64,000 nucleotides of DNA from Carnegiea gigantea (lineage: Eukaryota > Streptophyta > Magnoliopsida > Caryophyllales > Cactaceae). The notes beneath the pieces are model-generated. The model was not told the DNA's origin and ran no database searches. It saw only the letters and a program-made list of their open reading frames with translations. Position numbers and translations under genes: made by a program. The stretch spans positions 10,001-74,000 of the forward strand of contig JAKOGI010001581.1 in NCBI GenBank assembly GCA_029747015.1, read 5' to 3'. This document shows positions 1-64,000 of this stretch, in pieces. The stretch's first letter is position 1. Each line of letters opens with the position of its first letter.

Positions 1-789
1 AGAAACAAGCTAAGGGACGAGATATTGATATTTTAAAAACACGAGAAGACAAGAGTATGAGATTAGTGAGATACTATAGTAGCACGACAATTAAAAAAGG
101 ATGCGAAGATTGCATAACTTTTTTGTTTGTTTGTTGAAAGACCACATAATTTGTATATCCAAATTATGTAGTGAAGACTACACAATTTGTACACATACAA
201 TGGTGAAAATAATCAGAGGAGACACCCAAAGTGAAAGCACTAGAGGAAAAAAATAGAATTATTATTATTATTAGTTTTTTTACAGGGTAGGAAATCTAGA
301 CCATTTTTACTCATATTATGATTTTGTGTTTCTAAAATCAATATACACTTCTTTTCTTATAGTTCTCAACTCAATTTCTATTAAAAAAAAAGTTATCAAC
401 TCAATTACTTCATTAAGAAAAAAAAGGGAGATGATCAGTTTGATATAGTTTTAACAAAAAAAGTTTTTTTTTAAAATTTTGATGCAGAGAGAAAGAAAAA
501 AAATATATATGGTTCAAGGTTTAAATTATTGATTATAAGATTTAGAGTTAATCATGATTGAAAAAATAAAGTCCAAACAATGTATAGATTTTTAAATACA
601 GATTGTCCATTTAATTAACCATTTAAGTGAAAATTTTTCCTTTTTTTTATAACTATTACATGTTTTTGTTTGAAAAAAAAAATCAAACTTCTCAAGTATC
701 ATATTATCTTTTTTTTATAAATTACTTTTTAAAATTAAACACTCGTACAGAAGCACGGGCACAAACTAGTGTATATAAATGTGTGTGTG

Positions 790-851
<62 letters not shown>

Positions 852-2115
852 ACAAACAAAACAATCCAAGCATGACATATGACACATGGCAAATTGTCAC
901 AGCTTCGACATTATTTCCAAACCTAGATCCAAACCTATTAAAAAATAATAAAAGATTTCCCATTTCTAATATTATTATTTTTAACAGAACACTGGTTGAT
1001 ATAATATCTAAAATCTAAATACTTGAGAAATAGAATAAACAATTTACTTCCACAAAAAAGGTGCCTCCTTTAATTTGTTCGCGATGATTCGGTGAAGGTG
1101 AAACTTGGAATAGCCCTGAACATCAAAACATGACCTCCTTTGGCACAAAAAGGGAAAAGAATTTCCAAAATAATCCAAATAAAAAATTTCCTTTTTCAAT
1201 CGCTCAAAACCGATACTTTCTAATCGTGTTTACATCCTTTTCCAAAGAAAAATTTAAACCACAAATAATGCAATACAATAAATAATTCATGAATAATTTT
1301 TGGACTGATGTTTTCCACTTAACTTGAAAATTTAATTTTTGGAGTGGAGTTTTCTGCGTGACTTTTTAAAAAAAAAAACTATTGCACTTTTATTTTTACA
1401 AAGGCTCAAATAATTACTTTGTCAAATTACATGAATTATAAATATCATATACTATACTCTTTACATATAGTTATTACAAATAGAAAAGCTCAAACTTTTT
1501 CCATTCATTGCATAATTGCAAAAAAACAAATCACAACCTTCTAATCTTTTGGCACTTGTTACTCTTACATAATTCAAATAATCTTTTCTTTAACCGTATT
1601 CTATTTTCATTATAATATATGAAGGTTTTCTATATCTACAAAAGTGTGTGATAATCTGATGTGATCCTTATTATCAAACAATAAATTGTACCAATATACA
1701 AGGAACTATGCATCAAATTTATTAATAGATGACATGTCTATATATATTCAACTAAATTATTCATAATCTATTTTAATACATAAGAAATCTTAATTTAATA
1801 ATTTCTATACTTTGTACCACCTAATAGCTATATTTTAAGTTTGAAAACTATTAATTTAAAAAAATAAAAAAATTCATACGTAACATTAAACATTAAATAA
1901 TTTATTATTTTATATATATGTTTACTGCAAACAAAAATTCAAAAATCATTCCACACATTGCACGAAAAAAAAAAGCACACAAATTTAAAATGAAAACCAA
2001 AAGAAAAGGATTCTGTTGCTTTGGGTGTACATAACTAGGAAGCTGGTACAGTATACACTGAAAATCCAAGCTCCCTGGCCCTTCCCAGACTTGCACAAAT
2101 TTCATATATGCATCA
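1..2115. other. AT-rich intergenic DNA, no gene seen
   Basis: This stretch is very AT-rich with many A and T runs. The short open frames in it lie on low-complexity sequence (for example Ile-Tyr runs translated from the TA microsatellite) and show no recognisable domain. I see no gene, tRNA or transposon ends here. Confidence 0.7.
781..847. repeat. Compound (TG)n-(TA)n microsatellite
   Basis: A short GT/TG run passes into about 28 uninterrupted TA dinucleotides. It produces spurious open frames of Ile-Tyr on both strands. Confidence 0.95.
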
Positions 2116-2694
2116 TGTTACGGATTGCATATCGGGAGATTTCTAAAACATTTCAGGATCCTACATAATGCTTTGAAGCCTTCTGGAATACCCTAGAATG
2201 TTCTAGAACCTTTTGGAGTACTTTAGAATCTTGGAGACCATTCTAGAACCTTCTAGAGTGTCTACAACTTGTGGAGTATTCTAGAACCTTATAGGCTAAA
2301 CTAGAATATTTTAGAATACTCTCTAGAATGTTCCATACTATTTTACATGTGTCTGGTATCTAAGATATTCATATAGAATACTCTGGATGTGTAATAATAG
2401 TCGTAAGATCGAATAGATCTCCACCTTCCATTAAAGAGGTGGATGTGTATATATACCCGTGAGAAAGCTCATTTGTACATCAAGACGTTGAAAGCATTCC
2501 AAGTACAATATAAAGCATTCTTCTAACCTCTCTCTCGCTCTCTTTAAGTTCTCTTTAGTGTGTTTGTATTTACTTAGCTTCTCAAGTCTAAGTTAAGCAA
2601 CCATTAAGGCTTACTAGCAAACTAGGAAGAGTTTTGAGTAAGTTTGCTAACGCCACACGGGGTTGAGTTTGGATGAAATTATTAACCCGTGACA
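2116..2694 (+). repeat. 5' LTR of the gag-pro element
   Basis: It starts TGTTACGG and ends GTGACA just before the tRNA-Met primer site. A TATA box (TATATATA, 2448-2455) and several TTCTAGAA-type palindromes upstream of it match the 3' LTR. It has lost some of the perfect TTC/GAA units still seen in the 3' copy. Confidence 0.9.
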
Positions 2695-2696
2695 GT

Positions 2697-2708
2697 TGGT
2701 ATCAGAGC
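2697..2708 (+). promoter_or_regulatory. Primer-binding site for initiator tRNA-Met
   Basis: TGGTATCAGAGC lies two bases after the LTR end. This is the usual plant retroelement site complementary to the 3' end of initiator tRNA-Met. Confidence 0.92.
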
Positions 2709-2726
2709 CGACTTGTTTCAGAGATC

Positions 2727-4606
2727 ATGACTTTAAGTGTGACCGACACCAACCCTCGACAAGGTGGCAAGAATGACAAGGACAAGGATAAGACCAAGGA
2801 TGTGATGGTCCTTATGGAGGATAGGCTTGCAGCGTTCACCAACTCCATGTCCGCCCTAACGGGTAGGGTCGAGGACATGGACAAACGCATCAAGGATATC
2901 GAGTCCACGGGGGACATGGATGAGCTTTGTGGTGAGATGCAAGTGGCTATGAGCTCCGTGGTGGTCAATTTCAAGAGGGAGATCCACGCTCTTCGACTAT
3001 TAGAGGCCGCCAAGGATGGCGAACTCCGAGCTCGCAAGGGCGAGGTGGAGGCTTGCAAGGTCGAGGTTGAGGCATCCAAGGCAATGATTGAGGCTTCAGA
3101 GCCACAGATCAATCATCAAGTTATGCATGGCCACGGTTGCCATAGGTGGGACTGTCCAAGTATCCATCGCTCCAAAGGGAATGTACCAAGACCTCCTTCC
3201 TTCCACGGGGCTAGAAGTGCAAAGGAGATCGACAACTTCCTTTGGGGACTCGAAGCCTATTTCGGAGCAATGGGAATCGAGGATTATGCCCAAAAGGTAA
3301 GCAATGTCGCTTTTTCCGTTAGGGATATAACCCTTGTTTGGTGGCGTCATAGGTGTGACGACATCAGGAAAGGATCTAATCTCATTAACACATGGAACGA
3401 GTTCAAGAGGCAATTCAAAAAGCAATTCTATCCAGAGGATGCTGAATACAAGGCTACGGCCGAACTTCGACTCCTTCAACACAAAGATGGTCAAATTCGG
3501 GAGTATGTTTCCTTGATGGCCTTTAGGGATAGACCAAAATGAAGTTGAAAAGGCGTGTGGTGCAAGATCTCTCGTCTGCAATTATCGCTACTGAGTTACT
3601 CATCGAGTTCAAAATGGAGTCCTCAAAGTTACGAAGTAAGAAGACCCACGATGATAGTGACAATGACGGAGATCGAGATAAGTCTCCTATGCGGGACAAG
3701 CCAACAATCTTCAGGGACAAAGGAAAGGATAAGAAGGATGAGGCACCGGGGAAGTACTCATACTTCTTATGTAATGGATTTCACCGAGTCTTCGAGTGTC
3801 CAAAATGGGACAAACTTGCCGATCTTGTCCAAGAAGAGGAGAGGCATGAAGAAGAAACAAATATTGCCTCGATATCGCTCCTAAGTGCTATCCAATCCAA
3901 GGTGGGGGAGCAAGCCGGTGGCAGCATGTGTGTAGAGACTAAAGTTGGAGGTAAGAAACTCCAAGCCATAATGGATATAGGAGTGGACACCGTGTACATG
4001 GCAAAAGAACTTGCCGATGAGATCAACCTACCTTACAGAAAGGAGAAGGACTATATAAAAGAAGTTACTGCGAAAAGTCTTCCAATCTATGGAGTTACTC
4101 GATTTACAGACATCCAAGTTAGATCATGGAGGGGTAAGGTCGACACAATCATCGCTACTCTTGAAGATCAAAAGTTCTATCTACGAATAAACTTCCTTGA
4201 TAAGGCAAAGTCTTTCATAGTCCCCTACGCTAGTATCTTGTTCATCACAAACAATGGGAAATCACATGCAATATCCATGAGAGAGGAAGTTGAGAAGGAA
4301 AGGGTGCTACCTACCATTGGATTCACGGAAAATAGGGAGGTAGGTTACTTGGTCACCCTCATGAGGGATGAGAGACCTAAGGGTTTCATACCCTGGACAT
4401 CATCTGAGAAATTGGCACAAAGGAGGAACCGGGCCAGAACGGCGATGGTACACAAGCATGTGAAGAATCGATGTGTCGAACAGTTAAATGCAACACATCA
4501 ATCCAACCAAGTGGAAGAGAAACCTCCTAGGGATGAGGCGACTCAAGAATCGAGCACACGAAGATCCAAAGGCAACGAGAACATTGCCCGATTGAGTGGA
4601 AGAGAA
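2727..4606 (+). pseudogene. Gag-protease of LTR retrotransposon, frameshifted
   Basis: The frame opens at the ATG at 2727, about 20 bases after the primer site. The first part has a charged, helix-rich N-terminus, then the core of a plant Gypsy gag with VPRPPSFHGARSAKEIDNFL and a WNEFKRQFKKQFYPEDAE stretch, ending REYV at about 3510. There the frame is lost: about 30 residues normally found in the family seem deleted, and reading resumes in another frame at about 3545 (RRVVQDLSSAI). A zinc-knuckle remnant (FLCNGFHRVFEC) lacks its first cysteine. It is followed at about 3960 by an aspartic-protease-like segment in which the catalytic DTG reads DIG (MDIGVDTVY). The frame then degenerates into Lys/Arg/Glu-rich sequence before the 3' LTR. 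RT and integrase are absent. The protein is certainly inactive as it stands. Confidence 0.85.
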
Positions 4607-4686
4607 TGTTACGGATCGAGTGTCTGGAGACTTCTAGAACATTCCAGCATCCTTCAGAATGCTTTGAAGCCTTCTAGAATACGCTA

Positions 4687-4744
4687 GAATATTCTAGAAT
4701 ATTCTAGAACACTCTAGAATCGTCTAGACTGTTCTAGAATCTTC
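4687..4744 (+). promoter_or_regulatory. Heat-shock-element-like TTC/GAA array in the LTR
   Basis: Between 4687 and 4709 five units alternate GAA-TTC-GAA-TTC-GAA at exact 5-base spacing, the consensus pattern bound by heat shock factors (nGAAnnTTCn repeats). A second three-unit cluster (TTC-GAA-TTC) lies at 4732-4744. Both sit about 200-250 bases upstream of the LTR TATA box. That this LTR is heat-responsive is an inference from the motif; the plant ONSEN Copia family is the known precedent. Confidence 0.7.
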
Positions 4745-4937
4745 TAGAGTGTCTAGAATCTTGTGGAGTATTCTAGAACATTCTAGGTTAAATTAGAATA
4801 TTCTAAAATATTCTGTAGAATGTTCCACATTATTCTACACGTGTGGTATCTAGGATATTCATATAGAATATTCTGGATGTGTAATAATAGCCCTAGAATC
4901 AAATAGATCTCCACCGTCCATTAAAGAAATGGATGTG

Positions 4938-4945
4938 TATATATA
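4938..4945 (+). promoter_or_regulatory. LTR TATA box
   Basis: TATATATA followed by ACCCC. The same motif at 2448-2455 occupies the same place in the 5' LTR. Confidence 0.7.
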
Positions 4946-5228
4946 CCCCTAAGATGGCTCATTTGTAATTCAAGCCATTGAAAACATTCCAATGTAATAC
5001 AAAGTATTCTCCCAAACTCCCTCTCTAAGTTCTCTAGAGTGTGTGTATACTTGCTTAACTTTTCAAGTCTTAAGTTAAGCAACCAACAAGATTTATGAGC
5101 AAACTAGAAAGGATTTCGAATAAATTTGCTAGTGCTATACGAACTTGAGTTTGAGTGAAATACTGAAATTAGCAACCTATGACAATCGATAAATGAACTA
5201 AATCAACCACACCACCACACCGCCCCCC

Positions 5229-5260
5229 AAAAAAAAAAATAAATAAATAAATAAATAAAG
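5229..5260. repeat. Poly(A)/(AAAT)n microsatellite
   Basis: An A run is followed by about six AAAT units, preceded by a short C tract. The rest of 5185-5700 shows nothing recognisable. Confidence 0.9.
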
Positions 5261-5784
5261 GCCCCCAGTCGTAAAGAGGCTAGAATCATGGAGAGTGGCG
5301 TGAAAGCCCAAGCAAACCAACGAATCCTGAAACATCATTTCACATAGGGAGCCCACCCAGAAGTTAAAATAAGTCACATCTCAAAATCAAGTAGTCGATT
5401 GTAATAATGCATACACATGAACCAAAAATACAAAATAATCAGATAAATGCACAAATATACAAAGTTAAAGGAAACAAATATGCACAATTTTAAAAGGAGA
5501 AAGGAACCCTTCTTGGATTCAGGATTCTTCAACATTCATATCAAATACCCATCAAAATAAATAAAAATAAAAGAAAGAAAGAAAATTTATCATTATTTTT
5601 ATGTACTCTTAACCAGATCCTAAAAACAAATCTAATCTAATATATTCAAAATAAGAGGACAATTACACAGAAAAGATGCAAAAGTGAGAGAAATTAAATT
5701 AAAATTACTATACAATACAGCGAAATAGAGGAGGTTTTTTTTTTTTTTTTTCCGGAGCTCAACTTCATACAGTCTTCACTGAGG

Positions 5785-6063
5785 CTAGTAACTTGCACCG
5801 ACAGTTTCCGGTTGCCCGACGACGTAATCCAAGAGCCCTTCGGCAGCTTTCTCACCGGGGCCGTCGGTTGCCGGTGGCGAGACGCGGCTGAAGACGATAA
5901 CCACCACAAGAAAAATAGCCGTTGAAGCCAAAAGCGGCCAGAAGTAGGCCAACAGATTTAGAAAGCTCGGAGCAACTCTCACCAAGACGAAGAATGAAAG
6001 AGAGAGAATGATTCCGAATATCAGATGGAATTTGAACTTCAGAACTTGTTCTGGGATCTCCAT
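5785..6063 (-). CDS. Small two-helix membrane protein, unknown function
   Basis: Single-exon frame of 92 residues starting MEIPEQVLKFKFHLIFGII and ending VGQPETVGASY. Two long hydrophobic stretches, about residues 11-30 and 36-56, predict two membrane helices joined by a very short loop; the C-terminal 35 residues are polar with a PP-ATDGPGEKAAEG segment. The open frame extends 30 codons upstream to 6153, but those codons are basic and low-complexity. They are preceded by a CT-rich (on the minus strand) leader typical of plant 5' UTRs, so I chose the ATG at 6063. Base composition is markedly more GC-rich than the surroundings, as expected for a real exon. It resembles small uncharacterised plant transmembrane proteins. 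I cannot name a function. Confidence 0.75.
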   Translation of the reverse strand: MEIPEQVLKFKFHLIFGIILSLSFFVLVRVAPSFLNLLAYFWPLLASTAIFLVVVIVFSRVSPPATDGPGEKAAEGLLDYVVGQPETVGASY

Positions 6064-6239
6064 TTTTCTGGGTTTCTGATTCGATCTCCGATTGAAAGAA
6101 ATTTTGGGAGATTTTTTAGGGTTTTTCACAGATAGAGAGAAAGAAAACCCCAAATGGGAGGGGGAATTTAGGGTTTTAGAGAGAATTCGGGGAGAAAATA
6201 GAGAGCCCCCTGGGTTTTAGAGAGAGAAGTTGGGGAAGA

Positions 6240-8030
6240 AGAGAGGGAAGGGGTGAGTTTTTGCATAGATTCTCTAAAGGAAATGCTAAGCTAATCCTAC
6301 TGCTGGGGTTGATGGAAAATTTTCAGAGCAACTTTAGGGGTGCCTATTTTGAGACTAGTACTCTTTCTTGCTCGGTGATTAGACCCGACAAAAATTGATG
6401 CGATCCCAAAATTCAACCTGAATCTGCCCTAAAATTTTAGATTTTAAATACGATATTTTTTGATCCGAATCTAAAACAAATCGAACCTAAAAATCCATAA
6501 ATTTTTGAATCAAACCCAACCCGAATCCGAACATACCCGTTCGACCCGAATATTATATACTTGCTTTTTATTTTTTTTATTTTTTTCCTCTTAACAATAA
6601 TAATTTTTCATCATAACGAATCGTTTAGAGGGACGTTATACAATTATCACATCTATTTGCAAATTAGATAATGGATCTCGTTTTTTCCCATAAAACAACG
6701 TCATATACAACTTATAAATGGTACAATTTTAGAAAATGGATATGAAACAACTCTAATATAAAGAAAAACAATTTAGAATTAGATAAGTATTGAAAATGTA
6801 CGAGTCATGACATTATATTCTTGGTAAAATGTCTCATCGCATTTTAAATAAGATTATTCTATAATAATCTAAAATTTTGATTTTATAATTAATATATAAT
6901 TATAATATCTTACGCGTATATAATGTTCTTTCGTTTGGATTTCTTCTAATTAGTCTCGAATCTAATGCAATGTTGGGCAATGGACCAACTTATGTTCGTG
7001 TTAAGATCGACGTACTAATAAAGCATGTTTGATTAGGTAATGCTAGGTTAATTAACGAAACATCAAATTATTAAACGGGCCATTAACGAGTCGAACCGCT
7101 TCACTCGTTAACACGCCTTAGATGGGCCGACCCATGAATTACCCGATCAATTATTAATATTTTAATATACGGGTCAACGCATTCAAACGTAACTCATTGT
7201 CCACAGCACATGAATTTCATATATCATGTTGAAAAGTTTGGATATTTTTGATATTCTTTGAAAAAATTACAATTACAATGTTTGTTCATAAATATAGACA
7301 ATTTTAAGTAATAAATATGCCAAATTTTGATTTGATAAAAAAAAAGAAATAATTCACTAAAAAGGCACTTCAAACCCGTTGGGTTGATCCGAAACCTGTA
7401 AAACTGAAATACGCCCGCCCGTATTTTACCCGAACTCGAAATACACCCGATCCGTATTTTACCCGAACCCAAATTCACCCAATCCGTATTTGACCTACCT
7501 GTCTAAATTGACAGGTCTATCAGTGATTGCTGTTTTTGTCTGGGTAGTTTTTTTACATCTTTGCCCATATGTTGTTGTCCCCATCTCTTTGGGGATAGAA
7601 GTGTATAGATTTTTCATACTATCATCATCTAAATAAGTGAGTCAATTTGGGTATATATCATATCATATTTTAGTTCAAGTGATATTTTACGTCAGTTTGG
7701 TTTGGATCGATGAATTTCAGTTCGGATTGACTTTAGGTCAATCAATTTTTGGTCCAATATGCTTATCATGCAAAATAATCAGCTTTGTAAAAATCTCCGA
7801 GTCGGGTATGATTCGATTCGGGTCAATTTAATTTTGGGTCCACTTTCAAATGAGCTTATTTCGGATGCCAGATCAGGTATGGGTCTGGGTTGTTCTGGTC
7901 AAGTTTCGGGTCTCGATAAGTTCTATTAGATTTATCATCATCAAATCTGATTACAAAATCGCACATATAGTGATTGGCTGATTGCCCATGAGAATATTAA
8001 AACCACGTTCCCTTAAGCTTATTTTTTACT
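6240..8030. other. Intergenic DNA with decayed repeats
   Basis: No gene is visible. Segments rich in CCCGA/TCGGG motifs (about 6370-6545, 7380-7500 and 7640-7930) resemble the inverted-repeat elements seen at 10.97, 15.6 and 18.1 kb, but I could not place their ends. Confidence 0.5.
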
Positions 8031-8035
8031 AAGTT

Positions 8036-9330
8036 TAGGTAAATTCATTACATAATAAGTTCATAATAATTCAAAATAAATTCAAAATAAAGTTTAATAA
8101 ATAAATTCAAAATAATTTCAGTAAATAAGTTCAGAATGAGGCTCCAAGTCTTTGACTTATTTTTTGTAGAATAAGTTTAGATAAGCTTAGTTCAGAATAA
8201 GTTCAAAAATAAGTTCAAAATAAGTTCAAAATTCAACAAACAAATTCAGAAAATAATCAACTAACCAATCAAGGTTTAGCATTTAAAGAAATCATTATTA
8301 TTTGTGACTTAAATATTTATTTTATTTATATTATTAAAATGTTTTAAGTGCGACTAATCTTGAGCTAGTAAAGTACGACTAATGTTAATATTAAAATGTT
8401 TAGTTTTCATGAAATGTATTATTTTGTAAGTAATTTTTTAAAAAAATTGTGAATTTTTATTTGGTAATCTTTTGAAATGGAAGGTTTTGTTCCAATTGAC
8501 ATAGATTAAAAATGTGTTCGGTGTGTACAATTATTGTCTTTGCATATGGATGCTAATTAATTGCTCTTTGATTATTATTTGAGCTGGTATTAATTATTTA
8601 TGTCTTTAGCTTCTGAATGGACCACCAAATGTGATAGTTGATGTAGATTTTACTTTTACCCACAGTACAACATAACAATAACTAATACAATAAAATAATA
8701 ACCGTCTATTAATTGTAAACAACAGGTAATAACAACAACAACAACAACAATAACAATGATGATAATGATGATGATGATGGTGATGATGAAGAAAAGCAAC
8801 AACAATAAAGTAATTATCATCTAATTATTCAAAACAATGAATCTTCATACATTATAAGTTCAGATAATAAGTTCATCACAAATTCAGATTAAGTTGAAAA
8901 TACCTTTAATAAATAAGTTCATAATAAATTCAAAATGAGTTCAAAATAAGTTCAGACAAGTTAAGTTCAGAAGATGTTCGGACACAATAATTTAGAAATT
9001 TATTATGAAAAAATAAATTCAGTAGATACGTTTAGAAGTTTGCTCATAGTTAGTTCACAATAAGCTCAGTTCAAAATAGGTTCAGAACAAGTTTTGCAAA
9101 TAAGTTTAGAATTCATAATTGCGTAATATACATAAGATAAACGTTTGCATTTTCATTTATGTGTAGCAACTATTAAAAGACTAGCTCCTCTTTAATTTAT
9201 TTTTTCATAATAAATTTAATTAGTTTAGCAAGAACAATTGAGTTTAGAATTCACAAAAACAAGTTCAAAATTTAGTTCAATTCATTTCAATAAAAATAAC
9301 TTCAATTCATTTTAGTTTAGAAAAATAAAT
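8036..9330. repeat. Degenerate short-period repeats, AAGTTCAAAATAA type
   Basis: Two blocks (about 8036-8260 and 8850-9330) are made of many imperfect copies of an 11-13 base unit, TAAGTTCA(A/G)AA. They are separated by unrelated AT-rich DNA. A trinucleotide microsatellite, (AAC)n passing into (ATG)n, lies at about 8726-8790. Confidence 0.75.
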
Positions 9331-10078
9331 TGAAAAGAATGAGGCCTGAATTATATATTTTATTAAGAAGAAAACAATAAAGGGATTACAAGAGAATAAG
9401 AAGTATAGAAACAATAGGTGAGATGAAAATTTGTAAGGATTGGCAAACAGATTGGATTAGCTGAGAAGTTTGAATCAACTTCTTGGATAAAATTAGAGTG
9501 ATTAGATTAATGTTTTTTTTTTTTTTGAAAATTAAAAAAGCAAAGTTAAGGTATTTTATGGGGTAAACATGGCAATAAGTTATGTCGGGAGACTTTTACC
9601 AAATTAGTTATGGTCGATATTTATATAATTCATCTTAACTAGGGAATGGATATAACCTACAACTTACGAACAATTTGTATGGTTGTCCCAAACCTCACAC
9701 TATAACGTGTATGTAAAATGAAACTTAGAGAAGTTTAAGAACAATGACATTAGATTACTCAGAGAAATTTGTATGATTGTCACAAACCTCCATCTTATCA
9801 CGAAAAATAACAGAACTTTATATACTACATCAATAAAGACATATAAATCTTACAATTTGGTCTTTGCCACTTGTTGTCAATATATCTTTTATAAATTTCC
9901 ATGAATTTTAATTCTCCAAAAAAATTAAGATAGATTTCTCCATATTTTTATAAATTTCTACATGTTTCACTAAATTTTGATAATTTTTTTAAAATTTTGT
10001 ATACAGTTTATATTCATACAAACCTCTACGAGTTTTTCAAAATTTTGATCATTACGAAAAGAAAAGAATATTTCCTTC

Positions 10079-10395
10079 AGGGGCGGATCTAGCGTGGGTG
10101 CAATGGGGTTACCCGGCACCTATCCTAAAAAAATTTAATATGTGGCAAAAATTTTAAAATTAGAAGTTTAATATTAATAAAAGATAAGGTAAATCACTAC
10201 ATATAACTGCCTCTAGCCTAGTGGTTCCAATGCATGTGCTTTGCTTTGGTAGCCCCCAAGTTGTGGGTTTGATTGAGCCCCCTCCTACACTTTTTATTGT
10301 TTTAACTTTTTAAATTTTTTTCATTTTTAGAACTAACCCATGCCTTCTCCTTCGACATTCAGACACCCTCTTCAAAATTCCTGACTTTGTCATTG
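10079..10395. mobile_element. MITE-like element with GGGGCGGATCTAG end
   Basis: The left end GGGGCGGATCTAG and the right end CCTGACTTTGTCATTG are imperfect inverted repeats. The right end looks like a GGCTCCGCCACTG sequence altered at CpG sites. No coding sequence lies inside. Superfamily not determined. Confidence 0.55.
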
Positions 10396-10514
10396 TTCTT
10401 CTTGCAGACTTGTAGTATGGTCACGGTCGATGGTTGATCATTACAACTTTGTTTTACAAAAATACGACGAAGTACGTAATAGAATGCAACAAAACTTTAC
10501 GAAAAGACAAGAAT

Positions 10515-10528
10515 CCCCCCCCCCCCCC
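10515..10528 (+). repeat. C14 homopolymer
   Basis: Uninterrupted run of 14 C in AT-rich DNA, one of several such tracts in this window. Confidence 0.95.
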
Positions 10529-10969
10529 AACACTTTCCAACCTATCCTTGTAGACTTGTAGTATGTTCATGGTTGATGCTTGATGGTAGCATTTCCTTAT
10601 TGGAACTCGGACAAGCACACTTTGATTTGCTGTCAAATGTACTATGATTGGTTTTTTCAATCCAAAGGACTTAAGTCAAGAATATGGCACCAAAATTCAA
10701 CCAAGGAGGTGGAAACAAGGCAAATCAAGGCAGAATATTATCTTCTTAACCCTATGAATGGTCATATTTATAGTTTCAATTGTGAATAGTAACAGGAGAT
10801 GAGAGACCAAAAAAGCTTTTTCCTTGCACATGTATTTTGGCTGCATCACTGCAAATGTCGGTTGTTTGTTCCAGGGCTCTCTTGCCCATGTTTTTGTTGC
10901 CTTTCTGAGGAAAGTGGGATCTAATTAATCTAACCTAACATGACACTGATAATCACAAAACCAATATAC

Positions 10970-11505
10970 AGACCTGGTAAAAATCCGTTCGATTCGATTA
11001 TTCTAATTTATCTACCCTAAAAAAAATCGGGTACGGTTATAAAATATTTGTCTGAATTTAGAATTCGAACAACCGGTCATGTCTGAATTTAAATCTTGGT
11101 AGGGCTCGGGTTGTTCGGATTTTTAAAGCATTTTGGATTTAGACAAATTCAGACAATCGGATTCGGACAATTAGATTTATGTGTAATTTTGGTCCCAATT
11201 TTCTAGAAAATTTTATAAAAACAACTTCAGAAAATCAGGTTCGGACAGTGAAAAATCGGATTCGTGTTCGCTCACACAAAATTTCAGTCGCAATATCTAA
11301 AAACCATATCACAAATTTGGACATTTGGACAACCGGGTCTAGACATCGGACATTCAGGTCCGGATCTGAGTCCGAGTCCGAGTCCGAGTCCAGTCAAAAT
11401 ATCAGGTTTATAATCTGAATAGGGTCTAGGTATGAACTTTTTGTCCGAATATCCAATTTGTCCGAATCGAATCAACCTGAACTTGAATTTTTGCTAACCC
11501 CACAT
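10970..11505. mobile_element. Inverted-repeat element, family A (GGTAAAAATCCG ends)
   Basis: The left end GGTAAAAATCCGTTCGATTCGATT is inverted at the right end (CGAATCGAATCAACC...TTTTTGCTAACC). The interior is rich in TCGGA/TCCGA motifs, including GTCCGAGTCCGAGTCC. Related copies lie at 15588-15856 and 18125-18405. Non-coding. Confidence 0.55.
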
Positions 11506-12075
11506 AAGTATATGCCAGCCTCGTCAACTATGTACAAAATCTTCGTCAATGTCTTAGTGCATTTAGCTTTGTCAATCTACGCATAAATGAGTCAGACATC
11601 TCAATAATCTTCCAACCTTACATTAAATTTTGGTCTAAAATTCTATTTGTGAGAGCTCAACTTGATTTTTATATTTTGATTTTTTTTTTTATAAAAAAAA
11701 CCTTTATTGCATATCGAATTTGTTACTATTACTCTTACTAAAGGCCATGTAAATCATATCTTATAATTTAGACTAAATTTTGTATTAGCTTGGATATCCT
11801 TTGTTCAGCATGGATGCAGCATTGATTATTTTTGGTTTTAAGTGAAAGCCATTAGAGCCAAAGTTTCCAATCAAATTAGTGTTTTGCAAAACAAGTTGTA
11901 TGAAACTCAACGCCAACACGAAAGCTCATCCCAAAGACCCTACAGTTCAATTTCACCAATCTAACGAAGCTCACTTCTGCTTTGGCCTAGAGCTTGACTT
12001 GGATGCATTGCCAGCCAAGCTCAAGTTCAATGAAAAGCTCAGATCAGGCGTCGCTGCATTCTCCTAGGTACTTTA

Positions 12076-12448
12076 GAGCATGGGCAACAGTTAGCCAATT
12101 TTTTGGCTCACCTGTGGGAACTACTACTGCCACATCAATCCTCTCTCTAACTTTTTGCCTCGTAAGCCTCATCCTCTCTAGTAATTGACTCACCATTTTG
12201 GCTCACTAAATAAAATAATATCCATAGACTCACACCCCAACACACAACTATTTTTTTAAAATCCAAAAACAAAACAAAAAACCAATAAAACTTCACATAT
12301 TATAAAAAAAAAGCGGCTAGAGGAAGGCTTGCCATCCGCAGCCATCCCACGGGCCAACCCCCCCAAGCCAACTGACGCAAGCAAGGCAGCCATTATTCTG
12401 CTCGCTCCCCTGTTTTTCTCCCCCGCGGGTGCACTGTTGCACCTGCTC
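12076..12448. mobile_element. PIF/Harbinger-type MITE (Tourist-like)
   Basis: Terminal inverted repeats GAGCATGGGCAACAGT and ACTGTTGCACCTGCTC match at 14 of 16 positions and are flanked on both sides by TTA, the hallmark target duplication of PIF/Harbinger elements. The left 150 bases align well with the inverted right end of the large Harbinger element at 47392-60443 (shared CTACTACTGCCA and AACTTTTTGCC blocks). It is therefore probably a deletion derivative of the same lineage. Confidence 0.82.
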
Positions 12449-12832
12449 TTAGACTTACACCCCTTAATCATCATTTCTCATTCAATTTGCAATTGCACTT
12501 AACCACCCAAAAGGCTTTCATGTTGTGTTACTTGTGAGCTAGAGTGTCAAAACTCAGGACTCCACGCAATCCATGAACAGCTCGCCAGCGAAAGAACCTA
12601 TGCTAACCAACAGCCACAACTTTCTGCCTAACGATGAAAACAACAGCTCTGTCCACAATGAGCAGAGCATCAAGCCTACTGATAAGTTGACCACAAACAG
12701 GTTTCCAATCACAGCACAACATAGATGTCCTCTCAACAGTCCTATCTTGAAAAAAGCACAATTTTCAAATACAAGCCAACACAAATAAGAATACTAAGCA
12801 AAGACTGTCACGATATGAGACGAAGCAGTCAA

Positions 12833-14604
12833 TTACTGAGGGTGCCTTCGGTGAAATAGGGCCTCATTGCAATGTGGGTCAAGCCAATCCTTGGACGAGC
12901 CCTTGGCCATGTTGCCACTAGCCTTATCACTGCCAACAAGCTCTCTCAAGCTCTCTTCTTTGTTCTCCCTTCCTGTGAAGCTGGACCTCCTATCTGCTTC
13001 CTTGAGCTTCTGCTTGAACCGCTGCTTACGGTTTGAAGAATTTGGCTCCGGTTGCTTTGCTTGAGGAGGTGCACCGTGGGGTCCCAAGTAGATCTTTTCC
13101 AGCTTATCCTGGCAAAAGAAAAGGGTTCCAGAAATGAGATGAGATGGGTTTTCTACTTGTGCAAGGACACAAGTAAAGGACCACTTTGACGACAAAGCTC
13201 ACCTTGGATGGAGGAGCCTTGGAGTCTTCTACTTTTGGAGCATCAAAGGTATTCTGACTAGGGGTTTCTATTCCCAAGCTCGGAATTACAAATCCTTCAG
13301 TGTCTGCAAGATCAGAAAGGAATAATTAATGAACTATGAAGCTTAATGATGTCAACATTGCAAGATAACCAGTACCATAAAAAACAACTGTTTCAGTCTG
13401 GTCTTTCCTTAAACAGGTTCTGAGAGATCAAAATGTAAGCAAATGTTACCTCGCCGTGAAGAGTTAGAATTCTAAATTTGATAGACCACATTGCACATAT
13501 AGGGGTAACAGTCAAACGAGGAAAAAACATGAAAATATGAAAACAAGTTGAATGAATAGGGCTGACATACACAAGTAACACAACAGACATGTCTCACAAG
13601 TTGCTCAGCTAGAAGCATTTAGTCTACATGGTGCAAACTTTGGCTAATTGAACAGGATAATTCCAAGTTGTTAAACAAAACAATGTTTCCAAGGGTCCAT
13701 CATCAGTCATACACGTGAAATACCCCCCCCCCCCCAAAAAAAAAAAAACCCTTAGCAGTCGACTGACTAGGCAGTGAAAGAATTGTGAAACTAACCGTCC
13801 ATAATTTAAACTTCACATAAGCCATTCCTCTTCCTTCAGTTTCTTTTTCTTTTTTCGGGGGGGGGGGGGGGTACTTCATAGCAGCAGCTCCACCCCCTGC
13901 TTCATAGCCCCGCCCCCCCCCCCCCCCCAAAAAAAAAAGGTCATTCCTAGTTCTTTCACTTGTCATCCCATTAAAGCATAATGAAACAAGGGTGGCTTCA
14001 CTTCATCACAAGACTCCTAAATTTTCAGAATATCTTCTTCCCTAACGTGTCTGCAATGATAACTAACCCCATCGATGAGATCTTCTAGCTTCCCACAGCC
14101 ATCAAAGTGCAATCTTGCACAATCAATTTAAACTTTGACAAAACAAAAATCTGTGCTTTCAAACTACTAATTCAGCAGAAACAATGTGTTTATGCAAAAA
14201 GTAGCTTACTTGAATCTTCAACATCAATTTCCCCAAATTCCAACCAGACTACCGGAGTTAATAAACAAAATCAAATCCAATCCAATGTATCCCAACAGGA
14301 CTAACCCAATACGTGCACCTTACAAAATCACCTATTTAACTAGATTCTCTCTATTTGCCAACAGCTTTAATAAGTGAAATCCAGGCAAAAGAATCAAAAT
14401 ACAAATCAAAATATACCCAAATTGAAGATTAATTCGATATTCACCAACATAGGAAATTTTTACATCAGTACCTATGCATATTGAACATGGATAAACAAAA
14501 ATAAATTTATTCACAGAAAAGAAGGAAAATTGAAGCCAAAAAGAGGACATACCCCACTCATCTTCTTCGATCGGAGAAGTGGCGTGCACTGAGGATGGAT
14601 CCAT
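12833..14604 (-). CDS. Conserved plant protein of unknown function, three exons
   Basis: Three exons on the minus strand join in frame to 142 codons: 14604-14553 (MDPSSVHATSPIEEDEW), 13303-13203 (TEGFVIPSLGIETPSQ...) and 13108-12833 (DKLEKIYLGPHGAPPQAK... ending RRHPQ). Introns have GTATGT, GTGAGC donors and CTTGCAG, TTGCCAG acceptors; phases fit exactly (52 + 101 + 276 nt). The N-terminus is acidic, the middle has a SSNRKQRFKQKLKEADRR basic block with helical character, and the C-terminus carries a DWLDPHC motif. No signal peptide or membrane helix is seen, so it is probably soluble, and the basic block would allow a nuclear location. The compact, conserved-looking blocks suggest a real single-copy plant gene, but I do not recognise a named family. 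A (GA)n tract lies about 210 bases upstream of the start codon. Confidence 0.78.
13723..13938. repeat. Cluster of poly(C)/poly(A) and poly(G) tracts inside intron 1
   Basis: C13 followed by A13 (13723-13748), G15 (13857-13871) and C16 followed by A10 (13913-13938) lie within 216 bases, in the first intron of the gene at 12833-14604. Similar tracts occur at 10515 and 20620. Confidence 0.9.
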
Positions 14605-14811
14605 GGAATAGTGACGATCATCGATCTGAACAATTGGAGGGCGATTAAGCCCAGAACAGGTAGAAATCGGAAGCACTTATGAACGAATCGATGCGAATAA
14701 ATTTATTGAGCGTCACAATTGGCAATAATCAAGAATCGAACTGATACCCAAATCCCTAATTTTTCACAATCTCGGTGACAAGAGAGAGAGCGAGAACCAG
14801 ACGTAACCCTA

Positions 14812-14837
14812 GAAGAGAGAGAGAGAGAGAGAGAGAC
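14812..14837. repeat. (GA)n microsatellite near the 5' end of a gene
   Basis: About 12 GA units lie upstream of the start codon at 14604 (minus strand), so on the coding strand this is a CT tract in the probable leader or core promoter, a common plant arrangement. Confidence 0.85.
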
Positions 14838-14869
14838 TGAGACACAGAGAGAGACGACACGAGACGTGG

Positions 14870-15587
14870 CGAACCAGATACGGTAGGAGGATTTTGTCAA
14901 AGATGCCCTCATTCCCTCAACATGTAGGGAAATACCCCTAGCCTCAAGTTCAAGCAAGCAAGCAAGCAACCACTTTAGCAAACACAAATTATACAATTGT
15001 TATTTGTTAGGTTTCGTCAAAAGGAAAAATACAAATGTTAGGCTACTCTAGGGTGAATGAGGTAATAATTAGGTTAGATAGTGTATCTTAGCATGAAAAC
15101 GTGGGATCTCATTGCTCGATAATTGCCCACAATTCGTTGAATTGGGATTAGCGGTGGCTACTAGAGTCACTGTAGTTGTCACGCCCCAAAACCTGAACCC
15201 GAATGATGTGAGGCTGGCATGAGAGGAGGGGAGAGAGAGTTAGGGCTGCTGTTTTGGTTTCTACTACAGATAGAGAATTAAATCTCTAAACCCCTTATAA
15301 ATAGAAGCACACAACTTGTAACTGACAATGAGTAATTAATAGAAATGATTAATACGTAATTAACCATTTCGTAACCGCCCACTTAATGTAGGTTATTAAT
15401 ATAACCGTTATACTCGGTTAATAGATAGGTTAATCCTGGGTGAAGGGATGATCGTGAGCTTAGACATATACAATGCCATAAGAACGTAATAAATCAATTA
15501 GCTAAAAGTTGGTAAAGTACTTATGAAAGAAACAAGGATTACTCATGTAATGTTTTGTTGATAAGGTGATGATGATATTAATACTAG
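14870..15587. other. Intergenic, no gene seen
   Basis: A TGTCACGCCCCAAAACC sequence at about 15178 resembles the start of some plant LTRs, but I find no matching end or partner. Otherwise nothing recognisable. Confidence 0.4.
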
Positions 15588-15856
15588 TGCTAGCAAAAAT
15601 TTATTGATCCGAATATTTGAGTTTGTCCGATCCGAAAAAGTTGACTATGGTCATGGATTTTTCATCCGAATTTTAAATCTAGACACAATATTTTCCATAT
15701 TTTTGTTGTCGAATCTGATTTTGACCCGAATTTAGGCTCATCTGAACTATCTGACCCAAAAAATCGGGTATCAATTATCAACTTTTTATCCAAATTCGGT
15801 GTCGTCCGGTCTGTTCAACCTAAATGCAACCCGAACATGAATTTTGACCAACACTA
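15588..15856. mobile_element. Inverted-repeat element, family A
   Basis: Left end TGCTAGCAAAAATT and right end GAATTTTGACCAACAC are imperfect inverted repeats; the interior has repeated TCCGAA/TTCGG motifs like the copies at 10970 and 18125. Non-coding. Confidence 0.55.
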
Positions 15857-16635
15857 CTTGATACGTAGTGAGATAGTGGATATCCATTAATTCAATTAGT
15901 AAAGTTTTTTAATAATTGTTATCAAAAATCAACAATCAAATTTCATTGAGTCCAGGAAATGAAACATAAACTGAAATCAACAAGTTTAAGGCCTATAGGT
16001 AGATATAGAAGTTAGACTTAAATCCATATTCACAGACTCACAGTCATCATCACGCACGTTCCTCCAAATTTTGCTTTGCTAGAGTATTTTCTTTTAGAAA
16101 GGGTCAACAGAGTACATTCACTTCTATATTATTCAATTCTATTTATTGTAACTTACTTAGATTTTTGTTAATATGATTGCTTACCTTCTCTATTAGATTC
16201 TCTTAAGTCATTGCATAAAATGTAAACATTTTTTCTCTTCCACTTCGTCTTTAATAATTACTTTGAGTTTTTTAGTTGGACATATGCTATTTGCATAATA
16301 ATTTGACAATATTTTAGAATAAGCTAATATTTGGCTATAAATTTTGATGAAACACATATATTTGACTATAAATTTTGATAAGAAAATCTATACTATATTT
16401 GGCTATAAATGTGTTAAATAAACATAAGCATGTTTATCTAATACAGCCACCCTAGATACTACTGTGTCTCAAGCAAGTACATCTTGTAACCAAGGTCAGG
16501 AAGAAATTGGAGGCTTGAAATGCAAAAATGATGCAAGATTAGTTTCATTTGACAGCGACGTATGAGTGCTAGAGCACCGAATTATCGAGATCTCTATTAG
16601 TAGATTTTGTTGGGTTCATCTTCTCCTTCATGCTT

Positions 16636-17062
16636 TAGGTTATGTTCGGCAGAATTAGTTGTTTAGGTAGCGAATATCGGTTCAAGTAGCGTACAGCTAT
16701 TTACGTAACATATCACGTTTCTAATTTAGTCGTTAGCGGAAAGCTACTATTTTTAGATAAGCAGTTGAAACAAATATGTTCGGTAAATTTTAGTTGTTAG
16801 GTTAGTTGATTAATGTAAATTGATATAAAAGGATGTAAATAATTTCCAAAGGATATTTTTTGCCTAAAAATATGAAATGCTACTTTTGAATGCCAAAAAC
16901 TAATATTGTTAGCTTTTTAGAAACGCAGTTTAAATTGCTAAACGCTAATTGAAACGTTAATCAAAATACTATATTACCAAACACTAAGAATTAATTAATT
17001 AGTGTATTAATTTGGTCAAAATACTAAAAGGTTCTAAAACGATATCACTGAACACGACCTTA
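16636..17062. mobile_element. MITE family B, intact-looking copy
   Basis: TAGGTTATGTTCGGCA at the left and TGAACACGACCTTA at the right are imperfect inverted repeats. The interior (CCAAAGGATA...AAATGCTACTTTT...TTAGCTTTT) recurs at 28797-30512 in the same orientation, where it is split by insertions, and at 30513-30955 in the reverse orientation. Confidence 0.65.
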
Positions 17063-17286
17063 AATTCTGATGGATAGATTGTAAGGGTTAAAGCTAGTGG
17101 GGGTCAAGGCCGGAATTAGGTGGCTAGACTTTAGCATGTATGTTCAACCTAAATCATGGTGATTATTACTAATTAGAATATGGGTGGGATGGTTTGGTTG
17201 TAACCCCATTAAAATGGTTGAATATTGAATATTTTACTATTTTATGCAGTATTTGAGTATTGAATGTTTTACTATTTTAGGTGAAG

Positions 17287-17542
17287 ACCCTGTTCTTTCG
17301 TGGGTCAATTTTAAAATACTAACCTTAACCCACTTCAACCCACTTCAACTTATTTCAATCCACTTTAACCTATGTCAACCTACTTCAACTCAATTTCACT
17401 ATTTTAATCAAGTTCAATTTATCACATAAAAAAATTCAACCAACTTCAATCCGCTTCAACCCACCTCAATCTACTTCAACTTACCTCAACCTATTTCACC
17501 CTTTTACTCATCATAATTTACCTACAAAAAGAACAAACCTTA
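17287..17542. mobile_element. MITE family C, copy 1, with internal TTCAACCCAC repeats
   Basis: Ends CCCTGTTCTTTCGTGG and AAAAAGAACAAACCT are inverted repeats. The interior is a degenerate tandem array of a 10-12 base unit, (C)TTCAACCCAC. Compare 17776-18125. Confidence 0.6.
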
Positions 17543-17775
17543 GATACTGCATCATTTTGCTGTTTACTTTATTTGAAGCACATCAATAATCAAAAAGAAA
17601 ACCATCGAGTCCCAAAGAGCCCACTGTTACGAACTAATAATTCAATTAATGCTCCAACTAAACCTATGACGTGCACCTTCTTCCACGCTTTTTTCTTTCC
17701 TTTTCTTTTGGGGGGAGTTGGGGGCTACGGTAAGATGACGGCCTTGGACCCTACCCCACCAATTCGTCTTGACTA

Positions 17776-18125
17776 GGGGTCCGTTCTTTTCGCTAGCCAA
17801 TAGGGTTAGGTAATGGGTAAAGTTAGTAAGTATTAGTAAAAAATGTTACATTTTTTTTGAATTGGTTGAGGTTGGGAAAGATTGGAAGAAATTAGTGAAG
17901 TTGAAGAATCTTGGTTAGAAATACAAATAAGTAGGAATTTCTTTGTGATAAATTTTAAAAAAGATTGATAAAAATTGGTAGAAGTTAATAGAAGTTGATC
18001 GAAGTTAGTTAAAGTTGGAAATGATTGAAATTCTTTTGTTAGAATTGGTAAAAACTGATAAAAATTGGTAAAAGTTGATTGAAGTTGGTAAAAAGGAATT
18101 TACCAATGAAAAGAACAGGCCTTAC
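17776..18125. mobile_element. MITE family C, copy 2, opposite internal orientation
   Basis: Ends GGGGTCCGTTCTTTTCG and GAAAAGAACAGGCC are inverted repeats of the same kind as copy 1. The interior is an array of GAAGTTGGTAAAA-like units, the complement of the copy 1 unit. The two lie about 230 bases apart. Confidence 0.65.
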
Positions 18126-18405
18126 GAGTTGCGCTGGCAAAAAGTTGCCCAATCCAGATACCCCAATTTGTCCGTCATGGAAAAAACCGAGTAGGGTCGT
18201 GAATTTTTCATTCGAATTTTGAATCCGAGCACAACATTTTTTATATTTCTATCGTCCGAACCCGATTTTAACCTGAATTTAGCGTTGCCTGAATTGTCCG
18301 TGAAAAAAATCGGATAGTGGACATCAATTTCTTGTCCAAATTTTAACATTATCTGATTTTTCCAACCAAAAATCGACTTGAACCCGTATTTTTGCTAGCT
18401 GTACT
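18125..18405. mobile_element. Inverted-repeat element, family A
   Basis: GCGCTGGCAAAAAGTTGCC at the left and GTATTTTTGCTAGCTG at the right form imperfect inverted ends. The interior shares TTGTCCGTCATGG and TCCGAAC motifs with the copies at 10970 and 15588. It abuts the family C element before it. Confidence 0.55.
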
Positions 18406-18682
18406 TGAGAGTCAAGAATTGGAGAAGAGAAGGCTAAGTTGCAGATGACCATATAAGTGTTGAGCAATCGGACCTGGTCAGCCCACGAACGCCAACACTA
18501 GCGCCCAGGTCTGATTGATAAAAGGAACACAGTACAAGAGGAACACTTGGAATACAGCTCAAAGAACAACAGTACCTCTACTCGAGATACACTAATTTAC
18601 AACATATAGTCTAGCAACAACTTTGCTTCATTAGAGAATATACATAGATCAAAGCCTCAATATATTCACAACTACACATTTT

Positions 18683-20190
18683 TTAGTGTCTTTCCCTCTC
18701 AGAAGTTGGCTGGTTAGGTTGAGGAGATGACTGAGCCAATGTTATATCAGCCAAGGACAATGTGCCTGATTGATCAACATCCAGCTCTTCAAATTCTTCC
18801 AATATAAGTGCTATATCTTCCTGGGTAATTTTCCCCATCTCTTTCAGCTTATACAACACAAACTCGGCAGCACTGCCCAACACACATTAAAACCAATGTA
18901 AGCATAGAATTTAACTCAAGAAACCCCACCAAAAAAAAAAAAAAAGCAGAACTCAACAGGAAAATATTCAACATAGTGCAAGATGAAAAACAGAAAAACC
19001 AACACAAAGACGTCTCCGGCCTAGCCACCCAGGGAGGGTACTTTTGAACGGCGAAGGGCAAATATAGCAGCATTACCCCTTTTATTGTAAGGTCGTTGAC
19101 TACCAACTATTCCACACAAAAAGTAGCATGAGGCAATCAAATGAGGCATTTTGCTATATTGTATTACAACCCAAGCTAACAAAAAAGACTCTAAATGTCA
19201 CTTTTCAGCTGCCGGGAAATATGTAGTAGTAAGATATCAAAGAGAAATCAATCTGTGTACTTACTCGACAGTCCCATCGTCGTCCATATCAGCAGCCTCC
19301 AGATCCAGATTTGTGACCGGTCGAGTAAGAACACACTTGACCAGCGCCCTTTGCCTGTTTTCAGTGTTCAATTCAGCAACATAAAAGAAAAACTGTCCAA
19401 GGCATATTGTGCTGGTTAGAATCCACACGACTGCAAATACACGGCCTCCCTCAGTTGAGAAACTGTGATCTCCATAACCCAGAGTAGTGATGGTAACACA
19501 AACGCAGTAAAATGCATCCACAGGATCCAACTTCTCTACCAAGGTCAGGAAGACCGTTCCTGAGATTGTGAGTATCAAGAGAAGCACCAGAACGAAGATA
19601 CACTTGTATCTAGTTTTGTTTGTTTTAATTTTCTTCATAATGTCACTTGGACCTAGCTTTTTCCGCATATTCAATGCTCTAACAACCAAAGCTTCCTGTT
19701 TCTCCACAAGATAATCTGCTCCCTTACTAAGAATCATTCCAACCAAAGCCATCCCCGAAAAGACAAAAGCACAAGCAAGGAGCTTTGCAAGAACACTCTG
19801 CGGAACAAGGTCTCCATACCCAACTGTAGTCATGGTTACTATGCAAAAATAAAAAGCATCGACTATCCCATTTGTCTTTATACCACTTATCTGATGCCTA
19901 ACTGCATAAAAGCAAATTGCTCCAATACCCAAGTAAATGGATAAGAGTGCAGCTACTTTTTTAGAACTAGGGTGTAAACTCCCAAATAGGGACTGAGAAC
20001 TTTGAGCACAGGTTCCTGCGCCAGTGCTAGTGCCAGTTACAGTTCCATTTGCTTCTCCAGGTATTTTGAGGTCACATAAGGGGGCACTTTTCACCCGGCG
20101 ATATCTCCTCTTGACTACATCCTTCTGATGGTGTTCATGTCCCAAGGACCTCTGAAGTAGGGATTCCTTCAAATTATTGTGACTTGCCAT
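18683..20190 (-). CDS. TPK1: Two-pore K+ channel of the TPK/KCO family, two EF-hands
   Basis: Two exons, 20190-19265 and 18872-18683, join in frame (GTAAGT donor, GGGCAG acceptor; 926 + 190 nt) to 371 residues, the usual TPK length. Four membrane helices lie at about 79-97, 135-158, 197-218 and 251-272. Each pair encloses a pore loop with a K+ filter GYGD (124-127, TTVGYGD; 238-241, TTLGYGD). The N-terminus has RVKSAP at 32-37, a mode I 14-3-3 site as in plant TPK1. The C-terminus has two EF-hand loops, D301-E312 (DMDDDGTVDAAE) and 340-351 (DVDQSGTLSLAD); the intron falls inside the first, at codon 309. The family forms K+-selective channels, mostly of the vacuolar membrane, activated by Ca2+ and 14-3-3 binding. 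The ATG at 20190 is preceded by a TTGCAG acceptor at 20223, suggesting a 5' UTR intron. All key residues are present. The symbol is by family resemblance; another TPK paralogue is possible. Confidence 0.93.
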
Positions 20191-20222
20191 CAGCAGTCAA
20201 AGCCAAAAAACTTCATAGAAAC
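20191..20222 (-). other. Probable 5' UTR part of the TPK first coding exon
   Basis: A consensus acceptor (CCTTGCAG) ends at 20223, 32 bases before the start codon, so the leader is probably spliced from exons upstream. The best donors I can see are CTAG|GTAAG at 22652 and 22987, inside the duplicated block. Confidence 0.5.
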
Positions 20223-20619
20223 CTGCAAGGCATTAGAAATGATTCGGTTTTACATTCGTGCAAAGCTAACCAATACCAAAAGACAACAAAGAGTCCAATC
20301 CATTCCATATCCAAAGTCGTGCCCAGGTACGTCCTGGGGAGTGAGCGAGGGAAGAATTCAGACACGGCAACCTTGACCCCTGTAAATCGTAGAGAGGTTG
20401 ATTTTGTTGGAACCAATTTAAGAACTGATGGCAACAAAGAATTTCACAATAAGAAGTACAACAGCTTCTGATACAATTCTTTTTCTAAACAATTCATTAC
20501 ACTTTCTGATTGGGATGGATGAAGTTAAATGACTTCCAAAATGAGCTTTGTAGCATAAAATCTCAGGACAACCCTATACCCAGCAAACCCAACATAAAGT
20601 TCTTATCCAACCCACAACG

Positions 20620-20640
20620 CCCCCCCCCCCCCCCAAAAAA
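20620..20640 (+). repeat. C15-A6 homopolymer tract
   Basis: A run of 15 C followed by A-rich sequence, in the probable 5' UTR intron of the TPK gene. Confidence 0.9.
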
Positions 20641-21414
20641 GGAAAAAAAGGGAAAAACCGAAAACCCTGGGGGAAAAAAAAGGAAGCTGTTACACAAAAG
20701 CATCTCACAGGATACAAATTAAGGTTTGGCTCATAATAATTCTTTATCCCCTTCTTAAAACCAGCAACCCCATGATGGGTTGTTCGAATAATACTCCTCA
20801 TTACTGCATGTGGATGCAGTAACTGGCTCCTGATTATTTTGCTGTTCCTTGCATTTAAAATCATATTGACACTTCTAGCAGTTTCTCTTTAGTAGTTGAA
20901 AATATTATTTCAGGATGTCAGATCAACCAACCTTATGTAAATCTCAGAATATCAACCAGACGTCAAGAAACAATTTCATCTGTCTGGTTAAATCCATCAA
21001 GACATAAATAGTAAATAAATACTTTCATGAAAAAATTACCTAGCAGCTTTCTCCACATAATCTTTTTGGCATTCACAGGTCCATCATTGCACTGTTAAAT
21101 ATCAATTTCAGAAAAGAAGACATGATTGTGGAATTTTATAATTAACATGGAGCAGAAACAAAAGAATGGAATACTGGTGAAGATCAAATCTCAGTGACAT
21201 CTACTCTAGTTTGACACATTCTTTAGCCTCTCTACATTCATAAGCTGCTCAATATATTGAACAGCAGGTCATACACTCATACTCCACGAATTGCCATAAA
21301 AACTACTTCCTCTTAAAGTTACTTCCCTTTGCCTCATCTTTCAATTTTGGGATGTCTCTTTGTCTTTCCTAAGAAATCCACGTTATCCTTTTGACTTTCA
21401 CATGCTTTACGCTA

Positions 21415-21621
21415 ATGTAATGTTTGGTTGGACGCATTGTAATGGTAATGTAATGCAATTAACTTTGCAATGTAATCATGATTACTTAGTTCGTGGCAAT
21501 TATAATTACAAGATAATTCTTTTATTGCAATAGTCTTATGCAACCAAACAAGGTAATGAAAATATAATTACAAACTTGTTTGCATTACAAGGTTGATTGC
21601 ATCTAATCAAACATTACATAA
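21415..21621. mobile_element. Short MITE with ATGTAATGTTTGGTTGGACGCA ends
   Basis: ATGTAATGTTTGGTTGGACGCA at the left and TGCATCTAATCAAACATTACAT at the right are near-perfect inverted repeats of 22 bases enclosing about 160 bases of ATTAC/GTAAT-rich sequence. Probably hAT-related by its TGTTTGGT motif, which is inference. It lies in the probable TPK leader intron. Confidence 0.75.
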
Positions 21622-22590
21622 GAGCAAGCAGTGTTACTTGGACCAAGTACAAGAGTGCCCCTCCAAGCATCCGTAGTCCAAACTTTAAGTTGATAAACCT
21701 TTGACATCAAGACTCCACAAAGCAAGTTTTTTAAAATTTTTGGTATTTATACATGATTAGCTTTTACCAAAGGCTATGAGTAAAGACTTGATACATTCAA
21801 AGACGAACACAATTTGAGACTTCAGGATTTCAACTATAGCACCACCATCACTACTCAGTGTGGGTCCTGCATTTGCAGGATTTGAGGAGACACAAATATC
21901 GGCAACCTTTCCTTGCACGGTACAAGTAGAGAGATTGATTCCGAGTTTATGATATCAACTGAGGACAAGGTTTTGCTTCTTTGTTGATCGAACCTCTAAA
22001 ACACACACTCACACTGCCCCAAAACAGCTCGTAAATATCATGTGGTATTTGGCACGCGCATGTGATGCCATATGAAGAACCCAAGCAACATAATTAACTA
22101 ATTATTTTGGACTAATCAAGGCATATCTGATTCTTTTTTTTGGGGGGGCGGGGGGCACAAAAGAGTCCATTCTCTTCCAAAACTTCTGCCAATTCTGAGT
22201 TCAAACATCATAACTTGTAAATAAAAAACTTCAGAAAACAAAACCATGTTTGTAAGCACAAAGTTTCACCTTCTCTGAGCCAACGAAGAAGGGTTAGTAG
22301 TTCTGTACTCAAATTCTAAAACTAATCATGCCCACATTATCATTTATCACCCAAAACCCTTTCATTTCTAATGTCACTTTTATTCTCACTTTCTATGCTC
22401 AGCCTATCAATAGTAATTACTTCTGTATTGCCATTATAGCGGAATCGAAGCAAACCCCCTCATTCTTCTGGCTCTAAAATCAGCTAAAAACCTTTCATTT
22501 CTTATGTTTACCCCTTTTTAAAAGTTTGCAGATGTAATACAGGAAATAGAATTGTTATCATGAACTCCAAAATTAACTTTCTGGGCATCT

Positions 22591-22910
22591 CTAGAAACCA
22601 AAATCAGCAGCCAAAAAAGCCCGAAAATGGGAGAAAGAAAATGGATCTTACCTAGTTGAAAATGAAGAATTCGTTGATGATGAAGAGACAATAGAAGAGA
22701 AACCGGGAAACCCATATTCCTGTAAGTAAAGACGAACAAGTGTCAGCGGTGAACATGTTAAATAGAAAATGAAGGGGGGTCGACAATTTGCCACAGCTGA
22801 GCTCGGCAGCGACAGCAGGGAACTGGGGCGAATATTTATTTAACGCTACTGAAGGTGACTTTTTTCTGTTCTTTCCTTGTTGCTGAGGGCTCGAAGCGGC
22901 GGCACATGAC
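22591..22910 (-). repeat. Tandem duplication, copy 1, with a spliceable leader exon
   Basis: This block recurs at an offset of 335 bases with few differences. On the minus strand it contains TTACTTACAG, a 68-base candidate exon (22719-22652, starting GAATATGGG and ending CAACTAG) and a GTAAG donor. Further upstream (higher coordinates) it has a GC-richer segment about 22780-22850 after a TAAATAAATATT motif, which looks like a transcription start region. It is probably the leader of the TPK gene (inference). Confidence 0.6.
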
Positions 22911-22924
22911 TCATGTGCCGCCGC
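22896..22924. repeat. 29-base perfect palindrome at the duplication junction
   Basis: GCGGCGGCACATGA and its exact complement flank a single C. The first arm ends copy 1; the second arm is found only here, between the two copies. Confidence 0.9.
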
Positions 22925-22925
22925 T

Positions 22926-23240
22926 CTAGAAACCAAAATCAGCACCCAAAAAAGCCCGAAAATGGGAGAGAGAAGATGGGTCTTACCTAGTTGAAAATGG
23001 AGAATTCGTTGATGATGAAGAGACAAAGAGAAACCGGGAAACCCATATTCCTGTAAGTAAAGACGAACAAGTGTTAGCAGTGAACATGTTAAATAGAAAC
23101 TGAAGGGGGTCGACAATTTGCCACAGCTGAGCTCGGCAGCGACAGCAGGGAACTGGGGCGAATATTTATTTAACGCTACTGAAGGTGACTTTTTTCTGCT
23201 TCTTCCTTGTTGCGGAGGACTCCAAGTGGCGGCACATGAC
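22926..23240 (-). repeat. Tandem duplication, copy 2, with a spliceable leader exon
   Basis: Second copy of the 335-base unit. The candidate exon is 23050-22987 (64 bases, four fewer than in copy 1 because of a small deletion) and its acceptor and donor are intact. The copy ends at the GGCGGCACATGAC shared with copy 1. Confidence 0.6.
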
Positions 23241-23331
23241 AATTGGAATTTTTCTTGAATTCGCGTAAAATAGTTTCCTGTTCTTGTAATCACTACACTG
23301 CTCCCAAAAAACATGGGCTAATAGTCCAATA

Positions 23332-23885
23332 TAGGGGTGATATTAAGACAGATATGAGACGGATTAAATCATACCTGTATTTATATTTATTTTTAAAAAT
23401 TATATTTATATTTATACCCGTACTCATCGGGCATTAAAAAAACACACATTCATATCCATTGGATTTTGCGAATTTGCGGGTTTTATTGGAGTTCACATAG
23501 AAAATTAAAATTAATACACATATGCAACTAATGTCCAAGTACAATATATATTTGTGTCATTATAAGATTGTAAAGTTATGATATTTTGAGAACATATTGT
23601 TTAGAAATACGAAATCAAATATATTATTGACTAATTTATTTGTTAGAAGGATTTGGATTAGACTTAAATCGAAAAAACATTAAACCTTAAACCAAAATAA
23701 TTTTTTATCTTATTATAAAAATGGACACGGTGAAGTATAGGTATGGAGCAGATGAGGGCTATACCCATTCCCATACCCATACCCACCCCATTCTCATTTA
23801 AAATATATTTTTATCACCCATTTGGATTTTAAATGGAACAAGTTTTGAGGGTTTTAAATGGGTACAAGTTTCATTGTCACCCCTA
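23332..23885. mobile_element. MITE family D, copy 1
   Basis: The ends TAGGGGTGATA and TGTCACCCCTA are inverted. The whole 550-base interior (CATACCCATACCCA blocks at both sides, an AT-rich middle with ATTATTGACTAATT) aligns with the copy at 48343-48912. Non-coding. Confidence 0.75.
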
Positions 23886-26800
23886 GGCAAATGATGTTTG
23901 ATGTTTGGACTTTTTTTGCGAATATTTAATTATATAGATTGTAATATGTAATTCTGAACTTTTTTCAACTTTGTTAAGAGCAGTTCCAGCTGGTGGAACA
24001 CATGTCGTGTGTGGACCCAACGTTTCACACGACAATTTTCCACTGGTGGAACACGTGCCGTGTGTGGACTCCCGATCCGAATCTTATGGTCCTATGATCC
24101 TATGGTCCAAAAACCCTCCATTAATCCAACTCCCACTAAAATCTTAAATTTATTAGGATCTTACGATCATAAATAAAATTCTAAAGTGCTCATGCTTAAA
24201 TATACATGGGAAATCGTCCCAACAATATGCATTATGCATCAAAAGCATTTAAATAATATGATAAATTGAATTTCTATAATACTTGTGAATGTTTATTAAG
24301 ATTTTATGCTTATGAAAATAATTTTTACTATCTCAAAAAATCCTAGTATTCTTGATCCAATTTTACAATTCTAATTCTAAGCATCCACAATCGATTCTAA
24401 GCAGGATATCGATTCTAACAATCTTGGCATATATCCAAATTGAAGCATGCGTTGCATTTTGGTTATGGGTCAAAAACAAAGGAAAAATCTAGGCGTTGGC
24501 ACGGAACCATTGGACTAAGCCGTCTGCGAGATTTTGGGCTTCGGACCAAATATAGCCACTGGACAACCCCATGGCCCTATAGCATTTTTAATTTTTTTAT
24601 TGTAAAAGTTGTCTATAAATATTGAATGGCCAATCATAATTGTTATGGAATTGACAAATGGCGTAAGAAATTATAAAAAAATATTATAATCAATTTTCCG
24701 GGAATTAAAAAATTATTTCTAGATTTTTTCAGGGAATAAAAAATAAATATTCCATTTTTTGAAAAATAAAAAAAATACAAGTTATAAACATAAAATAGAA
24801 ATACAAAATTAAAAGAATAAAAGTAATTAAATAATTAAACATGTTTTATGGTAGGCTTCTTGGCAAATATTGGTAATCCAAGTTAGAGTTCAATAAGTTG
24901 GACAAATTATAGAATGCAAGTTCCAAAAAGTTAAAAATTTTGCTAATATGATAGGTTTGAGTTCCAAAAATCAAAACTGTATCTACTCCTTCCTCCTTCT
25001 CTTGTCAATTTATTGGGACTGCTACTAATCTAATTACTTTCAATAGTAAGCCCTTTTTGCCTTGCCTCATTGAGGTGACCTTAATTTCTAATAGTATTGT
25101 TGATTTATTCTATAATTTTCCTCCCTTGTCAGAGTTAGGTCTCTCTCCTTCTGGAGAGACTTAGGATTTCTCTCCAAAATCGCCTATTGTGCATGTTATT
25201 TCTTTTATCTATTTGTTGCAAATTTACTAGGATTATTCATTCAAGTAGAAAATTTTTCTGATTTATCAGTTCACTTAATTGGGTTTGATTAAGAATAATT
25301 CAACAATGAAAGTTCATATATCTCAATCAAATGATTTTTATTTCAAGTTAAGTCTGCTATATCACACAGATACATATTTTACAAAGTTATACAATAGTTC
25401 ACCAATGTTCGGGAAGACAAACTAAAGTCGAAGAACGCGGTTTGTCATCAGAGTGATGCTATAAGCATAGAGCTAGTAGAAAGTATATTTACCATTAACT
25501 TCGTTGAAATAAATATTTGTTTTCATACTTCAAGTTTATTCTTGTCAGAAAAGTTATCGATGTATAGGTCGTATGATTTTTTATTAATGGATTTTCTTTT
25601 CCATCAGAAAAAATCCATTAAAAAAAACATGATAACCATCATCCAAGGGCAGTACTTAAGGCGCATTTAATAACAAGTTTGGTAACCATTGCCCTAAGAG
25701 AAGTGGTATAAATACATTTTAACTACTCTTTTCTATCCTTTTTTCCTCCCTTGGTAATTGTCTTCATCTTCAGCCTCGTCCCATCTTCTTATGCGCATCT
25801 TGTTCTTCCTCTCTTTCTTGTTTGATTTGTGCATTTTAAAGGTTCAGATAGTAAGTTTTTCAGTAATCCTAACAACATTGTTTGTCTTCTTTTTAATTTC
25901 TAGTCAATAGGAATCTTTTTAAATTTTTTTGTAGTAATTCTTTCTCAATTTGTGAGATGTTTTTATTGCTCTATCATTTACTATTTTTAAGAGATGAATC
26001 GTGTTTCGAAAGTGAAGTGGCTCTTCAACGATACTTCAAAAGCAACCTTTTATATCAAAAGAATATTTCTCCAATAGGAGTACGCCAGATCAATAGATCT
26101 ACTCTGAAAAAGATATTACAACATATCGATGGACTCTTCTCAATGCTATACGGTCAACCAACACTTGTGGAAAAATGAATGATCAATCAATGTGTGAAAA
26201 ATAATTTTTCTCGGGTGGAGATTGTATTTTGACATTTTGTATTTGTTTGAGTTCGATATGCCCTGTAGATGTCGTATAATCAATTGTTTAATGAACTCTT
26301 CCCCTTTTTTTAGGGAAAAAATAAATAAATCCAGTTTAGAAGAGTTTGAACCAAGGTTTATAGACGGATAAAATTACCCCTTGCACTTGCATACCTGATT
26401 TACCCTCCATATCCTGCAATTTTCTCTTCTAATCATGTAATCACTGTAATTTCCTTCAATCCACCCTCCCTTTAGGATTTTCCTTGGTTGTTCAAATTGT
26501 TTCCTTTATGTCAATCTCTTTGCTCCACCGATTCCTAATTGTTCCACGCCATTCCTCATCATCGTGGTTAGTGGGGAATGATCAGTAGCGGATCAGCGGA
26601 ACTCTTGGACGTCGGTGATTTGACAGTTATTGTAATATCAGGGCATATGGTTAAAGTGTAGTTTAAAGGATTTGATACAACTACTTATATTATAAAATGT
26701 AGACCTTCTTTTTTTTATGAAGAATACTTAAAAGCTCCGTAGTTAAACATGTCTGTTGTTGATTACATGTAGAATAGGTAATCTCCTGGGAAAATTTCTC

Positions 26801-26929
26801 AGATAGCGTGTAAGTGAGGACAAAGCACTTCAAAAAGGCTTGCGGTGATTTATGAAGTCAATCATCAATCCTTAAAGCCATTTTTGATAATTGTTCATGA
26901 TTTAAAGGAGACCAAGACGTTATAGCTAG
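23886..26929. other. Intergenic, no gene recognised
   Basis: Contains repeated TGGTGGAACACRTGYCGTGTGTGGAC motifs (about 23985-24075), a hairpin at 25585-25620 (TAATGGATTTT and its complement) and short open frames without recognisable domains. The 73-codon frame at 25957-26178 has no family resemblance that I can see. Confidence 0.5.
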
Positions 26930-27484
26930 TAGGGGTGGCAATGGATCGGATTCGGGTCAGGTGAACCATCATTCGTATCTATCATCAGCTGTAATCCGCC
27001 ACATCCAATCCATCTATCATCCACAAATATCTGATCTAATTCATCCATCCACCATCTGAGGGAGAAAATGGATGGATCGGGTTGTAAACGTGTGATGAAA
27101 GTTTATATATAATATACTAGCAAATTTATACAAAAAAGTAAGCTTCATCTTTTGAGAAGTTTTAAAAAGATATCTTACATATAACAAACGAGTAAATATC
27201 ATATTCATCATATTACTTTTGACGAAAATCATAGAATTAACAATATAAATGTCCAAGAATGAGTAAAATTTAAAGGACAAAAATAAAAAGTAAACTAACT
27301 GCAAATAAGTGATAAACAAGTAGATTACTAAACAGGTAATAGATCGGATGACGGGTTGGATGGAGCATCACCTCAATCCAATCCAATCCGTCAAACCATC
27401 ATCCATATATTTCGGGTTTTCACTCGCCTTTTCAAATGAGGTAGAATGGATATTCGTCGGGGCACGGGTGAAATTGCCACCCTA
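26930..27484. mobile_element. MITE family D-like element with 5-base target duplication
   Basis: TAGGGGTGGCAAT and ATTGCCACCCTA are inverted ends and the element is flanked by GCTAG on both sides (26925-26929 and 27485-27489). The ends match the family at 23332 and 48343, but the interior is different (ATCCATC/GGATGGAT-rich near the ends), so it may be a related subfamily. Confidence 0.75.
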
Positions 27485-27670
27485 GCTAGGAGGGGTGTCG
27501 TCATACTTGAAAATTATTTGATTGTTTGAGAATTCAAAAGCGTACAATTTGCAACGTATTTATAATTTAAAAGATGTGTTATTGAAGTGTAAATTTGTAA
27601 TTGAAAATATATATATATATGAGAAAATAAATAGTGTTATTCTTAGCTTTTTGTTGATATCTGCATTTAG

Positions 27671-27809
27671 TATCCCTTATTCACTGCCTTAGGATAAGGG
27701 ATAACAAATCAATTTAATAAATGATATTTATTAGCCACTGCCCTTGGCAATGGGTAAAATGGATTTAATGAATATTGTTTGTTAACCACTGCCATTGGTC
27801 AGTGGTTAA
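27671..27809. repeat. Three successive hairpins with a shared core
   Basis: Stem 1: TATCCCTTAT (27671-27680) with ATAAGGGATA (27694-27703). Stem 2: 27731-27742 with 27746-27757, 11 of 13 pairs if the outer mismatches are counted. Stem 3: TTAACCACTG (27782-27791) with CAGTGGTTAA (27800-27809). All three share CACTGCC(T/C/A)T around the loop and lie about 50-60 bases apart. No coding sequence. Confidence 0.75.
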
Positions 27810-27918
27810 GGTCCATATAATATAATATAATATTAAATTTAATTTATGTAGGCCTAGGAAAAGTAATAAATGCCATTAACACGATTATAACTTTGCCCTT
27901 CAATAACACATATATATA

Positions 27919-28664
27919 GGCCATGTTTGGTAAACAGTTATTAGCTATTAGCTGTTAGCTGTTTATATTAACTGTTAGCTATTGGCTGTTTGAATTAGCT
28001 GTTTGAATTAGCTGTTTATAAAAGAATTGTCTGATAAAATTAGCTGTTTTAAAAAAGATATTTAGTAAAATTTGATTTGTGCCTTTATCTCTAAATTACT
28101 TTTTAATTAAAAATATTTTTTTCATTTACTAGTTATCTTATTTTCTTTCCAAAAAGAAGTAAATCGATGTCATATGTACAAATTAACTTTATTGATAAAA
28201 TCTTAATTTGTTACTAGTTGTATATAATTTGTATTCTTATTAATCTTTTTTTTTCTTTTCAATTTGTGTATATCTATCCACATGATAATTATGTCTTAAA
28301 ATATTATTTTGTTATTTGCTACATATTTTATTATTATAAATTGAAATTTATATATTTAGATGATTTAATCTTGAATAGATTAAATTTAAATAATACACAA
28401 TATTAAATATCACTACAAAAGGCTAATGGCATATGATGTAATTGTTTCAAACTCTTGGTTAGTTATGTCATTTTCACAAACAGCTATTCCCAAAAGGCTA
28501 ATTGAAATAGCCTTTTGAGAAAGAGCTTTTTGCGTCCAAACAGCTCTTCCAAACAACTCTTCAACCAAACACCAATTTAACTGTTCTGACTAGTCAAAAC
28601 AGCTAAAACCCTCCAAAAAAGCTCTTTTTTCCTCAAAAAGCTCTTACAATCAAACATCCCCATA
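27919..28664. mobile_element. hAT-like MITE, GGCCATGTTTGG ends
   Basis: GGCCATGTTTGGTAAACAG at the left is inverted at the right (CAATCAAACATCCCCAT). The subterminal parts are full of TTAGCTGTT/AACAGCTAA repeats; the core is AT-rich with no transposase. Confidence 0.6.
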
Positions 28665-28907
28665 GCTTTTAGAAGAAAGTAAAAGGTAAATTTTCAATGT
28701 CCATTTAATTTGGCAAGCACCCATCATCAAGTAGCCATCACCAGGGCAGCCATTGAACTCAACCCAACGTCACCACATGTGCACCACCACACTAAGTCTG
28801 TGTACGACAAAATTAGTTGTTTAAGTAATATATAGTTACTTAGATGAAGCATAGCTATTTCAATTCAACTATTAGTAAATAGTTGTTTGGATGAGCAATT
28901 GAAGATA

Positions 28908-29996
28908 ATGGAGTGTTTGGTAACAATAATTTTTTAGGAAAAAACAGCTGTCTGAGATTATTTTAGCTGTTTTGATAAAGTCAAACAACTAAATAGGTGT
29001 CTGGTAAACAAGTGTTTCAAATAGCTATTTGACCCCAAACAACTCTTTTTGAAAAGATTGTTTCCGTTAGTCTTTCCAAAAGAGCTTTTTTGTAGAAATA
29101 ACACATTTACCCAAGCGTTTGAAAAAATTACACTATGTGCCATTAAATTATATTTATGTAATATTATTTTTATGATTTGAACCTGGTTAGATCTTGAGGA
29201 TTCGTAAGAGTAGAGGTCTTTCCGTTATTTTTATTAGGATAAAAACGGACCATGGAAGTTACATTGTCTCTTTCGTTGTTTGTATTTTTTTAGCCAAGTA
29301 GTATACTTTTTGGTGTAGATTTTCTAATTTCGTAAGTATGTTATGTCAAGCTTATTTGATTCTCTCAAACATACCTTTATGAATATTTAATATTTACACT
29401 TTAGATTATTCAAACCCCCTTCTAATTACCTAAACAATGAGTTTTGAATTGATGCAAAATAGTAACATTTGATGCTATATTTTATATGAATTGAATCTAA
29501 TGAAGATAAAATCATTAGAAATTCATATAAATTTCAATTTCAATTGATGACCCCAAAAAAGTTAATAAATAATAAAATAACATTATAAAACATTGCCATC
29601 ATTTACATAAGTACAAATTGAAAAGAAATAAGATAAACGATGACTACGAGTTATGCAGAATTGATTTAATAAAGTGAAGTCTTATCAATGAAGGAGTTTT
29701 TTTTTTTTTTTTTGGTGATCATAAATGAAGGTAATTTATACATATAACACAAATTTAATTCTTTTTAAAAGAAAGTAAGATGACCAATAAATAAAAAAAA
29801 TTATGTTCTATTAAAAAGTAATTTTTAGATAAGGATTTAAATGGAATTTTGTCAAACAAGTTCCTTCGAAATAGCTAACTTTGGTAAACAATTTTTTCAC
29901 AAATAGCTAACTCGAACAGGTAATATAAACAGTTTATACAAACAGTTAACAGTTAACAACTAATACAAATACTAACAGCTGTTTGTCAAACAGGGC
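28908..29996. mobile_element. hAT-like non-autonomous element nested in family B
   Basis: TGGAGTGTTTGGTAACAA at the left and TGTTTGTCAAACAGGGC at the right are inverted ends, with ACAGCTGT-rich subterminal repeats. About 1.1 kb, no transposase frame. I could not see a clean 8-base target duplication. Confidence 0.5.
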
Positions 29997-30235
29997 TAAC
30001 ATATTTGGTAAATTTAGTTGTCGAGTTGACTAATACAATTCCCTACCTCTGTTTGTTAAGGTACAATATCTTCCTCTCCTTTGTTGCACTTATGTTTACA
30101 TAGTTACTGCCACCTGATTTTTTTTCGTATTTCTTAGTTCATTCCCTGTGACTTATCCTTAGTTTTTTCTCATAAAATGTTTTCACAAAATCCTTCTTCT
30201 ATAAAATATTTTCACAAAAATCTTATTTTTGTGGG

Positions 30236-30364
30236 TCTCTGGGAATCATCCTCTCTACAGCTATGATTGCCGGTAGAGGTAATGTTATCTACATCAGGAT
30301 CTCCCCAGATCTTGTGAAAGCGAGACCTACACTGAGAGTTGTTGTTGTTGTTGTTGTTGTTGTA
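30236..30364 (+). mobile_element. 3' part of a TS-like SINE with (TTG)n tail
   Basis: CTCTGGGAATCATCCTCTCTAC, a GGTAGAGGTAA segment, ATCTCCCCAGATC and a GTGAAAGCGAGACCTACACTGAGAGTT segment run into eight TTG units. This order is that of the 3' region of the tobacco TS family of tRNA-derived SINEs. The tRNA-like 5' promoter part is not recognisable. Confidence 0.6.
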
Positions 30365-30512
30365 ACATAAAAAGTTGGGGATAATTTTCAAAAACTAAAA
30401 TTTCCAAAGGATAATTTTTTGACTAAAAAAATATGAAGTGCTACTTTTTAATGTCAAGAGCTAATATTATTAGCTTTTCAGTTGAATACTAGTATAAACA
30501 CTAAGTTACTGA

Positions 30513-30955
30513 ATACTAAAGTCGTGTTCAGCCACAACGTTTTGAGTATCATTTAGCATTTGGACCAAGTCAATATACTAATCAGTCAATTTTGTGTTTG
30601 ATAACTTAGTGTTTGAACTGACATTTCAAGTTGCATTTAAAGTTTCAAGCAACATTTTTGAAAAGCTAATAATATTAGCTTTTGGCATTTAAAAGTAGCA
30701 TTTCGTAATTTTTTGGCATCCTTCGGAAATGTTATCTTTAAAAATTATTTATATCCTTTTATGTCAATTTATATTAATGAGAAAACGCAATAACTAAATA
30801 TACCGAACACATTTGCTTCAACTGCTCATCAAAACAACTATATACTAACAGGTAAATTAGAGTCGTCTCCGCTACCTTAACAGTTATCCGATATTTAAAC
30901 CACTATTTATTACCTAAATAGCTAATTTTGCCAAATAGAACCTAAAATTTGAATA
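30513..30955. mobile_element. MITE family B, reverse-oriented copy
   Basis: Begins AAAGTCGTGTTCAG, the complement of the right end at 17062. It continues as the inverse of that copy (AAAAGCTAATAATATTAGCTTTTGGCATTTAAAAGTAGC) to CAAATAGAACCTAAA. Confidence 0.65.
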
Positions 30956-31335
30956 GTTACCATCTTAACATGGTTAAAGCACTAAACGTTACTTCAAACC
31001 TTGTCGAACACGTATGGGTTAAACAACCATTGCCCACCTTTGGCATGTACCCAACTGAAAACCAATGACTACCATCCTCAACATCATCCCCATTGAAGAC
31101 GTTCAGCATGTATAACCCCTACTCGCAGCATAATAACATTGCAATCTTGAATTTTATATGGAGGTATATGATATGAATTTTCTTGCGAGCTCTAGAAGCT
31201 CAAACTCTAAACCCTATATTTGAAAGTGGCAGACATGGAAAATCAAACCATGGTTTGGCTTCAAAATGGTAAAGCTCAACAAGCATCTACTTAATTTGGT
31301 TGGTGGCGATGACAACACTAAGAGATGTGATAGCT

Positions 31336-31804
31336 GGGGCTGTAACAAACCAGAGCGGGCATGGAAGCCCTTGGATCCAACTCTGTCAAAGCTCGACTCA
31401 GGCTTGAGCAAAACAAAGTTCGAGTCGAGCTCGAGTCGGATCGAAAGTACACCGAATCGAGCCCGAGCCTAATGAGGCTCTGCTTAACTTAACTGGGCTT
31501 AGTTTGGCTTGATTTAACTCAATTAATTCATTTTTTTCTTATATGCACTGTTGTAGAAGGCATGAAATTATTGCTGCAATGCATAAAATTTTATTTCAAT
31601 CCGTGTATCTTGAATCTAATGCAAAAATCAAGAATTTAGCTTGCATCATATATAGGCTCAAATTTGAAAACTTTTTCACTAAAAACAAACAACAAAAAAA
31701 GATTATCAAGTCGAGCTCCGAGCTAACACTATACATTCAAGCCCGAGCCTAAACTTGATAGGCTCAGTTAGCTTCAAGCTGAGCTCGAGCTCGTTTATAG
31801 CCCT
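31336..31804. mobile_element. MITE with GGGGCTGTAACAAAC / GTTTATAGCCCT ends
   Basis: The ends are imperfect inverted repeats. Subterminal GAGCTCGAGTCGG-like motifs occur on both sides, with an AT-rich centre. Non-coding. Confidence 0.6.
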
Positions 31805-32076
31805 AGAACTGGCAGCTATGCAATTGAAAGGGAAGGGAACACAAACGACGAGAGAGTAATTATCCTTTGGAGTAGGTGATGATGACGAGATAGAAGAAAG
31901 ACAACAATGGAGATTGTACAAGAAAAAGGTAAGTCAATATAGGTGTCAAGTCGGGTCGGTGTTTCGGTAGTTTTCGAATTGATGTGACTTGTTTTGTCTT
32001 TTTGTGCCAACTTTCCTCAATTGTCGCCGCAAAGCTGAAATTATTTTGTAAATTTTTTTAAGGTGTTAGTTCTAAC

Positions 32077-32440
32077 TATTCTTCTTCATCAGTGTCGTAT
32101 GTTATTTAAGAACTGTTCATATTCATATTTGGTTAATACCATACAGTATATTTAAAAGTTTTTTCTAATAGAGCAATATTATCTTTTGATAAAGTTATTG
32201 TTATAGGATGAACTCGTTTGGGTATGGTTGATAAATAGTTTAACCTTTTTTTTTTTTTATAGTGGTTTAACAAATTTTGCCTAAGACTTCTAGGGGTTAA
32301 ATCAAAAGATCTTAAATAGTCTCATGCTCTTTCTTGAGTATAGTATTTTAGTTCTGGTATATTAAAACTTTGTCCAGCTACATAGTTACCTTTTCTGTCT
32401 AGTTTCAGTTAGATTGTAATATGTTTTTAAATAAATTCAT
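32077..32440 (-). pseudogene. Caulimovirid small ORF 1 downstream of primer site, left arm
   Basis: About 120 codons beginning shortly after the primer-binding site and ending in an acidic D-E-E-E tail. No known domain is recognised. Broken by stop codons and an A-run length change. It matches 46704-47087 on the right arm. Confidence 0.6.
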
Positions 32441-32487
32441 TGTTTTAGAGTGAAACTATAGTTTTAATTACTTTGTTCAAGGTCTAG

Positions 32488-32499
32488 GCTCTGATACCA
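32488..32499 (-). promoter_or_regulatory. tRNA-Met primer-binding site, left arm
   Basis: On the minus strand this reads TGGTATCAGAGC, a full 12-base match to the initiator tRNA-Met site that defines position 1 in caulimovirid maps. Confidence 0.9.
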
Positions 32500-32991
32500 T
32501 TTATAGGGGAGTTGAATGGCTTTTATGAACGAAATGGTAAAACCATTTGTCTAATCAATTAGGTGATTAATTAGGTTATTCACACAAAGAGATCTATCAA
32601 ATTTTATCAATGATACTCGGATACTAGATTATCAAATAAAGCTTTCAACTTAATATCATATAATTCTATTAAAACAAGATTGAATCAAAGAAATTATACC
32701 TTCAAGAGTTGGATCTGTCTTACTCCTTCGCGCTCGTCTTACTCCACCCTGACGCGAAACTTACCTACTCATTCAGACCTTCTCTTTCTCCTTGATAGTA
32801 CTTTCTCTTTGATCAAAGTTGTAATAACAAAATTATAGATACAAAGTTTTGAGAAAGGATTTCTCTCTTATTTCATTGATAATTGTTCTGCTTTCCCTAA
32901 AGAGAGTAAATCAGAACATTTTTTGAGAGATATATTACAGAGGAAAATTTTCTCTTCCAAATGCCGATACTTCTACTGAAATCGGCTAATT

Positions 32992-32999
32992 TATTTATA
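32992..32999 (-). promoter_or_regulatory. Viral TATA box, left arm
   Basis: TATAAATA on the minus strand, about 500 bases upstream of the primer site and just after the transactivator-like ORF. The same box lies at 46144-46151 in the right arm. The place matches that of the pregenomic promoter in caulimovirids. It directs transcription away from the palindrome centre. Confidence 0.65.
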
Positions 33000-33206
33000 G
33001 AGGAGGGAGTGCGCTATGATATAAGCGCTTACATTATTAGAAATCTAAGAAGATAAGATTTATGATAAGATTTACAGATAAGACTTCACTGTTCTTGATA
33101 AGGTAGCTTAATCTTTATTGTCTTGTAGTATCAGCAAAGATAAGAGTTGATAAGATTGTGGTCCCTTATGTCTCACATCGTAACAGAATGACTATACAAG
33201 AAAAAT

Positions 33207-34304
33207 CTACTTCTTTTCTTTGTCTTGTTCTGCCTTGTAGAGTTCAGCAAATTTGGTGCGTACAGCTGGATTGCCTAGAAATTTCTTAGGGTCCAGTGAA
33301 TAGCTAAAGTCAAAAAGTTTTTCATCAACTTCCACATTTTCAGCTCCTTCAGTAGTAACTAGAATGAGATTATTGTCATAGTACAAAGTTCTTGCTCCTT
33401 TAGTCATTAATCGCTCGCTTTGGCATTTGATGGCGAGAGCGCCTGTTGAACGTTTATAGTTGATCTAGACTTTGACAAAAAGGGGAGTTTTGTAGTGTTT
33501 ATGTTTGTCAGCAGAAACAGTAGGGATTTTGGTAGTTGATCCAGCTTTTGTAACATGGGTGATTTCGACTAGGTGAATAGAAGGGTAGATAATTTCTTTA
33601 TCTTTTTCAGGAGAGATTGTAAAGAATTGAAGGCAAATATATCCTTTGTTGAATTGCTTAATAGCATATTTAAAATTGGCTGAAAAATTTTGTAGTTCGA
33701 TGAGAATGAGGCTTGGGTAAAGATAATTTAGATAACCATAAGTAAAGAGTTCAAAAATAATATCAGGTTTTGCTTTATTGAAAGCAAGGATTTGGGGAAA
33801 AACTGAATCCCTTGGGTTATAATAGAGTTCAGGTAAATCAGAGATCTTCTGGTAAGCAAGCATTGTTGCTTTATAATAGTTTTTGTAAAAGGAGTCTGAT
33901 AGATCAGTAGTTCGAATGCCAGTATTTTGAATAACTGGTCTTGAAGCTAATAGTTTAGCTTTTAATTGTTGCTTCTCTTTCTCTTCTTCAGAGAGGTGGT
34001 TGGAACCGTTTCCCTGATTTGGTCAAAAGGAGAGTTTAGAAAGTTCAGATTGGACTTTTGTCAAATCCATTTTTGAAGAGTTTAATTTAAGTTGTTCGAT
34101 AGTTCGATGGAAATATGTTGTTAGTTCTCAAGCTTTTCCAAGATCGGCTCGGAGATCTACAATGATTTCTTCAATAGCTTCAATTTTTTCATTAACAGCT
34201 TCATAGTATTCGTTAACATTGATCAGAATGTCTTCAAAGTTCTGGATTAGCTTAATATTGTCCACTTGTTCCATTGGCACTTTGCCTTTGTCCGTTGAAC
34301 TCAT
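33207..34304 (-). pseudogene. Transactivator/viroplasmin-like ORF of the endogenous caulimovirid, left arm
   Basis: The ORF of about 365 codons starts at an ATG overlapping the 3' end of the RNase H frame. It has a predicted coiled-coil N-terminus (repeated Glu/Ile/Leu heptads), a central domain containing LFTYGYLNYLYPSL and a basic C-terminus ending EQDKEKK. Its place, last before the large intergenic region, and its size fit the transactivator/viroplasmin of caulimovirids, which forms inclusion bodies and allows reinitiation on the polycistronic RNA. Identification rests mainly on position. Several in-frame stops (for example CGA to TGA changes) break it, though 33465-33863 is still open. 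Confidence 0.6.
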
Positions 34305-36173
34305 ATTCTCTTGTTAAATAGTCTACAATAAAGTTATTTTTTCCTGCAACATGCTCATATACAGTATTAAACTAAGATAAAAATAATTGCCATCAATGTA
34401 ATTTGCGCATGTGAGGTCCATTGTCTAAAGCTTGTTTTACAAAAGTAGTTGCTGCTTGGTTATCTATTAAAACTTTAAATGGCTTAGGTAATAAAAAGAG
34501 TCTCCACTTTGTACTTCCTCTAATAATAGCTAAGAGTTCCTTTTCCATAGTATTATAATTTTCTTCACATTCAGAAGAAGTTCCACTATGATAACCACAA
34601 ATTTCATTTAAATCTGTCTTCAAAACTGCTGCCCATGTATTGTCAGATGCGTCTGTTTGGAGAATTAAGTTATCTTCAGGTTCAAGGAGTCTAAGACTGG
34701 GAAGTTGTTGACATTCCTCTTTTAATTTCTTAACAATTTCTATATGTTTTTCTGGTCAACCAAGAGTATTGTTTTTTTCAAGTAGACTTTGCAAATCTTT
34801 TTTCTTCTTTGCTAAGTCTGGTATATAAGAAATAGCATAGTTAAATAGTCCTAAGAAGCCTTGAATTTGTTTCTTTGTTCATAGTTGGTCTGGATATTCC
34901 ATGATTTTTCGAGAGATATGTGGTTGTAAGCTGATTCCATTTATACCGACTTCAAAGCCTAAAAATTCAATTTTTTCTTTTTCAATCATAGCTTTTTTCT
35001 CACTAAGGCAGATACCTTTAATTGCTATTTCAAGAAATGTGTTAAGATGGTTTCAATGTTCTTCTAAAGCTTCTGAACTTATTAAAATATCATCTACGTA
35101 GACAACAAGAAAACTATTAAGATGTTTAAACGTATTGTCCATTCGTTGTTGAAAGATTCTTGGTGCATTTTTTAGTCCAAAAGGCATAACAATCCATTCA
35201 TAAAAGCCTTGAGGAGTACTAAAACCTGTATATTTAATACTTGTTTCTTTCATTTTAATGTGCCAAAAGCCAGACTTACAATCAAATTTTGAGAAGAATT
35301 TTCTGTTTTTACAAGGTTAATTAGTACTTCTTTGTTGGGTGGAAAATAGTTATCTGTTTTTGTAAACTAGTTTAATTTTTTATAGTTGATAACCATTCTA
35401 GCCTTTCGTCTTCTTCTTTCTACTTCGTTAACTACCATAATTAAAGGCTGGAGAAGAGTATGCTCCATTAGATGGTTTGATTAGTTTGTTTTCTAACAAT
35501 TCTTTTATTTGTATAGAAAATCCTTTGATATCTTATTCAGAGTTTAGCATTGGTTTTTCTTTGATATAAAGTTCTTATGCGAGTTCTATCTTAGTTCGAG
35601 GATGTTCAGGTTTCTAAAATTGCAATGGATTTTCAGAACAAATTCTCTTTAGTTTGCTAAGAGCTCATCTTTCTTGATTATATTAACTGTAAAAGTAGGT
35701 TTTTGGGCTTGTATTTGAAGTGCGATTTGTTCATAACCATGTTCACTACGCTTCGCGCGTACTCTGTAAGGTTGTTTGACAGTGGGTATTTTTAAGGTGT
35801 GACCACATTTTGTAGTTAAATGGACAGTATACGGTGCCTGAATAAATTTGGTAAATTGTTTTAGGAAATCATTTCCTAATAAGATATCATAATCAGAGTT
35901 ATACTGTAAAACAGTGGGTATAGTGAGGATTTTGTCACCTAAAATAATAGAAACATTATTCTGAACCAAATCTAAATAGGTAGGAATAGGATGAACACCT
36001 TTGATTCTAATTTTATGATCATTTGGGAGCTTATCCCATTTCAGAAGTAAAAAGTCCTGAAAGAAAGTTACTTCGGATCCTGTGTCAATCAAATCAGTAG
36101 TAGTAATGTCTAGTTCTTTGACAGTCACATCTATATATGTAAGAATGGGTATTTCAAGTTGCTTCATAGTCAT
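34252..36173 (-). pseudogene. Protease-RT-RNase H polyprotein of the endogenous caulimovirid, left arm
   Basis: About 640 codons, the usual size of caulimovirid pol. A retropepsin domain is open at 35649-36173 with catalytic DTGSE and flap-distal LLGNDFL. The reverse transcriptase follows with GFYEWIVMPFGLKNAP and the catalytic YVDD at 35089-35100. RNase H has LQTDASD, a MEKELLAI glutamate helix and IDNQAA. There is no integrase. The ATG overlaps the stop of the upstream ORF (ATGA type). Breaks include a TAG (35634-35636), a TAA (35533-35535), a frameshift at 35436-35447 and TGA codons at 34879-34881 and 34393-34395; all of these are also in the right arm. Confidence 0.88.
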
Positions 36174-37455
36174 TGAAGAATAACGGTAGTGTGTTGATTC
36201 ACAAGAGTTATACGAGTAGGACCAATCTCATAGTTAGTATACTGATCAAGGAAATTCATTCCTAAAAGTATATGATAAAATTCATTTTTTATGGAATGAT
36301 CAATGTAGCAATCAAATTCTAATAGAGTAGAATTAGGAGCTTTCATCATTATTCTAGAGATTTGATTTAGAGTTGCTCGCTGACCATTGTAGGTAACAAA
36401 GTTATATTCTGATGCTGTTGAGACTGCTATGGGTAAATGTATACAATGGCTTTGGGATGCGCCAGTGTCTATCAAGATTTTATTAGAAATCCAATTTTGT
36501 CCATTAAAGTATTCCAATTTTACTTTGTATGTGCTACTTTGAGTAGTTGTCAGTAAAGGAAGTTTAGATCTAGGGATAGTTGTTGTACTATAACTTCTTG
36601 TTAGAATGGGTTGATTTGCTACTCGTATTCCTTTTTCTGTATAAGAAAGTCTAGATGCTTGATAGCTGATTGATGCTTCATCTTCTTCAACTAATTGAAA
36701 GTCTGTAAATGCAGGTATTTTGGCTTCTTACATAGGAGGAGAGATAATAGTACTGATGATTGAAAAGATTGAATCGACAGTTATTTTCCCTGTTTGTCTT
36801 ATATCTTTTATTGGAAAGTTAGTATTGGAAAAAATGTATAGGCCTCTATAATAAAAGGATAATGCATCATTTCCTGGTTGTAATCTAATGTCTGTTAAGA
36901 GTTTAAATTGCAGATTTAAAGTATCTTCTATATTTTTACTTTGCAGAGTTACCGAATAATTTGTATAGCATTCAAAAATTAATTTTTTATAAATTAGATT
37001 TATTTGTAAAATTCCTAGATGGCTGTTCTGTATATTTCGAAGTCTTTGATCATGTAATGATGGAATTATAGGTGAATTGATACCTTCTTTAAAGCAAGCA
37101 TTTACAGCAATTTGTATTCCTTGTAAATGGACATACTCAATTAGTTTTCTATCTTTAGTGGAAATTTCTGCTAAAAATTTATCAATTATCTCTTGAGTCA
37201 TTAATCTTAATCGGATGTTTCCCTGTAAATGTTGAATTTTAGCTTGTTGTTCTGTAGTATAAAGTTTAAAATACCTTATTAATTTTCGAGTTAGAAAATC
37301 ATCTAGTTTTTTCATAAAATTTCAAGGGTCTTTCAAAGATAAATCAGTTGCTATAATTTTTTCATAAAGTTTTTGGTTGAAAGTATGATTCCAGTATAAT
37401 TTTTATTATTTTCTTGTTCTCGTTGTTGCATAATTTCTGTGTCTTCAGTACTCAT
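36170..37455 (-). pseudogene. Movement protein with C-terminal retropepsin-like domain, endogenous caulimovirid, left arm
   Basis: The ORF starts at an ATG overlapping the coat protein stop (ATGAGTACTGA). Its centre (36728-37315) fits the 30K movement protein superfamily: a YVHLQGIQI strand, the conserved aspartate in LHDQRL near 37050, and a downstream LIYKKLIFEC strand. A linker leads to a domain open at 36170-36517 with DTGAS and LLGMNFLDQY, that is, a retropepsin signature. The ORF ends in a TGA overlapping the next ATG. A CAA to TAA change at 36728-36730 separates the two parts here; in the right arm that codon is intact and the two parts are joined. A small deletion near 37390 shifts the 5' part. 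Confidence 0.8.
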
Positions 37456-38937
37456 CCTCTGTGTCTGAATAGTTTTCTGTTTCTGATGTACTTGTTTCAG
37501 TTTCTGAGCTGATAGGTTCATAACAGCTTGAAATTGCTTCATGTATACTAGAGGTTATTGGATATAGTTTGTCTTGAATTTCTTTGAATTCTTCTGAGAA
37601 GAGTTTTACTACATTTTCTTTTCTTTTGTTACAATCAATAGATTTGTGTCCTATTTCTCCACAATTGCAACGTTGACAAGCAGTAGGTTTTTTATTTCTC
37701 TTATCATATCTATTTTGTAGATTAAAGTTCTCTTGAGTTAAATTTTCATGTCGAAAATGTTTACTACTTTTTCATGGTTTATTTACTGATTGATTTAGTT
37801 TTTGCTTTTTTAGTCTTTGTTCTTTTGGGCATAAATTTTTTCTTTTTAGAAAAATTTTTCTTTGGAGTTTTTCTAGGAGTAGTTTTCTTGATATATTGTT
37901 TTGGAGTTCTCTTTCGTTTAGGTCTGAAATTTGGATAGTTTTCACAACCATATTGTCCTGATTCTGTAACATTTTCACAACACAGAGTTACCTCTTTAAT
38001 ATACTTTCGTCTATTTTCTTGTAAACAAAGTTGCATCATTTCTTTATTTATTAGAGTTTGAATTGCGGCTACTGATCTAAAGACAGTATGATTTTTCACA
38101 TAAATTTCAAATTTGTCTGAAAAGTATTTATTCCATGGATGAGGGAATTTATTTAATAATAGTTGGATATAGGGTTCTTGATTTTCTGTAGAATCACAAA
38201 GCTCATGATAGTATTTATCAAATTCATAAAAGAAACTTTTATAGCTGCATAGATTACAAATTCTTAAATTAGTTAGTTTGTATAAAGCGTCTTTTTTCCC
38301 TTCAAGTCTATTTAATTCTGGCTGTTCAATAAATTCATATCCTTGAAATTGTCCTATCAAATATTTTTCAAAGGTCCATACACCATGTTCAATGGATATT
38401 CCAAGATTTCTTTTCATATCTACTTCTATCAAATTTCTTATAGCTAAAGATAATCCATTATACCAATAGAGTATGTTTCCTTGTAGAGAGTAGATTATTA
38501 AATTATAGATAGCATTAACATCTCTATCTTCTACAGCATAAGTTGGTTCTTGCATTAAAGATAGTATTATAGAACTTCTTCAAGTGTCTAAAACAGTTCT
38601 TTTGTCAGTTACACAATCTATATTTAAAAAATATCCCTATACTGGTACTGGTTCTAAAAGTAAAGGGTTTTTTTAATTTGAATTCTTCATTGAAAGTACT
38701 CACTTTTATTGGATGTCTCCTTTTGTTTTGAAAGTTCTCTGTATGTTTATTCTTTTGGATTGAATTATTTCTAAAAGGATTAGAGGGTTCTCCAGTTTCA
38801 TAGTTATTCGGATTATTATTTCCTATATTTCCTTTGGGTGTTCCTGATTGCATGGTTACTTGTTTAACTAGTTCAGTCAATTGTAGATTTTCAAAGCCAT
38901 TTAGCAATTCTTTAATAGCTTTATTATATTCTCCCAT
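37445..38937 (-). pseudogene. Coat protein of the endogenous caulimovirid, left arm
   Basis: About 497 codons from the ATG at 38937 to the TGA at 37445, close to the size of other caulimovirid coat proteins. The middle (37779-38555) is open for 258 codons, rich in aromatic and charged residues, and runs into a Lys/Arg-rich tail. A zinc knuckle CQRCNCGEIGHKSIDC lies at about 37630-37690; its spacing C-x2-C-x-C-x4-H-x4-C is a variant of the caulimovirid CP signature C-x-C-x2-C-x4-H-x4-C. A Ser/Thr/Glu-rich acidic C-terminus follows. Frameshifts and stops occur on both sides of the open middle. Confidence 0.8.
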
Positions 38938-38939
38938 TA

Positions 38940-39264
38940 TTAGCTTCTTTCTGCTTCTTGTTTTTGTTTGGCTTTCAGTGGCCATCTTTCTTCAATAGTT
39001 TTTTGAATAGCTTCTTCTTGTTCCTTTAAAATGTTATTTTGATAACATTCAATATATTTAGCATCATCATTGTTGGGGTTGATTTTATCAGGAAGTTTAA
39101 TTTCTATAGGAGTATATTCTCTTTTTTGTTTGGGTTTTAACATTCCTTCAATAGTTAAATTTATAAGTTGCATCTGCATCACTAGTTGTTTAATAGAGTT
39201 ATTTATTTCTCTAATTTCTTTTTTTTATAGCTTTTAATTCATTTTCTAGTTGTAGAAAGCTCAT
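38940..39264 (-). pseudogene. Small coiled-coil ORF 3 of the endogenous caulimovirid, left arm
   Basis: About 108 codons ending just before the coat protein start. The N-terminus has heptad-like Leu/Ile spacing and could be a coiled coil. By place and character it may be the virion-associated/DNA-binding protein, but no diagnostic motif is seen. One frameshift at a T run near 39222. Confidence 0.5.
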
Positions 39265-39270
39265 TGTGTA

Positions 39271-39582
39271 TTAATCTTCATCATTAAACCAAAATTCTGT
39301 ATCAAACTGATTTAAGTTGTTATCATCATTGTTATCTATATTTTTACAAATTTCTAGACAAGTTCTTCTTTCTTCTTCATAAATTAAGAGGTCTAGTCTA
39401 TCTTCATTTAATCAAATTATTTCTTTAGAGCTATTATTTTTTCTTAATTGTTCAATTTTTTGTATATAAAATTTTTCTTTTAGTAATATTTCTTTTTTCA
39501 AAAAAGTTTTGTATAAGTTGTGCACAGATTCACAATTGCTTTGGGTCATTATTTTTAGTTTGGGCATTTCAGGTTTCTCCAT
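39271..39582 (-). pseudogene. Small ORF 2 of the endogenous caulimovirid, left arm
   Basis: About 103 codons with a Lys-rich N-terminal half and a strongly acidic C-terminus (NNDDNNLNQFDTEFWFNDED). An in-frame TGA replaces the TGG of the right arm. No known domain. Its stop lies seven bases before the next ATG. Confidence 0.5.
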
Positions 39583-39654
39583 TTAAAAATTTAAGCTTTG
39601 CAATTTTGGAAAACTTTGAGGGCTAAAGAACAAAACTATCTTTTTCACAAAAAT

Positions 39655-39881
39655 TTAAGAAATATTACCAAAAGGAAAATTTTATATACAAAAAATTGAA
39701 CAATTAAGAAAAAAATAATAGCTCTAAAGAAATAATTTGGTTAAATAAGGATAGACTATACCTCTTAATTTATGAAGAAGAAAAAAGAACTTATCTAGAA
39801 ATTTATGAAAATATAGATAACAACGATGATAACAACTTAGATCAGTTTGATACAGAATTTTGGTTTAATGATGAAGATTAA
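39655..39881 (+). pseudogene. Small ORF 2, right arm, 5'-truncated
   Basis: Matches 39271-39490 of the left arm but its start codon region has been lost at the palindrome centre. The acidic end is conserved. Confidence 0.5.
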
Positions 39882-39887
39882 TAAACA

Positions 39888-40215
39888 ATGAGTTTTCCGC
39901 AATTAGAAAATGAGCTAAAAGCTGTAAAAAAAGAAATTAGAGAAATAAATAACTTTATTAAACAACTAGTGATGCAGATGTAACTTATAAATTTAACTTT
40001 TGAAGGAATGTTAAAATCTAAATAAAAAAGAGAATATATTCCTATAGAAATTAAACTTCCCTATAAAGTCAACCATAACAGTGATGATGCTAATATATTG
40101 AACGTTATCAACATAACATTTTAAAGGAAAAAGAAGAAGCTATTCAAAAAACTATTGAAGAAAGATGACTACGAAAGCCAAAGAAAAACAAGAAAAAGCA
40201 GAAAGTAGCCAATAA
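39888..40215 (+). pseudogene. Small coiled-coil ORF 3, right arm
   Basis: Counterpart of 38940-39264. Several stops and frameshifts, more decayed than the left copy. Confidence 0.5.
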
Positions 40216-41702
40216 TAGGAGAATATAATAAAGCTATTGAAGAATCGCTAAATAACTTTGAAAATCTATAATTAACTGAACTAGTTAAATAAGTAAACAT
40301 GCAATCAGGAACACCCACAGGAAGTGTAAGAAGTAATAATCCGAATAACTATGAAACTGGAGAACTCTCTAGTCCTTTTAGAAATAATTCAGCTTGAAAG
40401 AATAAATATACAGAGAACTTTCAAAATAAAAGGAGACATCCAATGAAAGTGAGTACTTTCAGTAAAGAATTCAAATTTAAAAACTCTTTACTTTTAGAAT
40501 CAGTACCAGTATGGTGATATTTTTTAAACATAGATTGTGTAACTGACAAAAGAACTGCTTTAGACACTTGGAGAAGTTCTATAATACTATCTTTAATGCA
40601 AGAACCAACTTATGCTGCAGCAGATAGAGACGTTAATGCTATCTATAATTTAATAATCTACTCTCTACAAGGAAAGATACTCGTGGTATAATGGATTGTC
40701 TTTAGCTATAAGAAATTTGATAGAAGTAGATGTGAAAAGAAATCTTGGAATATCCATTCAGCATGGTGTATAGACCTTTGAAAAATATTTAATAGGATAA
40801 TTTCAAGGGCATGAATTTATTGAAGGGCCAGAATTAAATAGACTTGAAGGGAAAAAAGAAGCTTTGTACAAACTAACCAATTTAAGAATTTGTAATATAT
40901 GTAACTATAAAAGTTTCTTTTGTGAATTTGATAAATACTATTATGAGCTTTATGATTCTACAGAAAATCAAAAACCCTATATCCAACTATTATTAAATAA
41001 ATTCCCTCATCCATGGAATAAATACTTTTCAGACAAATTTGAAATTTATGCGAAAAATCTACTATCTTAGATCAGTAGCCGCAGTTCAAACTCTAATAAA
41101 TAAAAAAATGATGCAACTTTGTTTACAAGAAAATAGACGAAAGTATATTAAAGAGGTAACTCTGTGTTGTGAAAATGTTACAGAACCAGGACAATATGGT
41201 TGTGAAAACTATCCAAATTTCAGACCTAAATGAAAGAGAACTCCAAAACAATATATCAAGAAAACTACTTCTAGAAAAACTCCAAAGAAAAAATTTTCTA
41301 AAAAGAAAAAATTTACGCCCAAAAGAACAAAGACTAAAAAAGCAAAAACTAAATCAATCAGTAAATAAACTACAAAAAAGTAGTAAACATGTTTGACACA
41401 AAAATTTAACTCAAGAGAACCTTAATCCACAAAATAGATATTATAAGAGAAATAAAAAACCTACTGCTTGTCAACATTGGAATTGTGGAGAAATAGGACA
41501 CAAATCTATTGATTGTAACAAAAGAAAAGAAAATGTAATAAAACTCTTCTTAGAAGAATTTGAAGAAATTCAAGATGAACTATATCCAATAACCTCTAGT
41601 ATACATAAAGCAATTTCAAGCTGTTATGAATCTATCAGCTCAGAAACTGAAACAAGTACATCAGAAACAGAAAGCTATTCAGACACAGAAGATGAGTACT
41701 GA
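40216..41702 (+). pseudogene. Coat protein of the endogenous caulimovirid, right arm
   Basis: Counterpart of 37445-38937. The start codon is ATA instead of ATG, and the frame is broken at several places, with open pieces at 40864-41070 and 41039-41233. The zinc knuckle at about 41475-41522 reads CQHWNCGEIGHKSIDC, one cysteine having changed to tryptophan. Confidence 0.8.
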
Positions 41703-42983
41703 AGACATAGAAATTATGCAACAACAAGAACAAGAAAATAATAAAAATTATACTGGAATCATAACTTTCAACAAAAAACTTTATGAAAAAATTATAGCAA
41801 CTGATTTATCTTTGAAAGACCCTCGAAATTTTATGAAAAAACTAGATGATTTTCTAACTCGAAAATTAATAAGGTATTTTAAACTTTATACTATAGAACA
41901 ACCAGTTAAAATTCAACATTTACAGGGAAACATCCGATTAAGATTAATGACTCAAGAGATAATTGATAAATTTTTAGCAGAAATTCCTACTAAAGATAGA
42001 AAACTAATTAAGTATGTCCATTTATAAGGAATACAAATTGCTGTAAAGGCTTGCTTCAAAGAAGGTATCAATTCACCTATAATTCTATCATTACATGATC
42101 AAAGACTTCGAAATGTACAGAACAGCCATATAGGAACTTTATAAGGAAATCTAATTTATAAAAAATGAATTTTTGAATGCTATCCGAATTATTCGGTAGC
42201 TCCGCAAAGTAAAAATATAGAAGTACTTTAAATCTGCAATTTAAACTCTTAACAGACATTGGATTACAACCAGGAAATGATGCATTATCCTTTTATTACA
42301 GAGGTCTATACATTTTTTCCAATACTAACTTTCCAATAAAAGATATAAGACAAACAGGGATAATAACTATCGATCCAATCTTTTCAACCATCAGTACTAT
42401 TATCTCTCCTCCTATGCAAGAAGCCAAAATATCTACATTAATAGACTTTCAATTAGTTGAAGAAGATGAAGCATCAACTAGTTATCAAGCACCTAGACTT
42501 TCTTATACAGAAAAAGGAATACGAGTAGCAAATCAACCCATTCTAACAAGAAGTTATAGTACAACAACTATCCCTAGATCTAAACTTCCTTTACTAACAA
42601 CTACTCAAAGTAGCACATACAAAGTAAAATTGGAATACTTTAATGGACAAAATTAGATTTCTAATAAAATCTTGATAGACACTAGCGCATCCTAAAGCCA
42701 TTGTATACCTTTGCCCATAGCAGTCTCAACAGCATCAGAATATAAATTTGTTACCTACAATGGTCAGCAAGCAACTCTAAATCAAATCTCTAGAATAATG
42801 ATGAAAACTCCTAATTCTACTCTATTAGAATTTGATTGCTACATTGATCATTCCATGAAAAATGGATTTTATCATATACTTTTAGGAATGAATTTCCTTG
42901 ATCAGTATACTAACTATGAGATTGGTCCTACTCATATAACTCTTGTGAATCAAGACACTACCATTATTCTTGAACGACTATGA
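41692..42983 (+). pseudogene. Movement protein with C-terminal retropepsin-like domain, right arm
   Basis: Starts at the ATG overlapping the coat protein TGA. Open from 41692 through the N-terminal part of the 30K domain to 42027, then broken by stops and a frameshift. The linker and retropepsin-like domain are in one frame from 42414, continuing directly from the movement protein end. This shows the two were fused. The DTG motif is damaged (DTSAS) and a TGG has become TAG at about 42655. The ORF stop TGA (42981-42983) overlaps the next ATG. Confidence 0.78.
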
Positions 42984-44905
42984 AGCAACTTGAAATACCC
43001 ATTCTTACATATATAGATGTAACTGTCAAAGAACTAGACATTACTACTACTGCTTTGATTGACACAGGATCCGAAGTAATTTTCTTTCAGGACTTTTTAC
43101 TTCCGAAGTGGGATAAGCTCCCAAATGATCGTAAATTAGAATAAAGGTGTTCATCCTATTCCTACTTATTTAGATTTGGTTCAGAGCAATGTTTCTATCA
43201 TTTTAGGTAACAAAATCCTCACTATACCCATTGTTTTACAGTATAACTCTGGTTATGATATCTTATTAGGAAATGATTTCCTGAAACAATTTGCCAAATT
43301 TATTCAGACACTGTATACTGCCTATTTAACTAGAAAATGTGGTCACACCTTAAAAATACCCACTCTCAAACAACCTTACAGAGTACGCGTGAAGCGTAGT
43401 GAACATGGTTATGAACAAATCGCACTTCAAATACAAGCCCAAAAACCTACTTTTACAGTTAATATAATCAAGAAAGATGACCTCTTAGCAAACTAAAGAG
43501 AATTTGTTCTAAAAATCCATTGCAATTTTAGATTCCTGAACACCCTCGAACTAAGATAGAACTCACACAAGAACTTTATATCAAAGAAAAACCAATGCTA
43601 TACTCTGAATAAGATATCAAAGAATTTTCTATACAAATAAAAGAATTGTTAGAAAATGGACTAATCAAACCATCTAATGGAGCATACTCTTCTCCAGCCT
43701 TTAATTATGGTAGTTAACGAAGCAGAAAGAAGAAGACGAAAGGCTAGAATGGTTATCAACTATAAATAATTAAACCAGTTTACAAAAACAGATAACTATT
43801 TTCTACCCAATAAAGAAGTACTAATTAACCTTGTAAAAATCAGAAAGTTCTTCTCAAAATTTGATTGTAAGTCAGGCTTTTGGCAGATTAAAATGGAAGA
43901 AATGAGTACTAAATATACAAGTTTTAGTACTTTTTAAGGCTTTTATGAATGGATTGTTATGCCTTTTGGACTAAAAAATGCACCAAGAATCTTTCAACGA
44001 CGAATGGACAATGCGTTTTAACATCTTAACAGTTTTCTTGTTGTCTACATAGATGATATTTTAATAAGTTCAGGAACTTTAGAAGAACATCGAAACCATC
44101 TTAACACATTTCTTGAAACAGCAATTAAAGAAGGCATCTGCCTTAGTGAGCAAAAAGCTATGATTGAAAAAGAAAAATTGAATTTTTAAGCTTTGAGGTC
44201 AGTATAAATGAAATCAGCTTACAACCACATATCTCTCGAAAAATCATGTAATATCCACATCAACTATGAACAAAAAAGCAAATTCAAGGTTTCTTAGGAC
44301 TATTAAACTATGCTAGTTCTTATACACCAGACTTAATAAAGAAGAAAAAAGATTTACAAAGTCTACTCAGAAAAAACAATACTCTTGGTTCGACAGAAAA
44401 ACATACAGAAATTGTTAAGAAATTAAAAGAGGAATGTCAATAACTTTCCAGTGTTAGACTCCCTGAACCTGAAGATAACTTAATTCTCCAAACAGACGCA
44501 TATGACAAAATATGGGCAGCAGTTTTGAAGACAGATTTAAATGAAATTTGTGGTTATCATAGTGGAACTTTTTTTGAACGTGAAGAAAATTATAGTACTA
44601 TGGAAAAGGAACTCTTAGCTATTATTAGAGGAATTACAAAGTGGAGACTCTTTTTATTACCTAAGCCATTTAAAGTTTTAACAGATAACCAAGTAGCAAC
44701 CACTTTTGTAAAACAAGCTTTAGACAATGGACCTTACATATGCAAATTGCATTGATGGCAATTATTTTTATCTCAGTTTAATGCTGTATATGAGCATGTT
44801 GTAGGAAAAAACAACTTTATTGCAGACTATTTAACAAGAGAACATGAGTTCACAGACAAAGGCAAAGTATCAATGGAACAAGTGGACAGTATTCAGCTAA
44901 TCTAG
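42980..44905 (+). pseudogene. Protease-RT-RNase H polyprotein, right arm
   Basis: Counterpart of 34252-36173. The retropepsin motif reads DTGSE, the RT catalytic site YIDD (44046-44057), and RNase H is open at 44525-44755. A frameshift near 43140 breaks the protease. Stops at 43529-43531, 43610-43612, 44267-44269 and 44753-44755 and the frameshift at 43699-43710 coincide exactly with those of the left arm. Confidence 0.88.
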
Positions 44906-45942
44906 AACTTTGATGACATTTTGATCAATGTTAATGAATACTATGAAGCTGTTAACGAAAAAATTGAAGTTATTGAAGAAATCGTTGTAGATCTCCAAGC
45001 CGATCTTGGAAATGCTCGAGAACTAACAACATATTTCCATCGAATTATTGAACAGCTTAAATTGAACTCTTTAAAGATGGATTTGACAAAAGTCCAATCT
45101 GAACTTTCTGAACTCTCCTTTCGACCAAATCAGGGAAACGCTTCAAACTCCCTCGCAGAAGAAGAGAAAGAGAAGCAATAATTAAAAGCTAAGCTATTAG
45201 CTTCAAGACCAGTTATTCAAAATACTGGTATTTGAACTATTGATCTGTCATACTCTTTTTACAAAAACTGTTATAAAGCAACAATGCTTGCTCACTAGAA
45301 AATCTCTGGTTTAGCTGAACTCTATTATAACCCAAGGGATTCACTTTTTTCCCGAATCCTAGCTTTCAACAAAGCAAACCCTGATATCGTTTTTGAACTC
45401 TTTACTTATGGTTATCTAAATTATCTTTACTCAAGTCTAAGTCTCATCGAACTACAAAATTTTCCAGCCAATTTTAAATATGCTATTAAGCAATTCGACA
45501 AAGGATATATTTGCCTTCGATTCTTTATAATCTCTCTTGAAAAAGATGAAGAAACTATCTACCCCTCTATTCACCTAGTCGAAATCACCCATGTTATAAG
45601 AACTAGATAAACTACAAAAATCCCTACTGTTTCTGCTGAGAAACATAAACACTACAAAACTCCCCCTTTTGACAAAGCCTGGATCAACTATAAACATTCA
45701 ACAGACGCTCTCCCCATGAAATGCCAAAGCGAATGATTAATGACTAAAGGAGCAAGAACTCTGTACTATGACAATAATCTCATTCTAGTTACTACTGAAG
45801 GAACTGAAAATGTCTCAGTTGGTGAACAACTTTTTGACTTTAGCTATTCACTGAAGCCTAAGAAATTTCTACGCAGTCTAGCTGTACGCACCAAATTTGC
45901 TGCCACAAGGCAGAACAAGACAAAGAAAAGAAGCAAATTTTT
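44844..45942 (+). pseudogene. Transactivator/viroplasmin-like ORF, right arm
   Basis: Counterpart of 33207-34304. A one-base deletion just after the ATG puts the start out of frame with the rest; the coiled-coil part is open at 44921-45181. Later stops and a small deletion near 45900 break the C-terminus. Confidence 0.58.
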
Positions 45943-46143
45943 CTTGCAAAGTCACTCTGTCACGATGTGAGACATAAGGGATCACAACCTTATAAACTCT
46001 TATCTTTGCCAACACTGCAAGATAATAAACATGAAGCTAACTTATCAAGAACAGTGAAGTCTTATCTGTAAATCTTATCAGAAATCTTATCTTCTTAGAT
46101 TTCCAATGATGTAAGTGCTTATATCATAGCGCACCCCCTCCTC

Positions 46144-46151
46144 TATAAATA
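46144..46151 (+). promoter_or_regulatory. Viral TATA box, right arm
   Basis: TATAAATA after CACCCCCTCCTC, preceded by CCAATGATGTAAG. Layout resembles caulimovirid pregenomic promoters. A polyadenylation signal AATAAA follows at 46267-46272, consistent with a terminally redundant viral transcript. Confidence 0.65.
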
Positions 46152-46266
46152 AGTTAGCCGATTTCAGTAGAGGTATCGACATTTGAAAGAGAACAATTTT
46201 CCTTTGTAATATATCTCTCAAAAAATGTTCTAATTTCCTCTCTTTAGGGAAAGGAGAATAATTATC

Positions 46267-46272
46267 AATAAA
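46267..46272 (+). terminator. Candidate viral polyadenylation signal, right arm
   Basis: AATAAA about 120 bases after the TATA box. In the left arm the corresponding bases read AATGAA. Confidence 0.5.
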
Positions 46273-46644
46273 ATAAAAGAGAAATCTTTTCTCAAAACTT
46301 TGTGTCTATGATTATGTTATTACAACTTTGATCAAAGAGAAAGTACTATCAAGGAGAAGGAGAAGGTCTGAACGAGTAGGTAAGTCTCGCGTCAGGGTGG
46401 AGTAAGACAAGCGTGAAGGAGTAAGATAGATTCAACTCTTGAAAGTATAATTTCTTTGATTCAATCTTGTTTTAATAGGATTATATGATATTAAGTTGAA
46501 AGCTTCATTTGATAATCTAGTATCTGAGTATCATTGATAAAATTTGATAGATCTCTTTGTGTGAATCACCTAATTAATCACCTAATTGATTAAACAAATG
46601 GTTTTACCCCTTTTTCTATAAAAACTACTCGACTCCCCTATAAA

Positions 46645-46656
46645 TGGTATCAGAGT
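46645..46656 (+). promoter_or_regulatory. tRNA-Met primer-binding site, right arm
   Basis: TGGTATCAGAGT, 11 of 12 bases of the initiator tRNA-Met site; the last base is changed relative to the left arm. Confidence 0.88.
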
Positions 46657-46703
46657 CTAAACCTTGAACAAAGTAATTAAAACTATAGTTTCACTCTAAA
46701 ATA

Positions 46704-47087
46704 ATGGATTTATTTAAAAACAGATTACAATCTAATTCTAAACTAGACAGAGAAGGTAACTATGTAACTGGACAAAGTTTTAATATACCAGAACTAAAAT
46801 ACTATATTTAAGAAAGAACATGGGACTATTTAAGATCTTTTCGTATAACCCCCAGAAGTCTTAGGTAAAATTTGTTAAACCACTATAAAAATAGGTTAAA
46901 TTATTTATCAATCATATCCGAACGAGTTCATCCTATAACAATAACTTTATTAAAAGATAATATTGTTCTGCTAGAAAAAACTTTTGAATATACTGTATGG
47001 TATCGACCAAACATGAACATGAACATGAACATGAACATGAACATCAGCACCGCTCAAATAACATACAACACTGATGAAGAAGAATAG
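46704..47087 (+). pseudogene. Caulimovirid small ORF 1, right arm, with hexanucleotide expansion
   Basis: About 127 codons with two internal stops. Near the end a run of five ATGAAC units (about 47013-47042) codes for alternating Met-Asn; the left arm has only one or two such units at the same place. Function unknown. Confidence 0.6.
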
Positions 47088-48342
47088 TTAGAACTAACAC
47101 CTTAAAGAAATTTGCAAAATAATTTCAGCTTCACGGGACAATTGAGGAAAGTTGGCACAAAAAGACAAAACGAGTCACATCAACACGAAAACTGCCCGAA
47201 ACACCGATCCGAATTGACACCTATAAAGTCAATGACAAAGAAACCAATATGAATGGAGGACAGAGTAAGCCAAGTCTATTGCAAAAAGACATTGTAAAAT
47301 AGGGGTAAAATTGTCAGTTTAAAAAATCGGTATTGAATTAGTTTTCATTTATTTATTAAGCAGAATTAATACTCTTTAGCCATTACTCTTAGGGCTCATC
47401 CAATGGTGTGCTCATGCGAGGAGAGAAGCTGATGTGCGGCGTGAAACACCTCGGGACAATGCAGCAATAGACTCAGGCTCACGCTGTGCATAAATTTTTT
47501 TGGGCGTTTAGCGCCCTGAAACAACGTCATTTTGGGGTGCTGACCACCCTTTTTTTGACTTCTTGTCTGGGCCCAAAAAAGGAAAAAGACAGAGTTAACA
47601 TTTGGGATTTTTAAATGTTGGGTCTGTGGGTTTGAATGTTGGGCTGTGTTTTGGGCAGAGAGACAACGTCCCTTTGTCTTTTTTTGGGGTAAAATTTGCC
47701 TACAAATTTCCAAAATTGTTTCACAAAATTCACACCTACAATTTTATCTCATCATCTTTCCAAAATTTGTATAATGTTCTCTGTCGTGAGGCATTTTAGC
47801 AACAAAGAAGTGAAGAAATTAGTAAGAATTTATATATTCAATTGTTTTAAATTCTTTATTTTGTACATTAAAATTGATAATTTTGGTTTCTAACATTGTT
47901 GTTGTTTGTATTTGTAGAGAAGTTTGAGTTGCTCTTTTTAATCAACAAACAAGTGAAGAAAATTGTAAGTTGCAATTTAATTTTTAATGTGTTGGAAAAT
48001 ATTATTATGTGGTAGTTGATATGCTAAATGTTAAAAAGATTATATTTTATTAATATAGTAGCAATGAGATAATCAATATAGTGGATAGAATAATTTGAAA
48101 TGATTAAATGTTATTTGTGTAAGTATGAGATAATTAAATTTTGATTGTATGTTGTGATTATATGTTATTAACTTAGTAATATGATTAAATGTTTTAGGAA
48201 ACACTATGATAATAATGTTAATAAATACATGGTAATATGATTACTAAAATATTTTTGGGCATGTTAATGAAGTTAGGATAATTCAATTGGTAGTTGTTGA
48301 AATGAATGTATTTGTAGAATATGTTTGAAATAATTGCGAGAA

Positions 48343-48912
48343 TAGGGATGACAATGGGGCGGGTACGGGGCGGGTTGAGCTGTATCCTTACCCATACCCA
48401 TTTTCAAAAATCGGACCCATACCCCTACCCATACCCATCGGGTAATAAAAAATAAAACTCATACCCATACCCATCGGGTTTTGCGGTTTTGTGGGTTTTA
48501 TTTGGGTTCACATAGAAAATAAAAATTAATACCCATATGAAATCCATATCTAAGTATGATATATGTTTTTGTCATTATAATATTGCAAGGTTGTGATATT
48601 TTGGGAATATATTATTTAGAAATATGAAATCAAATACATTATTGACTAATTTTTTTGTAGAACGGTTTGGATGGGACTTAAATAGGAAAATATAAATCAA
48701 AAATATTTTTTTTCTTATGATAAAAATGGGTACGAATAGGGCACGGGTATGGAGTGAGTGAGGGCTATACCCATACCCGTACCCATACTCACACCCGTTT
48801 TTTAAGTACCCGCCCCATACCCATTTAAAACCCATTTTCACCATCCATTTGGGTTTTAAATGGGTCGGATTTTGCGGATTTTAAATGGGTACAGGTTTTA
48901 TTGCCATCCCTA
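48343..48912. mobile_element. MITE family D, copy nested in the Harbinger element
   Basis: TAGGGATGACAAT and ATTGCCATCCCTA are inverted ends. The interior aligns along its length with 23332-23885. CATACCCATACCC repeats lie near both ends. Confidence 0.78.
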
Positions 48913-49059
48913 TATGAAAATATGTTTGTAAATATAGTTGGTAGAATAGTTGTTAAAATGAATATTATAAGGTGGTAGAATATTTTTAGGCATGTTGAAG
49001 AAATTATGCATATTATAATGTTACGAAAATGAATATGATAATGACTATGATAATTAAAA

Positions 49060-49860
49060 TTAATATGTCACTTCATAAAATGAATGTAGTCCTTTTTTAG
49101 TATATATTACTAAAATGAATATGTTAATGGCTATGATAATTAAAATTAGTATGTTACTTGAAAAAAATGAATGGTTTTCTTTTTTAGTATATGTTAGTAA
49201 AATGAATATGTTAATGAATATAATAACTAAAATGAGTATGTTACTTCATAAAATGAATATATTTATTTTTTATTATATGTTCTGATTATATGTTATTAAC
49301 TTAGCTATATGATTATATGTTTTAGGAAACACTATGAGAATAAAGTTTAAATATTACATGTCATATGATTACGAAAATATTTTGCGGTATGTTAATGAAG
49401 TTAGGGTAATTAAATTGGTAGTTGTTGAAATGAATATGTTTGTAGAATATGAAAAAGATAATTAAGAACATATGTTTATAAATGTAGTTGGTTGAATAGT
49501 TATTACAATGAATATTATAGGATGGTTAAAATTAAGAACATATGTTATAAATGTAGTTGGTTAAAATTAAGAACATACGTTATAAATGTAGTTGGTTAAA
49601 ATTAATATGTTAGTTTAAAAAAGGAAATGTTTTCTTTGTTAGTATATATGTTAGTAAAAGGAATATGTTAATGACTGCGATAACTAAAATTAATATGCTA
49701 CTTAATAAAATAAATGGTTTTCTTTTTTAGTATATGTTAGTAAAATGAATATGTTAATGACTATGATAACTAAAAAAAGTATGCCACTTCATAAAGTGAA
49801 TAGTTTACTTTTTTATTATATGTTAGTAAAGTGAATATATTAGACTACGATAACTAAAAT
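49060..49860 (+). repeat. Imperfect tandem repeats of about 87 bases
   Basis: Units of the form ATGTTACTTCATAAAATGAATGG...TTTTTTAGTATATGTTAGTAAAATGAATATGTTAATGACTATGATAACTAAAATTA recur at about 49065, 49150 and 49238 and again at about 49690 and 49780. Non-coding part of the Harbinger element. Confidence 0.7.
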
Positions 49861-50007
49861 ATGTAAGATTTGGTTGATGAAATTTAATTTGAATACGCTA
49901 ATATGTTCATATGATTATATGTAATGTCATGACCTTCAATTACTATAACTCACTAATATAATAATATGGTTAATTGTAAATTTGTAAATGGTAATTTCAT
50001 CTGAAAT

Positions 50008-51180
50008 ATGGACTATAATACTCCTCCAACCATTATGAGCTTACTTGAGTGTGACAATTCATCCCAAACTAGGGGGAAGAGTGCTACGCCAATTCCCGCA
50101 CACAATCCCCATGTGTTTTACCCCCCATATCCACCACAAAACTACCACCATTATTCGCATCATTCATATTACCTACCCCAACTTTGCTCGAGGATTCCGT
50201 GTGGTTCAAGTCAGAATCCTCGACCATATCCTCCCCATATTACCCCCCGACACATAACGAACCTTTTAATGTGCACGGGACTGAATACCAGTACTACCCT
50301 CTTTACTATCCTCCACCACCTCCTCATTCAAATTACCTTTTTGCGGAGAGCAACTCCACCCCCTCAGCCACACCAATGGGATCACTAGTCGGGCTGGGGC
50401 AGTCTGAGACAAACATTGAGGTAAGTACTGATGAGGGGGCATGGAGGAAGTAATGGCAGGTACTATTTGGTGGTGCAAAAAAAGTGCACAGTTGTCGAAG
50501 ATCAACGGCTAATATAGGCATGGTTAATGTAGGTACAGATTCTATTGTCGAGGCTGATCAAAAAAAGTGTAGCTTCTGGAATAGAGTAGCCTCAACTTTG
50601 AACGAGCACCGTCCACAAGGGGCATCGACACGTACTTTAAAGACATGTAACAGCCGATGGCTTCGATGTGCCCCAATCATCAACAAATGGACAAGTATTA
50701 TGTTAGAAGTGGAACATAATAATCACAGTGGGTGGAATGATGATAAGATTCTGCAAGAGCCCACAAATTGTAAACCGAGTGTACTGGGAAGAAGTTTGAG
50801 TTAGAGTATTGGTATGAGATACTCAAGGACCAACCGAAATAGAGGGCGATATGTGATCCACCTAAGTCAGGGTCAGGATTGTCGAAAAGGTCTAGCCCCG
50901 ACACTGAAGAGGTAGGAGATGAAGGTGCCAGTGGGAGTGAAAGACCCAAGGGATGGACAGCCGCGAAGAAAAAGCTGAAAGGAAAAGCGAACAACACTGT
51001 CGTTGATCTAGTCACAACTGAGCTGAAGAAGTTAAAGAGTGCCAACACTGAGATGAATAAATATTCAAAGATTTCATCATCATAACAAAATAAGAAAAAG
51101 CTCAGAAGATGATGATGAGGGAACAAAAGCTGAGAAGAGAGGAGGATAGAATAATGATGATGGACACCTCAACAATGACT
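50008..51180 (+). pseudogene. Harbinger ORF1, Myb/SANT-like DNA-binding protein, broken
   Basis: The N-terminus is Pro/Tyr/His-rich and open from 50008. After a frame change the trihelix-like part at about 50540-50760 contains SFWNRVASTLNEHRP, RTLKTCNSRWLRC and EVEHNNHSGWNDDKIL, the pattern of the Myb/SANT-like protein that accompanies plant Harbinger transposases. A further frame change leads at 50879 to a SKRSSPDTEEVGDEG linker and the RPKGWTAAKKKLKGKANN segment typical of NAM-associated C-terminal domains. ORF1 proteins bind the transposon ends and assist nuclear import of the transposase. Frameshifts and stops make it non-functional. Confidence 0.8.
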
Positions 51181-51689
51181 CCTAAATAAGCAGCTTACTA
51201 TGAGCAAAGGAAAGAAGAAATAATGCAAGGAGAGTAGGGCACTCATCATCAACTCAGTAATATGTCTTTCCTTCCCCCTAATTATATAGATTACAAGACT
51301 ATATCATATTATGTTGTAATAGCTTACTACATCACTTTTGTTTTCCATGTGTTGTATTAGACATGAGTTTGGTATAATCATGCTATGATTTGAACTTATG
51401 AAAATGGCATGTCTATTATTGTTTAATAAAATGATTGCTCTTCTGTACATTACCATATAATCATTATTATATTACGGTCATTTGTAATAGATACTTTTAA
51501 TGTGGAACCGCTACCTAATGAGGAAGAATCATCACCCTCCTCATCTTCATCAGATGATGAAGTCATGATCCCCGTCATGGGGGCTTATCTCTAACATCAA
51601 CAATGACTGCAACATCAAATGATGTTCCTTCTACAACTTAGGCAAGCAATAACAAAGATGATGCTATCAACATCTACGCCTCGGATGAA

Positions 51690-52427
51690 GAAGAGATGTA
51701 TTAAGCGAGATGGAGAAGCTGCCCACAATCGCTTATACTAAGACTACTTTGCCGAAGATTCATTGTATAACGAACATCATTTTCGACGTAGATTCAGAAT
51801 GCAGAGGCACTTATTTCTCCGCATTGTGGAAGCACTCGGCAATCATTTAGAGTACTTTTAGGTGAGGCACAATGTGGCCAGAAAGAGTGGGTTGTCACCA
51901 TTAACCAAGTGTACCGCAGCCATATGAATGCTTGCCTATGGTGTAGTGGCTGATTGCGTTAATGAGTACTTGAAGATTGGTGCAAGCACCGCAATAGAAT
52001 GCTTGAAAAAGTTCGCCTTATGTGTCGTAGGTTTTTGGGGAGGAGTACTTAAGAAAACCGAATCAAGCTGATGTTGATCGTTTACTCCAAGTTGCTGAAG
52101 CCCGTAACTTTCCTAGTATGCTAGAAAGCATATACTACATGCAATAGGAGTAAAAAATTATCCAACAGCTTGGAGGGCATCATTTCAAAAGCAAATTTAC
52201 AAGGTACCAATAATCATTCTTGAAGCCGTTGCATCATACGACCTTTGGATATGGCATGCATTCTTCAGAATGCCTGGAAGTCTCAATGACATCAACGTCC
52301 TAGACCGCTCACCGGTTTTTCCAAGTGCTGTACGAGGATTGGGCTCCTAAGTGTGAGTATGTCATCAACGACCATCATTACAACTTAGGGTATGATCTTT
52401 CAGATGGAATTTATCTAAAATGGGCGA
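51690..52427 (+). pseudogene. Harbinger transposase (DDE_Tnp_4/ALP1-like), 5' part
   Basis: Translates in pieces to the N-terminal and central transposase: YFAEDSLYNEHHFRRRFRM, LSPLTKCTAA, NEYLKIGASTA and ILEAVASYDLWIWHAFF. The second catalytic aspartate lies in NDINVLDRSPVF. The first, expected in an IDC-MHW motif, has been lost (the codons near 52115 read SIYYM). Frameshifts and stops abound. The coding sequence stops abruptly at AAATGGGCGA, where the LTR retrotransposon has inserted. Confidence 0.88.
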
Positions 52428-55400
52428 CGTTAGCTTCCTTAAGCTTACAATGAATTTTATGAATATGTTTTGTTGAAAGACAAAAAGGAGTACTTGATCC
52501 ATTGGTATGTTTATTATATTATATTTGGACCTACATTAGTATTTCTATTATTTAAATATGTTATAATTATAAGTAGATATTGACATAATTGATTTTATTG
52601 TGTGACAATATCTTTGAGATAGTTTAATATTCAAATTTGAATATGTGATCCTCATGATATCATATATATATTAAAAGTTGGATTAAACTCATGTATGAGC
52701 AACATGTGGGATGCCACATAGGATGCCATCTAAGGTGTCACTTGGGATAAGAATGCCATGTAGGGTAGCAACATAAAAGACTTCTATCATATAATTAAGA
52801 TGGATGTAGGTTACCAATGCAATTTTAATTCAATTTAATGTTAACTCTTCTCATATGTTATGACTAATTAGTAATTAAATTTTGTCTTAAAAAACTTAAA
52901 TATAGACCAAAGAAATGATTTTGATGTTATCCAAGAAAAAAATTAAAGTGTGTTAGACATTATTCTTGAGGTAAATATATATTGGACATGTAAATCTAAA
53001 TATATTTATTTTTATGTATTTATTTTTAAGTATATATATCATGAATTGACACTTGAATGCTGATCGGGCTGCTTATTTCGTATATGGCAAAGCTTGATTA
53101 CTTAAGCGCGTCACATAATTAGATTTAGATACTATGAAATACAATAAGAGCTTAATGTGATTGTGTGTTTCGCTTACGACTACTTTAAGTTGGTACAATA
53201 TTTAATTTCTTTTCATATTTGTAACTTACGTTTATGATATTAAAAAAAATGTTTTAATGATTTATTCACTTTATATTTCACTTGAGATTATATTTTGCGC
53301 TCAAAATCATATAGTATAATTAGTTCATTTAGCAAATTTAAATTTTAATTTAATAGGTAAATTAATATATAAAAGTAGTTTGTCTACTTTTCCACACTAG
53401 ACTATAATTGACTTCATAAGTTAGTTGTACTCCCCCCTCCAGGAAAAAAAAAACGTTAAAAGTTTTCCTAAATTTAAATTGTACTAAAATTTCTTTATTT
53501 GTTACTAATCTCCCTTTCTTCTTTTTTTAATTTTTTAATTTTTCTTTGTTGGTTTTTTATAAATAATTATACACCAAAGAGATAAGACTAATGTCAAGAC
53601 CTATCTATCTTTTTGTTACTACAGTCAATAATTTTCCCATGTTTTGTTGATCATGAGAATAATTAATCAAATTTTATTTTTATTCAAATCATTGGTCAAA
53701 TAGTAGGAAGTACCATCATCACTATTAAATAATATTAAAGGTGTCGTTAAACTGTTGAAATAATCTACAATGGACATATTAAGCAAGCGCATGCATAATG
53801 AATATAATTAAACCAATAGGAATCTCTAGGGAAAAAACACACATCTTGTAATGATTATTAGTTTTAGTTGGCATGCATGCATGACCTTATGAATTTGACA
53901 TTTGATCTTAGATGTACTAACTAATCTTTTGCTAATTTACTCTTATTGGTAAGTTACCTTATTATTTCATTTGAATGTCCATCTTTAATAATATATAACC
54001 TTTTCTAAACTTCCTCATTATTTCATTTTAATGCTCACCTTTAATTATTATATTATATATTATTTTTGAAATTAATTACCTCATTATCTCGATAACTACT
54101 CATTTTACTCTAGAGTTTATCTTAATTTGCAATTCCTATAAATAGGAACTTAATTTTACAGTATCTCATCTAAGTTTGTGTTATCATTTGATCAAAAAGA
54201 AAATTTGTGTTCCCATATAATTCTTAGTTGTGGAATGATACAAAAATGAGTCTAATAAGCACTGGTTGGCTAAAATGGAAGAATCTGATTCTTTTCTCCG
54301 TCAATGTCAGAATGAAGGTTACAATTCTTAGAATTATTTTGCACTCAATTGAGACAAAGTGGTCATTCGTATTAAAAAGAAGGCAATTTTCTATTAATGT
54401 TCGCTAATGCAATGACTATAAATATAAGTCGAGGACTGTCACTGAAATGTGTAGGAGTTTATCTTCCAAAATCAGTATTAATTCATGGACAACTGAATTG
54501 TAGCATCATGGGTGACTTCACTAGAGGGTTTGAAATTTATTATTAGACATCACAATGAACACTATGAAGGATACACAAGAAATACTGTTTACAAAGAAGT
54601 GTTCAACAACTTACCAATGGTATGTATGCACCTAAAATAACTTCCCTACTACAAATTATCCAAAAAAAATAAATTAGCACTGTACATATTTTAGTGTTAG
54701 TAAACTCCTACAAAATATTAGTTCTAATTATGCAATGACCATGACATATTATGATTCTTAGAATTAAATATAATCAAATATTAAAATAATAACAATTAAT
54801 AAATTCCTCTAATATTGTGCAGGTACCTCAGGTAGATGAAATATACAAGAAGTCTATAATTAAAATCCCTCTCTGTAGGCAAGTACAAATCAATACAAAA
54901 GTATTATCTTATACTTTGTTACTCAATGTATAAGCATGTAAAACATCATTATATACATTTAACAACACATTGTTGATGACAAGTAGTTAGATACAAATAA
55001 AAAATCAAAACCTAACTTAATATAATATATGTTACTTTTGCAGATTGCGTACTATGAAAATGGAACTTGGCGACTGATAGACAGTGAAGACAACAAATCT
55101 CATGTGTTATTGAATATTTCATATTAGAACTACTTTTCACCCATCACATTTCACATTACCATATGATGCATTTTTTAAAATAAAGTCCAAGCTTAAGAAA
55201 TACAACATTAAATTACTGAAAATACTATGGTTTTTCGTTCTTTCCTCCTTTGCTCCCACCGTCAATATGGTTATTTTACAAAATAATTTTAAACTTAAGA
55301 AAATCAAGTAGCATCAAACCACATAATATCTTAAAATTAAAAAAAATAATTAAAAACTTCTTGACTAACATGATTTAAAAAGATACACTGCCCATCAAAA

Positions 55401-56387
55401 ATTCAAATACATATAATTAAGGTGACTTCATATGAAATAAAGTCATAAAAATATGCTACAATCAAGTATATAGAACTAAGTATAATATAACACTAACAAC
55501 AATATATACATCAAGATACCGATACTTATCAACTGAGAAGTGACAACCATCATGCAACGCTCGGGTACAAAACTAGTTATATTTTATAATTCAAGCTTGA
55601 TTATGATATTATGTGATAAGATATGTCATTTTATTAGGGATCTTCATTTGGTAAATATTTAACTTTCCTCAAACAAGGTTTCAAATACTTAATATTCTCC
55701 TTGATTATGGAAGAAGCTGCAAATCATATCAGGAAGATTCTCAATTAGCCAAAAATAGCTCTTGACCGTTGCCTGCTGAGATTGTGTGATGTTCAAGGAC
55801 CCTGAACTGCTGTTCAAGGCTTTGAACTGAAGCTGAATTTAAGGATGTGTCTAACGGCTAGCTTCCAAGGGTTCCATCAAGACTTTGCTATGAGTGTAGA
55901 AGTTGGTTGAAAGCTGAAGCACACAAATAGAGAGATCACAAGCAAAGAAGAAGAACGAGAGCTACACTTGCAAATCAAGAAGAGGAATTGGAGAAGAGTT
56001 TGAACTTACATTGACATATTTATTTTGTTCTCTACTAAAGAAGTGTATCTTATAATTGTTATCTTTCTTTATATTGGGTTGGATTGATTAGTTAGAGGGC
56101 CGACTACCCAAATACGGTTGGGGAGCAACGCGTACATTGGAACACCTATAGTTGTAGGGTCGACTAGTAGGTTATACGATTAGTAAATCATATGTAGTCG
56201 GCCGACCTAATAAAAGAAAGAGGTTTAAAATCCCATTGGCAATACTAGGCCTGGCTGAACCTCTATAAATTATGTGTTTTGTCCACATTTACATTTTCCG
56301 CATTTCTATTTCTATTATTTTGTGACTTTGATCATCACCTTATTTACTTCTCTCTCTGGTGATTTAACTAGCCAAACCGATCCAACA
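52428..56387 (+). repeat. 5' LTR, split by a Helitron
   Basis: Segments 52428-52659 and 55577-56387 align without a gap to the 3' LTR at 58182-59254, the junction being at ATGATA|TTATATTTTATAATTC. It ends CCAACA. Confidence 0.88.
52660..55576 (+). mobile_element. Non-autonomous Helitron inserted in the 5' LTR
   Basis: Starts TCATATATATATTAAAAG and ends CGGGTACAAAACTAG, the usual plant Helitron ends (5' TC, 3' CTAG). It sits between A and T of the LTR without target duplication; removing it restores the LTR sequence exactly. A CATGCAACGCTCGGG remnant is left of the usual hairpin of the form CCCGTGCAACGCACGGG. At 2.9 kb it lacks the Rep/helicase gene. I see no recognisable captured gene; short broken frames near 54200-54600 could be one, unproven. 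Confidence 0.85.
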
Positions 56388-56389
56388 AT

Positions 56390-56401
56390 TGGTATCAGAG
56401 C
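56390..56401 (+). promoter_or_regulatory. tRNA-Met primer-binding site of the Copia-type element
   Basis: TGGTATCAGAGC two bases after the LTR end CCAACA. Confidence 0.9.
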
Positions 56402-56426
56402 TAGTACTATTTTTTAAAGACTAGTT

Positions 56427-57032
56427 ATGATTTTGACTCTAATTGCCCTCCGCTTTTTAAAGGTACTAATTATTTTTTGTGGCAGGAAACAATGGAACGT
56501 TATATCAAGTACAAGGGGTCTCGATCTTTGGGAGATCACGGTCAAAGGTCCAATAGTTTTTAAGAAATCGAAAAATGAATATGCTGAAGATGATTACAAG
56601 TGGATATCCAAAAATTTTAAAGCTATAAATATTTTATATTGTGCTCTTACTGTTGATATTTATGAGTTTATCTCATATTATGATAGTGCCAAGAAAATGT
56701 GGGAGACTCTTCATAATTTATATGGTACTAATCAAAATGTGGTATTGAGCGTATTTGTGGTGCAGGATGAAATAATCATGGAAGGAAATGTTAAGCAAGT
56801 TGAGGATCACCAACTACATGAAGAGCAAGAACATGAAAATGATGATCCAATTCAACGGTTTATGCATAATGATGTCAAGCATGCCCAAATTAAGGAATTT
56901 CTTGAAAATGCTAAGAAAAATAATGATTCTAGTTATTCATCTATTCTCCAAAGAGGAAAGGATGAGGGAACATCCATAAATGAATTTTCAAATAATAGTT
57001 TTTCTCAAGCTGTCAGATTTCTTATGATTTAA
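56427..57032 (+). pseudogene. Copia-type gag (UBN2-like), frameshifted
   Basis: The start of the domain is in another frame (FKGTNYFLWQETMERYIKY at about 56450-56510); after an indel near 56515 the frame continues as LDLWEITVKGP, KWISKNFKAINILYCAL and AKKMWETLHNLYG, the pattern of the UBN2/Copia gag domain. The C-terminal part is Asp/Glu-rich and lacks a zinc knuckle. No pol follows; 57033-58167 holds only short broken frames. Confidence 0.8.
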
Positions 57033-58167
57033 ATACCATACCAAATTTTCAACCTTCAAAAATTCTTGATTGTGGTGTTAAATCAAGAAAATGTGCCAAG
57101 ATTGAGGAAAAGAAAAATTTTACCTCATTAATTTTTCTTACTTCTAACAATTTTGAATTCAGGAAGAAAAGGGCATCAAGATTTGGTTGAGTAACTTCAT
57201 TCCTAAAGAAATCAAAAAAGAATGCTTATGTTCGTGGAATATTATTGATTCTCATTTACGTACTAATAATGAATGTTCAATAGCATCTGATCCTCTTGAA
57301 AATTTAAGTGGACAAGGAAACATTGTAGCTTTACAAAGGCATATGGTAAGTCATGGTTTGCCAAATTTAAAAGTAAGGTAAGTTCGTTTGTTTTGTCATT
57401 GCTCAGATTTCAAGGCCCTGAAATACAGTCCAAGGCCTTGAACTGCAGGTGAAATCTGGGTATCTTTAATATGACCAATTCAAAGGCTGGAATTTTTATA
57501 TCAACATCTTCAATAGTGATAATTTTTGAATTTTTGCAAGACATAGGATGAGGTTACTTTGCATGATCTACTTTCTATTTGTATCATTTTGATTTCAAAT
57601 TTTTTGAATTTTAATTTGCTTGATTATCTTTGGAATATGAGCATGATTAATATTCCAATATATCTTATACTATTAGGACATGTTATTATGCACATATGAT
57701 CTCATTGCTTTTGTGCATAATTATTATGATCTCTAATACTTATATTGCTTGTTTCCAGAAGAGAAAAATTATATCACTTGATCATTTTTCAATAGCCTTG
57801 ATTTACTATTGATAGGGGGAGAATTTTGTTACTATATGTTAATCCCTTGTTACATCCTTATATTGCTTACGAGAATTTCAAGTCAATGAGCATTAGTGTA
57901 TGTAATTGATTTTGTTGTTAGTATTTAACCCCTTATATGTTTTTTATGAGTGTCATAGAGTAATGGAGAGCATCTCTATATGTCATTGATTTGTTAAGGG
58001 AGAGCTATATGTGTTTGTCATAATTTTTATGCTTCGATTTTTCTTTCTCCTCTTGTGCTACCTTTTGATGAAATACAAAAAGGGGGAGAAGTATTTGACA
58101 AAGCATTCATGGTGTAACATTTAAAACTGTATTAATGTGTTATTTTTATTGGGTTTTGTCTTTCATC

Positions 58168-58180
58168 AAAAAGGGGGAGA
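58168..58180 (+). other. Polypurine tract
   Basis: AAAAAGGGGGAGA immediately before the 3' LTR, the plus-strand primer site of the element. Confidence 0.85.
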
Positions 58181-58181
58181 T

Positions 58182-59254
58182 TGTTAGCTTCCTTAAGCTT
58201 ACAATGCATTTTATGAATATGTTTTGATGAAAGACAAAAAGGAGTACTTGGTCCATTGGTATGTTTATTATATTATATTTGGACCTACATTAATGTTTCT
58301 GTTGTTTAAATGTGCTATAATTATAAGTAGATATTGATATGGTAGATTTTATATCATGTGTGACAATATCTTTGAGATAGATTAATATTCAAATTTGAAT
58401 ATGTGGTCCTTATGATATTATATTTTATAATTCAAATTTGATTATTTTATTATGTGATAAGATATGTCATTTTATTAGGGATCTTCATTTGGCAAATATT
58501 TGACTTTCCTCAAACAAGGTTTCAATTTTTAAATACTTAATATTCTCCTTGATCATGGAAGAAGCTGCAAATCATATAAGGAAGATTCTCAATTAGCGAA
58601 AAATAGCTCTTGACTATTGGCTGCTGAGATTGTGTGATCTTCAAGGACCCTGAACTGCTATTCAAGGCCTTGAATTGAAGCTAAATTTAAGGATGTGTCT
58701 AACGGTTAGCTTCCAAGGGTTCCTTCAAGACTTTGCTATAAATATAGAAGTTGGTTGAAAGCTGAAGCACACAACAAGAGAGATCAAAAGCAAAGAAGAA
58801 GAAAGAGAGCTGCACTTGCAAATCAACAGGAGGAATTTGAGAAGAGTTTGAACTTACATTGGCAAATTTATTTTATTCTCTACCAAAAAAGTGTATCTTA
58901 TAATTGTTATCTTTCTTTGTATTAGGTTGGATTGATTAGTCGGAGGATCGACTATCCAAGTACGGTTGGAGAGCAACGCGTATGTCGGGACACCTATAGT
59001 TGTAGGATCAACTAGTAGGTCGTACGATTGGTAAATTGTGTGTAATTGACCGACCTAATAAAAGAAAGAGGTTCAAAAATCTATCGGCGAGGGGCGCCCG
59101 TGGGTAGAGAACTAGGCGTGGTCAAACCTCCATAAATTGTGTGTTTTGTCTACATTTACATTTTTCGCATTTCTATTTTTATTATTTTGTGACTTTGATC
59201 ATCACTTTATTTACTTCTCTCTATGGTGATTTAACTAGCCAAACTGGGCCAATA
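58182..59254 (+). repeat. 3' LTR
   Basis: Starts TGTTAGCTTCC after the purine tract, ends CCAATA. It contains repeated TCAAGG(A/C)CCTGAACTG motifs and a CTATAAATATAG box near 58735 that may serve as promoter. Confidence 0.88.
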
Positions 59255-59683
59255 GGCGACATTTATTAAAACTATCCCACTTTCCCAAGGGCTGAGGAAA
59301 AAACTCTTCGCAGAAAGTTAAGAGTTACGGAGGAAGAATGTTGAGCGAGCCTTCGGTGTGTTACAAGCTCGATTTACCATTGTAAGTGGCCCCACTTGTC
59401 TGACGGAGCAACGAGAAATTGGTATTATTATGAGAGCATGTGTGATACTTGATAACATGATTGTCGAGGATGAGCGGGACAACTACGAGCTTGCATTTGA
59501 CTACGACGCTGTCGAGGGAGCTGTCCCGGAGCCGATTGTTAACCATGACCACCATCCATGCCATGAGACGTACTTTCAACGATCATGCCAAGTTCACAAC
59601 TCCAACATGCACGTAGCTCTTTAAACGGACTTGATTGAGGAAATATGGAAGCAAAATTCGGGTTGGGAACAATGGGGATAGTT
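59255..59683 (+). pseudogene. Harbinger transposase, 3' part
   Basis: Resumes exactly at the interrupted codon (GGCGACATTTATTAAAACTATCCC). It contains the catalytic glutamate region VERAFGVLQARF and IIMRACVILDNMIVEDERD, the conserved C-terminus of the family. The last part is open at 59358-59624. Confidence 0.88.
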
Positions 59684-60446
59684 GATTGTTCTTCATATTG
59701 TAATTTTTTTAAAAATTGTTCAACTGTTGTAATTTTTTTCCCGTCCTATGTTAACCAATGTATCTTGTTTTTATTTATTATCACGCTCTTGTAATTTCCA
59801 ACTTCAAACATATGTGATTTTTTTTTGAATTCAAACTCTTTTATTTTTTTTAATAACAATTATGACCATTTAATTAGTTGTGTATGATAATTATTATGTG
59901 CACATTATTTTTTTCAAAGAAAATTAAACCCAAATAACCAACCAAAATTTAAAAAAAACCAAAACCAACGTAGTTATTTGTTGTGTTTATCGATTGTTAT
60001 ATTGTAACTTTTTTTAAAATTATTCACGTATTGTAATTTTTATTTCGTCTAATGTTAATCAATGTATCTTTTTTTATTTATTTATTTATCAAACTCTTGT
60101 AATTTCTATATTTTGGCATGTGTCAACTTTTTAATTGAAACTCTTGTGTTGTTTTATTTTAAAAATTATGACCCTCTAATTAGTTGTGTTACCAAATTAT
60201 TAGGTCCAAATTATTTTTCCCAAAAATAATTAAGCCAAATACCCAACCAAATTAAAAAACTAAAACAATTAAATATGATTGGATGTGGGGTGCATAGAGA
60301 TTATTTTATTTGGTGAGACAAAATGATGAGCCTTCCATTAGAGAAAGTGAGAACTATAAGGCAAAAAGTTGGAGAGAAGGTTGAGATGGCAGTAGTAGGC
60401 CCTACTAGTGAGTGAAAAAAATGGCTCACCGTTGGGAGTGGTCTTA

Positions 60447-61691
60447 AGGCCGTAGTTAGCACTATCATAGCTATAAGTATTTTATTGTACTAATAGATGT
60501 ATCATTATGTATGTTGCTTTATTCAAAACATGTTGTTGGGTTAGTAAATTACGTACGGAAGATTTTCTCTTCTAAAAAAAATTTCATAAATTAAAGTTAA
60601 TTACAATTTAGAATATTTTCTTTCCAAAAAAATAATGTTTAATTTTGATAATTCATTATAGTATATACTAACACAACTCCCAATATTGCCAGAAATAATG
60701 CATTATATTGTAATACAATAAATGCACCAATTACAAATAATCATTATGCAAGTTTGGTTTCCAATATTTAGCTAAAGTTTGGCAACCAATATGAAATATT
60801 ATAAAGATATAATACATACATATATAGTCACCTAACCATATGCTATATCTTATTTATCATAAAGACATGGTTATTATTATCATTTAATTTCAGTTGCTAT
60901 TAGTATTTCTTACCTCTTTGAACATCGTGCATGTAGATATGGAATGTTAGTAATCTTATATATAATACAATTATAGTTATGGATCTCTTATATACAAGAC
61001 AACACAATGATTTGACTAGTATATTAGAACTAAAAGGTGCCAAATTACTTTAAATTTTCAGAGCCCAAGAGTCCATGTCAGTAGTAATTAACAGTGGTAA
61101 GATTATGTTTCTCTTGACAAATGTTCTTACTATGATATGTGAAAGCTTGCTAGATTGCTTTCCATTTTCAGAGCGCAAAAGTCCAAACCTGTATTATCAA
61201 TTTTTTGGTGGAACAATTATATTCCCGATTAACATATGTTCTCATTGTGACATGCGAAAATTTTCTAGGCCTACTAAAATATGTGATAATTTTATGTTGT
61301 CTTATATCAAACTACAAACAAATAATTATTAGTACAATTATAATTTCAAGACCAATAATTGTAATTACAAATTGTGTATGACATGTTTGTTGTTGTAATT
61401 TTTGCAAATAACTACTACAATGAGATTCCTATATATCATATAAGTATAAAAATATCAGTTTTATATCTAAAATTGTTATAGCATAGGTTCTGAATTTTCC
61501 ATTAATAAGAATATGTAGTCAAAGTTGTGAAGTTGAATACTAACAAGATTTCGATTAATAGTCTAACAGTTCCTGATTTTATCAACACATTTTAAATCTA
61601 TCGTTCTCCATGATGGTTCATCATTTGAGGTCACATTTGGCACTTTGAGTTCATCATAATTCCCATTTTCAAAAGGAAAGCCAAGGCATTG
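60447..61691. other. AT-rich intergenic, no gene seen
   Basis: No domain or transposon end is recognised. The 85-codon frame at 61075-61332 has no recognisable similarity. Confidence 0.55.
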
Positions 61692-62087
61692 TGTTGTCCG
61701 CGAAAAGAATCACTTAAAAAGTGTACAGGTATGCTTTTAATAGCGTTAAGTTTGGGAAACTATTAAATCAGATATTAAAATTGCAGAATAATTAGGACTA
61801 ATCTCGATTGCGGAATTGACTGTCGGGTATAGCGCACGTTGATCTAAATATGAGACGGCTACTAGGGTTGCCTTTGGGATTCACATCTTAGATCCGAAAC
61901 CTGATAGATGGTTGGACAGCGGTGAGAGGGGAAATAGAGAGACCGTGAGATTACTGTTTTCTGTGTATCTTTGTGTATCACTACTTGACCCCCTAAAACT
62001 TTCTTATATAGGTTGGGGGGGCAATTAGGGTTGCCGCCTTAAGCTGCCTCAGTGGCCGCAGGCCTAAAATGTTAGGCTCAATCAGCA
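61692..62087 (-). repeat. 3' LTR of a minus-strand Copia element
   Basis: On the minus strand it begins TGCTGATTGAGCC just after a GAGTGGGAG purine tract (62088-62097) and ends CGGACAACA. A CCTATATAAG box lies near 62005. The partner LTR is outside the window, so the ends rest on the TG...CA termini and the purine tract. Confidence 0.65.
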
Positions 62088-63090
62088 ACTCCCACTCGGC
62101 CACATAGGTCGCAAAACACATGCTCTCCATGAATCATAACTCTTCAGGCGTCATACCCGGAGTAGAACGTGCGATCAAAAAATAACAAGTAGTGTTATAT
62201 TAAGTTACCAACTAACTAGCATAACACTTTCACGGAATATGATACCCCAAATCATCCTAAAACATCACTAGACACCAGTGGCATCTCTAATCTCTTATGC
62301 CATGATATATCATATCATTATATACTCAATATAATCGCCCGAGCTAATATTGGTGATGTTGGATAGATTTTTCTTAAACACTCATGGTGTTGCATCTCAG
62401 CTTAACTACTTTCCTAACGTGCTCTTGTTGAACTGTATACATCGTGGTCCTTGAGAAGCACATTAAAGTAGCAACATCAAGCATTTGATTTTATACCATA
62501 GCTTTAAGTCAAAGGATCATCGTCCATAGGGTCATACAGTGACAAGAGATAAGGAGGTCAATTGTCACTCCGCGTATGAGTCATCTTTTAAGCACACACA
62601 GTATGAGATGTGTGTCATGACATAGCTCTCACTTAACTGGGCTTGTCACTCTATATGTCATGCGAATCGCCAGTCTAGATTTTTGCCAAAAAATCTAACC
62701 TGAGCCACTAAATTAACATACTAAATGCTAATCTTGACACTCAAAATTCGGCTTTTAAGGCTTCAATATGAAATCATATCTCATATTCTACTCTCATGAG
62801 CCTCATCTTAGATTCACTAAGATGACTATATTCTATCTTATTCATACTCTTCCAGTATGAGTAATCAGTATTGCACACCTAGTGTCAATACGATTCAGTC
62901 TCATGCTGTCCGCTACTCACGTGTCAGGGCGATTGCCTGTGTGGCTAGGCCAATTAGAAGCCTGTGACTTTTCAATATGTCTAGCAAATAAATCGAAGAG
63001 CATTTAGAAAAAGAAACCTCAATCTTTATTTCATAAATGCTTGTTACAAGGAAAACATATCTGTCACACATAATAAGATTCATCCAAAAA

Positions 63091-64000
63091 CTAAACTCTA
63101 TGAAATCCTAGACTAAACGTAGGAGCTTTGAAAGCATCTCTAGGAATCGGTGTAGTTAACGAATCAACAATCATTTTGTTAGTTCATATCTACTTGATGG
63201 CAACTTCCTTTGTCTTTATGGCATTCCGCATGAAGTGATAACTTCTCTTGATGTGCTTGATCTTCTGATGGAACTTCGGATCCTTGGCGAATTGAATGGC
63301 AGCTGTGTTGTCACACAACATCTCAATAGGATCATCAACTTTAGTAGTGAGATTAAGATCTTGAAGAAAGCTCCTAAGCCACATTGCCTCCCGTGTGGCT
63401 AGGCTACATGTGACATACTCTGCTTCTATAGTCAACAAAGCTATGTAATCCTGACTTCGTACTATACCATGATATGGCTCCCTCACCCAGGTGAAGACAT
63501 AACCTGAGGTTGACCTGGACTCATTCGGGTCACCACCCCAATCGGCATCTGAGTATCCTCTCTACTTAAGGTCCCCGCCTTGTTAGCATAGGACCAAATC
63601 AGTTGTACCACAAAGGTAGCGCATGATTCTCTTGACAGCTTGCCAATAAGCAAGTCATGGGTTGCTTTGGTAATGACTTACCAAACCAACCGTAAAACAA
63701 ATGTCAGACCGTGTACATAATATGTTGTACATTAAGCTCCCTACAGCAATAGCTTAACGGACATTGCTCATTGCCTCCTTTTCTTTGTCTGTTTTTGGGC
63801 ATTAGTCGAGGTTCAAGGTTAAACTCTTCACTAGTGTCCACAGGTTTGAAATAATGTATACGGAATCGTTCTAAGACTTTCTTGATATATGCATCCTGGC
63901 ACACACCTAAGAGTTTCTTAGGTCGATTTTTACTTATTTTCATGCGTAGGACATTCCTGGCTTCAGCCATGTCCTTCCTCTCAAAGACGGAGGATAGCCA
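63091..64000 (-). pseudogene. Copia pol, RT C-terminus and RNase H, cut by the window edge
   Basis: From the right edge the minus strand reads the end of RT (open at 63704-63970: ISKNRPKKLLGVCQDAYI, KKVLERFRI), then with frame changes the RNase H domain: ESRSTSGYVFT at about 63500-63530, the EAEYVTCSLATREAMWL helix, LCDNTAAIQFAKDP and KHIKRSYHFMRNAI, ending near 63091. This is the standard end of a Tnt1/Tork-type Copia polyprotein. About 1 kb of non-coding DNA separates it from the LTR. Stops and frameshifts show it is inactive here; the 5' part is beyond the window. Confidence 0.88.

What the first reader, a model, noticed from the sequence alone, without database searches (positions are those of the whole stretch)
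31931..47234. 15-kb palindrome of two nearly complete endogenous pararetrovirus genomes
Seen: every landmark of the left arm (primer site, TATA box, transactivator-like ORF, RNase H, RT, two protease motifs, movement protein, coat protein, small ORFs) recurs in mirror order in the right arm, with arms of equal length (about 7.57 kb) and a 158-base asymmetric centre. The arms differ at roughly 5% in a sampled block, so a simple assembly fold-back is unlikely. Known: endogenous caulimovirids are often rearranged arrays. Inference: read-through transcription across the centre would give a long hairpin RNA, a strong potential source of small RNAs against related viruses.
Basis: partly seen in the sequence, partly recalled or inferred. 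Interest (0 to 1): 0.87.

Follow-up and report, generated by a model that had tools for sequence, protein, structure and literature searches.

The report
Viral palindrome riding a transposon's ends
A 15.3-kb stretch of what looks like plant DNA is a palindrome of two mirror copies of one virus genome, likely already broken before it was copied, and its outer ends suggest that it likely jumped to this spot as a single transposon-like unit rather than being left here directly by infection.

Summary
Arms 31938-39494 (7557 bp) and 39657-47225 (7569 bp) match at 92.2% around a 162-bp loop. Each is a wendovirus-like endogenous caulimovirid.

The arms come from one sequence, not two strains: dN/dS 0.91 (0.68-1.26), transition differences 188 against 189, relatives side 21 to 21. 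Two in-frame stops inside RT-RNase H are shared, so the source was likely already dead, unless later gene conversion spread them.

The outer ends look like a DNA transposon. Both arms stop at the same base beside an exact 8-bp repeat (AAGTCAAT; chance 0.2%). The right terminus matches 11 of 14 bases of one end of a separate hAT-like element at 6380-7519, but only 7 of 14 of its other end. I favour a giant fold-back, hAT-like element with virus genomes as arms. The published hAT TIR consensus is not met and a strict scan misses the palindrome, so membership is unproven.

The hairpin idea is weakened, not excluded: viral promoters point outward. No plant genome was searchable, so copy number is unknown.

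The parts
31931..31938 (+). left copy of 8-bp direct repeat AAGTCAAT (putative target-site duplication; its last T also pairs with the palindrome end)
   Evidence: chance of an 8-mer match within +-3 bp at random outside pairs 428 of 200,000
47226..47233 (+). right copy of AAGTCAAT
31938..32060 (+). left outer end, TATAGGTGTCAAGTCGGGTCGG..., TCGG cluster, GC 0.41 in the first 63 bp against 0.30 in the arm; probably not viral (inference)
47103..47225 (-). right outer end, TATAGGTGTCAATTCGGATCGG... (read inward)
31938..39494 (-). left arm, one nearly complete wendovirus-like sequence, coding outward
39495..39656 (.). 162-bp asymmetric centre; 39495-39582 continues a reading frame of the left arm (MEKPEMPKLK...), the other 74 bp have no frame assigned
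39657..47225 (+). right arm, mirror copy, coding outward
37448..38579 (-). coat protein region with zinc knuckle, in two broken pieces
   Evidence: zf-CCHC E 0.0059, 17.1 bits against a cut-off of 20.8; 7 relatives of the 37782-38579 piece
36731..37321 (-). movement protein piece
   Evidence: Pfam MP E 5.8e-27; 35 relatives
36173..36727 (-). first aspartic protease motif (LIDTGAS...ILLG), same frame as the movement protein, separated from it by one left-arm stop
   Evidence: PF13975 E 0.0088, below cut-off
35652..36227 (-). second aspartic protease
   Evidence: Peptidase_A3 E 1.2e-11
35056..35316 (-). reverse transcriptase piece
   Evidence: RVT_1 E 7.2e-22; best solved relative 8r0s 'Enzymatic polyprotein' E 3.9e-26
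34396..34755 (-). RNase H piece
   Evidence: RT_RNaseH E 8.4e-19
33468..34022 (-). ORF4-like piece by position, without known domain
32489..32499 (-). primer site TGGTATCAGAG, left arm
46645..46655 (+). primer site TGGTATCAGAG, right arm
32992..33002 (-). TATA box CTCTATAAATA, left arm, points outward
46141..46151 (+). TATA box CTCTATAAATA, right arm, points outward
6380..7519 (.). separate hAT-like element used as comparator: TIR 10 of 12, flanking 8-mers TCGGTGAT/TCAGTGAT

Best explanation
This 15.3-kb palindrome of two mirror copies of one wendovirus-like endogenous pararetrovirus likely arose by inverted duplication of a single chromosomal copy beside a DNA-transposon end, and was then likely moved here as one unit by a hAT-like transposase acting on its two matching ends. 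Steps shown: neutral, symmetric divergence of the arms from one source; two in-frame stops in RT-RNase H common to both; equal outer ends; flanking 8-bp direct repeat; loop continuous with the left arm. Steps inferred: that the stops predate the duplication; fold-back synthesis from the left arm through the 162-bp loop and back out to the transposon end, which would give both arms the same terminus; transposition in trans, since no transposase was seen inside; later decay of both arms for a few million years. Any hairpin RNA would need inward transcription from the host flank and is untested.
For: Homology ends at the same base on both sides beside AAGTCAAT/AAGTCAAT, chance 0.0021. The flanks show no further homology (scores 32 and 37 against a maximum of 39 in 100 shuffles). 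The right terminus TATAGGTGTCAATT matches the in-window hAT-like terminus TAGACCTGTCAATT at 11 of 14 in the same register; 10 of 127,974 positions, the query itself included, reach 11 of 14. TCGG/CCGA clusters (3 or more in 40 bp) occur in the arms only at these ends. One source: dN/dS 0.91 (bootstrap 0.68-1.26), 188 against 189 GC/AT transition differences, relatives agree with left at 21 and with right at 21 of 47 differing residues in MP and CP. Probably broken before: in-frame stops 34756 and 34879 in both arms, in a frame that reads as RT to RNase H. Loop continuous with left arm.
Against: The terminus does not match the published plant hAT consensus [T/C]AGNGNNG (PMC6027215, passages): TAGGTGTC meets 3 of its 5 fixed positions. 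A strictly symmetric TIR leaves a 7-bp repeat; the full 8 bp needs one T shared or lost, and for that reason the strict scan (43 hits; 22-33 in 6 Markov controls) does not list the palindrome at all. The looser scan lists it, but is not selective (30 hits; 12-23 in 8 controls). The comparator was found after the fact, its own repeat has one mismatch, and its other end agrees with the palindrome at only 7 of 14 bases (by eye). The 10-mer TAGGTGTCAA with one mismatch allowed is not enriched (4 matches, 4.9 expected). The two shared stops lie in the less diverged middle tract, so gene conversion between arms could have spread them after the duplication. Left arm plus loop is 7719 bp, about one 7.7-kb wendovirus circle (size from PMC9794742), so the outer end might still be viral intergenic DNA. 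No second copy or empty site could be sought (genome search did not complete).
Confidence: 0.47

Rival explanations
1. An endogenous copy became an extrachromosomal linear palindrome by fold-back copying to its own end, and host end joining put it into a staggered break; fill-in made the 8-bp repeat. No transposase took part.
For: Explains equal ends, shared stops and the repeat. A review names break repair as one of two widely held hypotheses for these viruses (PMC10377300, passages). The hAT consensus is not met.
Against: Leaves the in-register match to one hAT-like terminus and the TCGG cluster confined to the ends as coincidences.
Confidence: 0.26
2. Two like virus genomes joined head to head and integrated together during infection.
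For: Tandem and rearranged arrays are frequent for these viruses (PMC10377300, passages); each arm is about one genome long. Neutral, symmetric divergence would also follow if the two genomes were identical at entry.
Against: Shared in-frame stops in RT-RNase H suggest that the source was already dead, though gene conversion could mimic this. The outer ends lie about 0.6 kb past the primer site (561 and 580 bp), not at it, yet both arms end at the same base.
Confidence: 0.12
3. Host-kept antiviral locus: read-through across the centre makes a 7.5-kb hairpin RNA diced into 21-24-nt RNAs against related viruses.
For: Precedent in tomato and soybean as reported in a review (PMC10377300, passages). 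1797 of 7537 left-arm 21-mers are perfect in the right arm, longest perfect run 103. A consensus splice donor follows a possible short exon on the + strand at the left junction.
Against: TATA boxes point outward; the arms diverge as if neutral; no RNA data; the possible exon is a lead only.
Confidence: 0.1
4. Assembly artefact.
For: Palindromes are hard to assemble (general knowledge).
Against: 475 substitutions and 27 indels spread through the arms, a unique loop, and a target-type repeat at the borders.
Confidence: 0.03

Closest known systems
Wendovirus (proposed endogenous-only Caulimoviridae genus, PMC9794742; section 10 read whole, other passages)
   Same: Order coat/zinc finger, MP with first protease, second protease with RT and RNase H, ORF4 without known domain; two different protease domains; about 7.7 kb.
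   Different: Here two mirror copies in a palindrome; reading frames broken; RT phylogeny not tested.
hATpin (MITE-like hAT elements forming stable secondary structures; seen only as titles in the reference list of PMC12804786)
   Same: By its title, a hAT-type element that folds on itself.
   Different: 15.3 kb instead of a MITE, and the arms are a virus genome. Details of hATpin were not read.
Galileo, P-superfamily fold-back-like transposon (PMC4168063, passages)
   Same: Long TIRs extended by recruiting internal sequence; 7- or 8-bp target-site duplications.
   Different: Insect P superfamily; recruits its own sequence, not a virus.
Teratorn (piggyBac-herpesvirus fusion, PMC10175614, passages)
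   Same: Virus genome carried between transposon ends with a target-site duplication.
   Different: Teratorn is an animal element that carries its own transposase; this one is broken, palindromic and would be non-autonomous.
Tomato caulimovirid inverted repeats giving 22-nt siRNA (Valli 2023, not held; reported in PMC10377300, passages)
   Same: Inverted repeat of an endogenous caulimovirid.
   Different: Here near full length and bounded by a TIR/TSD-like signature; no RNA data.

Membership tests
Endogenous Caulimoviridae | Caulimovirid RT-RNase H, movement protein, zinc-knuckle coat protein | tested here: met
   zinc knuckle under its cut-off; RT piece closer to 8r0s 'Enzymatic polyprotein' (3.9e-26) than to 4ol8 (1.4e-16) or the Ty3-G chain 7q5b (4.7e-16)
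Endogenous Caulimoviridae | tRNA-Met primer site (sequence recalled) | tested here: met
   TGGTATCAGAG at 32499 (-) and 46645 (+); it also occurs at 2697 and 56390, at retrotransposon gag pieces
Wendovirus | Two aspartic protease domains, one with MP and one before RT | tested here: met
   PF13975 E 0.0088 (17.1 bits, under the 28.2 cut-off) with DTGAS and ILLG motifs; Peptidase_A3 E 1.2e-11. The paper names PF00077, not Peptidase_A3, for the second.
Wendovirus | Genome about 7.7 kb with ORF4 after RNase H | tested here: met
   arm 7557 bp, with loop 7719; piece 33468-34022 by position only
Wendovirus | RT falls in the Wendovirus clade | not tested
   no reference RT sequences at hand
hAT superfamily | 8-bp target-site duplication | tested here: inconclusive
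   AAGTCAAT exact on both sides, but it overlaps a strictly symmetric TIR by one base; the strict scan misses it
hAT superfamily | TIR consensus [T/C]AGNGNNG (PMC6027215) | tested here: not met
   TAGGTGTC, 3 of 5 fixed positions (compared by eye)
hAT superfamily | Subterminal repeated motif | tested here: inconclusive
   3 TCGG in the first 30 bp, the only such cluster in either arm; seven other clusters in the window; binding not shown
hAT superfamily | hAT transposase (autonomous members) | tested here: not met
   none in the Pfam scans of 10 of the 28 pieces listed and 6 of the 26 listed; it would be non-autonomous
siRNA-producing caulimovirid inverted repeat | 22-nt siRNAs from the arms | not testable with these tools
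   no small-RNA data

The most novel reading that the evidence does not exclude
A plant counterpart of virus-transposon fusions: a fold-back hAT-type transposon whose 7.5-kb arms are whole pararetrovirus genomes, so that a DNA transposase spreads ready-made viral hairpin templates through the host genome, independent of infection, and seeds antiviral siRNA loci wherever it lands beside an active host promoter.
Probability: 0.25. Interest if true: 0.85.

Novelty: new variant of a known kind. Interest (0 to 1): 0.66.

Why it matters
How endogenous caulimovirids enter and multiply in plant genomes is open: one review says that the mechanism of integration and propagation is unknown (PMC10175614, passages); another names break repair and LTR-retrotransposon machinery, and mentions a suggestion that a transposon-derived integrase is hijacked (PMC10377300, passages). 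A copy bounded by a TIR/TSD-like signature would point to a further route, carriage by a DNA transposon after the virus is dead, and would explain how near-perfect viral inverted repeats, the reported siRNA sources, arise and move. It is testable in any assembly of the species by searching for the terminal sequence.

Tried and rejected
Two diverged viral strains: rejected on dN/dS and polarity. In-place inverted duplication of a single insertion: it would be expected to carry the left host flank over in inverse, and one search finds no flank homology. Viral terminal redundancy (inner against outer end): score 31 against a maximum of 30 in 300 shuffles, full of gaps, so unresolved. Blind TIR+TSD scans: not selective (30 hits against 12-23 in 8 controls), and in the strict form without the palindrome. 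A direct search for the left terminal 60 bp elsewhere in the window: best score 34 against 28, 30 and 35 for three shuffled queries, so nothing. Relatives in viral contigs: none confirmed from three pieces. Text searches for TIR letters gave, in the listings shown, no plant hAT paper with such an end. No paper describing a caulimovirid inside a DNA transposon appeared in the listings; that covers only this library, those terms and the rows listed. On rereading I lowered the main confidence from 0.50 to 0.47 and raised two rivals slightly, because the strict scan misses the palindrome, the comparator's other end matches poorly, and gene conversion could explain the shared stops.
Full report
Observation. 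One inverted self-match covers 31938-47225 at 92.2% identity. The arms are 7557 and 7569 bp with a 162-bp centre. The 475 substitutions in 7507 aligned bases and 27 indels of 1-26 bp speak against a simple assembly fold-back. No N occurs in the window.

What the arms are. Ten left-arm and five right-arm stop-to-stop pieces were scanned separately with Pfam, one right-end piece more. Above cut-off are RNase H, RT, Peptidase_A3 and movement protein; a second aspartic protease and a zinc knuckle are below it. The RT piece matches 8r0s 'Enzymatic polyprotein' best (3.9e-26; that this is the cauliflower mosaic virus enzyme is recalled). The layout, movement protein with one protease and a second protease before RT, is that of the proposed genus Wendovirus, about 7.7 kb (PMC9794742, section 10 whole, other passages). 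Relative P0001 reads from movement protein into a DIGAS protease-like motif in one frame, though Pfam finds no protease in it. The first protease here scores 17.1 against 28.2 bits and is supported by its DTGAS and ILLG motifs. RT phylogeny was not tested.

Direction. The coding pieces, the TATA boxes (33002 -, 46141 +) and the primer sites (32499 -, 46645 +) face outward. Viral transcription would leave the palindrome, not cross its centre.

One source, likely broken already. Over ten left-arm pieces (1522 codons; two pairs of pieces overlap by about 50 bp, and the pieces were chosen as open on the left) dN/dS is 0.91, bootstrap 0.68-1.26; the right arm has 25 stops in those frames. Transition differences between G/C and A/T are 188 against 189, transitions 377 against transversions 98, and left-arm C or G in CG context differs about twice as often as in other contexts. 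Against relatives, MP residues side 9 left and 13 right, CP residues 12 left, 8 right, 4 neither and 1 without a relative, stops included. Two in-frame stops, 34756 and 34879, are in both arms, in a frame that reads as RT connecting to RNase H. The simplest reading is that a dead chromosomal copy was duplicated and both copies decayed alike. Caveat: the middle 3.9 kb, where both stops lie, is less diverged (189 of 3886) than the outer (189 of 2370) and inner (97 of 1251) parts, p 5e-7; if gene conversion between arms caused that, it could also have spread the stops later. With recalled plant rates of 5-15e-9 per site per year, 6.3% means roughly 2-7 million years (inference).

Ends. Both arms stop at the same base, and the flanks share nothing more. 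An exact AAGTCAAT flanks the unit; the 8-mer occurs 5 times on this strand of the window, two of them these. Random outside pairs share an 8-mer within 3 bp in 428 of 200,000 trials. The terminal 63 bp have GC 0.41 and 0.44 against 0.30 in the arm, but 5.2% and 2.4% of left-arm windows are as rich; they hold 4 and 5 CpG against 0.56 on average, but 1.9% of left-arm and 0.7% of right-arm windows also reach 4. TCGG/CCGA clusters of three in 40 bp occur in the arms only here, though seven other clusters exist in the window. At 6380-7519 lies a separate element with TIRs TAGACCCGACAA/TAGACCTGTCAA and flanking TCGGTGAT/TCAGTGAT. Of 43 strict-scan hits it is the only one with two or more such motifs at both ends, and none of 6 Markov controls has one; with one motif or more at both ends there are 3 hits against 0-3 in controls. 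The palindrome's right terminus matches that element's right terminus at 11 of 14 bases, the left terminus at 10 of 14, and the element's other end only at 7 of 14 (the last two by eye). The strict scan does not list the palindrome, because an exact 8-bp repeat and a symmetric TIR are out of step by one base. Eight base pairs is called a distinguishing feature of hAT elements (PMC4763223, passages); another paper gives 4-8 bp (PMC6027215, passages), whose TIR consensus is not met. So I say hAT-like and do not file it as a member.

Centre. On the left arm's coding strand an open frame starting MEKPEMPKLK runs from 39582 through the loop into the left arm. The right arm starts at 39657, which pairs with 39494. 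A loop continuous with one arm is what fold-back copying would leave (inference). The remaining 74 bp of the loop match nothing else in the window at E 0.1.

Mechanism. Favoured: fold-back synthesis copied one endogenous arm, with its transposon end, into a palindrome with two like ends; a hAT-like transposase then moved it in trans. Equal ends plus target repeat separate this from in-place duplication. Shared stops, with the caveat above, separate it from integration of a viral dimer. The closest rival is insertion of the same palindrome by end joining.

Limits. The window's genome could not be searched and no plant collection was at hand, so copy number, empty site and host remain unknown. 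That the host is a plant is inferred from caulimovirid, plant transposon and retrotransposon content.

Noticed in passing
window 6380-7519: 1140-bp hAT-like non-autonomous element with 10 of 12 TIR, 7 of 8 target-site repeat and CCGA/TCGG motifs near both ends.
   Followed up: yes
window 31907-31929: Possible short first exon (ATGGAGATTGTACAAGAAAAAG) followed by a perfect splice donor GTAAGT; the palindrome sits just inside the putative intron, so host transcription could read into it. MAGGTAAGT occurs twice in the window, both on the + strand.
   Followed up: partly
window 34338-38237 and its mirror: Middle of the arms less diverged (4.9%) than both sides (about 8%): possible arm-to-arm gene conversion.
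   Followed up: partly
window 39585-39659: 11-bp direct repeat AAAAATTTAAG at 39585 and 39649 bounds non-coding DNA at the inner side of the loop.
   Followed up: no
window 31335-31806: A second hAT-MITE-like sequence (GAGCTCGAGCTCGTTTATAGCCCTA end, resemblance recalled) lies about 130 bp left of the palindrome.
   Followed up: no
window 47010-47044: About six tandem AACATG units (5.8 copies) in the right arm, absent at the matching place of the left arm.
   Followed up: no
window 50843-59621: PIF/Harbinger-type pieces (Plant_tran at 52117 and 59322) around a copia-type gag at 56418.
   Followed up: partly
window 19264-20196: Ion-channel gene piece (Ion_trans_2 E 3e-34) on the minus strand; looks like a plant two-pore potassium channel (recall).
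   Followed up: no
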